Shown here: in pieces, positions 1 to 64,000 of the stretch
Numbering within the stretch: the stretch's first letter is position 1
Layout: every line of letters starts with the position of its first letter
From: Harmothoe impar
Lineage: Eukaryota > Annelida > Polychaeta > Phyllodocida > Polynoidae
Direction of reading: 5' to 3'
NCBI GenBank assembly: GCA_947462335.1
Contig: OX381717.1
Location: 45,675,523-45,739,522, forward strand
DNA: 64,000 nt
The notes under the pieces: generated by a model
Database searches by the model: none
What the model saw: the letters and a program-made list of their open reading frames with translations, nothing else
Told to the model about the DNA's origin: nothing
Translations under genes and position numbers: made by a program

Positions 1-1464
1 TTCGTACTTGCGCACGTGGACGAGGTTCTTACCGCTGTAGTAGCTCACAGCTGCGTACACTTCGCCCGCCTCATCCAGCACTGCGAACCAGGGGGTGTGA
101 TTAGGTTTTCCTTGCGCGGCCGCTGTGTCGCGTATGCGCACCACTGCGCGGATATCGGCGATGCGTGCTATGAGCTCGCGCAGCGCGTCGGCCGTGAAGT
201 GCACTCGCTTGCTTCTGGTCAGAGACGCCTCTTTCACCTGGCCGTCTTTTGTGTAGCGCGGCCTCCTAGACAGTCTAGCCACGTCCTCCCAGATCTCCAG
301 CGTCAAAGCTCCGTCTAAGCAGAACTCTAACCCGAGTGTTTTCTCTGCTTCTTCTCGTCCATCTCCTTCTTTTTCTTGTATTTTTCTCTTCTTAGTGGGC
401 CTTGTTGTTCTGGAACTCACCTTAGAACGTTTCACACCCGCAGGATGAGCAACACCATCAGCGTGAGCTGAATCAGCAGCAGAACCGATAGCAGGAGCAG
501 CGTCAGCGCTGGTGGTATCGGAGGTCTCGTTGTTGGAACAGCGCAGCCACACGCCGTCCGTGCTGTGTGTAGCGGTAGAAGATGAAGCGCCGCCGCCGCC
601 CTCGTAAGGTGGCGGTGAGGGCAGTCGCCACGGACCGGACGGGGGGGCGCTAGCAGTGGAGGAAGTGAGGTTGAAAGGTCGAAGAGGGAAGCCGAAAAAC
701 GTACCGCTCACCCCTTGCCCTTCGGGTTCTTCGTACGCCTCGTCGTCAGCGTCGTTCTTTGTCTCACCCTGTTGCTGCTCCTCCTCCTCCTCTTCTTCTC
801 GGTTCAGGGGCTGAGTGTCCGAATAGCTGTAACTCTCAGCGCGAGCGGCGTCGAGGGCGTCCGTCGATGTAGTGGTGGAGGAGAGGGGCTGTGCAACGTG
901 TGGCAGGTCATCAAAGTCATCAACAGTAGTGGGGAGGTAAAAACCCGGTTGCCAGTACTGCGCTGTGCCAGGAGCGTTGTCGTCAGTAGTAGTAGCAGTA
1001 GCAGCAGGTGCAGCAGAAGCAGCCGCAGCAGCAGCCGCAGCAGACGCAACAGTAGCAGGCGCAGCAGCAGCCTCAGCAGGCGCAGCCGTAGCAGGCGCAG
1101 CAGTAGCAGGCGCAGCAGCAGCAGCAGCAGCAGCAGCGGCAGGCGGGACGGCGGTAGCAGCGGCAGCGCGCTTAGCAGCAACGTGTACCGTCGCGAGTGT
1201 AACAACGTCGCTAGCACGACGACTGCTACCAGTAGTACTACTAGTACTACTACCACTACTACTACTACTGCTACTACTAGTGCTACTGCTACTACTACTA
1301 CTACTACTGCCGCGAGCGCTCGCTACAGCAGGAGGGTGATAAGACCAACCGGCTGCGGCGGTAGTCTCATGTTCAGTAGCAAGAGCAGGCACTGACGCTA
1401 AACGAACGCTGTTCCGCGTAGTCTTCTTGTTCTTGAACGCCGCTAGCTGTTGTCTTTTGCTCAT
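1..1464 (-). CDS. Virus-like Ser/Ala-rich nuclear protein with tandem PC4-like domains (partial, C-terminus outside window)
   Basis: An open frame of 488 codons runs from an ATG at 1464 to the window edge with no stop. The protein starts MSKRQQLAAFKNKK, then has Ser-, Ala/Pro- and Glu/Gln/Asp-rich low-complexity stretches (roughly residues 50-240), and a basic nuclear-localisation-like patch (RPTKKRKIQEK) near residue 355. Residues ~377-445 (LEFCLDGALTLEIW ... KRVHFTADALRELIARIADI) match the pattern of the PC4/p15 single-strand DNA-binding transcription coactivator fold: beta strands, then a KxI/V-x-F/L strand turn and the long C-terminal helix. A second copy appears to begin at residue ~459 (YAAVSYYSGKNLVHVRKYE) and is cut by the window edge. 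PC4 itself also has a Ser-rich acidic N-terminus. The PC4 assignment is by eye and is inference; the open frame is certain. Trinucleotide runs at 1010-1315 encode the Ala and Ser tracts. A TATA box lies 60 nt upstream. Confidence 0.65.
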   Translation of the reverse strand, partial: MSKRQQLAAFKNKKTTRNSVRLASVPALATEHETTAAAGWSYHPPAVASARGSSSSSSSSSTSSSSSSSSGSSTSSTTGSSRRASDVVTLATVHVAAKRAAAATAVPPAAAAAAAAAAPATAAPATAAPAEAAAAPATVASAAAAAAAASAAPAATATTTDDNAPGTAQYWQPGFYLPTTVDDFDDLPHVAQPLSSTTTSTDALDAARAESYSYSDTQPLNREEEEEEEQQQGETKNDADDEAYEEPEGQGVSGTFFGFPLRPFNLTSSTASAPPSGPWRLPSPPPYEGGGGASSSTATHSTDGVWLRCSNNETSDTTSADAAPAIGSAADSAHADGVAHPAGVKRSKVSSRTTRPTKKRKIQEKEGDGREEAEKTLGLEFCLDGALTLEIWEDVARLSRRPRYTKDGQVKEASLTRSKRVHFTADALRELIARIADIRAVVRIRDTAAAQGKPNHTPWFAVLDEAGEVYAAVSYYSGKNLVHVRKYE

Positions 1465-1524
1465 GGTGGTGACTGTAGAGAGCAGCAAAAAAGAATGAGT
1501 GAGTGAATGGAGGTTTCCAAGCCC

Positions 1525-1532
1525 CTTATATA
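1525..1532 (-). promoter_or_regulatory. TATA box of the PC4-like gene
   Basis: TATATAAG on the minus strand, about 60 bases upstream of the ATG at 1464. A related TATAAGGC-type motif occurs on the minus strand near 61976-61985, upstream of the other MSKRQ-starting ORF. Confidence 0.6.
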
Positions 1533-1548
1533 CGCCTTCTCGCTTCTA

Positions 1549-2420
1549 GAGCTAAGCTACTTACCGACCCTGTTCAGCTGCCGCCGGCTGGCCGGCGGCC
1601 ATTCACAAAGAGAAACAAAAAGACATAAGGCATGACGTTTTCAGCTGGATCCCTTTCCCCCCCCTCTTTTGAGAGATCGACTGTGATGATGAGCTAAGCC
1701 GCTTACCACCCTGTTCAGCAATTCAACGCGCATTAGCTGTATAAAGGGTTAAGCGGTTGCTGCCTGCCGTCGACTGACCGGCGGCGGCCATTCACAAAGA
1801 CATAAGGTATGACGTTTTCAGCTGGATCCCTTTTTGAGGGATCCACTGTGGTGAGCTAAGCCGCTTACCACCCTGTTCAGCCATTCAGCGCGCGTTAGCT
1901 GTATAAAGGATTAACGGTAACGGTGATGAGCTTACAGTGTGTATACAAAAAAAAACTACAGGAGGCGTGTGCGTGAAGCAGGACCCCCCTAAGACGAACG
2001 TGTCTGTCTGTGAGTAGAGGCGTGTGCATGTGGTGAGCGACTTAAGTGTAAGACAAAAATCGCCACCTCCTGCCGTGGTGAGTAGACCGGGCCGGCCAGG
2101 CGGGCGGCCGGCCGGCTAGTTCAATAGGGAGGGGTGACAGCTGCCTAAGGCTGTGCATGAAAAAAAATCCGATTTTCACCTGACCTCTGACGTTTGTTAC
2201 AATGAATGTCAGAGGGAGGGAGACGTCCTCGGGTAGGGGGTAGGAGGTATTAAGGCTATGAGTGAGGAAAAAACACCGTTTTCAGCTGGTCTCCACGGAT
2301 AGCGATGCCACACCCCCTCGTCATCTAAGCTCTTAAGGAGCGGAGCGGCTGAAAAAGCGTCATGCGGACAGGGCGCTAGACAGCTGGAGCGCTGTTGGAA
2401 ATGGGATTAAACTCCCTCTG
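1549..2420. repeat. Promoter-proximal direct repeats between divergent virus-like genes
   Basis: A block beginning GAGCTAAGC(C/T)(G/A)CTTACC recurs at 1549, 1691 and 1853, and a block containing CATTCACAAAG and GACGTTTTCAGCTGGATCCC recurs around 1600-1660 and 1790-1830, with a diverged TTTTCAGCTGG at about 2280. The repeat spacing is about 140-160 bases. TGTATAAAGG motifs on the plus strand near 1739 and 1899 could be additional TATA boxes. The stretch separates the minus-strand PC4-like gene from the plus-strand death-domain gene, so a bidirectional control region is likely. No protein gene is supported in 1465-2420. Confidence 0.55.
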
Positions 2421-2428
2421 TATAAAAA
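2421..2428 (+). promoter_or_regulatory. TATA box of the tandem death-domain gene
   Basis: TATAAAAA about 155 bases upstream of the ATG at 2582. Transcription starting ~30 bases downstream would place the trinucleotide run at 2484-2568 in the 5' untranslated leader. Confidence 0.5.
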
Positions 2429-2483
2429 GCTCTCATTTCTGTTGGAAAAAAAACATATCGCCTCTGACCCCAGTAACGGCTAC

Positions 2484-2507
2484 TACCACCACCACCGCCA
2501 CCACCAC

Positions 2508-2568
<61 letters not shown>
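2484..2568. repeat. (ACC)n/(GCC)n trinucleotide run in the 5' leader
   Basis: About 28 uninterrupted ACC/GCC triplets ending shortly before the death-domain start codon. Confidence 0.9.
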
Positions 2569-2569
<1 letters not shown>

Positions 2570-2581
2570 AGACGAGACGAG

Positions 2582-3328
2582 ATGGCTCAAGCTATTCCAC
2601 TTTCAAGCTCGCCTTCACCGCCCGGTGCGCCTGAAAAAAAGTTAATGCGGCTTGACGACGTGAGACGCGGCGCGAGGCAGACCGATGATGGGGAGACCCG
2701 ACAGGTAGGACAGCGGCGGTTAGCCTATAGCGACGCCTTGCTTCGTCAACTAGGTAAAGAGTTGAGCGGCTGTTGGAGAGAGTTGGGCAGTAGCTTAAAA
2801 GTCAGCGCCGCCCGTATGGATGCTCTAGTAGAGCGCAGTGTCAAGACACCGGAGGAGCTGTGTACGGCGATGTTCCGAGTGTGGTGGGGTGAAACCCCGC
2901 ATCGTCATAGATGGGGCGAGCTCGGTCGCGTCTTCACCCGCATTAGACGCATGGAACTGTTGGCTCAGTGGATGGCCCTTCTCCACAGACAGGGGTTGGA
3001 TTTCGAAAACCCCGACTCGCGCGCGATGCATAAGCACTTGGGCACCCTCGGCAGACGTCTGGGTAGCAGGTGGAAAGAGGTGGGGGACCATTTAAAATTG
3101 TCGCCTGAGAGGTTAGATAAGATCGCTGAAGAATGCGAATACGGAGGAAGTCCCGCTGAGTGGGCCTTCCGAGTGTTGAAAATGTGGCAAGATGAAGCTG
3201 ACGGCGCCGGCGGTACGCCTTTTGAACTCCTTCGAGTGTTGACTGAGGACATGGGAAAGTTTGGCCTCGGCATCGCGATATTACTTGACTTTATCAAGCA
3301 AGAAACAACGAGAACGACGGACATGTGA
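2582..3328 (+). CDS. Intronless tandem death-domain protein in virus-like flank
   Basis: A 248-aa single-exon ORF. After a Pro/Ser-rich start (1-48) there are two death-domain-like units: residues ~50-130 (LLRQLGKELSGCWRELGSSL, ending in GRVFTRIRRMELL) and ~149-238 (LGTLGRRLGSRWKEVGDHLK, then WAFRVLKMWQDE). Both have the family's helix-2 Trp (W65, W164), the L-x-h-S/A helix-3 pattern and the late Trp of helix 4/5 (W101, W202). Death domains assemble signalling complexes in apoptosis and innate immunity. No enzyme domain, membrane segment or TIR is seen, so it would be an adaptor or decoy. The ATG at 2582 has a favourable context (purine at -3, G at +4). It lies between the element's PC4-like gene and its terminal array, so acquisition by a virus-like element is inferred. 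A host origin for this copy cannot be excluded. Confidence 0.7.
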   Translation: MAQAIPLSSSPSPPGAPEKKLMRLDDVRRGARQTDDGETRQVGQRRLAYSDALLRQLGKELSGCWRELGSSLKVSAARMDALVERSVKTPEELCTAMFRVWWGETPHRHRWGELGRVFTRIRRMELLAQWMALLHRQGLDFENPDSRAMHKHLGTLGRRLGSRWKEVGDHLKLSPERLDKIAEECEYGGSPAEWAFRVLKMWQDEADGAGGTPFELLRVLTEDMGKFGLGIAILLDFIKQETTRTTDM

Positions 3329-3366
3329 ATTGTTGTGTTTTATTTTCATACGTCTTCTTTATTAGT

Positions 3367-3370
<4 letters not shown>

Positions 3371-3407
<37 letters not shown>
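3371..3407. repeat. 37-base poly(A) tract downstream of the death-domain ORF
   Basis: An unbroken run of 37 A starts 43 bases after the stop codon. There is no AATAAA on the plus strand between stop and tract. It may be a retrocopied tail or a simple repeat. Confidence 0.9.
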
Positions 3408-3410
<3 letters not shown>

Positions 3411-3506
3411 CATAACAATTAAGACGCGCGATCTCTTAAAGTGTCACTTCCTCCAGTCGCAGCTGATCGCCTCATCGCAGCACGTGATAAACAAAAAAAA
3501 ACACGA

Positions 3507-3548
3507 AGAGACACGCTTCTTCCTCTCGAGAGGAAGAAGCGTGTCTCT
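3507..3548. repeat. Perfect 42-bp palindrome near the left element end
   Basis: Perfect inverted repeat centred on CTCTCGAGAG, arms AGAGACACGCTTCTTCCTC and its complement. A similar stem-loop (GACTCGCTTCTCTGCCCTC arm) occupies the equivalent place at 61524-61570 on the other side. It could be a cruciform, an RNA 3'-end structure, or a remnant of a hairpin end. Confidence 0.9.
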
Positions 3549-3589
3549 CGATTGAAAATCTTTTTCTTTCTTAAAAGAGACAAACGCGC

Positions 3590-3760
3590 CCCTTAGAGTG
3601 CCCCCCCCTAGAGTGCCCCCCTCCCCCCCCTCCCCCCCACCACTCGCCCCATGCATCCTAAAAGCGCCCCCCTCCCCATGCATGTTAAAAGGGCCCCCCT
3701 CCCCCCCTCCCCTCCCCTCCTTCCCCTCCTTCCCCCTTATACACTCTAAAGAACGCTTCT
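3590..3760. repeat. C-rich minisatellite, left element end
   Basis: Units built from AGAGTGCCCCCC and CCCATGCATG/CTAAAAG separated by poly-C. The complementary motifs GGGGGGCACTCT and GATGCATGGGG recur at 61440-61510, placing the same minisatellite at the right end. Confidence 0.75.
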
Positions 3761-3939
3761 AACTAGTTCAATAAGTCACTTCCAGTCGCTCGTAAAACAA
3801 TAAAAAATGAAAAAAAAACTTATATCGTGGTGTTTTTTATTAGTTTACCGAAAAAAAATAAGAGACTCGCCTCCTCCTCCAAAAAAAAAAGATATCACAT
3901 TTTAAAGCCCGTGACCCCTTAAAGACGCTCATCTCTTCA

Positions 3940-3956
3940 TTAAGTCGCGTGACGTC

Positions 3957-3987
<31 letters not shown>

Positions 3988-4335
3988 CCGGTCACGTGAT
4001 CAATCAGGTCACTTCCGGTCACGTGATCCTCAATGAGGTCACTTCCGGTTGGCCATTAGGTCATGTGACGTCACTTCCGGTCCCCTAAGTAGGTCAGTAG
4101 GTTACCCAGAATGCACCATCCCCTAAGTAGGTCACTTCCGGTCACCCAATGGAGGCCTCTGATTGGCTGCAGGGTTACCCAGAATGCACCGCTAATCCCC
4201 TAAGTAGGTCACTTCCGGTCACGTGACCAAATGGAGGCCTCTGATTGGCTAACTAGGTCACGTGACGTCACCACTAATCCCCTAAGTAGGTCACTTCCGG
4301 TCACGTGACCAAATGGAGGCCTCTGATTGGCTGCA
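3940..4335. promoter_or_regulatory. Array of host transcription-factor-like sites at the left element end
   Basis: Repeated modules combine TCACTTCCGG (ETS core CCGGAAGT), TCACGTGA (E-box CACGTG), TGACGTCA (CRE), TGATTGGCT (CCAAT box) and TTACCCAGAATGCACC (ZNF143/Staf-type site, two copies), spaced by CCCCTAAGTAGG. A (CTT)n run lies at 3957-3987. The block ends at the inverted terminal sequence. Site identities rest on consensus matching only. Confidence 0.65.
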
Positions 4336-4396
4336 TGTCGATTGAGTAATAAACAGTACTTAACTATAGTCCCGTTCCGATACATACTATACTACT
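4318..4396 (-). repeat. Inverted terminal sequence, left copy
   Basis: The reverse complement of these 79 bases matches 60982-61060 at 78 of 79 positions. It begins AGTAGTATAGTATGTATCGG at 4396; similarity stops abruptly there, which I take as the element boundary. It contains AATAAA (plus strand, in GAGTAATAAACAG) reading outward from the element, a possible polyadenylation signal. Confidence 0.9.
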
Positions 4397-6480
4397 TACA
4401 CCCACAAGTTGAGAATTCTGAATAACTATAATGTTACTCAATACAATCTATTACTGTTCAGTATTATGTTCCATAAATGCCAACATTACAGGTCAATCAT
4501 TCCTTGTAGGTATTGCTCTCAAGGTCAAATTAAAAAATGAATGGCCTTGATCTAAACCGGTGGTCTGGTCAACCAACAAGGTAGTTTAGTCCTAGTTTGA
4601 AACGAACAGTTGGTAACAACCTATCTCGTATGATGAAGCACCCTGAGTAGATTTCATGATCACTATTTAGGTTTCTATCGTTGGTTTTTGGAATAGGTTC
4701 ATGTACTGAACTATAGGAGTATGATGCAAACCACACTAACATTTCATCCAACATTTATTAGGCGCACAACAGTTCCCTTTTTTAAGCTGGATAATATGTT
4801 TGATTCGGTTGGAATTACTACAAAAAAAAATCTATTTTAGATGAGTAAATTGTTCCTCTACCTGCCAATCAAAGGGTGCATTGATAAGACGATTTTGTTG
4901 ATGGGAATTCCAATATCGTGATGTTAAAGTATGTTACCTTTAGTACTGCAAGAAAAGGGCCGCAGTCAAACCAAGAGGGTTTGGTGCCATATCCAATAAA
5001 GTAAATTCTGAAGGTCTAGACTTGAATGGGTGCATTCAGATTGATTTTGGCAGGGGTTTAGGGGTCTGTTGTTGCTGGGTTTTAGAGCCCCCATAGAGCA
5101 GGGCCAGACCTATATTGTCATCTATAGGCTGGGACAATTGTAAAAACTAGGTTCTTGTATAAGCATGAGGGTAACAGCCCGCCAAAATGAAGAGCCCCCC
5201 TGGTGCTTTATCGCAATAATATGGAAGTCCAATCTGCAGAAATCCTTGGCTAAGGCTTTGGAATATGTTGAAGGTCTAAACTTGAAATAGTGAATTTTGG
5301 AACACAATATATTAAAGCTCAGATCAGCATTCATCCTCTGTTGATGGTGCTGGAAATTTATTTTTTTAAAGGAAAGATTTTAGAAGGGCTAGACTTGAAA
5401 TAGGGCAATCTAGTGTAGTCCTATTTTGGTAAACATGAGTGTATAAAGGCTCAGATCTGGATTCCTCCTCAGTCAATGGCACTGGGACATATTTTCAAGG
5501 GCTAAGCATTGAAGGTCTAGGCTTCAGTGTATTCAGCCCCTTTCTTTTTGAATGTAAAGACCTTTGTGGAAAATTGTGAACATCCAGACTTGAAACTGTG
5601 CTATTTGGCACAGAATATATTAAGGCTCGGATTTGAATTCATCCTAATTTTATAGATTTGAACAACAAGTGAGGAAACAGTTTCATCTTGTGTAATTCTG
5701 GATAGCTTAGGATTGCTCTGCAGATGTTTAAACTATTAAAATAACGAATAATTTGCATCAGCCTTCATCTTTAGGGCTGGGATCAAGGCTGCAGGGGCGG
5801 CGGAAGGTGGATAAAGTTGGGAGGGCCCAGGTCCCAAAACCTAATGGGTGTTGAGTAACAAATAGGAGTCTATTTAAGAATTTCCCCTTCAAATTGGTGC
5901 ATAAAGAGTGGTTTGAATAATCGTTAGAGATTTTTCAGAATTTACACTTAATTTGATGTGTTCTGATGGAGTTTGAGCTTGCCATATGATAAAGGTTTAA
6001 GAATTTTATCCTGAGATTAGTGTTTTCTAGGGGTTTCTGAGTTTGCTGCCCCCCCCCCCCCCCCGGTTCTGCTGCCACTGGGCTGGGATACGAGGGAACA
6101 CATTTTTTTCTGGAAATTTTGAAGGTCTAGAATTAAAATGGTGCAATCTACTGTCTGTTTTCACACATAGCTGGTGCCCAGCCGGGGCTGCCCAACCATG
6201 TCCCTTTTTGGTTCAAATTCCACAGACATGATTTTTTTTGTAGTCTGGTCTGATATATCAGCAGAAACCATCAACCGGTAGACTGGCAAATGCAGGACTA
6301 CAGTGCACACTCTTTCCCCTCCCCCACAAGTGAAGATTTTTAAAATTCACAAAGTAAAATTGTAAGATTTAACGGGTGCGACACAAAGTGTCGCAAGAAA
6401 ATTTTATGATTTTCAAAGTAATTTGCTGCATTTTATGGCATTTCTACAGAAAAAGTGAAGAGTTTAAGTATTCAGCGTCA
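4397..6480. other. Non-coding host DNA with a degenerate minisatellite (about 4980-6150)
   Basis: No gene is supported. From ~4980 a diverged unit recurs: GAAGGTCTAGACTTGAA followed by GTGCA(A/T)TC, then ATATATTAAGGCTCAGAT and ATTCATCCTC. Copies lie near 5008, 5265, 5375, 5505, 5580 and 6120. The copies are irregular in length and look old. Confidence 0.55.
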
Positions 6481-6485
6481 CGTCG

Positions 6486-6651
6486 CGACAAATCGCGCCC
6501 CCTCCAAAGGTGTGGAGTAATTTTACGCCCCCCCCCCCCCTCAAGAGGATCAAGTTATTTTACGCCCCCCCCTCGGAAGGGGTCAAGTTATTTTACGCCC
6601 CCCCCCCTAAACTCACCACCCCCTGTTGTTAAAAAATGAACACTCCCTTAG
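6486..6651 (-). mobile_element. G/C-tract MITE-like repeat, copy 1 (truncated)
   Basis: Three units of poly-C with AGTTATTTTACG, ending CCCCCTGTTGTTAAAAAATG then ACACTCCCTTA, the same end as at 39000 and (diverged) 22560. Confidence 0.5.
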
Positions 6652-7239
6652 GGGGGTAGGTGCTGTGGGGGGGGGGGGGTGGGGGGGGGGAGGGGTTGCT
6701 GGACGGAGGTCGGGGGGGCAGTGAAGTGTGACCAGTGTCAGTGAGCAAGAGCCAAATAGCCTACCCAGTCTGAACCCGGCCTTTGGGCCCCTGTACCCAG
6801 CCTTCAAACTTTGGCGAAATTAACTTTGGCCCAAATTAGGGGGTGACCACTCAATGTGACTCAGTGCGCGCCATGACGGGAGAGCGATAAATGGACATAA
6901 ATTAAATGGCAAATTTGGAACTGCTCAATTCGCGGATTAACAGGAAAAACTGCAACTAAAACCGACATTTCCACCATCGGCCGACACTTCAACATGTCTA
7001 AATTAATTTCATAACGAACAATATTCATGACAAACTTGAGTTCTTACCAAAAAAACACTTTGAACGAGCTGAGAAATGTGGCGCGAGCTGGGATTTGTCA
7101 ACAAGTGTGGCTTTTCTGGAGGACGCAAACTGCTTATGTCCGTGATCGCGCCGGGATTCGGGCAGCGCTAGGGTAGCGCGACACCTGCGTCTCGCATGAG
7201 CTTCCGAGATGCGCGGCCCCAAGCGTTCCCGCCGGTGCA
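6652..7239. other. Non-coding stretch with long G runs
   Basis: Positions 6660-6720 are dominated by G homopolymers. The rest shows no supported gene or repeat. Confidence 0.5.
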
Positions 7240-7679
7240 GTCTATATAACCCTGAGGGTTTTCAATCAGTGCTGCCCTCATCCGCCCTAGTGTTAACTGG
7301 TCCAACTAACACACTGGGGAGGCCACTCCTCATTCAAACTGTGTATGCTGGGTTCTGTATGGAGGTGAGTGGTGGGCAGTGGGTGGGGTTGAAGGTGGGG
7401 GGAGGGGGTGAGGGGGTGGGTGGGGGGGGGGGGGGGAGGGAGGGGGGGAGGGATCTACATGGGCTGTACTTTTGGGAGCTGTGCATGGTATAGGGGTTGG
7501 TGGGTTGGGCTGGGCTTCTAGGTATGGGCTGGGCTTCTTCACATGGGCTGAGAGTGGGTTGGGCTTCTTTGCAGGTTGAGGTGGGCTTTGTTGGCATGGG
7601 CTAGGGGTGTGCTCAGGTGGGCTATATTGGCAATGGCATGGGCTAGGGGTGGGTTTAATCTCTATGCCCGGAGGGAAAC

Positions 7680-10600
7680 GCTTCCTAATTACGTCTCAAC
7701 TCCTAAACTAGATCACAAATGTACGGTCAATCAATATTGACCCCCCCCCCTTGAGATTTTTTCGGTCATCTGACACATTGGACCCCCCTAATTGATCCAA
7801 ACAAGCTCTCCTTTTTTTGATCACTATGGAGAAAAACCCTCAGGGAAACCAGTCCTTTATTACGTCGCGATTCCCAAACTAGGTCAGAAATGTTCAGTCA
7901 ACCATTATTGACCCCCCCTTGAGATTTTTTGGTCATCTGACACATTGGACCCCCCTAAGTGATCCAAACAAGCTCTCCTGGTTTTAATCACTATACAGCC
8001 GAAAACCCTCAGGGAAACCCGTCCTTTATTACGTCTCGACTCCCAAACTAGGTCGGACATGTTCAGTCAACCATTATTGACCCCCCCTTGAGATTTTTTT
8101 GTCATCTGACACATTGGACCCCCCTAATTGATCCAAACAAGCTCTCCCGGTTTTATTCACTATACACCCGAAAACCCTCAGGGAAACCCGTCCTTTATTA
8201 TGTCTCGACTCCCAAGCTAGGCCGGACATGTTCAGTCAACCGTTATTGACCCCCCCTTGAGATTTTTTGGTCATCTGACACATTGGACCCCCCTAATTGA
8301 TCCAAACAAGCTCTCCTGGTTTTAATCACTATACAGCCGAAAACCCTCAGGGAAACCCGTCCTTTATTACTTCTCGACTCCCAAACTAGGTCAGAAATGT
8401 TCGGTCAACCAATATTGACCCCCCCTTGAGATTTTTTGGTCATCTGACACATTGGACCCCCCTAAGTGATCCAAACAAGCTCTCCTGGTTTTATTCACTA
8501 TACAGCCGAAAACCCTCAGGGAAACCCGTCCTTTATTACGTCTCGACTCCCAAACTAGGTCAGAAATGTTTGGTCAGCTATTATTGACCCCCCCCTTGAG
8601 ATTTTTTGGTCATCTGACACATTGGACCCCCCTAAGTGATCCAAACAAGCTCTCCTGGTTTTATTCACTATACAGCCGAAAACCCTCAGGGAAACCCGTC
8701 CTTTATTACGTCTCGACTCCCAAACTAGGTAAGAAATGTTCGGTCAACCAATATTGACCCCCCCTTGAGATTTTTTGGTCATCTGACACATTGGACCCCC
8801 CTAATTGATCCAAACAAGCTCTCCTGGTTTTAATCACTATACAGCCGAAAACCCTCAGGGAAACCCGTCCTTTATTACATCTTGACTCCCAAACTAGGTC
8901 GGACATGTTCAGTCAACCATTATTGACCCCCCCTTGAGATTTTTTGGTCATCTGACACATTGGACCCCCCTTATTGATCCAAACAAGCTCTCCTGGTTTT
9001 AATCACTATACAGCCGAAAACCCTCAGGGAAACCCGTCCTTTATTACTTCTCGACTCCCAAACTAGGTAAGAAATGTTCGGTCAACCAATATTGACCCCC
9101 CCTTGAGATTTTTTCGTCATCTGACACATTGGACCCCCCTAATTGATCCAAACAAGCTCTCCTGGTTTTAATCACTATACAGCCGAAAACCCTCAGGGAA
9201 ACCCGTCCTTTATTACGTCTCGACTCCCAAACTAGGTCAGAAATGTTCGGTCAGCTATTATTGACCCCCCCCTTGAGATCTTTTGGTCATCTGACACATT
9301 GGACCCCCCTAAGTGATCCAAACAAGCTCTCCTGGTTTTATTCACTATACAGCCGAAAACCCTCAGGGAAACCCGTCCTTTATTACGTCTCGTCTCCCAA
9401 ACTAGGTCAGAAATGTTCGGTCAGCTATTATTGACCCCCCCTTGAGATTTTTTGGTCATCTGACACATTGGACCCCCCCTTATTGATCCAAACAAGCTCT
9501 CCTGGTTTTAATCACTATACAGCCGAAAACCCTCAGGGAAACCCGTCCTTTATTACGTCTCGACTCCCAAACTAGGTCGGACATGTTCAGTCAACCATTA
9601 TTGACCCCCCCTTGAGATTTTTTTGTCATCTGACACATTGGACCCCCCTAATTGATCCAAACAAGCTCTCCTGGTTTTATTCACTATACACCCGAAAACC
9701 CTCAGGGAAACCCGTCCTTTATTATGTCTCGACTCCCAAGCTAGGCCGGACATGTTCAGTCAACCGTTATTGACCCCCCCTTGAGATTTTTTGGTCATCT
9801 GACACATTGGACCCCCCTAATTGATGCAAACAAGCTCTCCTGGTTTTAATCACTATACAGCCGAAAACCCTCAGGGAAACCCGTCCTTAATTACTTCTCG
9901 ACTCCCAAACTAGGTCAGAAATGTTCGGTCAGCTATTATTGACCCCCCCCTTGAGATTTTTTTGTCATCTGACACATTGGACCCCCCCTTATTGATCCAA
10001 ACAAGCTCTCCTGGTTTTAATCACTATACAGCCGAAAACCCTCAGGGAAACCCGTCCTTTATTACATCTCGACTCCCAAACTAGGTCGGACATGTTCAGT
10101 CAACCAATATTGACCCCCCCCCTTTGAGATTTTTTGGTCATCTGACACATTGGACCCCCCCTAATTGATCCAAACAAGCTCTCCTGGTTTTAATCACTAT
10201 ACAGCCGAAAACCCTCAGGGAAACCCGTCCTTTATTACGTCTCGTCTCCCAAACTAGGTCAGAAATGTTTGGTCAACCAATATTGACCCCCCCTTGAGAT
10301 TTTTTTGTCATCTGACACATTGGACCCCCCTAATTCATCCAAACAAGCTCTCCTGGTTTTATTCACTATACACCCGAAAACCCTCAGGGAAACCCGTCCT
10401 TTATTACGTCTCGACTCCCAAACTAGGTCAGAAATGTTCGGTCAGCCATTAGTGACCCCCCCCTTGAGATTTTTTCGTCATCTGACACATTGGACCCCCC
10501 CTTATTGATCCAAACAAGCTCTCCTGGTTTTAATCACTATACAGCCGAAAACCCTCAGGGAAACCCGTCCTTTATTACGTCTCGACTCCCAAACTAGGTA

Positions 10601-13560
10601 AGAAATGTTCGGTCAACCAATATTGACCCCCCCTTGAGATTTTTTCGTCATCTGACACATTGGACCCCCCTAATTGATCCAAACAAGCTCTCCTGGTTTT
10701 AATCACTATACAGCCGAAAACCCTCAGGGAAACCCGTCCTTTATTACGTCTCGACTCCCAAACTAGGTCAGAAATGTTCGGTCAGCTATTATTGACCCCC
10801 CCCTTGAGATCTTTTGGTCATCTGACACATTGGACCCCCCTAAGTGATCCAAACAAGCTCTCCTGGTTTTATTCACTATACAGCCGAAAACCCTCAGGGA
10901 AACCCGTCCTTTATTATGTCTCGACTCCCAAACTAGGTCAGAAATGTTCGGTCAGCTATTATTGACCCCCCCTTGAGATTTTTTGGTCATCTGACACATT
11001 GGACCCCCCTAATTGATCCAAACAAGCTCTCCTGGTTTTATTCACTATACACCAGAAAACCCTCAGGGAAACCCTTCCTTTATTACGTCTCATCTCCCAA
11101 ACTAGGTCAGAAATGTTCGGTCAGCTACTATTGAACCCCCCCTTGAGATTTTTTGGTCATCTGACACATTGGACCCCCCCTTATTGATCCAAACAAGCTC
11201 TCCTGGTTTTAATCACTATACAGCCGAAAACCCTCAGGGAAACCCGTCCTTTATTACGTCTGGACTCCCAAACTAGGTAAGAAATGTTCGGTGAACCAAT
11301 ATTGACCCCCCCTTGAGATTTTTTTGTCATCTGACACATTGGACCCCCCTAATTGATCCAAACAAGCTCTCCTGGTTTTAATCACTATACAGCCGAAAAC
11401 CCTCAGGGAAACCCGTCCTTTATTACGTCTCGACTCCCAAACTAGGTCAGAAATGTTCGGTCAGCTATTATTGACCCCCCCTTGAGACTTTTTGGTCATC
11501 TGACACATTGGACTCCCCTAATTCATCCAAACAAGCTCTCCTGGTTTTATTCACTATACACCCGAAAACCCTCAGGGAAACCCGTCCTTTATTACGTCTC
11601 GACTCCCAAACTAGGTCAGAAATGTTCGGTCAGCTATTAGTGACCCCCCCCTTGAGATTTTTTGGTCATCTGACACATTGGACCCCCCCTTATTGATCCA
11701 AACAAGCTCTCCTGGTTTTAATCACTATACAGTCGAAAACCCTCAGGGAAACCCGTCCCTTATTACGTCTCGACTCCCAAACTAGGTAAGAAATGTTCGG
11801 TCAACCACTATTCACCCCCCCTTGAGATTTTTTCGTCATCTGACACATTGGACCCCCCTAATTGATCCAAACAAGCTCTCCTGGTTTTAATCACTATACA
11901 GCCGAAAACCCTCAGGGAAACCCGTCCTTTATTACGTCTCGACTCCCAAACTAGGTCAGAAATGTTCGGTCAGCTATTATTGACCCCCCCTTGAGATTTT
12001 TTGGTCATCTGACACATTGGACCCCCCTAATTGATCCAAACAAGCTCTCCCGGTTTTATTCACTATACACCAGAAAACCCTCAGGGAAACCCTTCCTTTA
12101 TTACGTCTCAACTCCCAAACTAGGTCAGAAATGTTTGGTCAGCTATTATTGACCCCCCCTTGAGATTTTTTGGTCATCTGACACATTGGACCCCCCTAAT
12201 TGATCCAAACAAGCTCTCCTGGTTTTATTCACTATACACCAGAAAACCCTCAGGGAAACCCTTCCTTTATTACGTCTCATCTCCCAAACTAGGTCAGAAA
12301 TGTTCGGTCAGCTACTATTGAACCCCCCCTTGAGATTTTTTGGTCATCTGACACATTGGACCCCCCCTTATTGATCCAAACAAGCTCTCCTGGTTTTAAT
12401 CACTATACAGCCGAAAACCCTCAGGGAAACCCGTCCTTTATTACGTCTCGACTCCCAAACTAGGTAAGAAATGTTCGGTGAACCAATATTGACCCCCCCT
12501 TGAGATTTTTTCGTCATCTGACACATTGGACCCCCCTAATTGATCCAAACAAGCTCTCCTGGTTTTATTCACTATACACCAGAAAACCCTCAGGGAAGCC
12601 CATCCTTTATTACGTCTCGACTCCCAAACTAGGTAAGAAATGTTCGGTCAGCTACTATTGACCCCCCCCTTGAGATTTTTTGGTCATCTGACACATTGGA
12701 CCCCCCTAATTGATCCAAACAAGCTCTCCTGGTTTTAATCACTATACAGCCGAAAACCCTCAGGGAAACCCGTCCTTTATTACGTCACGACTCCCAAACT
12801 AGGTCGGACATGTTCAGTCAACCATTATTGACCCCCCCTTGAGATTTTTTGGTCATCTGACACATTGGACCCCCCCTAATTGATCCAAACAAGATCTCCT
12901 GGTTTTAATCACTATACACCCGAAAACCCTCAGGGAAACCCGTCCTTTATTATGTCTCGACTCCCAAACTAGGTCAGAAATGTTCGGTCAACCAATATTG
13001 ACCCCCCCTTGAGATTTTTTGGTCATCTGACACATTGGACCCCCCTAATTGATCCAAACAAGCTCTCCTGGTTTTAATCACTATAGCGCCGAAAACCCTC
13101 AGGGAAACCCGTCCTTTATTATGTCTCGACTCCCAAACTAGGTCAGAAATGTTTGGTCAACCAACATTGACCCCCCCTTGAGATTTTTTGGTCATCTGAC
13201 ACATTGGACCCCCCCTAATTGATCCAAACAAGATCTCCTGGTTATAATCACTATACAGCCGAAAACCCTCAGGGAAACCCGTCCTTTATTAAGTCTCGAC
13301 TCCCAAACTAGGTCAGAAATGTTCGGTCAACCAACATTGACCCCCCCTTGAGATATTTCAGTCATCTGACACATTGGACCCCCCATAATTGTTCCAAACA
13401 AAATCTCCTTGTTTTAAACTCTATACAGCCAAAAACCCTCAGGAAAACGCGTCCTTATTACTGCTCCACTCCCCAAACTAGGTCAGAAATGTTTGATCAA
13501 CCAATATTGACCAATGTTGACCCCCCTTTGAAATTTTTCCGTCATCTGACATGTTGGACC
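7680..13560 (+). repeat. Satellite array, forward orientation (~35 monomers of ~170 bp)
   Basis: The monomer contains TTGAGATTTTTTGGTCATCT, GACACATTGGACCCCCC, CAAACAAGCTCTCCTGG and CTCAGGGAAACCCGTCC. Spacing of equivalent bases is 169-170. Near-identical blocks ~1531 bp apart (for example 9243 and 10774) show a nine-monomer higher-order duplication. Apparent ORFs of ~63 aa are satellite artefacts. Monomers diverge at the inner edge (13340-13560). Confidence 0.95.
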
Positions 13561-14369
13561 CTACTGCGCGACTCCCAAAATATATCAGAAATATTTCCCC
13601 TGAATCCCCTAAAACAAAGATCAGAACAAAGTCATTAGTGTATATATGAAAGTTTTTATTGCCTGGGCAAATGTCTGCCCACACCATCTAAGATCACCTC
13701 AAAATATTTTGTAGAAAAAGTGCTTTAGAAACCCAGTGGCGTGAAAATGGCGTAAAATGGCATATTTTGCACATATCTAAAGTCCTACAAGGTTCTATCA
13801 TAGAAATATTGAGTCTATACAACTGGGCGACATACTAATGTCTCCAGGGTGACCTCAGCTTTCAGTCCATGGGCTTGCATTTGTTATTCTATAGATAGTA
13901 GTAGTTTCAGAGCAACTAAAGTAGGGAAATGATAATAAATCTCCGATTCCAAGTTTCCCACAGGCTGAGGCTGAATATTCTCTAACATGATAATATTACC
14001 ATCTTTCATCTTAGTTGTCATCATATATTTGTCAATGCAATATGAAAAATGTACATCAAACTATGTAACTGATCTCGTTAGTTTTTTTTATCATTCCCAT
14101 GTTGCGGATGTGATAAAAGCATTCCATTTTTGCAATGGTAACAGATTACAAGGTTCATCCATCGCTCAAAGTACAGTCAATCTAAGACAACAAATGGAAC
14201 GTTTCTGGTTGCCATGGGTACCAGAAATATATTTGTTCATACTGGGAGTTTACCATGATAAAGGTTATTGCAACAGCTTTCAGGAAAAGTAATATGACCC
14301 TTATGTCAGTACATCAAGTTCCACTGTTGCATATTCACTAATGGTACAATAATCATGTTGCAGATATCT
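13561..14369. other. Spacer between opposed satellite arrays
   Basis: Unique AT-rich sequence. A 101-codon plus-strand ORF (13987-14292) has no recognisable domain and no repeat of its coding pattern; I do not call it a gene. Confidence 0.6.
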
Positions 14370-17300
14370 TAAAACCAGGAGAGCTTGTTTGGATCAATAA
14401 GGGGGGGTCCAATGTGTCAGATGACCAAAAAATCTCAAGGGGGGGGGTCACTAATAGCTGACCGAACATTTCTGACCTAGTTTTGGAGTCGAGACGTAAT
14501 AAAGGACGGGTTTCCCTGAGGGTTTTCGGCTGTATAGTGATTAAAACCAGGAGAGCTTGTTTGGATCACTTAGGGGGGTCCAATGTGTCAGATGACCAAA
14601 AAATCTCAAGGGGGGGTCAATAATGGTTGACTGAACATGTCCGGCCTAGTTTGGGAGTCGAGACGTAATAAAGGACGGGTTTCCCTGAGGGTTTTCGGCT
14701 GTATAGTGATTAAAACCAGGAGAGCTTGTTTGGATCAATTAAGGGTTCCAATGTGTCAGATGACCGAAAAATCTCAAGGGGGGGTCAATATTGGTTGACT
14801 GAACATTTCTGACCTAGTTTGGGAGTTGAGACGTAATAAAGGACGGGTTTCCCTGAGGGTTTTCGGCTGTATAGTGATTATAACCAGGAGAGCTTGTTTG
14901 GATCAATTAGGGGGGTCCAATATGTCAGATGACCAAAAAATCTCAAGGGGGGGGTGTCAATAATAGCTGACCGAACATTTCTGACCTAGTTTGGGAGTCG
15001 AGACGTAATAAAGGACGGGTTTCCCTGAGGGTTTTCGGCTGTATAGTGATTATAACCAGGAGATCTTGTTTGGATCAATTAGGGGGGTCCAATGTGTCAG
15101 ATGACCAAAAAATCTCAAGGGGGGGTAAATATTGGTTGACCGAACATTTCTGACCTAGTTTGGGAGTCGAGACCTAATAAAGGACGGGTTTCCCTGAGGG
15201 TTTTAGGCTGTATAGTGATTAAAACCAGGAGAGCTTGTTTGGATCAATTAGGGGGGTCCAATGTGTCAGATGACCGAAAAATCTCAAGGGGGGGTCAATA
15301 TTGGTTGACTGAACATTTCTGACCTAGTTTGGGAGTCGAGACGTAATAAAGGACGGGTTTCCCTGAGGGTTTTCGGCTGTATAGTGATTATAACCAGATC
15401 TTGTTTGGATCAATTAGGGGGGGTCCAATGTGTCAGATGACCAAAAAATCTCAAGGGGGGGTGAATAGTGGTTGACCAAACATTTCTGACCTAGTTTGGG
15501 AGTCGAGACGTAATAAAGGACGGGTTTCCCTGAGGGTTTTCGGCTGTATAGTGATTAAAACCAGGAGAGCTTGTTTGGATCAATTAGGGGTTCCAATGTG
15601 TCAGATGACCGAAAAATCTCAAGGGGGGGTCAATATTGGTTGACTGAACATTTCTGACCTAGTTTGGGAGTCGAGACGTAATAAAGGACGGGTTTCCCTG
15701 AGGGTTTCCGGCTGTATAGTGATTTTAACCAGGAGATCTTGTTTGGATCAATTAGGGGGGGTCCAATGTGTCAGATGACCAAAAAATCTCAAGGGGGGGT
15801 AAATATTGGTTGACCAAACAGTTCTGACCTAGTTTTGGAGTCGAGACGTAATAAAGGACGGGTTACCCTGAGGGTTTTCGGCTGTATAGTGATTAAAACC
15901 AGGAGAGCTTGTTTGGATCAATTAGGGGGGTCCAATGTGTCAGATGACCAAAAAATCTCAAGGGGGGGTCAATATTGGTTGACCGAACATTTCTGACCTA
16001 GTTTGGGAGTCGAGACGTAATAAAGGACGGGTTTCCCTGAGGGTTTTCGGCTGTATAGTGATTATAACCAGGAGATCTTGTTTGGATCAATTAGGGGGGT
16101 CCAATATGTCAGATGACCGAAAAATCTCAAGGGGGGGTCAATATTGGTTGACCGAACATTTCTGACCTAGTTTGGGAGTCGAGACCTAATAAAGGACGGG
16201 TTTCCCTGAGGGTTTTCGGCTGTATAGTGATTATAACCAGGAGATCTTGTTTGGATCAATAAGGGGGGGTCCAATGTGTCAGATGACCAAAAAATCTCAA
16301 GGGCGGGGTGTCAATAATAGCTGACCGAACATTTCTGACCTAGTTTTGGAGTCGAGACGTAATAAAGGACGGGTTTCCCTGAGGGTTTTCATCTGTATAG
16401 TGATTAAAACCAGGAGAGCTTGTTTGGATCAATTAGGGGGTCCAATGTGTCAGATGACCGAAAAATCTCAAGGGGGGGTCAATATTGGTTGACCGAACAT
16501 TTCTGACCTAGTTTGGGAGTCGAGACATAATAAAGGACGGGTTTCCCTGAGGGTTTTCGGCTGTATAGTGATTATAACCAGGAGATCTTGTTTGGATCAA
16601 TTAGGGGGGGTCCAATGTGTCAGATGACCAAAAAATCTCAAGGGGGGGTCAATATTGGTTGACCAAACATTTCTGACCTAGTTTGGGAGTCGAGACATAA
16701 TAAAGGACGGGTTTCCCTGAGGGTTTTCGGGTGTATAGTGAATAAAACCAGGAGAGCTTGTTTGGATCAATTAGGGGGGTCCAATGTGTCAGATGACCGA
16801 AAAATCTGAAGGGGGGGTCAATATTGGTTGACCGAACATTTCTGACCTAGTTTGGAATTCGAGATGTAATAAAGGACGGGTTTCCCTGAGGGTTTTCGGC
16901 TGTATAGTGATTATAACCAGGAGATCTTGTTTGGATCAATTAGGGGGGCTCCAATGTGTCAGATGACCAAAAAATCTCAAGGGGGGGTCAATATTGGTTG
17001 ACCGAACATTTCTGACCTAGTTTGGGAGTCGAGACCTAATAAAGGACGGGTTTCCCTGAGGGTTTTCGGCTGTATAGTGATTAAAACCAGGAGAGCTTTT
17101 TTGGATCAATTAGGGGGGTCCAATGTGTCAGATGACCGAAAAATCTCAAGGGGGGGTCAATATTGGTTGACTGAACATTTCTGACCTAGTTTGGGAGTCG
17201 AGACCTAATAAAGGACGGGTTTCCCTGAGGGTTTTCGGCTGTATAGTGATTATAACCAGATCTTGTTTGGATCAATTAGGGGGGTCCAATGTGTCAGATG

Positions 17301-20300
17301 ACCAAAAAATCTCAAGGGGGGGTGAATAGTGGTTGACCAAACATTTCTGACCTAGTTTGGGAGTCGAGACGTAATAAAGGACGGGTTTCCCTGAGGGTTT
17401 TCGGCTGTATAGTGATTAAAACCAGGAGAGCTTGTTTGGATCAATTAAGGGTTCCAATGTGTCAGATGACCGAAAAATCTCAAGGGGGGGTCAATATTGG
17501 TTGACTGAACATTTCTGACCTAGTTTGGGAGTTGAGACGTAATAAAGGACGGTTTTCCCTGAGGGTTTTCTGCTGTATAGTGATTAAAACCAGGAGAGCT
17601 TGTTTGGATCAATTAGGGGGGTCCAATGTGTCAGATGACCGAAAAATCTCAAGGGGGGGTCAATATTGGTTGACTGAACATTTCTGACCTAGTTTGGGAG
17701 TCGAGACCTAATAAAGGACGGGTTTCCCTGAGGGTTTTCGTCTGTATAGTGATTTTAACCAGATCTTGTTTGGATCAATTAGGGGGGGGTCCAATGTGTC
17801 AGATGACCAAAAAATCTCAAGGGGGGGTGAATAGTGGTTGACCAAACATTTCTGACCTAGTTTGGGAGTCGAGACGTAATAAAGGACGGGTTTCCCTGAG
17901 GGTTTTCGGCTGTATAGTGATTAAAACCAGGAGAGCTTGTTTGGATCAATTAGGGGTTCCAATGTGTCAGATGACCGAAAAATCTCAAGGGGGGGTCAAT
18001 ATTGGTTGACTGAACATTTCTGACCTAGTTTGGGAGTTGAGACGTAATAAAGGACGGGTTTCCCTGAGGGTTTTCGGCTGTATAGTGATTAAAACCAGGA
18101 GAGCTTGTTTGGATCAATTAGGGGGGTCCAATGTGTCAGATGACCAAAAAATCTCAAGGGGGGGTCAATATTGGTTGACCGAACATTTCTGACCTAGTTT
18201 GGGAGTCGAGACCTAATAAAGGACGGGTTTCCCTGAGGGTTTTCGGCTGTATAGTGATTATAACCAGGAGATCTTGTTTGGATCAATTAGGGGGGTCCAA
18301 TATGTCAGATGACCGAAAAATCTCAAGGGGGGGTCAATATTGGTTGACCGAACATTTCTGACCTAGTTTGGGAGTCGAGACCTAATAAAGGACGGGTTTC
18401 CCTGAGGGTTTTCGGCTGTATAGTGATTATAACCAGGAGATCTTGTTTGGATCAATAAGGGGGGGTCCAATGTGTCAGATGACCAAAAAATCTCAAGGGG
18501 GGGGTGTCAATAATAGCTGACCGAACATTTCTGACCTAGTTTTGGAGTCGAGACGTAATAAAGGACGGGTTTCCCTGAGGGTTTTCGACTGTATAGTGAT
18601 TAAAACCAGGAGAGCTTGTTTGGATCAATTAGGGGGTCCAATGTGTCAGATGACCAAAAAATCTCAAGGGGGGGTCAATATTGGTTGACCGAACATTTCT
18701 GACCTAGTTTGGGAGTCGAGACATAATAAAGGACGGGTTTCCCTGAGGGTTTTCGGCTGTATAGTGATTTTAACCAGGAGATCTTGTTTGGATCAATTAG
18801 GGGGGGTCCAATGTGTCAGATGACCAAAAAATCTCAAGGGGGGGTCAATATTGGTTGACCAAACATTTCTGACCTAGTTTGGGAGTCGAGACGTAATAAA
18901 GGACGGGTTTCCCTGAGGGTTTTCGGGTGTATAGTGAATAAAACCAGGAGAGCTTGTTTGGATCAATTAGGGGGGTCCAATGTGTCAGATGACCAAAAAA
19001 TTTCAAGGGGGGGTCAATATTGGTTGACCAAACATTTCTGACCTAGTTTGGGAGTCGAGACGTAATAAAGGACGGGTTTCCCTGAGGGTTTTCGGGTGTA
19101 TAGTGAATAAAACCAGGAGAGCTTGTTTGGATCAATTAGGGGGGTCCAATGTGTCAGATGACCAAAAAATCTCAAGGGGGGGTCAATATTGGTTGACCAA
19201 ACATTTCTGACCTAGTTTGGGAGTCGAGACGTAATAAAGGACGGGTTTCCCTGAGGGTTTTCGGCTGTATAGTGATTATAACCAGGAGACCTTGTTTGGA
19301 TCAATTAGGGGGGGTCCAATGTGTCAGATGACCAAAAAATCTCAAGGGGGGGTGAATAGTGGTTGACCAAACATTTCTGACCTAGTTTGGGAGTCGAGAC
19401 GTAATAAAGGACGGGTTTCCCTGAGGGTTTTCGGCTGTATAGTGATTAAAACCAGGAGAGCTTGTTTGGATCAATTAAGGGTTCCAATGTGTCAGATGAC
19501 CGAAAAATCTCAAGGGGGGGTCAATATTGGTTGACTGAACATTTCTGACCTAGTTTGGGAGTTGAGACGTAATAAAGGACGGGTTTCCCTGAGGGTTTTC
19601 GGCTGTATAGTGATTATAACCAGGAGATCTTGTTTGGATCAATTAGGGGGGTCCAATATGTCAGATGACCAAAAAATCTCAAGGGGGGGGTGTCAATAAT
19701 AGCTGACCGAACATTTCTTACCTAGTTTGGGAGTTGAGACGTAATAAAGGACGGGTTTCCCTGAGGGTTTTCGGCTGTATAGTGATTAAAACCAGGAGAG
19801 CTTGTTTGGATCAATTAGGGGGGTCCAATGTGTCAGATGACCAAAAAATCTCAAGGGGGGGTCAATATTGGTTGACCGAACATTTCTGACCTAGTTTGGG
19901 AGTCGAGACCTAATAAAGGACGGGTTTCCCTGAGGGTTTTCGGCTGTATAGTGATTATAACCAGGAGATCTTGTTTGGATCAATTAGGGGGGTCCAATAT
20001 GTCAGATGACCGAAAAATCTCAAGGGGGGGTCAATATTGGTTGACCGAACATTTCTGACCTAGTTTGGGAGTCGAGACCTAATAAAGGACGGGTTTCCCT
20101 GAGGGTTTTCGGCTGTATAGTGATTATAACCAGGAGATCTTGTTTGGATCAATAAGGGGGGGTCCAATGTGTCAGATGACCAAAAAATCTCAAGGGGGGG
20201 GTGTCAATAATAGCTGACCGAACATTTCTGACCTAGTTTTGGAGTCGAGACGTAATAAAGGACGGGTTTCCCTGAGGGTTTTCGACTGTATAGTGATTAA

Positions 20301-21795
20301 AACCAGGAGAGCTTGTTTGGATCAATTAGGGGGTCCAATGTGTCAGATGACCAAAAAATCTCAAGGGGGGGTCAATATTGGTTGACCGAACATTTCTGAC
20401 CTAGTTTGGGAGTCGAGACATAATAAAGGACGGGTTTCCCTGAGGGTTTTCGGCTGTATAGTGATTTTAACCAGGAGATCTTGTTTGGATCAATTAGGGG
20501 GGGTCCAATGTGTCAGATGACCAAAAAATCTCAAGGGGGGGGTCAATATTGGTTGACCAAACATTTCTGACCTAGTTTGGGAGTCGAGACGTAATAAAGG
20601 ACGGGTTTCCCTGAGGGTTTTCGGGTGTATAGTGAATAAAACCAGGAGAGCTTGTTTGGATCAATTAGGGGGGTCCAATGTGTCAGATGACCAAAAAATT
20701 TCAAGGGGGGGTCAATATTGGTTGACCAAACATTTCTGACCTAGTTTGGGAGTCGAGACGTAATAAAGGACGGGTTTCCCTGAGGGTTTTCGGGTGTATA
20801 GTGAATAAAACCAGGAGAGCTTGTTTGGATCAATTAGGGGGGTCCAATGTGTCAGATGACCAAAAAATCTCAAGGGGGGGTCAATATTGGTTGACCAAAC
20901 ATTTCTGACCTAGTTTGGGAGTCGAGACGTAATAAAGGACGGGTTTCCCTGAGGGTTTTCGGCTGTATAGTGATTATAACCAGGAGACCTTGTTTGGATC
21001 AATTAGGGGGGGTCCAATGTGTCAGATGACCAAAAAATCTCAAGGGGGGGTGAATAGTGGTTGACCAAACATTTCTGACCTAGTTTGGGAGTCGAGACGT
21101 AATAAAGGACGGGTTTCCCTGAGGGTTTTCGGCTGTATAGTGATTAAAACCAGGAGAGCTTGTTTGGATCAATTAAGGGTTCCAATGTGTCAGATGACCG
21201 AAAAATCTCAAGGGGGGGTCAATATTGGTTGACTGAACATTTCTGACCTAGTTTGGGAGTTGAGACGTAATAAAGGACGGGTTTCCCTGAGGGTTTTCGG
21301 CTGTATAGTGATTATAACCAGGAGATCTTGTTTGGATCAATTAGGGGGGTCCAATATGTCAGATGACCAAAAAATCTCAAGGGGGGGGTGTCAATAATAG
21401 CTGACCGAACATTTCTTACCTAGTTTGGGAGTTGAGACGTAATAAAGGACGGGTTTCCCTGAGGGTTTTCGGCTGTATAGTGATTATAACCAGGAGATCT
21501 TGTTTGGATCAATTAGGGGGGGTCCAATGTGTCAGATGACCAAAAAATCTCAAGGGGGGTGTCAATAATAGCTGACCGAACATTTCTTACCTAGTTTGGG
21601 AGTCGAGACGTAATAAAGGACGGGTTTCCCTGAGGGTTTTCGGCTGTATAGTGATTAAAACCAGGAGAGCTTGTTTGGATCAATTAGGGGGGTCCAATGT
21701 ATCAGATGACCGAAAAATCCCAAGGGGGGGTCAATATTGGTTGACTGTACATTTGTGATCTAGTTTGGGAGTTGAGACGTAATTAGGAAGCGTCT
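14370..21795 (-). repeat. Satellite array, reverse orientation (~44 monomers of ~170 bp)
   Basis: The complement of the left-array monomer. A ten-monomer block repeats with ~1697-bp spacing: 18020-19720 is nearly identical to 19720-21420, down to private variants such as TTAAGGGTTCC and CCAATATGTC, showing recent block duplication. Confidence 0.95.
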
Positions 21796-22304
21796 CCCTC
21801 AGGGTACAGAGATTAAACCCACCCCTAGCCGATGCCATTGCCAATATAGCCCACCTGAACCCACCTCAACCTGCAAGGAAGCCCAATCCACCTTCAGCCC
21901 ATATGAAGAAGCCCAGCCCATACCCAGAAGCCCAGCCCAACCCACCAAGTACAGCCCCTGTAGGTCCCACCCCCCTCCCCCCACCCCCCACCCCCTTCCC
22001 CCACCCCCTCCCCCCATCTTCAACCCCACCCCCAGCCCACCCTCTCCTCCTCTTCCATGCAACCTCTAGGAATATAATCTCTGGAGTAACCCCCCCAGAC
22101 TAGTTCAGAACTGCACAGAAGGTGGCAGCACAGGGGGGAAGGCCAGCTAGATGTTGCGCAATCAGAAAACCCTCAGGGTTTTCTAGCCTCAGCCGTTCCG
22201 GTGACTACACCAGCTCGGCAGTGCAGAGTTCACGTGTTTCTCGGAGGGCTGTATCATGATCTCCGTGCATGAAACCATATCCATATCATCCTAGCCTTTT
22301 GTGA

Positions 22305-22566
22305 AATTTCCTGAGGGGGGGGGGGGTGGAAAAAATTCTGACCCCTCTTGAGGGGGGGGGGGGGCAGAAAAAATGTAGCCCCTTTTTAGCACAAAAGCCC
22401 GCGCGTAGCTGTAGTTCAAAGGGGGGTGGGCGAAAAATTTTCACCGCCTTTGGCGAGGTGGGGCACAAAACGTTTCACGCGCTCTCAAGGGGGGGGGGGA
22501 GGTTTCGCCCCTCCGCACGAAATCTCACCCCCCCCCCCTGTAATTAATAAATGAACACTCCCTTAA
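22305..22566. mobile_element. G/C-tract MITE-like repeat, copy 2
   Basis: G runs with GACCCCTCTTGAGGGG, a core AAAAGCCCGCGCGTAG, and an end CCCCTGTAATTAATAAATG then ACACTCCCTTAA. Confidence 0.6.
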
Positions 22567-23394
22567 TGTAGATATTTTTTTGCGGATTTCTGAATAATGT
22601 GTACCATACAACAGCCATATCTCACTCTTGAGAGGATTGAGATGGAGCTGCATGCCGTGGGCCCAGCGCAGATGGCACCTAGCGTAGGCCTATACGAGGG
22701 TGCAAGGAGAAACATTTACGGGTGGTGGTGAAGAGGGAAGGGGGTTATGCAACCGTGCTCCCTGATTGGCTCCGATGAGCTGTGCAGCCAGCCACACTCG
22801 TACCCAAAGACATCAGCGAAGCCGACAGGCTGAGTGTCTCTGGGACAGGTGGATTAACATAATTTGCTTGTTACCGACCTCTGGGGCCATACAGCAAGTA
22901 CCAGTGTGAAAACGACCTTCACCTTGGCCGCGCACATGGAATTTCAAAACATTTCGCAAATAGAACCTATTTCACATTGTCATTTTATGAATTTAGAAGA
23001 CATCCATTTAAATATAGCATAATGCTCGTTTCCCATGATCTGCATCCCTGTGTCTTTCTTTAAATTGATGCAAAGGTCGTTTTCTGATGGCCCCTGAAGC
23101 CATGTGTATGAAGCCATGTTGACATGAGGACGCACAGCAGCCATTTTAAATGTCCACCAGAACATAGTCCCAAAGTAATCTAGCTCTCGCTTTTCTAATG
23201 GGCTCCAAATACACATGGCCTAAATTTCCCTACTATTAACAGACATTTGCAGATATATCAAACCCATATTTGACCAGGTTTATTAAATAAAATGGCGTAG
23301 AATACAGTGGTGATTCAGTGGTGAAATGTGGCATGTCCCAGTGTCACTCGCCCTGACGGGCTCGGCGATGACACTGGGCTCGAGTTTGGCAGCC
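22567..23394. other. Non-coding host DNA
   Basis: No gene, clear repeat or RNA gene is supported here. Confidence 0.5.
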
Positions 23395-23705
23395 AGCCTT
23401 GTGTTACTCTTGTTCCCAAATCCTTCCGAAGGAAGGCTCTGGTGACAGCCAAATGACCTTGAACTTTGGATTTTGCTGGGTCTGGGCAACCCCTGCTGTT
23501 GGGCTGGAACCAGCGAACAGGAAGAGGAAATGGAACCAGAATGTATGTATCCAGACCCCCACAAGTCTTTCTGGTTCCATTCCCTCTTCCTGTTCGCTGG
23601 TTCCAAGCTACCAGCAGGGGTTGCCCAGACCCAGCAAAATCCCAACATTTGGCAGTTACCAGAGCCTTCCTTCGGAAGGATTTGGGGACGAGAGTAGCCT
23701 TGTGT
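23395..23705. mobile_element. Foldback MITE with 10-bp target duplication (Mutator-like size)
   Basis: Arms of about 140 bp pair across a short loop: ACTCTTGTTCCCAAATCCTT at the left and its near complement (GGATTTGGGGACGAGAGT) at the right, continuing through GAAGGAAGGCTCTGGT and CCCAGACCCAGCAAAA. The element is flanked by AGCCTTGTGT at 23395-23404 and 23696-23705. A 9-11 bp duplication is typical of Mutator-like elements. Confidence 0.8.
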
Positions 23706-24273
23706 ATGCGGAGGCTTTTTTTACCGGTACAGTGAGTCTTGGGTCGGGTTCGCGCGTGAACTATAGTTATCTTGATTATATCTATTCACACATTTCTATT
23801 GACCCATGAGTTGGCAATTGGCAAGTAGCAATTGGCAAATGTATGGTACACTGGCCTTCCATATGGACACTAGACCAGACTACACATAACCTACACATGA
23901 ACGACTTCAGTCTAGCTTCAGATGACTAGGGCACTCCCGGGATTGGCGAGCGAACACGGCCTAACACAGTCTTACAGAAGTCTTAGTCTTCAGTCTTAAA
24001 CATATTTCCGGTCGGGTAGTCGGGTAGAATGCAATCAACATGAGGCCTTCCAAGATGAGGCTTGAAAAGCATAGTGACAGGCGATCAATAATTATTTTCA
24101 AAATCGAAATGGGACATGCATGGGCATTATCAAGCGACATTGGCATGTGACATGACCATTACTTTTTTTAAGATCGACAATCAACATGCGGAACCGGCCC
24201 CTATCCAGACCCCCACAATATAGTACAATATAGGCCTAGGTGAGTATGACGTCAATGATTCTAGTTCTACCAA
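23706..24273. other. Non-coding host DNA
   Basis: No gene seen. Near 24130-24195 there is one inverted copy of the CATGTGACATGACCATTA / AAGATCGACAATC motif related to 63345-63530. Confidence 0.4.
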
Positions 24274-24576
24274 GGCCAAATAAAAAAAAAGGTTTGTTTC
24301 AGGTAACATGGGAAGAAACTCTAGGGTCGGTAGGTCGGACTTTTTTTTTTTTTTTTCTTTTTTTTACAGCTCCTCTAGATACCCTAAAATCGACCCAAAA
24401 CTGTAAAAATGGGATTAGTTTTTCCCAAAAGTTTTGTGAACCTAAATTTGACCCGAGAAAGTCTAAAAATATAAAAATGTCTTCAAAATTGCATAAAAAA
24501 ACATAGGGTCGGTCCTGTTTCGATAGGGTCGGTCGGGTGACCTGAAATAGGCCTAAACCTCTTTTTTTCTTTGGCC
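24274..24576. mobile_element. MITE with GGCC termini
   Basis: Imperfect terminal inverted repeats: GGCCAAATAAAAAAAAAGG ... TTTCAGGTAAC at the left and the complement GGCCAAAGAAAAAAAGAGG ... TTTCAGGTCACC at the right. The flanks suggest a 3-bp CAA duplication. No coding capacity. Confidence 0.6.
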
Positions 24577-25295
24577 CAAACACTATAAGGCCTAGACGGG
24601 ACTGGAGCTGGTTGTGGCGGCCCGCACTGATAAGAGCTGATAAGACTGTTACTTGTCTGTCCCCTATTTGTGCCCATCGTGGCATGTCTTATCAGTGGGT
24701 TTAACGGTTTAACCATAACTAGCGAAGTTTACCCAAAAAAGGGTAAAAAAATTGATTTTTTTTTTCAAAATTGTCAATCCCTTGTCAATAACTGTGGCAT
24801 CGATCAATTTGATGTCCATATTTTAAGCGGGATCTCAAGCCACAAACGTACACAGAGTGGCGCGAAACCCATTGCGAAACCGAAACCCCACTACCTACTG
24901 ATCCCTAGCGTGCATTCTTTGAACTAACTAGGGCCTACACCGCGTGGTCAAAGCGGTCAAAGTCGGAACTAACTTCCTGTCTGAAACTGAAAGCACGTTT
25001 TCACCTTGTCCAAATTCCTTCTCTGGTAAGAATTGAAGACTGTCATCACTAATGTTCTATATGAAAGGAATCTTTACACGTTGAAGTATTGAAGAGAGGA
25101 ATAGTGTCAGTTGTAGTTGCAGTTGTTGCTAGTTAAACACCACGAATTGAGCCGTTCTAGATAAGTCTTCATTTATCGCTCGTCCACCTAGGCGGGAGCA
25201 AATTGCTTCTCCCCGGCCCGTCCCCGGGACTTGTAGGCCCTATGCGCGCGGACGTGCCACCTCCCCGGGCCACCTCTAGGCAATGTGCCTCTAGA
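24577..25295. other. Non-coding host DNA
   Basis: No supported gene or repeat. Confidence 0.4.
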
Positions 25296-25376
25296 TGGGT
25301 AAAAATCGACACGGCGAGACGGCCGTTTTCAAAATCGACACGTGCGACACGGCCGTTTTCAAAATCGACGGACACA
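25296..25376 (-). repeat. GTGTCGATTTT minisatellite, cluster 2
   Basis: Three units of AAAATCGACACG(G) separated by GCGAGACGGCCGTTTTC, period ~28. This is the complement of the motif at 32770-32945. Confidence 0.6.
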
Positions 25377-25660
25377 TACCGGGTACATTTTGATAAGCCT
25401 AAGGGCCTAGTGTATTCTTAGGTGATGATCATCATGACATACGTGGTGGCTCAATGTGAGATATAGCCATTCCAGGATCATTGGCCTACGAGAAGATCAA
25501 CTGTATAAAAGATTATTTTCACCCTGGGTTAAGGAATATTGATAAAAACATATCAAACATGAACTTAAATCTTTTTGAATTACAGCGTGAAATGTCAGTT
25601 GTCGTAATGGACTTTACGCAGCCATGGGACTTTGGTGACGGCACCTTCATCATTGAGGGC

Positions 25661-25794
25661 TGTTGTGTTTGAAGTCACGTGGTTTATTGGTGAACGGGAT
25701 CATGTAGTAAGGCGAGTACAAACGTCGTAGGTGATGCCGTGCATGAGGTTATAAGGTAAACATCGTCATGGCGGACTATAGTGAGTACACAACA
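25661..25794 (-). repeat. 3' LTR of the Gypsy element
   Basis: 134 bp, identical to 30399-30532. On the minus strand the sequence just upstream of it is AGTGTGGAGGAG (25795-25806), a plausible polypurine tract. Confidence 0.95.
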
Positions 25795-26031
25795 CTCCTC
25801 CACACTTAATATATATGCTGGAATAAACATATGGTTAAACATCACCTTATTGGTGTCCATGAACTTAAAGTCTTTGAGTCTTTATCTCTTTGAGGATAAG
25901 TAGTATACTATAAGGAGTCTTTTATCTCTTTGAGGTTACTGATAACGATAACTCTTATCTTTATGTAATGTTACTTTAACATGAACAGTAGTGTCAGAAA
26001 CACAAATATATCAGTCTCTGAAATAGAACAG

Positions 26032-29000
26032 TTATTTAGGCACATAGTCATTGAACTTTGCTGGAGCCCTTCTAGGTCTCACAGATACACGTCTTGGGGA
26101 CGGCACTCTCGGTGGAGTAGCAACCACCTGGGGTGGAATAGCTCTAGGTGGTTCCTCATAGGTAACCACATCTTCCTGTGGCATGGCCGTAGCTGGCGTT
26201 TCAACAACTACAGGGTCATTACCACCTTTGGGTATATCACTTATGATATCCGTGATTGGCCTTTGCATAGGCCTGAGCTGTTCGTCATCAATGTCATCTT
26301 CGATGGTTTCGCCGGACTTTCGAAGATGGTCGACATGGACGTAACGGATGTTACGGCCGATTCGTACCAAGTACTGTACGGGACCCTTCCTAGACACTAT
26401 GGATCCTGGTACATACTTTACGTCGGTGCCTCGGCAGTTCTTTACACGTACTCTTTCTCCTTTCTCGAACTCTCTTAGCTGTGGCACTCGCTGGTCTCGA
26501 TACTCTATCATTTTGTCCTGTTTACCCTCCACCGTCACATGAAGGTCGGGTTTTATCATCGACAACCGCGTGTGAAGCTGTCTCTTGAGAAACAACTCGG
26601 ATGGGGACACCCCTGTCACCGAGTGAGGCGTCGAATTATACGACAGGAGGAAACTACACAGCTTTCTGTGAGTAGTCATGCCGGGTTTCTCGTCCAATGT
26701 ATGCCGCTTTAAGGCATTTTTCAGGGTCTGCACCGCTCGCTCTGCAAGTCCGTTGGACGCTGGATGGTAGGGAGCGGTCAAGGTATGTTTTATACCCTTG
26801 TTATGCAGGAACTCGCGAAACACTTCCGCGATGAATTGTGGGCCGTTGTCGCTCACAACCTCTCTTGGGAACCCGTTATGGGCGAACATCCGCTCCAGTA
26901 CCTCTATGGTCTTTTCTGCGGTCGTAGATTTCATGAGCACTACATCTAACCACTTTGAGTGTGCGTCTACTACCACTAGGAACATTTCAGATTTGTACTC
27001 TGCAAAGTCTATGTGCAGTCGGTCCCATGGCCTTTGAGGATATCGCCATGGATACATCGGAGATGCTGGTGGATCGTTCTTGAGACTCAGGCATGTTTTG
27101 CATGTTTTTATTAATGCTTCTATAGCATTGTCGATGCCGGGAAACCACAGGTAGCTACGAGCTAGTGCTTTCATGCGCACTATACCGACGTGCTCGATGT
27201 GTAGCTCTTCTAGCATTCGCTCCTGCAGTTTCTGTGGAATGATAACTCGCATACCCCACAGAAGACATCCTTGGTCACACGATAGCTCGTGTCGTCTGGT
27301 ATAAAATGGTAACAGTTCATCATCGTCAACATGGTTCGGCCAACCATTCATGGTGAACTCATACACTTTGGTGAGGATCCGATCTTTTCGGGTCGCTTCT
27401 TTGATGTCTCTGGCGTTGATCGGTAACTTGTCAGTGTGGCTAAAATAGTTCACTTCAGCTTCCATATTTTCTTTGGCTATGTCCACTGGTGCCCGACTCA
27501 GATAGTCGGCATTGGCATGATCCTCTGATCTTTTATATTTGACCTCATAGTTGTATGTCATCAGTATGAGAGACCATCTCTGCAGCCTCAGTGCTGCCAA
27601 CGTTGGCACATCCGTTTTCGGACCCAATATTTTGGTCAGTGGCTTATGGTCGGTCAACAGTGTGAATGACCTACCATACAGGTACTTGTGGAATTTCTTA
27701 ACTCCGAAGATAATGCCTAACGCTTCGCGTTCTATTTGGGCGTAGTTCCTCTCAGCTTTCGTTAGAGTCACTGACGCGTAGGCAATTGGTCGCTCCTCTC
27801 CGTTCTCGTCAACGTGTGACAGAACCGCACCAACTCCGTAAGGAGATGCGTCTGTCGCGAGGAGAAGCTCTTTGTTCACATCGTAATATGTTAACACTGT
27901 TTCACTTGTAAGGGCGTCTTTGACTTTCCCGAATGCCCCTTCGCACTCCTTTGACCACTTCCAGGGGACGTCATCTCGCAGGAGATTATTTAACGGAGCG
28001 AGAATTGTGGACAAATTCTTAACGAACCCACCATAGTAGTTGACCATCCCAAGGAATGTGCGAAGTTCTGAGACATCTTCTGGTGCTTTGGCGTCTTTTA
28101 CTGCGCTCACTTTTTCTGGTACGGGCCTACGACCCTCCTTGCTGATCACATGTCCGAGATATTGGACTTCGGGAGCCAAGAAGGAACACTTCTCCCGTTT
28201 CACTCGGATGTCATGCTTGTCTAGTCTTTGAAGTACCAGTTGGAGGCGCTTTAGGTGCTCGTCCTTTGTGGGAGCGGTTATCAGGATATCGTCTATATAG
28301 CAGCAAACACCAGGAATTCCTTGTAACACCTGGTCCATGATCCTTTGGAAGATGTGTGGTGCTGTCTTTACCCCATAGGGAAGCCTAGTAACTTCGTAAA
28401 GTCCTTGCAAAGTGTTGATGGTCAGGTACTTTCTTGACTTTTCCTCCACCACCACTTGCATGTAGGCACTAGACAGGTCCAGTTTCGTAAACTGGCTACC
28501 ACCCGCCAGTGTAGCGAATATATCCTCAGCTGTGGGTAGCGTATATGGTTGATCGACAACCGCACTGTTTATAGTCACTTTGTAGTCACCACACAACCTC
28601 ATCTGTCCATTATCTTTTGGAACCACTACTATTGGAGATGCCCAATCACTTCTTTCAATGCGGCGATAAACTCCACTCTCTTCAAGCCTATTTAGCTCCT
28701 TCTTTACACCGTCTGTGAGGTTATAGACAATGGAACGCGCCTTTTTGAACTTTGGCGTGGCATCTGGTTTTAACTCAATTGTCGCTTCAAAGCCCTTTAT
28801 CTCTCCTATCTCTCCTTTGAACACGGACTGATACTCATGCAGGAGCTGTTCCAGGGGCGTTGCATGTATCGCGAAGACATTTTCCCAGTCTATACGTATG
28901 GCTTTTAGCCAGGTCCGTCCGAATAACGGTGTACGGACGCCTTTCGCGATCACCAGCGGCAACTGTCTCTTTTGACCCTTGTACTCCACATGGACGTCGA

Positions 29001-30126
29001 TTTCACCGAGTAGCTCAACTTTGTGTCCGGTGTACGATTTTAAGTTGATAGAAGCTTCGCGTAACTCAAAATCGGGGAAGAATTCTTTGTAGTCGTCCTC
29101 ACCGACAATCGAAACCGCCGATGCCGTGTCTAAGGCAAATGTCATTTCGTTGTTTTCGACACGGGCATTCACTGTTATTTCTCCGTATTTTCCGCTTTTA
29201 ACTTCAAACAGTGATGCGTAACTGACCTCTTCCTCTTGTTTTTCGTCGTCATCGACGTAATGTGCACGGCCTTGGCCTCGCCCGCGACCTCTTCCGCGGC
29301 CACGGTATGGACGTGAGCTACCTCTCGACTGAGATTGACCTTGAGCAGACTTCGTTTTGCAAGCCTTGGCAATGTGTCCAATTTTATCACAGTTGAAACA
29401 CTTTTCCTTTTCGAATGGGCACCGGCCCTCGTGGTCGCCATCACAACGATAACACTTATTTTTAGTGCGGGCTTTTCCTTTGTTCTTGTAGCCCCCATGC
29501 TGAACCCGGTGGACATCATGGGTAGGCCCCATGAGCTGATTACCATGGTAAGCCGTGTCCATTGACGTGCCTATGTCTACGGCTTTCTCCCATGTCAACC
29601 CTGCCCCCAAGCCTAATAGTCTGTTTTTGATTGCAGGGGATCTCAACCCGGTAACCAGGCGGTTTCTTAGCCTCTTTTTGATTTGGTCTTCATCCCCAAA
29701 CCCGCAGTGTATACTGATTTTTTTTAGAGCCACTATATAGTCTGCGACAGACTCATTATCATCCTGTCTCCTCTCATCAAACTTGAAGCTCTCGATTAGC
29801 TCGTTGGACCCTGAGGTGTAATGGTTACTAATCAATGTTGTTAGCTGGGCATATGTTTTGGTCTCAATTTCAGCAGGGGCACACAATGCAACCAAAAGAT
29901 CCACAACCTCAGGTCCCACCATAGATATGAAGGCATCAATTTTTTCATCATTCTGGATTTTGTTTATTCTCATCCAAGCATTAAACCTTCTTTGATAATT
30001 AGCCCACTTTTCTTTATTGGGACTAAACTCTCCTATGGCACTCACAACATTCCTAGCTTCAGCCATATTTTCTAGATGTAGACTCCCAGCCTCAGATTCA
30101 AGATCACTTATTTCAGAGTCACTCAT
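26032..30126 (-). CDS. Gypsy Gag-Pol polyprotein
   Basis: A 1364-aa single ORF; the ATG at 30126 (MSDSEISDLESE) is the first Met. Order seen: Gag capsid-like region (1-200), two zinc knuckles around 225-260 (CYRCDGDHEGRC type and the perfect CFNCDKIGHIAKAC), an Arg/Gly-rich basic stretch, aspartic protease near 332 with DTA in place of the usual DTG/DSG, reverse transcriptase with YIDD near 608, RNase H with ATDAS near 758, integrase zinc-binding HHCC near 975-1012, and a catalytic DDE core (HIDF, SDNGPQF, GLAERAV, ~1040-1130). Gag and Pol lie in one frame, so no frameshift is needed. The pattern resembles the K02A2.6-like group widespread in marine invertebrates (from memory of the family). 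Intact, therefore possibly active. Confidence 0.95.
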   Translation of the reverse strand: MSDSEISDLESEAGSLHLENMAEARNVVSAIGEFSPNKEKWANYQRRFNAWMRINKIQNDEKIDAFISMVGPEVVDLLVALCAPAEIETKTYAQLTTLISNHYTSGSNELIESFKFDERRQDDNESVADYIVALKKISIHCGFGDEDQIKKRLRNRLVTGLRSPAIKNRLLGLGAGLTWEKAVDIGTSMDTAYHGNQLMGPTHDVHRVQHGGYKNKGKARTKNKCYRCDGDHEGRCPFEKEKCFNCDKIGHIAKACKTKSAQGQSQSRGSSRPYRGRGRGRGRGQGRAHYVDDDEKQEEEVSYASLFEVKSGKYGEITVNARVENNEMTFALDTASAVSIVGEDDYKEFFPDFELREASINLKSYTGHKVELLGEIDVHVEYKGQKRQLPLVIAKGVRTPLFGRTWLKAIRIDWENVFAIHATPLEQLLHEYQSVFKGEIGEIKGFEATIELKPDATPKFKKARSIVYNLTDGVKKELNRLEESGVYRRIERSDWASPIVVVPKDNGQMRLCGDYKVTINSAVVDQPYTLPTAEDIFATLAGGSQFTKLDLSSAYMQVVVEEKSRKYLTINTLQGLYEVTRLPYGVKTAPHIFQRIMDQVLQGIPGVCCYIDDILITAPTKDEHLKRLQLVLQRLDKHDIRVKREKCSFLAPEVQYLGHVISKEGRRPVPEKVSAVKDAKAPEDVSELRTFLGMVNYYGGFVKNLSTILAPLNNLLRDDVPWKWSKECEGAFGKVKDALTSETVLTYYDVNKELLLATDASPYGVGAVLSHVDENGEERPIAYASVTLTKAERNYAQIEREALGIIFGVKKFHKYLYGRSFTLLTDHKPLTKILGPKTDVPTLAALRLQRWSLILMTYNYEVKYKRSEDHANADYLSRAPVDIAKENMEAEVNYFSHTDKLPINARDIKEATRKDRILTKVYEFTMNGWPNHVDDDELLPFYTRRHELSCDQGCLLWGMRVIIPQKLQERMLEELHIEHVGIVRMKALARSYLWFPGIDNAIEALIKTCKTCLSLKNDPPASPMYPWRYPQRPWDRLHIDFAEYKSEMFLVVVDAHSKWLDVVLMKSTTAEKTIEVLERMFAHNGFPREVVSDNGPQFIAEVFREFLHNKGIKHTLTAPYHPASNGLAERAVQTLKNALKRHTLDEKPGMTTHRKLCSFLLSYNSTPHSVTGVSPSELFLKRQLHTRLSMIKPDLHVTVEGKQDKMIEYRDQRVPQLREFEKGERVRVKNCRGTDVKYVPGSIVSRKGPVQYLVRIGRNIRYVHVDHLRKSGETIEDDIDDEQLRPMQRPITDIISDIPKGGNDPVVVETPATAMPQEDVVTYEEPPRAIPPQVVATPPRVPSPRRVSVRPRRAPAKFNDYVPK

Positions 30127-30381
30127 TTGTAGATCAACACTTGTAGATATAGGGCCTAGCCTACACAATGCACAGTCACTTTTAGTTTCACAGATCTACT
30201 TTCAGTTTCAGGGACTTCACTTTTCACAACCAAGTTTTCACAGTGTATCAATGGAAGTTCATCCAATTTTGGTAGGAATGGCTTCTTGGCCTTTTTACTT
30301 AGCTTATAGTCGATTTCTGCAGGAGAATCACTTTTAGTGACAGCAAGAAAATCGACTTTTATGCGTGGATTCTTTCATCAA

Positions 30382-30396
30382 CATCCTCGTTCGCCA
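30382..30396 (-). promoter_or_regulatory. Primer-binding-like site
   Basis: TGGCGAACGAGGATG lies two bases inside the 5' LTR (30399-30532) on the element's sense strand. It begins TGG as expected for pairing to a tRNA CCA end; the tRNA could not be identified. Confidence 0.55.
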
Positions 30397-30398
30397 AA

Positions 30399-30532
30399 TG
30401 TTGTGTTTGAAGTCACGTGGTTTATTGGTGAACGGGATCATGTAGTAAGGCGAGTACAAACGTCGTAGGTGATGCCGTGCATGAGGTTATAAGGTAAACA
30501 TCGTCATGGCGGACTATAGTGAGTACACAACA
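30399..30532 (-). repeat. 5' LTR of the Gypsy element
   Basis: 134 bp, identical to the copy at 25661-25794. It contains CACGTG (in AGTCACGTGGTTT) that may act in its promoter. Short for a Gypsy LTR. Confidence 0.95.
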
Positions 30533-30643
30533 AGGGCAAAACAATCTATGTCAACAAAGCAACACTGGCAGGCCCGTATCCAGAGTTCCCTGTGGGGGGG
30601 GGACCTTAACCACAAAAGTGGACCAATTTTGAGAATCTGCATG

Positions 30644-30708
30644 GTCGCAAGCGAAGCGCAGCGAAGTCGCAAGCGAAGCGCAGCGAAGTCGCAAGCGAAG
30701 CGCAGCGA
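30644..30708. repeat. 22-bp tandem repeat, three copies
   Basis: GTCGCAAGCGAAGCGCAGCG plus AA, three times, the last followed by CC. It sits in a G-rich repeat with GGGGGCATGCCCCCC at about 30725-30740. Confidence 0.85.
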
Positions 30709-30969
30709 CCTCAGTAGGGGGGTCTGGGGGCATGCCCCCCCAGGAAATTTTTGAAATCAAGAAGGCAAATGGTGCATTTTGGTGGATTCTGAGTGCTAAG
30801 ATTGAACTAATGTGCAGCCATAAATCAGAGGCAAATCAAGGTTTTTCAGTAAGGGGGAGGCTACCTTCATCATATCCATTCTCCTCCTCCTATACTGATT
30901 TTCTCTCCCTCAAGGTAGTTTTCTTCTCCATACCTTCCCATCTCACATCTACAGCCTCACTCACAAATT

Positions 30970-31830
30970 CCCCCGGGGGGGGGGGCATTCCCTGTATGAT
31001 CTATAGTAACCATGTGCGTACACAAAATCCCGGGAAAGGGGTGCCTTTTGGGCCCCACTGGCGGGTCCGGCCGGACCCACCATTAGGGGTCCTTTTTGGG
31101 CCATTTTTTGGCAAAAGGGGTATGTTTTTAGGCCAAGAATATCCAACCCAAAAGTCAAAAAAATCCTGTTAAAAGGGGTATATTTTTCCTGGAATTTGGC
31201 CAAAATTTAGGGTGGTATCCCACCAAAAGGGGTCCAATTTTGCCCAGTTTATGTGGGTATCCCACTAAAAGGGTTCCACAGGGTACCCACACAAATTTCA
31301 TTTTCAAATTCCATGTGTTTTCCCTGAGCCACTGCAGAATTTCCCTGTGCTGTTTGTTTTGCATGCGCCCCCAGAAAATCTTGGAAAATCTAGAGCCAAG
31401 TAGTGCATTCTCATGCTTTTTGAGAATGGATCACACTCCCACCACCATTATGGTTTCAAAATGTTTTTCCCTGTGTGCAAAAATATTTGTCCATGTGTTT
31501 TCCCTGTGTTTTGGAAACATTTTCAAATTCCATGTGTTTCCCTGACAGGGAATCAATTTTTCCATTTTCCCTGTTATTCCATGTTTTCCCTGTTTGTGGG
31601 TACCCTGGTTCCAATTTTGGCCATCTTAAACTTAAAAGTATCCCTTAAAAAGGGGTTGATTTTGGCCAATTCAGGCTGGTGTCCCACTAAAAGGGGGCTG
31701 TTTTTTCACATGTTAGGGGGTAATCCCGCCAAAAGGGGGGTGTTTTGGTGGATTTTTGTCCCGGTAAAAGGGGTCCTAATTCAGGGTAATGTATGCACAA
31801 GGTATCCATAAATACGAGAGTGCCCCCCCC
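30970..31830. repeat. Degenerate AAAAGGGGT minisatellite
   Basis: More than ten units of AAAAGGGGT(C/A) followed by TTTTTGGCC-like sequence at irregular 30-60 base spacing, with TATCCCACCAAAAGGGG variants. The stretch 31300-31600 holds a sub-repeat of TTTTCCCTG / AAATTCCATGTGTTTCCCTG. No gene. Confidence 0.65.
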
Positions 31831-32194
31831 CCCCCCGGCAAATTCCCTCATGTTTCCTCCCCTGCCACTGGTTCTATTTTCTCTGTTTTCCCATTCCCCT
31901 CACTGAAAACACATGTATATACACAGAAAACTATGAAGTCCCCAAGGTCCTCTCATTTAGTCCCCATGCTACATATTGTATGCTAGAGATTGAGCCCCTA
32001 CAAGGAAAATAATAAACTACTTCTAGACAGACTTAGGGCTGGCAGTCCAAAATTATTCAACTTGAAGATGCTGTGCCTAGTTTGCAGGGAGCCACACTTT
32101 TCCACCGGGTCTGAAGTCCAGGGGACCATCAAATCAAAAGACCCACTGACATCCCAAAACATTCTGTCCCCGACTCCACCCAGGTCCATACATG

Positions 32195-32395
32195 TCCACC
32201 CTGGTCCCCCCCCCCAGGTCCAACCAATTTGTGTACCTGAAGACCTACGGTCCCGCTCCCTAAAGTTTCTGTCTGCCCAGGTCCCCCCCCCCCCCCCCAG
32301 GTCCAACCAATTTGTGTACCGAACGCTGAAGACCTACTGTCCTGCTCCCTAAAGTTTCTGTCTGCCCAGGTCCCCGCCCAGGTTCAACCATTTTG
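32195..32395. repeat. ~110-bp tandem duplication
   Basis: CAGGTCCAACCAATTTGTGT ... CCTAAAGTTTCTGTCTGCCC occurs twice plus a partial third, separated by poly-C. Confidence 0.75.
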
Positions 32396-32765
32396 CTGGT
32401 GGACTTTGGTTTGTGGCATCTACCCCCTATTGCCTTGTTTCTAGAAATAACCATTCACTGGGATATGGGGATGCATGTTGCCCTCGTCCCAAGTGGTGAA
32501 ACGCACCGATAAGAGCTGATCAAAAGGGTACATTTTTGTCTAAGCATTTTAGAATAAATGAAATACATAAAAAATGCTTGTTTCCATGGCACTGCTTCAT
32601 ATCCCTATATAAACCTATTGTCATGATGCTACATCCTAACACCAGATGTCACTAGTGAGGCATGATTGAGATCTAGCCTGTGATTTCACTACCTGTATGT
32701 ACTAACAGTTCTTTTATCTGATGAAAGAAATAAGGTCCTATACAGGTGCCTCTACATGGGTACCC
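32396..32765. other. Non-coding host DNA
   Basis: No supported gene or repeat. Confidence 0.4.
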
Positions 32766-32945
32766 GTATGTTTGACCATGTCACTGTGTCGATTTTTAGC
32801 AAAAGGGCCGTGTCGTTGTGTCGATTTTTATCCCATAGCATTAGTATACATTCTACTCCATGTGTTCACGTCCGTCGATTTTTAAAGGGGCCGTGTCGCC
32901 CGTGTCGATTTTTAAAGGCGCTGTGTCGCTCGTGTCAATTTAGAA
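32766..32945 (+). repeat. GTGTCGATTTT minisatellite, cluster 3
   Basis: Four to five units of GTGTCGATTTTTA followed by AAAGGGGCCGTGTCGC-type sequence; related clusters at 25296-25376 and 63345-63530. Confidence 0.6.
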
Positions 32946-33321
32946 AATTAAAATTATGGGACATATAGGTGATATCCATGGGATTCCCCTTTTATTTGAT
33001 ACCATGTTATGCCTGTTTTGTCGGGGGTGCTATGAAATTGCATTTCTAAGTCCCTTTTCTCACATTGGACCCCAGTCTATTGGCACACAGTCTCAACATT
33101 CTGAGACTAGATAGTCTGACATTTGGAAGATAGTCTCAAATAGCATAGTGTTGTAACAATCTCGCAACCGTCAGGCTAGTAGATACGTCAAGCTCGAGAC
33201 TTTCACATTGTGTCATAAAAGGTAATATGGTATTCTCCTCAATATGTACTATTAAGTCTTGTTGATAGTACGGGTAGTTTGTATTTATTTAAGATGACAG
33301 GAACAGTACAATAAGTACATT

Positions 33322-33370
33322 ACAAGTGAGGGCGCAAACAGATTCCATCTGTTTGCTAGCCCTCACTTGT
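33322..33370. repeat. Short hairpin
   Basis: ACAAGTGAGGGC-GCAAACAGAT pairs with ATCTGTTTGC-TA-GCCCTCACTTGT around a 3-base loop. Nothing else is seen between 32946 and 33780. Confidence 0.75.
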
Positions 33371-33779
33371 TTGAGAAGATACTGGATTTAATATTTATGC
33401 AGGGTTGTGTTAGGCATTTGGAGATGTGTTTGGGATTTATTTCAAAGTTAGTGAGGAAATTTGTTAACTTGATGAGGTTATAAATGACAACGAAGAAATT
33501 CCTTCTGTTATAATGGAAACTGGTTTTATTAATAATTATAAGGGCAGCAATGAATTGACTTGGATGAGGATTGATATATTGAAGAGTTCCTAGACTTTCT
33601 AAATGTGTAGTGGAATTCCTAGATATAGAGTTTTTAGACCCAATGATGAGTTAAGATAGACACATTGAAGAGTTCCTAAACATGTGGATGAGTTTCCTAG
33701 ATATGTGGAACAGTTTCTAGATGGGTTTCATGCCTGACTTGTATCTGAAGTTCCCTCTCATGAAGTCCATATTTAGAGG

Positions 33780-36700
33780 GCTAGTATGCATGTTGGGGAG
33801 CCCCTAGGCGTGGTGTGGAGCCCCTACACGTGTTGTGGGGCCCCTGATCAAGGTTCTGAGTGCTGTGTCCACATGGCCAAGGCTCCCGCTCCTGCGACTC
33901 CGGCGACTCCCGCTCCCATGGCTCCCACCTGTGCGACTCCTGCTCGTACCGCTCACGTTCCCTGGAAAATATAAGAAAGTACATATAAAATGGCAGAAAA
34001 GAACTTTAAACTTCTGAAGAACCATGGCCTTTTATTTAAAGTCACTACCGGGTATTTACATGTATTAAACCACAGACAGCTCTATTAACCTTTCTGAGTG
34101 TTAAATACCCGGTATTTACATCTATTATAGCACAGGCAACTCTAACAACCTTTCTGAGGCAGTACTGTGGAGTTTAAGGTCGGACATGTATCAAACCAGG
34201 GGGGGGGGGGACAAAAGGTTACTAATATGCACCTAGCTCTGGAACTAAACATGATAGAGAGATAAATTGAACATTTCTGAACTCCTCTCGTTGAGAAGCT
34301 TCATTTAGCGCTATGCCAAAGACTCTAAGTGGAAGTGTTCTACTCGCGGTCGAAACAGAAACTTACACGTGTTGTGGAGCCCCTACTCATGTTGGGGAGC
34401 CCCTAGGCGTGTTGTGAAGCCCCTACACGTGTTGTGGGGCCCCTGATCAAGGTTCTGAGTGCTGTGTCCATGTGGCCAAGGCTCCCGCTCCTGCGACTGC
34501 GGCGACTGCCGCTCCCGTGGCTGCCACCAGTGCGACTCCTGCTCGTACCGCTCACGTTCACTGGAAAGTATAAGAATTTACATATAAAATGGCAGAAAAA
34601 GAACTTTAAACTTCTGAAAAACCATGGCCTTTTATTTAAAGCCACTACCGGGTACTTACATGTATTAAACCACAGACAGCTCTATTAACCTTTCTGAGTG
34701 TTAAATACCGGGTATTTCCATGTATTAAACCACAGACAGCTCTAACAACCTTTCTGAGGCAGTACTGTGGAGTTTAAGGTCGGACATGTATCAAACCAGG
34801 GGGGGGGGGGACAAAAGGTTACTAATATGCACCTAGCTCTGGAACTAAACATGATAGAGAGATAAATTGAACATTTCTGAACTCCTCTCGTTGAGAAGCT
34901 TCATTTAGCGCTATGCCAAAGACTCTAAGTGGAAGTGTTCTACTCGCGGTCGAAACAGAAACTTACACGTGTTGTGGAGCCCCTACTCATGTTGGGGAGC
35001 CCCTAGGCGTGTTGTGAAGCCCCTACACGTGTTGTGGGGCCCCTGATCAAGGTTCTGAGTGCTGTGTCCATGTGGCCAAGGCTCCCGCTCCTGCGACTGC
35101 GGCGACTCCCGCTCCCGTGGCTGCCACCAGTGCGACTCCTGCTCGTACCGCTCACGTTCACTGGAAAGTATAAGAATTTACATATAAAATGGCAGAAAAA
35201 GAACTTTAACTTCTGAAAAACCATGGCCTTTTATTTAAAGTTACTGCCGGGTATTTACATGTATTAAACCACAGACAGCTCTATTAACCTTTCTGAGTGT
35301 TAAATACCGGGTATTTCCATGTATTAAACCACAGACAGCTCTAACAACCTTTCTGAGGCAGTTCTGTGGAGTTTAAGGTCGGACATGTATCAAACCAGGG
35401 GGGGGGGGACAAAAGGTTACTAATATGCACCTAGCTCTGGAACTAAACATGATAGAGAGATAAATTGAACATTTCTGAACTCCTCTCGTTGAGAAGCTTC
35501 ATTTAGCGCTATGCCAAAGACTCTAAGTGGAAGTGTTCTACTCGCGGTCGAAACAGAAACTTACACGTGTTGTGGAGCCCCTACTCATGTTGGGGAGCCC
35601 CTAGGCGTGTTGTGAAGCCCCTACACGTGTTGTGGGGCCCCTGATCAAGGTTCTGAGTGCTGTGTCCATGTGGCCAAGGCTCCCGCTCCTGCGACTGCGG
35701 CGACTCCCGCTCCCGTGGCTGCCACCAGTGCGACTCCTGCTCGTACCGCTCACGTTCACTGGAAAGTATAAGAATTTACATATAAAATGGCAGAAAAAGA
35801 ACTTTAAACTTCTGAAAAACCATGGCCTTTTATTTAAAGCCACTACCGGGTACTTACATGTATTAAACCACAGACAGCTCTATTAACCTTTCTGAGTGTT
35901 AAATACCGGGTATTTCCATGTATTAAACCACAGACAGCTCTAACAACCTTTCTGAGGCAGTACTGTGGAGTTTAAGGTCGGACATGTATCAAACCAGGGG
36001 GGGGGGACAAAAGGTTACTAATATGCACCTAGCTCTGGAACTAAACATGATAGAGAGATAAATTGAACATTTCTGAACTCCTCTCGTTGAGAAGCTTCAT
36101 TTAGCGCTATGCCAAAGACTCTAAGTGGAAGTGTTCTACTCGCGGTCGAAACAGAAACTTACACGTGTTGTGGAGCCCCTACTCATGTTGGGGAGCCCCT
36201 AGGCGTGTTGTGAAGCCCCTACACGTGTTGTGGGGCCCCTGATCAAGGTTCTGAGTGCTGTGTCCATGTGGCCAAGGCTCCCGCTCCTGCGACTGCGGCG
36301 ACTCCCGCTCCCGTGGCTGCCACCAGTGCGACTCCTGCTCGTACCGCTCACGTTCACTGGAAAGTATAAGAATTTACATATAAAATGGCAGAAAAAGAAC
36401 TTTAACTTCTGAAAAACCATGGCCTTTTATTTAAAGTTACTGCCGGGTATTTACATGTATTAAACCACAGACAGCTCTATTAACCTTTCTGAGTGTTAAA
36501 TACCGGGTATTTCCATGTATTAAACCACAGACAGCTCTAACAACCTTTCTGAGGCAGTACTGTGGAGTTTAAGGTCGGACATGTATCAAAGCAGGGGGGG
36601 GGGGACAAAAGGTTACTAATATGCACCTAGCTCTGGAACTAAACATGATAGAGAGATAAATTGAACATTTCTGAACTCCTCTCGTTGAGAAGCTTCATTT

Positions 36701-37458
36701 AGCGCTATGCCAAAGACTCTAAGTGGAAGTGTTCTACTCGCGGTCGAAACAGAAACTTACACGTGTTGTTGAGCCCCTACTCATGTTGGGGAGCCCCTAG
36801 GCGTGTTGTGAAGCCCCTACACGTGTTGTGGGGCCCCTGATCAAGGTTCTGAGTGCTGTGTCCATGTGGCCAAGGCTCCCGCTCCTGCGACTGCGGCGAC
36901 TCCCGCTCCCGTGGCTGCCACCAGTGCGACTCCTGCTCGTACCGCTCACGTTCACTGGAAAGTATAAGAATTTACATATAAAATGGCAGAAAAAGAACTT
37001 TAAACTTCTGAAAAACCATGGCCTTTTATTTAAAGCCACTACCGGGTACTTACATGTATTAAACCACAGACAGCTCTATTAACCTTTCTGAGTGTTAAAT
37101 ACCCGGTATTTACATCTATTAAAGCACAGGCAACTCTAATAACCTTTCTGAGTGTTAAATACCGGGTATTTACATGTATTAAAGCACAGACAGCTCAAGG
37201 GGGGGGGGGACAAAAGGTTACTAATATTCACCTAGCTCTGGAACTAAACATGATAGAGAGATAAATTTAACATTTCTGAACTCCTCTCGCCGAGACGCTT
37301 TGTTTAGCCCTATCCCAAAGACTCTAAGTCAAAGCGTTCTACTCACGGTTTCTGCAAGTCAATCCCAGAATCCACAATTTTCACAATCCTGATGGGGGGG
37401 GGGGGGGCAAAAGGTTACTAATATGCACCTAGCTCTGGGACTAAACATGATAGAAAGA
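33780..37458. repeat. 599-bp tandem repeat with dimeric higher-order structure
   Basis: Units start near 33835, 34434, 35034, 35632, 36230 and 36828 (spacing 598-600). Units 34434, 35632 and 36828 share one version, 35034 and 36230 another (for example ACTTTAAAC versus ACTTTAAC), so the recent amplification unit was a ~1198-bp dimer. Each unit has a short GC-rich segment with GCTCCCGCTCCTGCGACT and a poly-G run. The ORFs in the units are not supported as genes. The array degenerates and meets an assembly gap, so its true length is unknown. Confidence 0.95.
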
Positions 37459-37658
37459 NNNNNNNNNNNNNNNNNNNNNNNNNNNNNNNNNNNNNNNNNN
37501 NNNNNNNNNNNNNNNNNNNNNNNNNNNNNNNNNNNNNNNNNNNNNNNNNNNNNNNNNNNNNNNNNNNNNNNNNNNNNNNNNNNNNNNNNNNNNNNNNNNN
37601 NNNNNNNNNNNNNNNNNNNNNNNNNNNNNNNNNNNNNNNNNNNNNNNNNNNNNNNNNN
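37459..37658. other. Assembly gap (200 N)
   Basis: Exactly 200 N, probably a fixed-size placeholder inside or next to the 599-bp array. Confidence 0.99.
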
Positions 37659-38105
37659 GTAAACAGGATAAACCCCTTTTCAAGAAGTCATGATTCCCAA
37701 CCCCCCCCCCCACACACACACACTTTAACGGGGGGGGGGGGGGACGGGTAAGGGAAAGGAGTATGCATGTTGATAGCGTGGAAATAGTCCAGAATATTCC
37801 AATATTGGTTATAGGATTTACTCAAACTCAGGGTGTGGGTTATATGCGAGGTTTTGAAGAAAATCAGACCCCAGGTGCCGGTTATAGGACTCCCTTAAGG
37901 GTGCATTCTCACCACTCGCACTTAACCACAACTAGAATAGTACTAGAATTGTGAGTGGGATACGCTTGGTGATTGTGCCACTTTAACGTCTAGGTGCTGG
38001 TTATATATATGCAAGGTTTAACGGTATATGTCTTTTGCAAGGCAATATAACTATATATTGAGGTTAAAATTGAAAGGTTGGTTTTTCATTTTGATTCAGT
38101 GCATA

Positions 38106-38312
38106 ATGGGAATAGAGAGAGGACGAGCCACCCCTTCGACCAAACACAAAGCAGGAGAAGACCCAGCTGAGCAACTCAAGTGCACTCCATCTGAGAACGT
38201 AGACCCAAGTCAACAAGACGAACCAGAGTGTCACTGCAAGTGCGAGCAAGAAGATAGTGACCACGAAACCGTAGGAACTTCTCTGGATACAATCACCAGC
38301 ATAAAAATGCCT
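38106..38312 (+). CDS. BTB-BACK-PHR locus, constant exon 1 (N-terminal 69 residues)
   Basis: Starts at an ATG with A at -3 and G at +4 (MGIERGRATPSTKHKAGEDP), encodes 69 hydrophilic residues with a Cys/His patch (ECHCKCEQEDSDHE), and ends in phase 0 at a consensus donor CCT|GTGAGT (38313). It joins in frame to the exon at 39125. No domain is recognised. Its assignment to the BTB gene rests on matching phase, position and donor quality. The preceding 37659-38105 contains no supported gene; an upstream untranslated exon is possible. Confidence 0.6.
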
Positions 38313-38713
38313 GTGAGTAAAATTAATTAATAAACGTGATTTAAAATACCAGTTTTATAAACAGACACACACATACGTATGAGAGAGAGAGATGATTAAT
38401 ACAACAGCAAGGTTTGCTTCATGAATATATATAATTGCTGTGAAAATATCTACTCACCAATTCTATGTCAAAGTCAGGATCAAATCTCAGAAATCGATCT
38501 TCTTAAAAATGGGCCAGGTTGTGCATTAATACCTTTAAATACTTGAGTTACTATCTCCTGCAGTTAATCGCATTCCATGTAATGTAGCTTATGATAGTGG
38601 CTTGAATAAGGGCACCTGCGCTTTATAATATCAATGGTACTATTCACCTTGCGCTTTAATAGGCAAGGCATGCACTTATTCAAGATTCAAAAATGGCCTA
38701 AATTTTCATTTCA

Positions 38714-39015
38714 ATTCATTTTTTAACAACAGGGGGGGGGGGGTGGTGGATTTAGGGGGGGGGGGGGTAAAAAATTTGGACCCCTTGACCGGGGGGGGTA
38801 AAAAATTTAGACCCCTCTTGGGGGGGGGGGGTCAATAAAATTCAACCTGTTTTGAGGGAAAAAGCCCGCGCGTTACTATGCTACAAAGGGGCGCGATTTT
38901 CGGCCTGCCGGGGGGGGGGGGGTAAAAACTTTCGACCCCTCTAAGGGGGGGGGGGGTGAAAAAAATTAGCGAAATCTCATCCCCCCCCCCTGTTGTTAAA
39001 AAATGAGTACTCCCT
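38714..39015. mobile_element. G/C-tract MITE-like repeat, copy 3 (in intron 1)
   Basis: Inverted ends CATTTTTTAACAACAGGGGG and CCCCCTGTTGTTAAAAAATG, core AAAAGCCCGCGCGTTACTAT, several G12+ runs. Confidence 0.75.
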
Positions 39016-39124
39016 TGGTCAAGACTTGCGCTTTTTAGAACACTACTGTATTATACAGTATTTGATTTAAAACCCAAGGAAGTACCAGTACTTGCAATTA
39101 AAAAGTGGGCTCTGCCTATTCCAG

Positions 39125-39381
39125 GTCATCAAAATGGAGCATAAGGATTGGCAGCTTAAGAAAGATCTTGTGGCTTGTGCATCGTATATGCTGAAGGAAG
39201 AAATTAATACAGACGTAAGCTTCAGCATTGGTAAAGAGGGCACTCTCATCAAGGCTCACAAGTTCATTCTCGCCATGCGAAGCCCCGTCTTCGAGAGTAT
39301 GTTCTTTGGAACGTTCCCTGAAGCTCAGGATCCCATTCCTATTCCCGACGTGGAACCAGCAGCCTTCAGAAACTTGTTAGC
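39125..39381 (+). CDS. BTB-BACK-PHR locus, constant exon 2 (first half of BTB domain)
   Basis: Acceptor TATTCCAG|GTC and donor GC|GTAAGT bound an 85-codon exon that continues phase 0 from exon 1 (VIKMEHKDWQLKKDL). It encodes the first half of a BTB/POZ domain of the BTBD3/BTBD6 type: TDVSFSIG ... IKAHKFILAMRSPVFESMFF ... IPDVEPAAFRNLLA. BTB domains dimerise and bind Cullin-3. The exon stops exactly where BTBD6-type proteins continue with a YMYSD-like strand, found at the start of all four downstream terminal exons. This is the only copy of this exon in the window. If exon 1 is not used, translation could start at the internal ATG at 39134. Confidence 0.9.
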
Positions 39382-40354
39382 GTAAGTATGCATTAAATAT
39401 GATTAAGCCCATTATTGCACTGTGCCCTTCTGTTGTTGAACAAGGGCACCCCTGTGCCAGGTTCTTATACGACAGGTATTTTTGTGATTTTTTTCCCAAA
39501 AAATCCCTTGCCTTTTGTGTCTTATTTTGCTGTGAAAAAACGAAAACGAAGGTAAGGCAGTTGTTTACACAGAGAACAATGGAAAAAGACAAAAAAAATC
39601 ATCAGGGCGACCTGTTGACAAAAGCTGAAATTCTTTATTTCTGAAACATATGAAGAGCAGTACAGATGCCCTCAGTCAGGCGTCAAGCCAACGAAGGACC
39701 GGCGATCCTCGGCCAGCGGCCACTATTTTGATCAGTTTACACGAGGATAAAATTCATCCACACTCAATCTGGAAGACGCTAGACTGCCCTGGTTCACATG
39801 TGATATCAATCACATATACCATTCATTAGGATTAATGAATGTAGTCCTGGAAAGTAAATTTGCCTGTGCTGCATTCATATATTATGCTGACCAAAAGGAG
39901 TTGATACAAGGAGAGGGCTTTTACCTATCTAATTAAAGGAAACATCCCAACATCCATGGCCTAATTTTTAGACGTTTCCAAGCTGGTGGATTACATGAAA
40001 GGTATTATGATGGTATTCATTCACTGTGTATTCTTTTTCCAATTTCCGGAAGACTAGATAAAATTATGGTTTAAAACAAAGTCAATCTGTGCAAAGACCT
40101 GCTATATTTTTATATACCGAGAACCAGCGAGATAGCCAGAGCCCACTTGGTATTCAGATACTGCTGGAGTAGTCAACACTTTACTGACCAAAACATAACC
40201 AATTTACACATAACTCAGTCCAGTGCAGTCTGCTCAACCACAGTAGTGCAACTGGACATTGAACTACCCAAAAAACACAAATGAGTCCACAAGAAGTTGA
40301 ATATGAATGCATGGCTGCATATAAATGCATAACTGCAATTCGCTTTGGTTTCAG

Positions 40355-41540
40355 GTATATGTATTCCGACAATACTGATGTCCCATTGGAAGAGTCCTTC
40401 TCAACATTGTATGCTGCTAGAAAGTACATGGTGCCTGATATGGAAGATGCTGCTAGAAAATGCCTGATTGAGGACCTCAATGTTAATAACCTGTGGCACC
40501 TGTGGGAGGTTTGCACCTCCTGTTTGCAATGGGAGGAAGAAGAGCTTCGGTCTGCTTGTGAGACCTTTCTGCTAGGTGGCGATGCCAAAAGAGTTGTGAC
40601 TGCACTGAACCTGGAATATTTCTCTGAAGTGCCTCAAGGTTTATTACTAGACGTTCTTAAATTACACTGCCCTGGGGACCGCTGGAGCTATGATGGTGCA
40701 GAGTGGAAATGGCAGGGTGTTAAAGTACCCATGGAAGAATCTGAGTTGCTTTGTCTAAGGCCTAAGGGTAAAAGCCCACTTTATGTATCTGATCATGAGC
40801 TCTTCAAGGCCTGCAACAAATGGGCGTCTGCCCAGTGCCTCCGACGGGAAATCGAGCCATCTGGGACCAACAAAAGGAAGGTGCTTGGTGACTGTCTTCA
40901 GTACATTCAGTTCCTGTTAATGCTGCCCTCGGACATTGCCAACGTAGTGTCTCCCTCAGAGATCCTTACCAATAAGGAGTTAACAAGTCTTTATGTGCAT
41001 CTTCTACCTAGCTCCGGGAACAGTGTGAATTTAAAACCTGGAACTGAAAGTCTCCTGGTTTGGATTAACGTCACTCCACCAAGTGATCACCACACTTCTC
41101 CAGATCATACATGCACAAATTTGCTTATCATCAACAGTACATTCAGATTGCTCCTATCAACGATATGGATCACTGGCTCTGTTGGACCTAAATGCTACAT
41201 ACCCAGCACTCTAAGGGTATCAGTGGAAGCTGAAGGCACCGAAACAGCATGGTCAACGTATGTTAAAACAAAGCAACAAGATCGCTACTTTGATGACGAG
41301 GCATGCCCGCTGGGATATGTGTCCTTTGAGCCTATGCTTCTAAAAGAAAAGTGCCAGTATGTCATTCAGGTGCAACATGTACGGGCTTCAGGCGATGTTA
41401 TCAAGTATGCTAAGGCAGGCCAGCGTGGAAAACTATTGCCACATGCAAAAATATTTCCCCATTCAGCCAGAGGTCTATCACTCACCATAGACGGGTCCAG
41501 TAACAGCTGTATCAATGCTATTTCGGTATCATTTGTGTGA
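40355..41540 (+). CDS. BTB-BACK-PHR terminal exon A
   Basis: Acceptor GGTTTCAG|G; the first base completes the split Ala codon of the constant exon (GC|G), then YMYSDNTDV. It encodes the second half of BTB (~1-60), BACK (~60-170, with KWASAQCLRR and NKRKVLGDCLQYIQF) and a C-terminal PHR beta-sandwich (~230-394, LLVWINV ... GYVSFEPMLLKEKCQYVIQVQ ... INAISVSFV, stop). BTB-BACK-PHR proteins (BTBD1/2/3/6) are Cullin-3 ubiquitin-ligase adaptors, with PHR as the likely substrate module. Joined to both constant exons it gives a 549-aa protein, the family's usual size. The intron 39382-40354 shows nothing notable. An AATAAA lies at 42156. Confidence 0.92.
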
Positions 41541-42000
41541 AATGAACTAAATAGCTAGCAAATGAAGGAGTTACTATTAATAGGTCAAGTACAGTACCTA
41601 ACTGTAAATGCTCTCTTTTGTAACACTTTCCAAGACGATCAAAAATATCAATGGTGGTCCTAGCGGAATACTATAATACAGTTTATAACACGACTTGCTA
41701 CGATCTAGCCAACACATTAAAATCAGAGCTGCTCTCTGATTGGATGAAAGTCCGTGATGGGCACTATTGGCCAATCAGGGACGTTCACAGCTACTGCGGG
41801 ATGAGTGGCTAGACACTCTTGTATATCTAGATGGATATACTACGGCCAGCAGATTGGACTTATTCAGTCAACAAGTTGCCATTTCATGTAGTTATGAATG
41901 GATGTCGTCTGGGGGGAAATCACCTTGCATTTCTCTACAGATCCATGTATGTTTGATTTTAGATAATTAAAATATAATTATATTACTGTGTCATAACGTG

Positions 42001-42150
42001 AATAGGGCACTTGTACATCGACATGGGTGTCATCTAGACTGGATAGAGACATCTTGGAAGGCTCAGAGGATGGCGCAGCCATCTGCTGAGCCTTCCTCGA
42101 CGTCTCTATCCAGTCTAGATGACACCCATGTCGATGTACCGTGCCCTATT
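42001..42150. repeat. Near-perfect 150-bp hairpin
   Basis: Outer arms of ~50 bp (AATAGGGCAC-TTG-TACATCGACATGGGTGTC ... at the left, its complement ending CCGTGCCCTATT at the right) are almost perfectly paired, with an inner GAAGGCTCAG/CTGAGCCTTC stem and a small loop. It lies in the 3' part of terminal exon A's transcript just before AATAAA. Palindromic MITE or small-RNA hairpin. Confidence 0.85.
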
Positions 42151-42155
42151 CCCTA

Positions 42156-42161
42156 AATAAA
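42156..42161 (+). terminator. Polyadenylation signal after terminal exon A
   Basis: AATAAA about 615 bases after the stop codon. The rest of 42162-43490 shows no supported gene; another AATAAA is near 43226. Confidence 0.45.
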
Positions 42162-43490
42162 AAGTATATTATACTTGTAGAGACACAAGAGATTTCCCAG
42201 TGGAGTATCCATATATACTGTCAAAAATGACTGAAGGCGACCTACACTGACAATGGCCCACAGGGGTAACTAGTAGATTACTTCAATGCAAAGTCTATAC
42301 TCTAGGCAGCAGTGTTATAAATACCCTCCACAGGTAATTTACTATGATGCCTAGCCATTGAACTAAAGAGAAAACTGAATTTCCCCACGGACAGTAATAT
42401 GGCACATGTATGTGTACCTGTATTTTTTCTTGTACATTGAGATATTTTACCTAGGGCCAATATTCAGTGGGCCTGATCTCCCATACAGTCCAAAGGAGGA
42501 AGATTCCTAGGGATTCTTTTACTTTGACATGCTGTAATGTGTAGTGATTCCTGGTGTTGATACCCTCTCATGTCTCCCACTGTCCTTCCCTCTGAAACTC
42601 TCATAACAATGTAACCTACCAGGGCCTACAATGTCTCTGAACCTACCTAACAAAGTACCAACAAAATGTATATCCTTGTACCATATTATGTCTCTGCAGA
42701 GGGCAAATTGAAATAGATTTTCCTGAAAATAACATTTTTTGAGTAATCGAGAACTTTGTTACTGAATCTCCATAAAGATAAAGCCATACTATATGGTGGT
42801 CGACCACACTAATCACACAGCAATATAGTACTACCACATTGATCACAGATATGAAGTACTGCCCCGTTGATCATGGTAGTAAGTGCTCAAATTGTTTTCG
42901 ATAACACTGTTAGTGTAGCTAGTCAAACATTGTGCATGTACTTGTCATGTTGTTATACTTGGTTTGTTTCCTTTACCTGTGTTAGTTCGAAAGATGTGTT
43001 GATTTTATCAGCTCAATTTTTATATGCTATGAGTTTGTATTGTGATATCAAGTTAAATTTAGAGCATGCACATCTATGTCATCAGCTAGCCAATTTAGGA
43101 AGGCCTGAAGTAAATATCGAGTCATGTATTCCTGGGTCCAAAGATAACTCAAAAACTGAGAGGACATTTAATTTGCACCTTCATAGATTGACAACGAGCT
43201 GAACCTGTACCTTTTCCTAGATCCAATAAAAACTGTTTTTAATCTCAAATTTGAGAACACTGGGCTCTTTTCCTTTCTTTATATCTGTTACATATGTTTC
43301 AATTTAGATATTGTTTTAATACAAATTACTACCTCTCATGAATTTGAGATGAGTAGATGTATTGAATTTCTGTCAGCTACAACTGAAGGAAGGGTTTCAC
43401 AACTGAATTAAAGCTGCAAATACATTGAGCCAGTGATACTGCCATCTGTGAGTGTGATGCATGTTTATAGCTAGTTAATTTTCTTTGCAG

Positions 43491-44664
43491 GTTTATGTAC
43501 TCTGACAGGACTGATATGATGTTAGAAGATGCCCTACAGACCATGTATTTAGCTGACAAATACATGGCACCTCTTCTCAGAGAAGCTGCCCTGAAACGCA
43601 TAATTGATAACCTGGATGATAATAACATATGGGAAGCCTACTCTGAAAGTATAAAGTGGGATGATGCAACACTATGCCTGGCTTGTGAGAAATACTTGTT
43701 ACAAGATGCCGAAAACCTCACAAGTGCTTTCAATTCATCTTACTTTCTTGGATTAACAAAGGATGTCCTTTTGCAGGTCCTAACGTTGCACAATCCTGAG
43801 CAGCTATGGATCTTTAACAATAATGAGTGGGTCAAAAAGGCATGTGACTCAGAAAATGAGTTGGAAGTCCTACACTATGAAGCGACTGGAAAACCTGTGT
43901 TCTACATATCTGAAGTTGAACTATTCAAAGTCTGCAATGCATGGGCTATCGCAGAGTGTGAACGGCAGAAAATATACCCATTTGGACCAAACAAGAGAGA
44001 AGCTCTAGGTGACTGCCTGAATCACATCCAGTTTCCCATCATGTTGCCTACCGACATATCTACTGTGGTGACACCATCAGGCATCCTGAAACAAGATGAA
44101 ATTAATGCCCTATATCAAAAACTCCTCCCAGACCCAAAGGCTACTTCAAGATGTCTAGCTGGTGGCCGAAAGCTATTGGTACAGCTCGATACTGATAATT
44201 TTCATTCTCCTGGAAGTGCTGTCCCCAAAAGTAGGATCTGTATTGAAAGTCCATTCAGGCTGCAGCTATCAAAATTATGGCTAACAAGTGGCGTAGATAT
44301 CACCAGAGAAGTCCAGGTCTCCATTGTTGACTTGAGCAGTGGAACAACATGGTTGAAAGTGATCCCGCCAGTACAGCAAGATGATTTCTGTGGCGATGCC
44401 CAGTCAGCTCTTCTGTATGTACAATTTGAGCCTGTCATCCTTAAAGAGAAATCAAAGTATAGAGTCGAAGTACAACATTCCCATGAAAAGCGAACATTAG
44501 GAGAACTCCTTGTCAGGAGCTATTTCCGAGGGGGCAGACCGAGAACTGTCAGAATTGGCCGTCACTGCATCGACCTGGCTCATACAACACAAGACCTGTC
44601 AGTCGAGGCGTGTTGTCACGGCTGTAATTATTGCATTGCTGCCATGACCTTAGCCTTCGTGTAG
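43491..44664 (+). CDS. BTB-BACK-PHR terminal exon B
   Basis: Acceptor TTTCTTTGCAG|G, same phase as exon A, then FMYSDRTDMMLEDALQTMYL. It carries BTB second half, BACK (WAIAECERQ, NKREALGDCLNHIQF) and PHR (LLVQLDT ... LYVQFEPVILKEKSKYRVEVQ ... CIAAMTLAFV, stop), 390 aa after the split codon. It is the most diverged of the four terminal exons, mainly in the PHR half, with a Cys/His-rich end (EACCHGCNYC). No first-half BTB exon lies between 41541 and 43490, so it needs the exons at 38106 and 39125 (giving 545 aa) or is a 5'-truncated paralogue. The open frame argues for constraint. Confidence 0.88.
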
Positions 44665-45425
44665 ACAGGAGCTGTGGCACATATGTCTCATAGCTGTCAT
44701 ATCAGATGGAGAACTGATATTTATAGCTACCCATAACTACATGTATAACCATAGCTGACAATTGAACTACACTGTGAAAAAACTGAGCATCAGCCAAGCT
44801 CCTGATAATTATAGCCTCACCTATACTTTCCAGACCCAAGCAGTTAAAAGACAGTCTGCCCTGCTGTACTCTTTCATCACTGCAAGACAGTCAGCCATGG
44901 TTAGACTCTGGATGCAGAGTCCTGCATTGCCAGACTCTATTGAAGTCTGGCAATACCGAACCAGCTTTTGAGCTGGCTCTGGAACCAGTGTTGTTTTGGT
45001 GACATAGTCTCTCTGACACTCACATTTTTCAAGTATTCAGCAGAGTTGTTCCCATGTCCTGCTTTTCCTCATACAGATTCAAGACTATTTGCAACATGTT
45101 TCTGTAAGACCAGAGTTTTGTGCTCCTGCCTAGTATTATGCAGTGAGGGTAAATCTAACAAAGATAAACAACATTGAACAGTGTACAATCATCTGAATCT
45201 ATGTGGAATTCCAAATATATCTAGTGATATTGATAGCTTGGCGACACATTATTACAAGAACTCGGACTAAGAGTGTGAAAATGTTTAAAAGCAATGATAC
45301 CGGTATATAAAATGTATTTTAGCGATAGAGACATCGCATTCCTGGGATATCACATTACAGACATTGATATGTTGTATGATGATGATTTGAGGTTGCTGAG
45401 TTTTTCTCTAGGTTTGGTTTGGTTC

Positions 45426-45431
45426 AATAAA
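45426..45431 (+). terminator. Polyadenylation signal usable by terminal exon B
   Basis: AATAAA in TTCAATAAAACT, ~760 bases after exon B's stop. The equivalent in the second duplication unit is changed to AATGAA. Confidence 0.35.
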
Positions 45432-45803
45432 ACTAACTTCGAAAAGCTGGTCTCAACATATCAGTTACTGAAGAAGTTGGAAGAATTCACTTGAAGCCTC
45501 TTCTGGTTCTAAAATTAACACCACAGAGTGCTACAAAATGTAGAACATTGAAATTGTACTGTACTTTGCATGTCAGGTGAATTGAACTTGTTATTTTACT
45601 GATACTTATGATCCCCCTCCCCATTCTTTTAAACTGAAGTTGCACGTGCATAGCACCTCACATCTGTTCCCCCGTTAGTATCATGACCTTCATTTGTCAC
45701 TGCACACTATTTCTCAGGGATGTAGGGCTGTTTTGTTTGATATCCGAAATTCTGATATCGTATTCTCTGTTCTCTAACAGCAAAACAGTATGTATACATG
45801 TCT

Positions 45804-46045
45804 TAAGGGAGTGGTTATTCTTTAACCACAGGGGCGGGGGGCTGGTGGATTTGGGGGGGGGGCAAAAAGATTTGGACGCCTTGAAGGGGGCACCTAAAGA
45901 ATTGCACCCCTTTTTAGTGAAAACGCCCGTATGTTACTATAGCTCAAAGGGGTCGGCTGCACTTAATTTTAACCTGGTGGGGGGGGGGGGAACTAAAAGA
46001 ATTTCGACCCGCTTGCACCAAAATCCACCCCTTCCTGTTACTAAA
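45804..46045. mobile_element. G/C-tract MITE-like repeat, copy 4
   Basis: Starts TTAAGGGAGTGGTTATTCTT then TAACCACAGGGG, core AAAACGCCCGTATGTTACTA, ends in CCCCTTCCTGTTACTAAAAC. Shared with copy 5 in the other duplication unit. Confidence 0.65.
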
Positions 46046-46131
46046 ACATTACCAATCTCTCATATCTAAACTCATGAAAGCTGTTTATGGTAAGAGCCAG
46101 TATCCTGCCACACGCCCATTGATGGATGTGA

Positions 46132-46446
46132 GGCCACCTTTTTTTGATAACTTGGATTACGGGCTTTTGGCTCTGAATTTTTGGTAGGGCAGAGGCAAAA
46201 AAAAAAAAAAAAAGCTGCCCTACGGGGGACACCAGATCACAAAATTTCCCGAAGGGCAGAGGCAAAAAAAAAAGAAAAAAAAAAGGCATGGAAAATCTCA
46301 TTTCTGGGCAATCTAATGAAGATATATTGAGAATTATCCCCAATCTGAAATGCCTCATTCTACCTTTTTCTGCTCAACATGTACTTTTCTTTTTTTTTTT
46401 GGTAAAATTCGGATCCGTAATCCAAGTTATCAAAATAAAAACGGCC
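46132..46446. mobile_element. MITE insertion with empty site in the paralogous unit
   Basis: Terminal inverted repeats GGCCACCTTTTTTTGATAAC ... and complement GGCCGTTTTTATTTTGATAA, both continuing CTTGGATTACGG, flanked by TGA (46129-46131 and 46447-46449). The duplicate at 55420-55440 reads GATGGATGTGAACAAG with no insert, so it inserted in unit 1 only. Confidence 0.85.
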
Positions 46447-46684
46447 TGAACAAGATTTCTAAATTTATAAGGAGTGAATCCATTCCAAGCAGTCAGGATA
46501 GATGTACTGACTGGTGTGGAATAAGGAAACTAGAGAAACACCTTGCATGTGGCTACCAGAGGTAGTATAGATATTAGTATTACAAGAGCAACCATCACTT
46601 GATTGGTATTGTTGTAAACAATCAATTTATATGCTTCTACAGACTCAGCCTCCTCAAGATTATGTTTTCTGTTTTTCTCTCCAG

Positions 46685-47855
46685 ATTTGTGTACACTGAT
46701 GACGCAGACGTATTAGTAGAAGAATTCTTCTCAACGCTGTACGTGGCTAAAAAGTATGTGTTGCCAGACCTGGAAGACTTAGTCCGGAATGGCCTGATTG
46801 AAAATCTTGACATAGACAACTTATGGGAAGCTTACACCTACTGTTTGCATTGGGAGGACAAAGAGCTTCATTCTGCTTGTGAAGAATATTTCCTTGGAGA
46901 TGCAAGAAGCACTGTGGCTGCACTGAACTGGAATTCTTTCTCTGAAGTGCCCAAAAGTGTAGTACTGGAAGTTCTTAAATTACACTGCCCTGGGAACTAC
47001 TGGGAGTATGTTGATACTGCATGGAAATGGCAAGGTTCTGAAACTAGAACAGAGGTATCTGAGGTACTGTGTCTGAGGCCTGATGGAAAACGTGTACTTT
47101 ATATTTCAGATGTCAAACTATTTAAGGTGTGTGACAAATGGGCGTCCGCTGAGTGCCTGCGACAGAAATTTGAACCATCTGGGCCCAACAAAAGGAAGGT
47201 GCTCGGTGACTGTCTTCAGTACATCCAGTTCCCGTTAATGCTGCCCTCAGACATCGCCAACGTAGTGTCTCCATCAGGGATCCTGACAAAGGAAGAGATA
47301 ACAAGTCTTTATGCTCATCTCTTAGTTGTCCCTGAAAGTGCTCCTGAATTCAAAGTAGGAAGTCAACTGCTTCTTCTTTACTGTCCTGCTTCACCTTCAG
47401 AGGATCACTTCAATTCAGAATTTGATGAGTGTGAAAGTGCACTTGGTATCCAAAGCATGTTTCCATTGCTCCTATCTAAGATCTGGTTCACTGGTTCTGG
47501 AGGGTGTATGTACTATATACCTAAAGTTCTAAAGATCACTGTCCAAGATATGTCTGCTGGTATGAAATGGGTCAGGTTAATTGAAACAAAGCTACAAGAT
47601 CGCTTCCTCGATGAGAAAGGTTGCCCTCTGGGGTATGTGGCAATTGAGCCTATGCTTCTCAAGGAAAGGACCCTGTATGCCATAAAAGTGAAGCATTCAG
47701 TTATCAAAGATGATGCTATCCAGTATGGCTTTCCTGTACAAAGTGAAGAAAGCCCACTTTCACATTTGGCACATTCAGAGAGAGACCTTTCCATCAGATT
47801 AATAACTGACAAGTGGAACAACTGCATTGCTGCATTGTCGGTTTCATTTGTGTAA
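46685..47855 (+). CDS. BTB-BACK-PHR terminal exon C
   Basis: Acceptor TTTTTCTCTCCAG|A; the first base completes Ala (GC|A), then FVYTDDADVLVEEFFSTLYV. 389 aa with BTB second half, BACK (KWASAECLRQ, NKRKVLGDCLQYIQF) and PHR (LLLLYCP ... GYVAIEPMLLKERTLYAIKVK ... CIAALSVSFV, stop). Close to exon A throughout BACK, different in PHR. No first-half BTB exon lies upstream between 44665 and 46684. It is in duplication unit 1 and has an almost identical twin at 55654. AATAAA at 48654. Confidence 0.9.
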
Positions 47856-48653
47856 TTGACTTTGTCCTTCCTCACAACAGTGCTGGTGATTTTTTGAGTG
47901 AGAATGCTGACATTTTTTCTTCCCCTCGGCATTTGGAGTCATATAGGATTTTCTCACACCTAAAACAGGTGGCATATTTCTCTTAGAGGAGTACAATTTC
48001 ATTTGGTCTGCCTCTCGAGAGGGCAAACCTTTTTTTGGGCTTCCCAATGCAACTTCACAAACTCCACATCCTGATGTTCGGAAATGGCCACTCTCTTACC
48101 CAGTACTGATCTTTATTGATTGTGCTACATCGCAAAAATTTCTCTTACCAAAACAATGTGTGTGCTAGTAATTTAAACAATCAATATTTTGCCTTAAAAC
48201 TATATGCAAGCAATGCGATATGCAAGCAATTTTATTATTTAATTCATATTGAACAATACATGCTATCCGATACTGAGGGGAGGGAAATCTTAAACGTAGA
48301 TGGAGGCAGTCAAGAAATTAGAACGATGCCCCTACAAGGTCAAAATTAATTTTGAATTGAAAAATGTTTTTTAACTAAATTTTGTGGTGCTTGTCATACC
48401 TCGTTATGTATACTTTATTCATGACTTTAACTTTGATACCATGTGTCATTTCTAGCCAGTAGCTAATCACTTGTTATGGACACTATTTCCTAGCACAGTT
48501 TCCTGAAGACAACATCATTGTCTTTAAGAAATGTACCCATTACTCAATTTAGCACCATAACAAACTTGAGAAGTCCTGTCTTACAATGTCACTTAATTCA
48601 AAGACGATTGTGGGATCGATCATTCAACCGCGTTTGTTGTGTCTCATGTACAA

Positions 48654-48659
48654 AATAAA
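48654..48659 (+). terminator. Polyadenylation signal after terminal exon C
   Basis: AATAAA in GTACAAAATAAAATGTG, ~800 bases after the stop and conserved at 57623 after exon D. The 3' region 47856-48650 is well conserved between the two units but has no other gene. Confidence 0.5.
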
Positions 48660-48879
48660 ATGTGTGAAAAAGAGATTTGGTTCTGACTTGTTTTCTTTTC
48701 GTTTTTTAGCCTGATAAGAGATTTTTTTAAACTGTATATGGGAGACAGATGGATATTGACATGTTCACTGTGCATTTGTCATAACTCCAAAATCAATTCT
48801 TGTAAATACCAACAAAAGGCGAAACATTTACTATCAGAGTGTGGGCTGTCCAATATACATTTGGCTGTCCCAATCAAGA

Positions 48880-49587
48880 TTAACCCTTCCGTGCCCAGAA
48901 CTCCAAAAATGCGCGGTTTTAGCACTATCTGTATTATGCACATCACCCTGACTCCCATGTTCATCGGATTATGATGATTTTTATAGCATGTAAAGTGTGA
49001 TAACATCAGCTTTTCAATGATACCAAATATGCTATACTGACATTAATGGTTCGATCATACAACAAATAAATACCTCAGAAAATGTTTTAAAAAGGGCATT
49101 AAAAGGCCCTATCAATGTGCGGTCTGGCCATAGGGGACAGATGAATTACAGATATTTACAGAAATATTGATAAAAATAGTAAAAAAATTGATAAAAATAT
49201 GTTTTAATAGTTTTTCCTGTGGATTTAAATGATAATGTCTATATGCTTCTATTTTCCATAGCTCTTAATTAATTTGGAACAACAAAAGAACGTTTACCAA
49301 GCCCAAATAGGTTGTTCCCAACTAAAAGAGACCTCATAGTGACCTCATAATGACATTGTCGACCTTATAGTGACCACAATGTAAATCAACGAAAAGAAAA
49401 AAAGGTTTCTAGTCGCCATGGTTACCCAAATTAGAATGTTCTCTCAAGTAGTAATGAATGGCATATTGCAATAGCATCCTATGAGTATGATATGAAGCAG
49501 CAAAATTTATTTAATTGTTACACAACCTTCAAATGATGAGGTAAATATATGGCATTCTTCAAATGGTTCTGGGCACGAAAGGGTTAA
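48880..49587. mobile_element. piggyBac-like MITE, unit 1
   Basis: Bounded by TTAA with inverted ends TTAACCCTTCCGTGCCCAGA and complement TTAACCCTTTCGTGCCCAGA. TTAA targets and CCCTTTxxTGCC ends are typical of piggyBac relatives. No transposase. Present at the same place in unit 2, so older than the duplication. Confidence 0.75.
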
Positions 49588-49646
49588 GGGCCAATCTGGT
49601 TTTCAGAGAATGCATTGTTCCACGTTATACTAGTGGTCTATAATAT

Positions 49647-49826
49647 TTAATCCTTTCAGGCCGACCGAAATTAATATTTTGCTGGTGGTGTGGGCGAGAT
49701 GTTTAGCAAAAACGTTCTCTAAAGGCCGAGCCTATGCTAAATCCCGTTGAGTTATGATGACTATAGGCTAAGCTCGGCCAGCCACGGCCTCAACTATAGT
49801 CGATGCTCGGCCCTAAAGGGTTTTAA
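49647..49826. mobile_element. Second TTAA-bounded MITE, unit 1
   Basis: TTAATCCTTTCAGGCCGA at the left against complement TTAAAACCCTTTAGGGCCGA at the right, with an inner inverted GGCCGAGC / GCTCGGCC. Also in unit 2. Confidence 0.5.
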
Positions 49827-50099
49827 TTGTCAAAATTTATTGCGAGACCCTCTCTGATAATAATGTACAAACAATTATTTTCTTGCCGTAAATATTCATT
49901 ATTTATTCAAACAAAGTACAGTGCATTTCAAATGGTGAATTAATGCCTTATTCCAAGAACACAGAAAAGGAAAGGAGTCCCTGTTGTGCCCCGTATTGTC
50001 CACAGGCTACAAAGTGTCTACATCACATTATGTCCACAGCCTTCGATTACAAAGTGTCCACTAAATACAGTTTGTCCACCTCCTTCCATTACAAAGTTC

Positions 50100-50440
50100 A
50101 TTATATACAGTTCGTCCACACTCAACATCACAGAGTGTCTAAACTGCACACTTTGTCCACACAAAAGCATCACAAAATGTCCACATTGCACACTTGGTCC
50201 ATACAAAAGCAGCACAAAGTGTCCACACTGCACACTTGGTCCATACAAAAGCATCACAAAGTGTCCACACTGCACACTTGGTCCATACAAAAGCGTCACA
50301 AAGTGCCCACACTGCACACTTTGTCCACAGAAAAGCATCACAAAGTGTCCACACTGCACACTTGGTCCATACAAAAGCATCACAAAGTGTCCATACTGCA
50401 CACTTTGTCCACAGAAAAGCATCACAAAGTGTCCACAGAG
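50100..50440. repeat. 42-bp minisatellite
   Basis: About eight units of CATACAAAAGCATCACAAAG then TGTCCACACTGCACACTTGG. The phase-neutral 42-bp period keeps several frames open, creating false ORFs on both strands. Only about two units survive in the other duplication unit. Confidence 0.9.
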
Positions 50441-51628
50441 ATGACTGTGTGGAGACATACTGTGATGTGGACACTTTGCATCATGTGGACAATATGGGGC
50501 ACAACAGTCACCCTTCAGAGGTAACCAGACTTTTAGGAGTTACCAGTGTTGGTAAGCCTTGATTTCCTTAAAAGAAGGGATCAGACAAAGCTGGAATTTG
50601 AGACCTGTCTGACCTTTTAAAAGCTTGTCAGGCTAGTTAAATGGACCCTTTTTCCTCTCTCTGTTAAATATATTCAACCAAATAGCAAGCTATAGTTATC
50701 ATTATCATGGTTGTCCCATGGTTTGGGTTAGAAAATACAGGAATATACATTTTTTCAAGTAAGCAAAATTGTTAGGCTCCCATTATAGTAATTATATCCT
50801 CTACACTATGATAACCCCACAAAATCTACAGATGATAATTATATCAAATTACAATAACCACACTGTCGGGTTCAAGCACTGGGATTCTGATAACCACTGG
50901 CCTTGTATAAGGAAGCGGTCATTTTTTTAACAATGGGGGGGGGGGGGGGGGGGTATTTCAACCCCCTGACCTTAGTCGGTGACTCCATACCATGTAAACT
51001 CGTGGAAACAGATATAATTATCTCATTAAGGTCACCGAGGTCATTTTCGCCATCAAAATCAAGGAGAAGCAGTTGGGGTTTCACAATTGTGACCCGACCT
51101 CAGAAAACCAGCCTTCGGGGGGATTTTTAGTTCTGGGTTTGGCCACTATAGGGGGTGTCAGAATGGTAAAATAGTGGAAAATAGAACAAAAAATGCTTTA
51201 AGGTAATTTTTTATGGAGAATACAGAAGTCTCCTGAGAAATATTCCATTTTCGGTGCAAACATTCTATATTTGGAATGTAATTGGAACGTTTTCTATGGG
51301 AAATTGGCATATATGCCACTTTCTGGCTGCCATGGAAATCACTCCTTTGTCCTATATGGAACATCTTGGTCCTCATCTCTTGGAAATTACATCAGTTACT
51401 CAAAACTGAAAACAGACCTTGAAAATTCCCCCTAGAACCAAATCTACACTATAAAGTCCCACTTTTTTCAGTTACATTTCAATAAATCTGATTTTTCTAT
51501 CTATTTCAGTGTTTATAATGGGATACAGTGCATTTAGAGCTTATTCATCATTTTCAGTTTCACACAACGACTCATGCATGAGATATCAGCCCTGCAAGAC
51601 TACTAGTAATATCTTAACACATGATATC
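50441..51628. other. Non-coding DNA downstream of the LDLa gene
   Basis: No gene. A G17-class run at 50936-50953 after TTTTTTTAACAAT may be a truncated G/C-tract MITE. The stretch up to ~51005 is missing from unit 2. Confidence 0.45.
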
Positions 51629-53226
51629 TCATTTTAAAGATATTGCCACAAACTTTGATGATGACTTTAGATATCCCTTTTCACTGGCCTGGTCACAATT
51701 GAGTTCATCAGATTCATCCCCACAATCATTATCATTATCACAAACATAACGGCTAGGTATACATTTCCCATTGGTGCATTGGAATTGGTCTTCAGTGCAA
51801 GTTACTGCTGGGCAATCAACTTCATCGGAATTATCCCCACAATCATTGTCACCGTCACAAACGTAGCTCTTTCGGATGCATTTGGCAATATTCTCACATC
51901 TGTACTGATCATCCTGACAAGTTACATGTGAACAGTTTCTCTCATCTGAGAAATCATTACAATCATTATCGCCATCACATACATAGCTTGCTGAGACACA
52001 GTTGTCATTCATACAGTGGAACTGATCATTTCTACAGAGGCTACTTGGCGTAGTCATCACACAGTCTTGTTCATCAGATTCATCCCCACAATCATTATCA
52101 TTATCACAAACATAATGGCTAGGTATACATCTCCCATTGGTGCATTGGAATTGGTATTCAGTGCAAGTCACTGCTGGGCAATTAACTTCATCAGAATTAT
52201 CCCCACAGTCATTGTCACCATCGCAAATGTAGCTCCCCCGGATGCATTTGGCAACATTCTGACATCGGTACTGATCATCCCTGCAAGTTACATGTGAGCA
52301 GTTTCTCTCATCTGAGAAATCATTACAATCATTATCGCCATCACATACAAAGCTTGCGGAGACACAGTTGTCATTCAGACAGTGGAACTGATCTTCTCCA
52401 CAAAGTCCACTTGATGTTTTATTCCAACAGTTAAGTTCATCAGATTCATCCCCACAATCATTGTCACCATCACAAATATAGGTCCCCCGGATGCATTTGG
52501 CTACATTCTCACATCTGTACTGATCATCCCTGCAAGTTACATGTGAACAGTTTCTCTCATCTGAGAAATCATTACAATCATTATCACCATTACATTCAAG
52601 GCTTGCGGAGACACAGTTGCCGTTCGAGCAGGTGAACTCCCCTTCACTACATATCTTTGTAGAACAGAACATTTCATCACTCCAGTCTCCACAATCGTCA
52701 TAACCATTACAAAACATGCTGGATTCTATGCAGTTCATATTCAGACATTGAACTTTACCATCGCTGCATTGACAGCCATATTCATCGCTATTATCACTGC
52801 ATTCGTTTGTACCGTTGCATCTACTATCCTTACTAACACACTTTCCTGTACCACAGTTGAACTCTTCTACTTCACATTGAGTGCTGCAGAAGCGTTCATC
52901 AGAAGCATCCCCACAGTCATCAATACCATTACAGACTGCCGATATCTGTATACACTTCTTGTTCAAACACATAACCCCATTATCCTCACATGGACACCCT
53001 AACTCATCTGTCCCATCCTCACAGTCATGCTTGCCATCACAGTATGATTCAGCACCAACACATTCCCCGTTGAAGCATTGTAACTCGGTTAGTTTACATG
53101 ATGATGGCAGGCAGCCTTGTTCGTCGGAGCCATCAGGACAGTCCATCTTCTGGTCGCAGCGGGAGTTGAGGGGAAGGCACTTGTCTCCTGAAGCGCACTG
53201 GAACTCACTAGGGCTGCATTGTAAAG
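51629..53226 (-). CDS. LDL-receptor class A repeat protein, 13-module exon
   Basis: A minus-strand exon that begins after acceptor TATTTCACAG (exon base 53226) and runs 532 codons to a stop. It encodes thirteen consecutive LDLa modules, each with six Cys and the Ca2+-binding acidic end (for example [13 protein letters not shown]). LDLa modules are extracellular ligand-binding units. The tail after module 13 ([20 protein letters not shown]) has no membrane segment. The last exon could instead use a donor before this stop. Modules 8-10 and 11-13 are near-identical triplets, showing internal duplication. The 5' exons, including any signal peptide, are not identified; a candidate upstream exon starts at 53969. 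Confidence 0.88.
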
Positions 53227-53902
53227 CTGTGAAATACATGAAAAGAATAGGATCTAGAAGTTCTATATGATGAGTCAAGAGAGCCCTATCCCAGTGGGCA
53301 TAACACAGTGAATCCACCTTGAATTCATCATTATCATTTTGTATTTTATTCAAACCCATTTTAACTTTAAAAAATCCAGTATAAAGACAACTCTGAATTA
53401 GATACATGTTGTTATGCAATTTTTTTCTTTTTCATTGGATAAAGGGCCAATGAAGTTACTGCAAATCTTAACTTGCTTAGCCTACTGCAATGGACACAAT
53501 GGCCTTGTACTCCAGGTGGTAGCACAGTTTATTGTAGTTATAATAGATATTGAAGAATACATTCTTGGTTCTAACCTTTTACATATTTTAACCCCTGCCC
53601 TGATCAAGCTCAACCACATAGGACCCATGGCCAAGAACTCCCACCTGTCATACTGTCCCTATGTCATTACAGTACACTTTAGTTATAGACAAATCTGAAT
53701 GTACTATTCATCTTTCTCCCAATGTATAAAACACAATTCTTCAAATGAAAGGTAAAGTAGATCTGAAGGTGAGGGATATGTATACATGTAGTAGCTAATG
53801 TTGTTTATTGCTTGTTTTAATTAGAGTCATGTTGTTGAGTCATCACAAGAAAACATTGTTATCAAGCATTCATTTATCATCGTACCATTTTCTGACGATC
53901 CA

Positions 53903-53969
53903 GGCAACTGGCGAACGAGGATTTTTAGTAGATTCTGCAATTCTTGCGCACCGCCTGACATTGGCTTTG
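53903..53969 (-). CDS. Possible upstream exon of the 13-module LDLa gene
   Basis: Follows a good acceptor (TTTTTTTTCCAG|CAAAG) and encodes KPMSGGAQELQNLLKILVRQ. The homologous bases in unit 2 are fused directly to LDLa modules in one frame. The donor is not clear, so the end given is only where homology stops. Confidence 0.35.
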
Positions 53970-55118
53970 CTGGAAAAAAAAGAGGAGAAATGTAAATAAT
54001 TAAGATTGCGTGTATCAATTTATATACTGGCGCCAGCCAGGATTATATCAAATGCCCTACACTGTTACACAACCAAAATGTAATCCAACATCGAATATCA
54101 ATATGCCAGTGTTGACCAACCTAACTGTTTTTTCTCATGATAGTGGCCATCAAGGAACATTATTATAAGAAACAGCCAAATGTTTCTCAATTTTTGTTTC
54201 ACCTTAACCTCAGCTAAATTGAAGTCTGGCAATACCCAACCAGCTTTTGAGGAAACGCCTGACTCTGGAACCAGTGTTGTTTGTGACATAGTCTCTCTGA
54301 CACTCACATTTTTCTCATTGTACATGTAGCAAAGTGGTCAGCAGAGTTGCTCCCATACATGTCCTGCTTTTCCTCATAAAGATTCAAAACTATTTGCAAC
54401 ATGTTTCTGTAAGACCAGAGTTTTGTGCTCCTGCCTAGTATTATGCAGTGAGGGTAAATTTAACAAAGATAAACAATATTGAACAGTGTACAATCATCTG
54501 AACTTATGTGGAATTCCAAATACATCTAGTGATATTGATAGCTTGGCGACACATTATGACAAGAACTCGGACTAAGAGTGTGATTTCAAGTGTTTAAACG
54601 CAATGATACCGGTACCGGTATATAAAATGTATTTTAGCGATAGAGACATTGCATTCCTGGGATATCACATTACAGACATTGATATGTTGTATGATGATGA
54701 TTTGAGGTTGCTAAGTTTTTCTCTAGGTTTGGTTTGGTTCAATGAAACTGACTTCGGAAAGCTGGTCTCAACATATCAATTACTGAAGAAGTTGGAAGAA
54801 TTTACTTGAAGCCTCTTCTGGTTCTAAAATTAACACCACAGAGTGTTACAAAATGTAGAACATTGAAATTGTACTGTACTTTGCATGTCAGGTGAATTGA
54901 ACTTGTTATTTTACTGATACTTATGATCCCCCCTCCCCATTCTTTTAAACTGAAGTTGCACGTGCATAGCACCTCACATCTGTTCCCCTGTTAGTATCAT
55001 GACCTTCATTTGTCACTGCACACTATTTCTCAGGGATGTAGGGCTTTTTTGTTTGATATCCGAAATTTAGATATCGTACTCTCTGTTCTCTAACAGCAAA
55101 ACAGTATGTATACATGTA

Positions 55119-55345
55119 TTAAGGGAGTGGTTATTCTTTAACCACAGGGGCGGGGGGGGGGGGGAAAAAGATTTGGACCCCTTGAAGGGGGCACCTAAAA
55201 AATTGCACCCCTTTTTAGTGAAAACGCCCGCACGTTACTATAGCTCAAAGGGGTCAGCTGCACTTAATATCAACCTGGCCGGGGGGGGATCAAAAGAAGT
55301 TCGACCCGCATGAACCAAAATCCACCCCTTCCTGTTGCTAAAACA
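55119..55345. mobile_element. G/C-tract MITE-like repeat, copy 5
   Basis: Counterpart of copy 4 in the second duplication unit (TTAAGGGAGTGGTTATTCTT start, core AAAACGCCCGCACGTTACTA). Confidence 0.65.
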
Positions 55346-55653
55346 TTACCAATCTCTCATATCTAAACTCATGAAAGCTGTTTATAGCGAGAGCCAGTAT
55401 CCTGCCACACGCCCAATGATGGATGTGAACAAGATTTCTAAATTTGTAAGGAGTGAATCCATTCCAAGCAGTCAGGATAGATGCACTGACTGGTGTGGAA
55501 TAAGGAAACTAGAGAAACATCTTGCATGTGGCTACCAGAGGTAGTATAGATATTAGTATTACAAGAGCAACCATCACTCGTTTGGTATTGTTACAATCAA
55601 TTTATATAATTCTATAGCCTCCTCAAGATTATGTTTTCTGTTTTTCTCTCCAG

Positions 55654-56824
55654 ATTTGTGTACACTGATGACGCAGACGTATTAGTAGAAGAATTCTTCT
55701 CAACGCTGTATGTGGCTAAAAAGTATGTGTGGCCAGACCTGGAAGACTTAGTCCGGAATGGCCTGATTGAAAATCTTGACATAGACAACTTATGGGAAGC
55801 TTACACCTACTGTTTGCATTGGGAGGACAAAGAGCTTCATTCTGCTTGTGAAGAATATTTCCTTGGAGATGCAAGAAGCACTGTGGCTGCACTGAACTGG
55901 AATTCTTTCTCTGAAGTGCCCAAAAGTGTAGTACTGGAAGTTCTTAAATTACACTGCCCTGGGAACTACTGGGAGTATGTTGATACTGCATGGAAATGGC
56001 AAGGTTCTGAAACTAGAACAGAGGTGTCTGAGGTACTGTGTCTGAGGCCTGATGGAAAACGTGTACTTTATATTTCAGATGTCAAACTATTTAAGGAGTG
56101 TGACAAATGGGCGTCCGCTGAGTGCCTGCGACAGAAATTTGAACCATCTGGGCCCAACAAAAGGAGGGTGCTCGGTGACTGTCTTCAGTACATTCAGTTC
56201 CCGTTAATGCTGCCCTCAGACATTGCCAACGTAGTGTCTCCATCAGGGATCCTGACAAAGGAAGAGATAACAAGTCTTTATGCTCATCTCTTAGTTGCCC
56301 CTGAAAGTGCTCCTGAATTCAAAGTAGGAAGTCAACTACTTCTTCTTTACTGTCCTGCTTCGCCTTCGCAGGATCACTTCAATTCAGAATTTGATGAGTG
56401 TGAAAGTGCACTTGGTATCCAAAGCATGTTTCCATTGCTCCTATCTAAGATCTGGTTCACTGGTTCTGGAGGGTGTATGTACTATATACCTAAAGTTCTA
56501 AAGATCACTGTCCAAGATATGCCTGCTGATATGAAATGGGTCAGGTTAATTGATACAAAGCTACAAGATCGCTTCCTCGATGAGAAAGGTTGCCCTCTGG
56601 GGTATGTGGCAATTGAGCCTATGCTTCTCAAGGAAAGGACCCTGTATGCCATAAAAGTGAAGCATTCAGTTATCAAAGATGATGCTATCCAGTATGGCTT
56701 TCCTGTACAAAGTGAAGAAAGCCCACTTTCACATTTGGCACATTCAGAGAGAGACCTTTCCATCAGATTAATAACTGACAAGTGGAACAACTGCATTGCT
56801 GCATTGTCGGTATCATTTGTGTAA
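55654..56824 (+). CDS. BTB-BACK-PHR terminal exon D
   Basis: Acceptor TTTTTCTCTCCAG|A, then FVYTDDADVLVEEFFSTLYV; 389 aa after the split codon, same domains and phase as exon C, from which it differs at only about a dozen residues (for example V-W-P for V-L-P near residue 26, and FKECDKW for FKVCDKW). Full-length open frame with stop. It lies ~17.6 kb from the only first-half BTB exon, with a minus-strand LDLa gene in between, so use in the same transcript would require splicing over that gene. AATAAA at 57623. Confidence 0.88.
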
Positions 56825-57622
56825 TTGACTTTGTCCTTACTCACAACAGTGCTGGTGATTTTTTGAGTGAGAATGCTGACATTTTTTCTTCCCCTCGGCA
56901 TTTGGAATCATAAAGGATTTTCTCACACCTAAAACAGGTGGCATATTTCTTTTAGAGGAGTACAATTTCCTTTGGTCTGCCTCTCGAGAGGGCAAACCTT
57001 TTTTTGGGCTTCCCAATGCAACTCCACAAACTCCACACCCTGATGCTCGGAAATGGCCACTCTCTTACCCAGTACTGATCTTTATTGATTGTGCTACATC
57101 ACAAAAATTTCTCTTACCAAAACAATGTGTGCGCTAGTAATTTAAACAATCAATATTTTGCCTTAAAACTATATGCAAGCAATGCGATATGCAAGCAATT
57201 TTATTATTTAATTCATATTGAACAATACATGCTATCCGATACTGAGGGGAGCGAAATCTTAAATATGGATGGAGGCAGTCAAGAAATTAGAACGATGCCC
57301 CTACAAGGTCAAAAATAATTTTCAATTGAAAAATGTTTTTTAACTAAATTTTGTGGTGCTTGTCATACCTCGTTATGTATACTTTATTCATGACTTTAAC
57401 TTTGATACCATGTATCATTTCTAGCCAGTAGCTAATCACTTGTTATGGACACTATTTCCTAGCACAGTTTCCTGAAGACAATATCATTGTCTTTAAGAAA
57501 TGTACCCATTACTCAATTTAGCACCATAACAAACTTGAGAAGTCCTGTCTTACAATGTCACTAAATTCAAAGACAATTGTGGGATCGATCATAGAACCAA
57601 GTTTGTTGTGTCTCCTGTACAA

Positions 57623-57628
57623 AATAAA
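57623..57628 (+). terminator. Polyadenylation signal after terminal exon D
   Basis: AATAAA, the counterpart of the signal at 48654. Confidence 0.5.
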
Positions 57629-57848
57629 ATGTGTGAAAAAGTGATTTGGTTCTGACTTGTTTTCTTTTCGTTTTTTAGCCTGATAAGAGATTTTTTTTAA
57701 ATGTATATGGGAGACAGATGGATATTAACATGTTCACTGTGCATTTGTCATAACTCCAAAATCAATTCTTGTAAATACCAACAAAAGGCGAAACATTTAC
57801 TATCAGAGTGTGGGCTGTCCAATATACATTTGGCTGTCCAAATCAAGA

Positions 57849-58563
57849 TTAACCCTTCCGTGCCCAGGACTCCAAAAATGCGTGGTTTTAGCACTATCTG
57901 TATTATGCACATCACCCTGACTCCCATGTTCATCGGATTATGATGATTTTTATAGCATGTAAAGCGTGATAACATCAGCTTTTCAATGATACCAAATATG
58001 CTATACTGACATTAATGGTTCGATCATACAACAAATAAATACCTCAGAAAATGTTTTAAAAAGGGCATTAAAAGGCCCCATCAATGCGCGGTCTGGCCAT
58101 AGGGGACAGATGAATTACAGATATTTACAGAAATATTGATAAAAATAGTGAAAAAATTGATAAAAATATGTTTAAATAGTTTTTCCTGTGGATTTAAATG
58201 ATAATGTCGATATGCTTCTATTTTCCATAGCTCTTAATTAATTTGGAACAACAAAAGAACGTTTACCAAGCCCAAATAGGTTGTTCCCAACTAAAAGAGA
58301 CCTCATAGTGACCTCATAATGACATTGTCGACCTTATAGTGACCACAATGTAAATCAACGAAAAGAAAAAAAGGTTTCTAGTCGCCATGGTTACCCAAAT
58401 TAGAATGTTCTCTCAAGTAGTAATGAATGGCATATTGCAATAGCATGCTATGAGTATGATATGAAGCATATCGCAGCAAAATTTATATAGTTTTTACACA
58501 ACCTTCAAATGATGAGGTAAATATATGGCATTCTTCAAATGGTTCTGGGCACGAAAGGGTTAA
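57849..58563. mobile_element. piggyBac-like MITE, unit 2
   Basis: TTAA-bounded counterpart of 48880-49587 with the same inverted ends. Confidence 0.75.
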
Positions 58564-58622
58564 AGGCCAATCTGGTTTTCAGAGAATGCATTGTTCCACG
58601 TTATACTAGTGGTCTATAATAT

Positions 58623-58802
58623 TTAATCCTTTCAGGCCGACCGAAATTAATATGTTGCTGGTGGTGTGGGCGAGATGTTTAGCAAAAACGTTCTCTAAAG
58701 GCCGAGCCTATGCTTAATCCCATTGAGTGATGATGACTATAGGCGAAGCTCGGCCAGCCACGGCCTCAACTATAGTCGATGCTCGGCCCTAAAGGGTTTT
58801 AA
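58623..58802. mobile_element. Second TTAA-bounded MITE, unit 2
   Basis: Counterpart of 49647-49826. Confidence 0.5.
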
Positions 58803-59792
58803 TTGTCAAAATTTATTGCGAGACCCTCTCTGATAATAATGTACAAACAATTATTTTCTTGCCGTAAATATTCATTATTTATTCAAACAATGTACAGTGC
58901 ATTTTAAATGGTGAATTAATGCCTTATTCCAAGAACACAGAAAAGGAAAGGAGTCCCTGTTGTGCCCCGTATTGTCCACAGGCTACAAAGTGTCTACATC
59001 ACATTATGTCCACAGCCTTCGATTACAAAGTGTCCACTAAGTACAGTTTGTCCAACTCCTTCCATTACAAAGTCCATTATATACAGTTCGTCCACACTCA
59101 ACATCACAGAGTGTCTAAACTGCACACTTTGTCCACACAAAAGCATCACAAAATGTCCACACTGCACAGAAACAGAGATAATTATCTCATTAAGGTCACC
59201 GAGGTCATTTTCGCCATCAAAATCAAGGAGAAGCAGTTGGGGTTTCACAATTGTGACCCGTCCTCAGAAAACCAGCCTTCGGGGGGACTTTTAGTTCTGG
59301 GTTTGGCCACTATAGGGGGTGTCAGAATGGTAAAATAGTGGAAAATAGACCCAAAAATGCTTTAAGGTAATTTTTTATGGAGAATACAGTAGTCTCCTGA
59401 GAAATATTCCATTTTCGGTGCAAACATTCTATATTTGGAATGTAATTGGAACGTTTTCTATGGGAAATTGGCATATATGCCACTCTCTGGCTGCCATGGA
59501 AACCACTCCCTTGTCCTATATGGAACATTTTGGTCCTCATCTCTTGGAAATGACATCAGTTACTCAAAACTGAAAACAGACCTTGAAAATTCCCCCTAGA
59601 ACCAAATCTACACTACAAAGTCCCACTTTTTTCGGTTATTTTTCAATAAATCTAATTTTTCTATCTATTTCAGTGTTTATTATGGGATACAGTGCGTTTA
59701 GAGCTTATTCATCATTTTCAGTTTCACACAACGACTCATGTTTGAGATATCATTCCCGCAAGGCTTATAGTAACATCTTAACAGATGATATC

Positions 59793-60541
59793 TCATTTTA
59801 AAGATATTGCCAGAAACTTTGGTGATGACTTTAGATATCCCTTTTCACTGGCCTGGTCACAATTGAGTTCATCAGATCCATCCCCACAATCATTATCATT
59901 ATCACAAACATAACGGCTAGGTATACATTTCCCATTGGTGCATTGGAATTGGTCTTCAGTGCAAGTCACTGCTGGGCAATCAACTTCATCGGAATTATCC
60001 CCACAATCATTGTCACCATCACAAACGTAGCTCTTTCGGATGCATTTGGCAACATTCTGACATCTGTACTGATCATCCCGACAAGTTACATGTGAACAGT
60101 TTTTCTCATCTGAGAAATCATTACAATCATTATCGCCATCACATACAAAGCCTGCGGAGACACAGTTATCATTAAGACAGTGGAATTGATCTTCTCCACA
60201 AAGTCCACTTGATGAGTTAATGACTTGATTATTCCAACAGTTAAGTTCATCAGATTCATCCCCACAATCATTGTCACCATCGCAAATATAGGTCCCACGG
60301 ATGCATTTGGCAACATTCTCACATCTGTACTGATCATCCCTGCAAGTTACATGTGAACAGTTTCTCTCATCTGAGAAATCATTACAATCATTATCACCAT
60401 TACATTCAAGATGTGCTGAAACACAGTTGCCGTTCAAGCAGGTGAACTCCCCTTCACTACATATCTTTGTAACTGGCAACTGGCGAACGAGGATTCTTAG
60501 TAGATTCTGCAATTCTTGCACACCACCTGACAATGGCTTTG
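59793..60541 (-). CDS. LDL-receptor class A repeat protein, 5-module exon
   Basis: Begins after an acceptor (TTTTTTTTCCAG|CAAAG) and encodes [20 protein letters not shown], then directly five LDLa modules (first [15 protein letters not shown]) and the tail [20 protein letters not shown]. Relative to the 13-module copy, modules 1-5, the preceding intron and one triplet of modules are gone, yet the frame is kept: CAGTTGCC from the upstream exon runs straight into the codons for TKICSEGEF. The Met of the other copy is Leu here (TTG), so translation must start in an earlier exon that is not identified. All Cys and acidic Ca2+ ligands remain. Confidence 0.8.
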
Positions 60542-60981
60542 CTGGAAAAAAAAGGAGAAATGTAAATAATTTAGATTGCGTGTATCAATTTATATACTGG
60601 CGCACCAGCCAGGATTATATCAAATGCCCTACACTATTACACAACCAATATGTAATCCAACATCGAATATCAATGTGCCAATGTCAACCTAATTGTTTTT
60701 TCTCATCATAGTGGCCATCAAGGAACATTATCATAAGAAACCGCCAAATGTTTCTCAATTTTTGTTTCACCTTAATCTCAGCTAAATTGCCAAGAAGTGA
60801 CACAAAATCCTATCCCATCGTTTACACTTTATCTAATTGACTCAGGGTGCACCCCTGAGTCTAGATAGACGATCTGAAACCTTGGTTAAGAGATTTTCCC
60901 AATTTCATTTTCAATCTATCATATTTCAGAAAGTCGCCATGTCAATGATGTAATTTATGTATTATATGGTCGTTTCATATC

Positions 60982-61060
60982 AGTAGTATAGTATGTATCG
61001 GAACGGGACTATAGTTAAGTACTGTTTATTACTCAATCGACCTGCAGCCAATCAGAGGCC
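60982..61060 (+). repeat. Inverted terminal sequence, right copy
   Basis: Starts AGTAGTATAGTATGTATCGG and matches the complement of 4318-4396 at 78 of 79 bases. Similarity stops sharply on the host side (CATATC before it). It also holds a minus-strand AATAAA reading out of the element. Confidence 0.9.
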
Positions 61061-61330
61061 TCCCTTTTGGCGGGAAATTCAAAAGCAGCCAATGAGAGGC
61101 CTCCCTTTTGGCGGGAAATTCAAATAGGTCACGTGACCGGAAGTGACCTACTTCCGGTCACGTGACCTTTGGGCGGGAAATTCAAATAGGTCACGTGACC
61201 GGAAGTGACCTACTTAAGAGGGTCACGTGACCACCATGTTGGCGGGAAATTCAAATAGGTCACGTGACGGGAAGTGACCTACTTAAGGGGGTCACGTGAC
61301 TACTAGGTTGGCTTTCAAAATAAGTCACTT
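61045..61330. promoter_or_regulatory. Array of host transcription-factor-like sites at the right element end
   Basis: Four copies of GGCGGGAAATTCAAA (E2F/CDE-like GGCGGGAA next to CHR-like TTCAAA), several GGTCACGTGACC (E-box) and CCGGAAGTGACC (ETS) modules, and CCAAT boxes (AGCCAATCAGAGG, AGCCAATGAGAGG). Module order and spacers (GACCTACTTA) match the left array, but CRE and ZNF143-like sites are replaced by the E2F-like ones. Confidence 0.65.
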
Positions 61331-61424
61331 GAGATTTTGATGGATAAATAAATTTAAAAAAAGAAAAAAAAAGCAAGCTGAAAAAGCTTGCTAAAAAATA
61401 ATTTAAAAATACGGCTCTTTTTTT

Positions 61425-61510
61425 CTAGGAGGGGGGGGAGAGGGGCACTCTGGGGGGCACTCTTTAAGATGCATGGGGGGGGAGGGGGGGGAGGGGGGGA
61501 GGGGCAGGGT
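61425..61510. repeat. G-rich minisatellite, right element end
   Basis: Contains GGGGGGCACTCTTTAAGATG then CATGGGGG, the complement of motifs at 3590-3690. Just before it (61371-61392) is a small AAGCAAGCT...AGCTTGCT hairpin. Confidence 0.75.
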
Positions 61511-61523
61511 TTTTTAAGAGTGA

Positions 61524-61570
61524 GACTCGCTTCTCTGCCCTCTCTAAAAGAGAGGGCAGAGAGGCGAGTC
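61524..61570. repeat. 22-bp stem-loop, right element end
   Basis: GACTCGCTTCTCTGCCCTCT and complement around an AAA loop with a single G:T-type mismatch. Counterpart in position and sequence style of 3507-3548. Confidence 0.85.
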
Positions 61571-61631
61571 TACTTACAATGAAAGGTATCATGATTGCGT
61601 TTATGATGATGTGCATCATGATGTGACTATC

Positions 61632-61832
61632 TTACAACCCTATGAGAAATAAGCAAGACATGGGCGTACTTACACGGGCTATTTGTAAACTAATGAATGT
61701 GACTTCTTCGTTAAAATCAGTATCTACAACTCTTTTAAGCCTAAGGCTTTTTCTTGAGTTTATTCTTTTGTTCAATTTCGGGCCCACCTCAAAAGAGGAA
61801 TAGGCCCTCTGTAGCACTTGTCGCTTGCTCAT
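61632..61832 (-). CDS. Small MSKRQ-starting ORF of the right virus-like flank
   Basis: From the ATG at 61832 it reads MSKRQVLQRAYSSFEVGPKL and then a basic stretch (RINSRKSLRLKRV), 66 codons in all. The same five first residues start the PC4-like protein of the left flank, at the equivalent distance behind a TATAAGGC-type box (minus strand ~61976-61985). The frame crosses a consensus donor (CGT|GTAAGTACG near 61674), so the true protein may be spliced or this may be a first exon. No domain is recognised. It could be a decayed or short relative of the left gene; five shared residues alone are weak evidence. Confidence 0.4.
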   Translation of the reverse strand: MSKRQVLQRAYSSFEVGPKLNKRINSRKSLRLKRVVDTDFNEEVTFISLQIARVSTPMSCLFLIGL

Positions 61833-62835
61833 CAATCAGAGCCGGGGTGTAGAAGGCCCCTGCCCTGTCGGGTACGTTCTCCCTCTGGTACGTTTTTGGT
61901 TAGTTTGGAGCTCTCAGTCGACTGTCTTATCCACCTTAAAAAAACCAGACTTTCGGTGTCTCATGATAAAACTGGTGCCTTATACTAAGCGCTGGATTAC
62001 TTTCTCATTTTTTTAGTGTTCTATCCGATGCTTATTTAATTTTTGCACTGATAAAAACGGTTAGCTTGTACAAACACGCGGTCTATTTAAGTGTTAAGTG
62101 TAGAAAATGAACAGAACAGTGCACAGAAAATAGAGCTACCGACTACATTTCGCCCAGTCACTCAGCGGAGAACAAAAGAACTACTGACGTAGTGTACCCG
62201 CTATTCCGACAGTTGGCGCCACCGTTATACTTTTCCCGCGTGCGACATGAAGCCCTGGGGCGGGTACTGGCTGTTTTGGTTGTAGGTACCGAAACATAAA
62301 AAACTACAGCCAGCCCAATGTCATGGTGAGACAGCTCTCTTATTTTTACCTTGAGTAGCGTCCGTAGGGCCTATGACAAAACCTAGTCCCGTACACTGAG
62401 CAGCTTGAGGTCTGAAGGCTCATACAGAAAAATGTGTGGGTGTGTGGGTGTGTGGGTGTGTGGGTTGCTTTACGCCTTAGTTAACAGCTATGGTCATTTC
62501 AAGAGCGGTGATGGTGATCGAATCTATTGGCCCTTTTACCGAGACAAGGGTTCTTTTACATCCCACACTACATAGCAGAGAGACGTCTAGCAGCCCCTAG
62601 AGGCCCCGCAGGGGGCTCGAGAGGTGCCGTGGAGAAGAGCAGATATCCACGAGAGGCCACGCCAACAACCAAATTCTATCTTTATCCCGCGAGAAAAGGA
62701 GATAAGGGTCAAGGTTATGAACTATCAAAAGATTTTAGAGTAAATTAAGTTATGAGATATTAATATAATGTACATATCTAGGGCCCGATATAGGGCCTCT
62801 GCAGATCCCCCTTCAGGGCCCCGATCCATGAGGCC
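61833..62835. other. Mostly non-coding part of the right virus-like flank
   Basis: Contains a (GTGTGGGT)n microsatellite at 62434-62465. A Met-less open frame at 62518-62748 ending KFYLYPARKGDKGQGYELSK is protein-like, but no start or splice site supports it. Confidence 0.4.
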
Positions 62836-63105
62836 TTAGAAACGGAGCTGGGTCATGTAACCAAGGGAGATCAGCAGTTGTTGATGTCGGCGCTGCCGAT
62901 AACGCTGGTAAATGACCGTTTTACTCATGTTTAGAGTCAGAATAGCTTGAGTATTACTTGAATATCGAAGAGTAGAGGTCAAATTACCCCAGACAAAGTG
63001 TTTCCATCTAGAAATTCTCGACAGTATTTCCGAAAATTGCAAATATTGGTCCCAGCCCCACGGGGCCCCATACCGAGTATTAAAAGTTTGAGATGCAACT
63101 TTCAT
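62836..63105 (-). CDS. Unrecognised 89-aa ORF of the right virus-like flank
   Basis: Starts at an ATG (MKVASQTFNTRYGAPWGWDQ) and is rich in aromatic and basic residues (WKHFVWGN; VIYQRYRQRRHQQLL). A CCAAT box (complement of ATTGG) lies just upstream. No domain recognised, no TATA box or polyadenylation signal seen. It could be a real small gene or an exon remnant. Confidence 0.3.
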   Translation of the reverse strand: MKVASQTFNTRYGAPWGWDQYLQFSEILSRISRWKHFVWGNLTSTLRYSSNTQAILTLNMSKTVIYQRYRQRRHQQLLISLGYMTQLRF

Positions 63106-63344
63106 TCATGCTGTTGACCAATCAGGGGGCTCTGTTTTTACGACCTTGACTACATAGTAAAAGTGATTGACAACGTCAGATATCACTTGACGACGTCAAA
63201 TATCGATCTGATATTTGATCCCTTGATATTTGATTCAAAACCCACATCGAGTGGGATAAAGCCTTTTATCATCTTTTGATTGTGAGGCATACACTTTTCT
63301 TACACACAACAGCTGTCATCTATCAAGGGGCTCTGGATAGGGGG

Positions 63345-63530
63345 TCCCCATGTCGAATGTCGATCTTAGAAAATGACCATGTCACATGACAATGTCACTT
63401 AATAATGTTCATATCCCATGTCGATTTTAAGAAATGTTCATGTCACCTGTCACTATGATTTTTTGGGTCTCATGTCACTTGTCATTAGACCTCATGTCGT
63501 TTGTCGATTATAAGAAATGGTCATGTCACC
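63345..63530 (+). repeat. TGTCGATTTTAAG minisatellite, cluster 4
   Basis: Repeated CATGTCGATTTTAAGAAATG and TTCATGTCACCTGTCA units, period ~30 but irregular. Related to the host clusters near 24130, 25296 and 32766. Confidence 0.6.
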
Positions 63531-63770
63531 ATATCGAATTTAGCGGTCCACACCCATTATCAAGTGTCAGGGCATGTTGGCTGCTTGAACACGTAGTCTG
63601 TCATCACCCTTGTTTCTGTGCCTTATCTAAACAGGCAATTAGTGGCCGCTAGCCGAGAGTACCTCCCTGGTCGCCTCTCCCGAATCTGCTAGACGTCTCA
63701 CTGATAGGAGTGTGTGGGTGTGTGGGTCTGTGTGTGTCTGTTCGGTCTGTGTGTGCACGCGTCTTGCACT

Positions 63771-63859
63771 CTAGTCTTGCGGACCACTGTTAAGCCTGTG
63801 GTTGGAGAGCGCGACATAGCCGCTTGCTACACTCTCTAAACAGAGGTCCGCAAGACTAG
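63771..63859. repeat. 15-bp inverted repeat enclosing two smaller hairpins
   Basis: CTAGTCTTGCGGACC (63771-63785) pairs perfectly with GGTCCGCAAGACTAG (63845-63859). Inside, CCAC...GTGG and GAGAG...CTCTC can also pair, giving a branched structure. It lies just after the stop of the minus-strand gene at 63896. Confidence 0.75.
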
Positions 63860-63895
63860 GCCGGATCGCGCTCTTGCTTAAAGGTGCACCTCAAC

Positions 63896-64000
63896 TCAGT
63901 GCGCCTTTAACAGCCGCCCCAAATAGGTGAAGTTCTTGACGCGGCACAGCGCCTCCCACCAGTAGCCAATCAGCGCGCCGAACGCCGGACACACCTCCAC
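63896..64000 (-). CDS. C-terminus of an unknown protein (partial, starts outside window)
   Basis: A minus-strand frame enters from the window edge and reads 34 codons (ending YLGRLLKAH) to a TGA at 63896-63898. The composition (CPAFGALIGYWWEALCRVKN) is protein-like and GC-rich like the left flank's genes. Too short to assign. The branched inverted repeat at 63771-63859 lies 35 bases downstream. Confidence 0.4.
   Translation of the reverse strand: MEVCPAFGALIGYWWEALCRVKNFTYLGRLLKAH

What the first reader, a model, noticed from the sequence alone, without database searches (positions are those of the whole stretch)
38106..56824. Protocadherin-like cluster: constant half-BTB exons and four alternative BACK-PHR terminal exons
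Only one set of 5' exons (38106-38312, 39125-39381) encodes the N-terminus and the first half of the BTB domain. Four terminal exons (40355, 43491, 46685, 55654) each begin after an acceptor with one base completing the same Ala codon, supply the second BTB half, BACK and PHR, end in a stop and have a downstream AATAAA. BACK is more alike than PHR. Splicing the constant part to any one would give ~544-549 aa ubiquitin-ligase adaptors with different substrate modules: a combinatorial recognition locus.
Basis: partly seen in the sequence, partly recalled or inferred. Interest (0 to 1): 0.87.

Follow-up and report, generated by a model that had tools for sequence, protein, structure and literature searches.

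The report
Shared BTB start, swappable terminal exons

Summary
The anatomy is real and recurs. In the window one pair of 5' coding exons is followed by four intact terminal exons. Two more clusters lie upstream on the other strand. In 184.5 kb there are 3 copies of each 5' exon and 14 terminal copies, 11 intact. No other BTB first half was found there, with demonstrated search power. Terminal exons without a start of their own are under purifying selection (dN/dS 0.20-0.48 where defined). Three relatives elsewhere share the intron site; the two intact ones have one start and one end. The variable part ends in a PHR-like fold by structure, not by Pfam. A BACK segment shows low synonymous divergence and raised GC3, as gene conversion would leave. 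'Protocadherin-like' inverts the polarity: the closest anatomy is Drosophila lola/mod(mdg4), but with the junction inside the BTB domain and ubiquitin-ligase-type modules instead of zinc fingers. C and D are near-copies. Splicing itself, cis or trans, and substrates are untested.

The parts
38098..38105 (+). Acceptor AG (38098-38099) and 6 nt before the ATG; exon 1 is probably not the first exon
   Evidence: TTCAG, then TGCATA or TTCATA, then ATG in all 3 clusters; sequence
38106..38312 (+). Constant exon 1: N-terminal 69 aa, donor GTGAGT
   Evidence: one copy in each of 3 clusters
39125..39381 (+). Constant exon 2: first half of the BTB domain, with the aligned position of the Cul3-contact phi-X-E motif (F-P-E; meaning of the motif recalled), donor GTAAGT, phase 2
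   Evidence: genome-wide DNA search lists 3 close copies and 2 short distant matches
40355..41540 (+). Terminal exon A: second BTB half, BACK-like helices, PHR-like fold, stop
40845..40985 (+). Segment of terminal exon A (residues 164-210, BACK part) where synonymous divergence among A-type terminal exons dips and GC3 rises
43491..44664 (+). Terminal exon B (B-type; relative in cluster 2 at 72% aa identity)
46685..47855 (+). Terminal exon C (A-type)
55654..56824 (+). Terminal exon D, near-copy of C (97.9% aa)
44939..60789 (+). Tandem segmental duplication carrying C and D; matched blocks lie in 44939-54221 and 54218-60789, 91-97% identical in the large blocks, with unmatched inserts
42156..42161 (+). 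First AATAAA after terminal exon A (B: 45426, C: 48654, D: 57623)
   Evidence: weak, chance copies expected
37459..37658 (.). 200-N assembly gap just upstream of cluster 3; no N run inside any of the three clusters

Best explanation
Each cluster is one gene with a constant 5' part and a tandem array of alternative terminal exons. The shared donor of exon 2 is joined to one terminal exon at a time, most likely in cis, with polyadenylation after the chosen exon; cis joining is one of the two routes described for lola. Every product has the same N-terminus and first BTB half, hence the same dimer face and part of the Cullin-3 dock (inferred from BTB homology), and a different second BTB half, BACK and PHR-like module, hence different substrates (inferred). 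The array grew by tandem copying of the large terminal exon of an ordinary BTBD6-like gene, was copied with its start into three clusters, and evolves by birth, death and probably gene conversion. Shown: anatomy, recurrence, purifying selection, kinship of the B-type exons of clusters 2 and 3, PHR-like fold of a low-confidence model. Inferred: splicing, Cullin-3 docking, substrate choice.
Against: No RNA was available. No intron element that could explain the choice was found. Reaching D needs a 16-kb intron spanning an opposite-strand LDLa gene. Three of 14 terminal copies have decayed, so being in the array does not ensure use. Copy c1T4 has no AATAAA before the next exon (two ATTAAA). The join of A with c2T1 (91/91) is below the tool's mark for firm branches, and cluster history is unclear: exon 1 is most alike between clusters 1 and 2 (82% of nt, against 74% for 2-3), yet cluster 1 has no B-type exon. 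The fold model has mean pLDDT 54, and profile comparison with PHR gave E 0.22.
Confidence: 0.7

Rival explanations
1. Same constant-plus-variable proteins, but distal terminal exons are separate transcripts joined by trans-splicing, as in mod(mdg4), possibly even between the three clusters, whose donors and phases are interchangeable.
For: Clusters lie on both strands within 125 kb, with identical phase and exon 2 of clusters 1 and 2 92% and 87% identical in protein to that of the window. An acceptor sits 6 nt before the ATG in all 3 clusters. mod(mdg4) and one lola isoform do this (PMC4528330 passage).
Against: All terminal exons of each cluster are on the strand of their own start, downstream of it, so cis splicing suffices; starts of transcription between terminal exons were not sought.
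Confidence: 0.12
2. B, C and D are separate genes with their own 5' exons that no longer resemble a BTB first half, or make truncated proteins.
For: Each is an intact long exon; 6 of 12 full-length copies, C and D among them, have an in-frame ATG in the short open stretch before the acceptor.
Against: The second BTB half is conserved under constraint and needs a first half; none other was found in 184.5 kb; 6 of 12 have no such ATG, B among them; the upstream stretches (7-42 aa) look unlike each other except those of the near-copies C and D.
Confidence: 0.1
3. Only the first terminal exon of each cluster is used; the rest are copies not yet decayed.
For: 3 of 14 copies are decayed; C and D are recent (dS 0.03).
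Against: Apart from C/D, pairs with a defined dS have dS 0.53-1.56, and the exons are still constrained; B-type retained in two clusters with dN/dS 0.27.
Confidence: 0.05
4. Part of the array, C and D above all, is an assembly artefact such as two haplotypes laid in tandem.
For: C/D segments are 91-97% identical in the large blocks; a 200-N join lies just upstream of the cluster.
Against: Inserts differ inside the two segments (LDLa gene with 13 against 5 repeats); clusters 1 and 2 show the same plan with strongly diverged terminal exons.
Confidence: 0.03

Closest known systems
Drosophila lola and mod(mdg4)
   Same: Common 5' exons with a BTB domain joined to one of many alternative 3' exons, in cis or in trans (PMC1947980, PMC4528330, PMC4667647 passages)
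   Different: There most variable ends carry zinc fingers (C2H2/C2HC or FLYWCH) and, for mod(mdg4), the joint lies outside the BTB domain; here the joint is inside the BTB domain and the end is BACK-like plus a PHR-like fold; three paralogous clusters; no transcript evidence here
BTBD1/2/3/6 (BTB-BACK-PHR adaptors, expected to serve Cullin-3)
   Same: Domain order; best solved BTB relative is human BTBD6; PHR domain of human BTBD2 in the top 3 by fold
   Different: Described as four to seven proteins per animal genome (PMC1257465 passage) and none to two in five insects (PMC4033408 passage); here many terminal modules per start, diverged beyond Pfam's PHR model
Clustered protocadherins, UGT1, GCNT2
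   Same: Constant and variable exons in tandem; birth and death (PMC1885805 passages); regional gene conversion with GC3 rise in fugu Pcdh (PMC1852091 passage)
   Different: Variable exons come first and the constant ones last there; opposite polarity here
MATH-BTB and F-box adaptor expansions of nematodes and plants
   Same: Many ubiquitin-ligase adaptors with diversified recognition parts (MATH-BTB expansion in PMC1257465 passage; the rest recalled)
   Different: Whole genes multiplied there (recalled), not terminal exons sharing one start

Membership tests
BTB-BACK-PHR (BTBD1/2/3/6) family | BTB domain | tested here: met
   Pfam E 1.4e-21, 2.7e-21, 4.3e-20 for spliced A, B, C; human BTBD6 best in PDB for A
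BTB-BACK-PHR (BTBD1/2/3/6) family | BACK domain | tested here: inconclusive
   Pfam BACK E 0.016 in 1 of 10 terminal exons scanned; helices in the model but low confidence
BTB-BACK-PHR (BTBD1/2/3/6) family | PHR domain | tested here: inconclusive
lola/mod(mdg4)-type locus (works like) | One set of common 5' exons with BTB, several alternative 3' terminal exons in phase | tested here: met
lola/mod(mdg4)-type locus (works like) | Transcripts joining the common exons to each terminal exon | not testable with these tools
   no RNA data
lola/mod(mdg4) gene family (member of) | Zinc-finger (C2H2/C2HC/FLYWCH) in most variable ends | tested here: not met
   No zinc finger by Pfam at E up to 1 in any of the 10 terminal exons scanned
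Protocadherin-type cluster | Variable first exons, constant last exons | tested here: not met
   Constant exons come first
Protocadherin-type cluster | Regional gene conversion among variable exons | tested here: inconclusive
   Synonymous dip and GC3 rise; nucleotide constraint not excluded
Cullin-3 adaptor | Binds Cullin-3 | not testable with these tools
   F-P-E aligns with M-E-E of SPOP and L-A-E of BTBD6 (meaning of the motif recalled)

The most novel reading that the evidence does not exclude
A modular ubiquitin-ligase repertoire: one invariant half-BTB start per cluster, splice-swapped onto an array of substrate-recognition ends that expands by birth and death while gene conversion keeps the BACK hinge alike and lets the PHR part diverge. 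Because the dimer face lies in the constant half, isoforms (even of different clusters) could pair, giving mixed-specificity dimers: an intracellular counterpart, with inverted polarity, of clustered protocadherins.
Probability: 0.3. Interest if true: 0.88.

Novelty: new variant of a known kind. Interest (0 to 1): 0.7.

Why it matters
Constant-plus-variable exon loci are known for surface receptors, enzymes and transcription factors. No such locus for ubiquitin-ligase adaptors turned up in the listings of the paper searches (open-licence PMC only; some searches listed 15 of 2676, 12 of 33 and 8 of 116 papers). If transcribed as inferred, an organism can add a new degradation-target module by duplicating one exon, without a new promoter or a new Cullin dock. 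Three clusters on one chromosome and one-to-one relatives elsewhere make the origin of such an array traceable.

Tried and rejected
Dscam-like docking: blastn between clusters (hits starting up to 2600 nt after the ATG printed) found matching positions only at exons 1 and 2 and about 20-60 nt of their edges; other hits lay at non-corresponding places and look like repeats. No exact 9-12-mer of the first 600 nt (cluster 2: 200 nt) of intron 2 has its complement in the 300 nt before two or more full-length terminal exons of its cluster. Some neighbouring terminal exons (c1T1/T2/T5, c1T5/T6, c1T3/T4, C/D) share short stretches before their acceptors, as tandem copies would. Positive selection: over 8 runs (12 copies or 10 A-type copies, whole or in 3 parts) ML omega is 0.34-0.50; site models not run. 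SCRG1 and other Pfam hits of E 0.05-0.22 taken as chance. Profile comparison with PHR gave only E 0.22. Foldseek against PDB directly was never accepted. A second model, for terminal exon B, was never accepted. Species: not identified; the COX1 search did not complete. Genome-wide protein searches with exon 2 did not complete, so further diverged clusters elsewhere are not excluded. The two genome-wide DNA searches that were answered found, outside this stretch of C15, only a 113-base match on C2 and two matches of 59 and 80 bases at C15:6.1 and 6.4 Mb. B-type exons were not sought genome-wide. A protein search of public genomes and metagenomes with terminal A gave 1 hit, 37% identical over 47% of the query, organism not shown. 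Rfam: 0 matches in the window at gathering scores. The IQ-TREE omegas were first missed in its report and read from the log. One control script read a file that an earlier script had overwritten; repeated correctly. The start of the partial copy c1T3 was set 17 bases off; its first full codon is 45620441, and its acceptor row is not used.
Full report
OBSERVATION. The window is G000:C15:45675523-45739522 of a 1.51-Gb genome in 736 contigs; the species was not identified, and 'animal' is inferred from gene content. The coding start is one pair of exons, 38106-38312 and 39125-39381. Spliced to A, B, C or D it gives 549, 545, 544 and 544 aa. BTB is scored by Pfam at 1.1e-13 in exon 2 alone and at 1.4e-21, 2.7e-21 and 4.3e-20 when A, B or C completes it (D was not given to that call). 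Completion of an Ala codon is not evidence, since GC plus any base is Ala.

THREE CLUSTERS. A tblastn of C15:45585001-45769522 (522 bases of it, 45675001-45675522, were not fetched) and an HMM search of all 5973 open stretches of 20 aa or more in it find exactly three copies of exon 1 and three of exon 2. Cluster 1 (minus strand): exon 2 at 45634336-45634082, then terminal copies at 45630506, 45627543 (one stop), 45620441 (partial, out of frame early), 45618738, 45615729, 45611598, 45608215. Cluster 2 (minus): exon 2 at 45655334-45655080, terminal copies at 45654874, about 45653270 (broken) and 45650188. Cluster 3 (plus) is the window. That is 14 terminal copies, 12 full-length, 11 intact. The only true gap in the region is 200 N at window 37459-37658, outside all clusters. 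Stretches of 10 kb on either side of the region hold no further member at E 0.001.

NO HIDDEN STARTS. The exon-2 profile built from the three clusters finds a relative on C2 that is 48% identical at 82 bits. With the C2 exon as query the three score 71-73 bits and the next best open stretch of the region 8.4 bits; a profile of all four leaves 5.3 bits as next best. Six of 12 full-length terminal copies have no ATG in the in-frame open stretch before their acceptor; the other six do, in short stretches (all 12: 7-42 aa) that look alike only in the near-copies C and D.

GROUND STATE. C2:8536136-8537911 has one exon 2 and one terminal exon of 373 codons with the same intron site and phase 2. C15:6.37 Mb (L031, L032) also has one exon 2 and one intact terminal exon of 376 codons, and no second terminal exon in 10 kb fetched downstream. 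C15:6.13 Mb (L030) has the same exon 2 and intron site but a terminal part with a stop and a frame change. So the intron inside BTB and the single large terminal exon are most simply ancestral, and the arrays derived. The fixed intron site is what makes a terminal exon a copyable module.

SELECTION AND DESCENT. Pairwise NG86 dN/dS is 0.20-0.48 in the 46 of 66 pairs of full-length copies with a defined dS; the other 20 pairs, all A-type against B-type, are saturated (stop codons skipped). B and its cluster-2 relative: dN 0.166, dS 0.615; nonsynonymous deficit P 8e-15. C and D: 8 synonymous and 8 nonsynonymous changes, P 0.012 without a transition bias. ML omega over 12 copies: 0.42 whole, 0.35 second BTB half, 0.34 BACK part, 0.47 C-terminal part; over 10 A-type copies 0.45, 0.34, 0.38, 0.50. 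The tree joins B with c2T3 and the c2T2 fragment (100/100), C with D (100/100), and less firmly A with c2T1 (91/91); cluster 1 needs two label changes because c1T7 falls outside the others. Both cluster 2 and cluster 3 have an A-type exon first and a B-type exon next, so most simply a start with A-type and B-type ends predates their split. Exon 1 is most alike between clusters 1 and 2 (82% of nt; 2-3 74%, 1-3 70%), exon 2 is near equal (89-90%); if 1 and 2 are closest, cluster 1 has lost its B-type exon. C and D add a recent tandem duplication.

GENE CONVERSION. Among nine A-type copies (D left out as near-copy of C, the two B-type copies treated apart) pS is 0.24-0.34 in the two windows covering A residues 166-210 and 0.45-0.66 in the other windows; the lowest 40-codon window was not reached in 1000 column permutations; at amino-acid-invariant codons pS is 0.29 in the core, 0.63 before and 0.50 after it. 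At amino-acid-identical codons the codon is identical in 0.81 (core) against 0.65 (rest) within cluster 1 and 0.79 against 0.59 between clusters, but 0.42 against 0.42 between A-type and B-type copies. B against its relative also rises, 0.84 against 0.71. The C2 relative gives 0.46 against 0.33 with A-type and 0.35 against 0.26 with B-type copies, a mild rise that conversion would not predict. GC3 is higher in the core in 9 of 9 A-type copies, and near equal in the two B-type copies (0.45 against 0.42 and 0.43); copies are not independent. The fugu protocadherin paper used the same GC3 sign for gene conversion (PMC1852091, passages). Gene conversion among A-type copies is the simplest reading; constraint on nucleotides is not excluded.

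MECHANISM. All terminal exons of a cluster lie downstream of their start on the same strand, the full-length ones each with an acceptor, so choice of one terminal exon in cis is the simplest route. How nearer exons are skipped is unknown; no shared intron element was found. Trans-splicing, as documented for mod(mdg4) (PMC4528330 and PMC4667647 passages), is possible. PMC1257465 (passages) expects PHR to be the substrate module of BTB-BACK-PHR proteins; on that basis the variable part is read here as target choice.

LITERATURE. Nine answered searches and one on protocadherin conversion listed no alternative-terminal-exon locus for BTB-BACK-PHR proteins; some searches listed only part of their hits. 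Listings were read, and passages of PMC1257465, PMC1947980, PMC4528330, PMC4667647, PMC1852091, PMC1885805 and PMC4033408. Most subscription papers, preprints and annotated invertebrate genomes were not searchable.

VERDICT. A real, repeated, constrained constant-plus-variable locus of ubiquitin-ligase-adaptor type, unproven at the RNA level; a new variant of the lola/mod(mdg4) kind rather than of the protocadherin kind.

Noticed in passing
window 51629-53431 and 59793-60584, minus strand: LDLa-repeat reading frame (13 repeats) and a shorter copy (5 repeats) on the opposite strand, the first between terminal exons C and D, both carried by the C/D duplication.
   Followed up: partly
window 26032-30195, minus strand: Open 1387-aa Gypsy-type retroelement polyprotein with RT, RNase H and integrase domains. 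Described only.
   Followed up: no
window 2477-3328, plus strand: Death-domain reading frame behind a proline tract.
   Followed up: no
window 50120-50440: Short imperfect tandem array (units with cacaaagtgtccacactgcacac) in the C copy of the duplication, shortened in the D copy (sequence).
   Followed up: no
L030 (C15:6.13 Mb): Decayed relative of the family with the same exon 2 and intron site.
   Followed up: partly
C15:45620441-45620069 (outside the window): Partial terminal copy in cluster 1, 99% identical over 284 bases, mostly upstream of the exon, to the neighbouring c1T4: a recent, broken duplication, showing that the array still turns over.
   Followed up: partly
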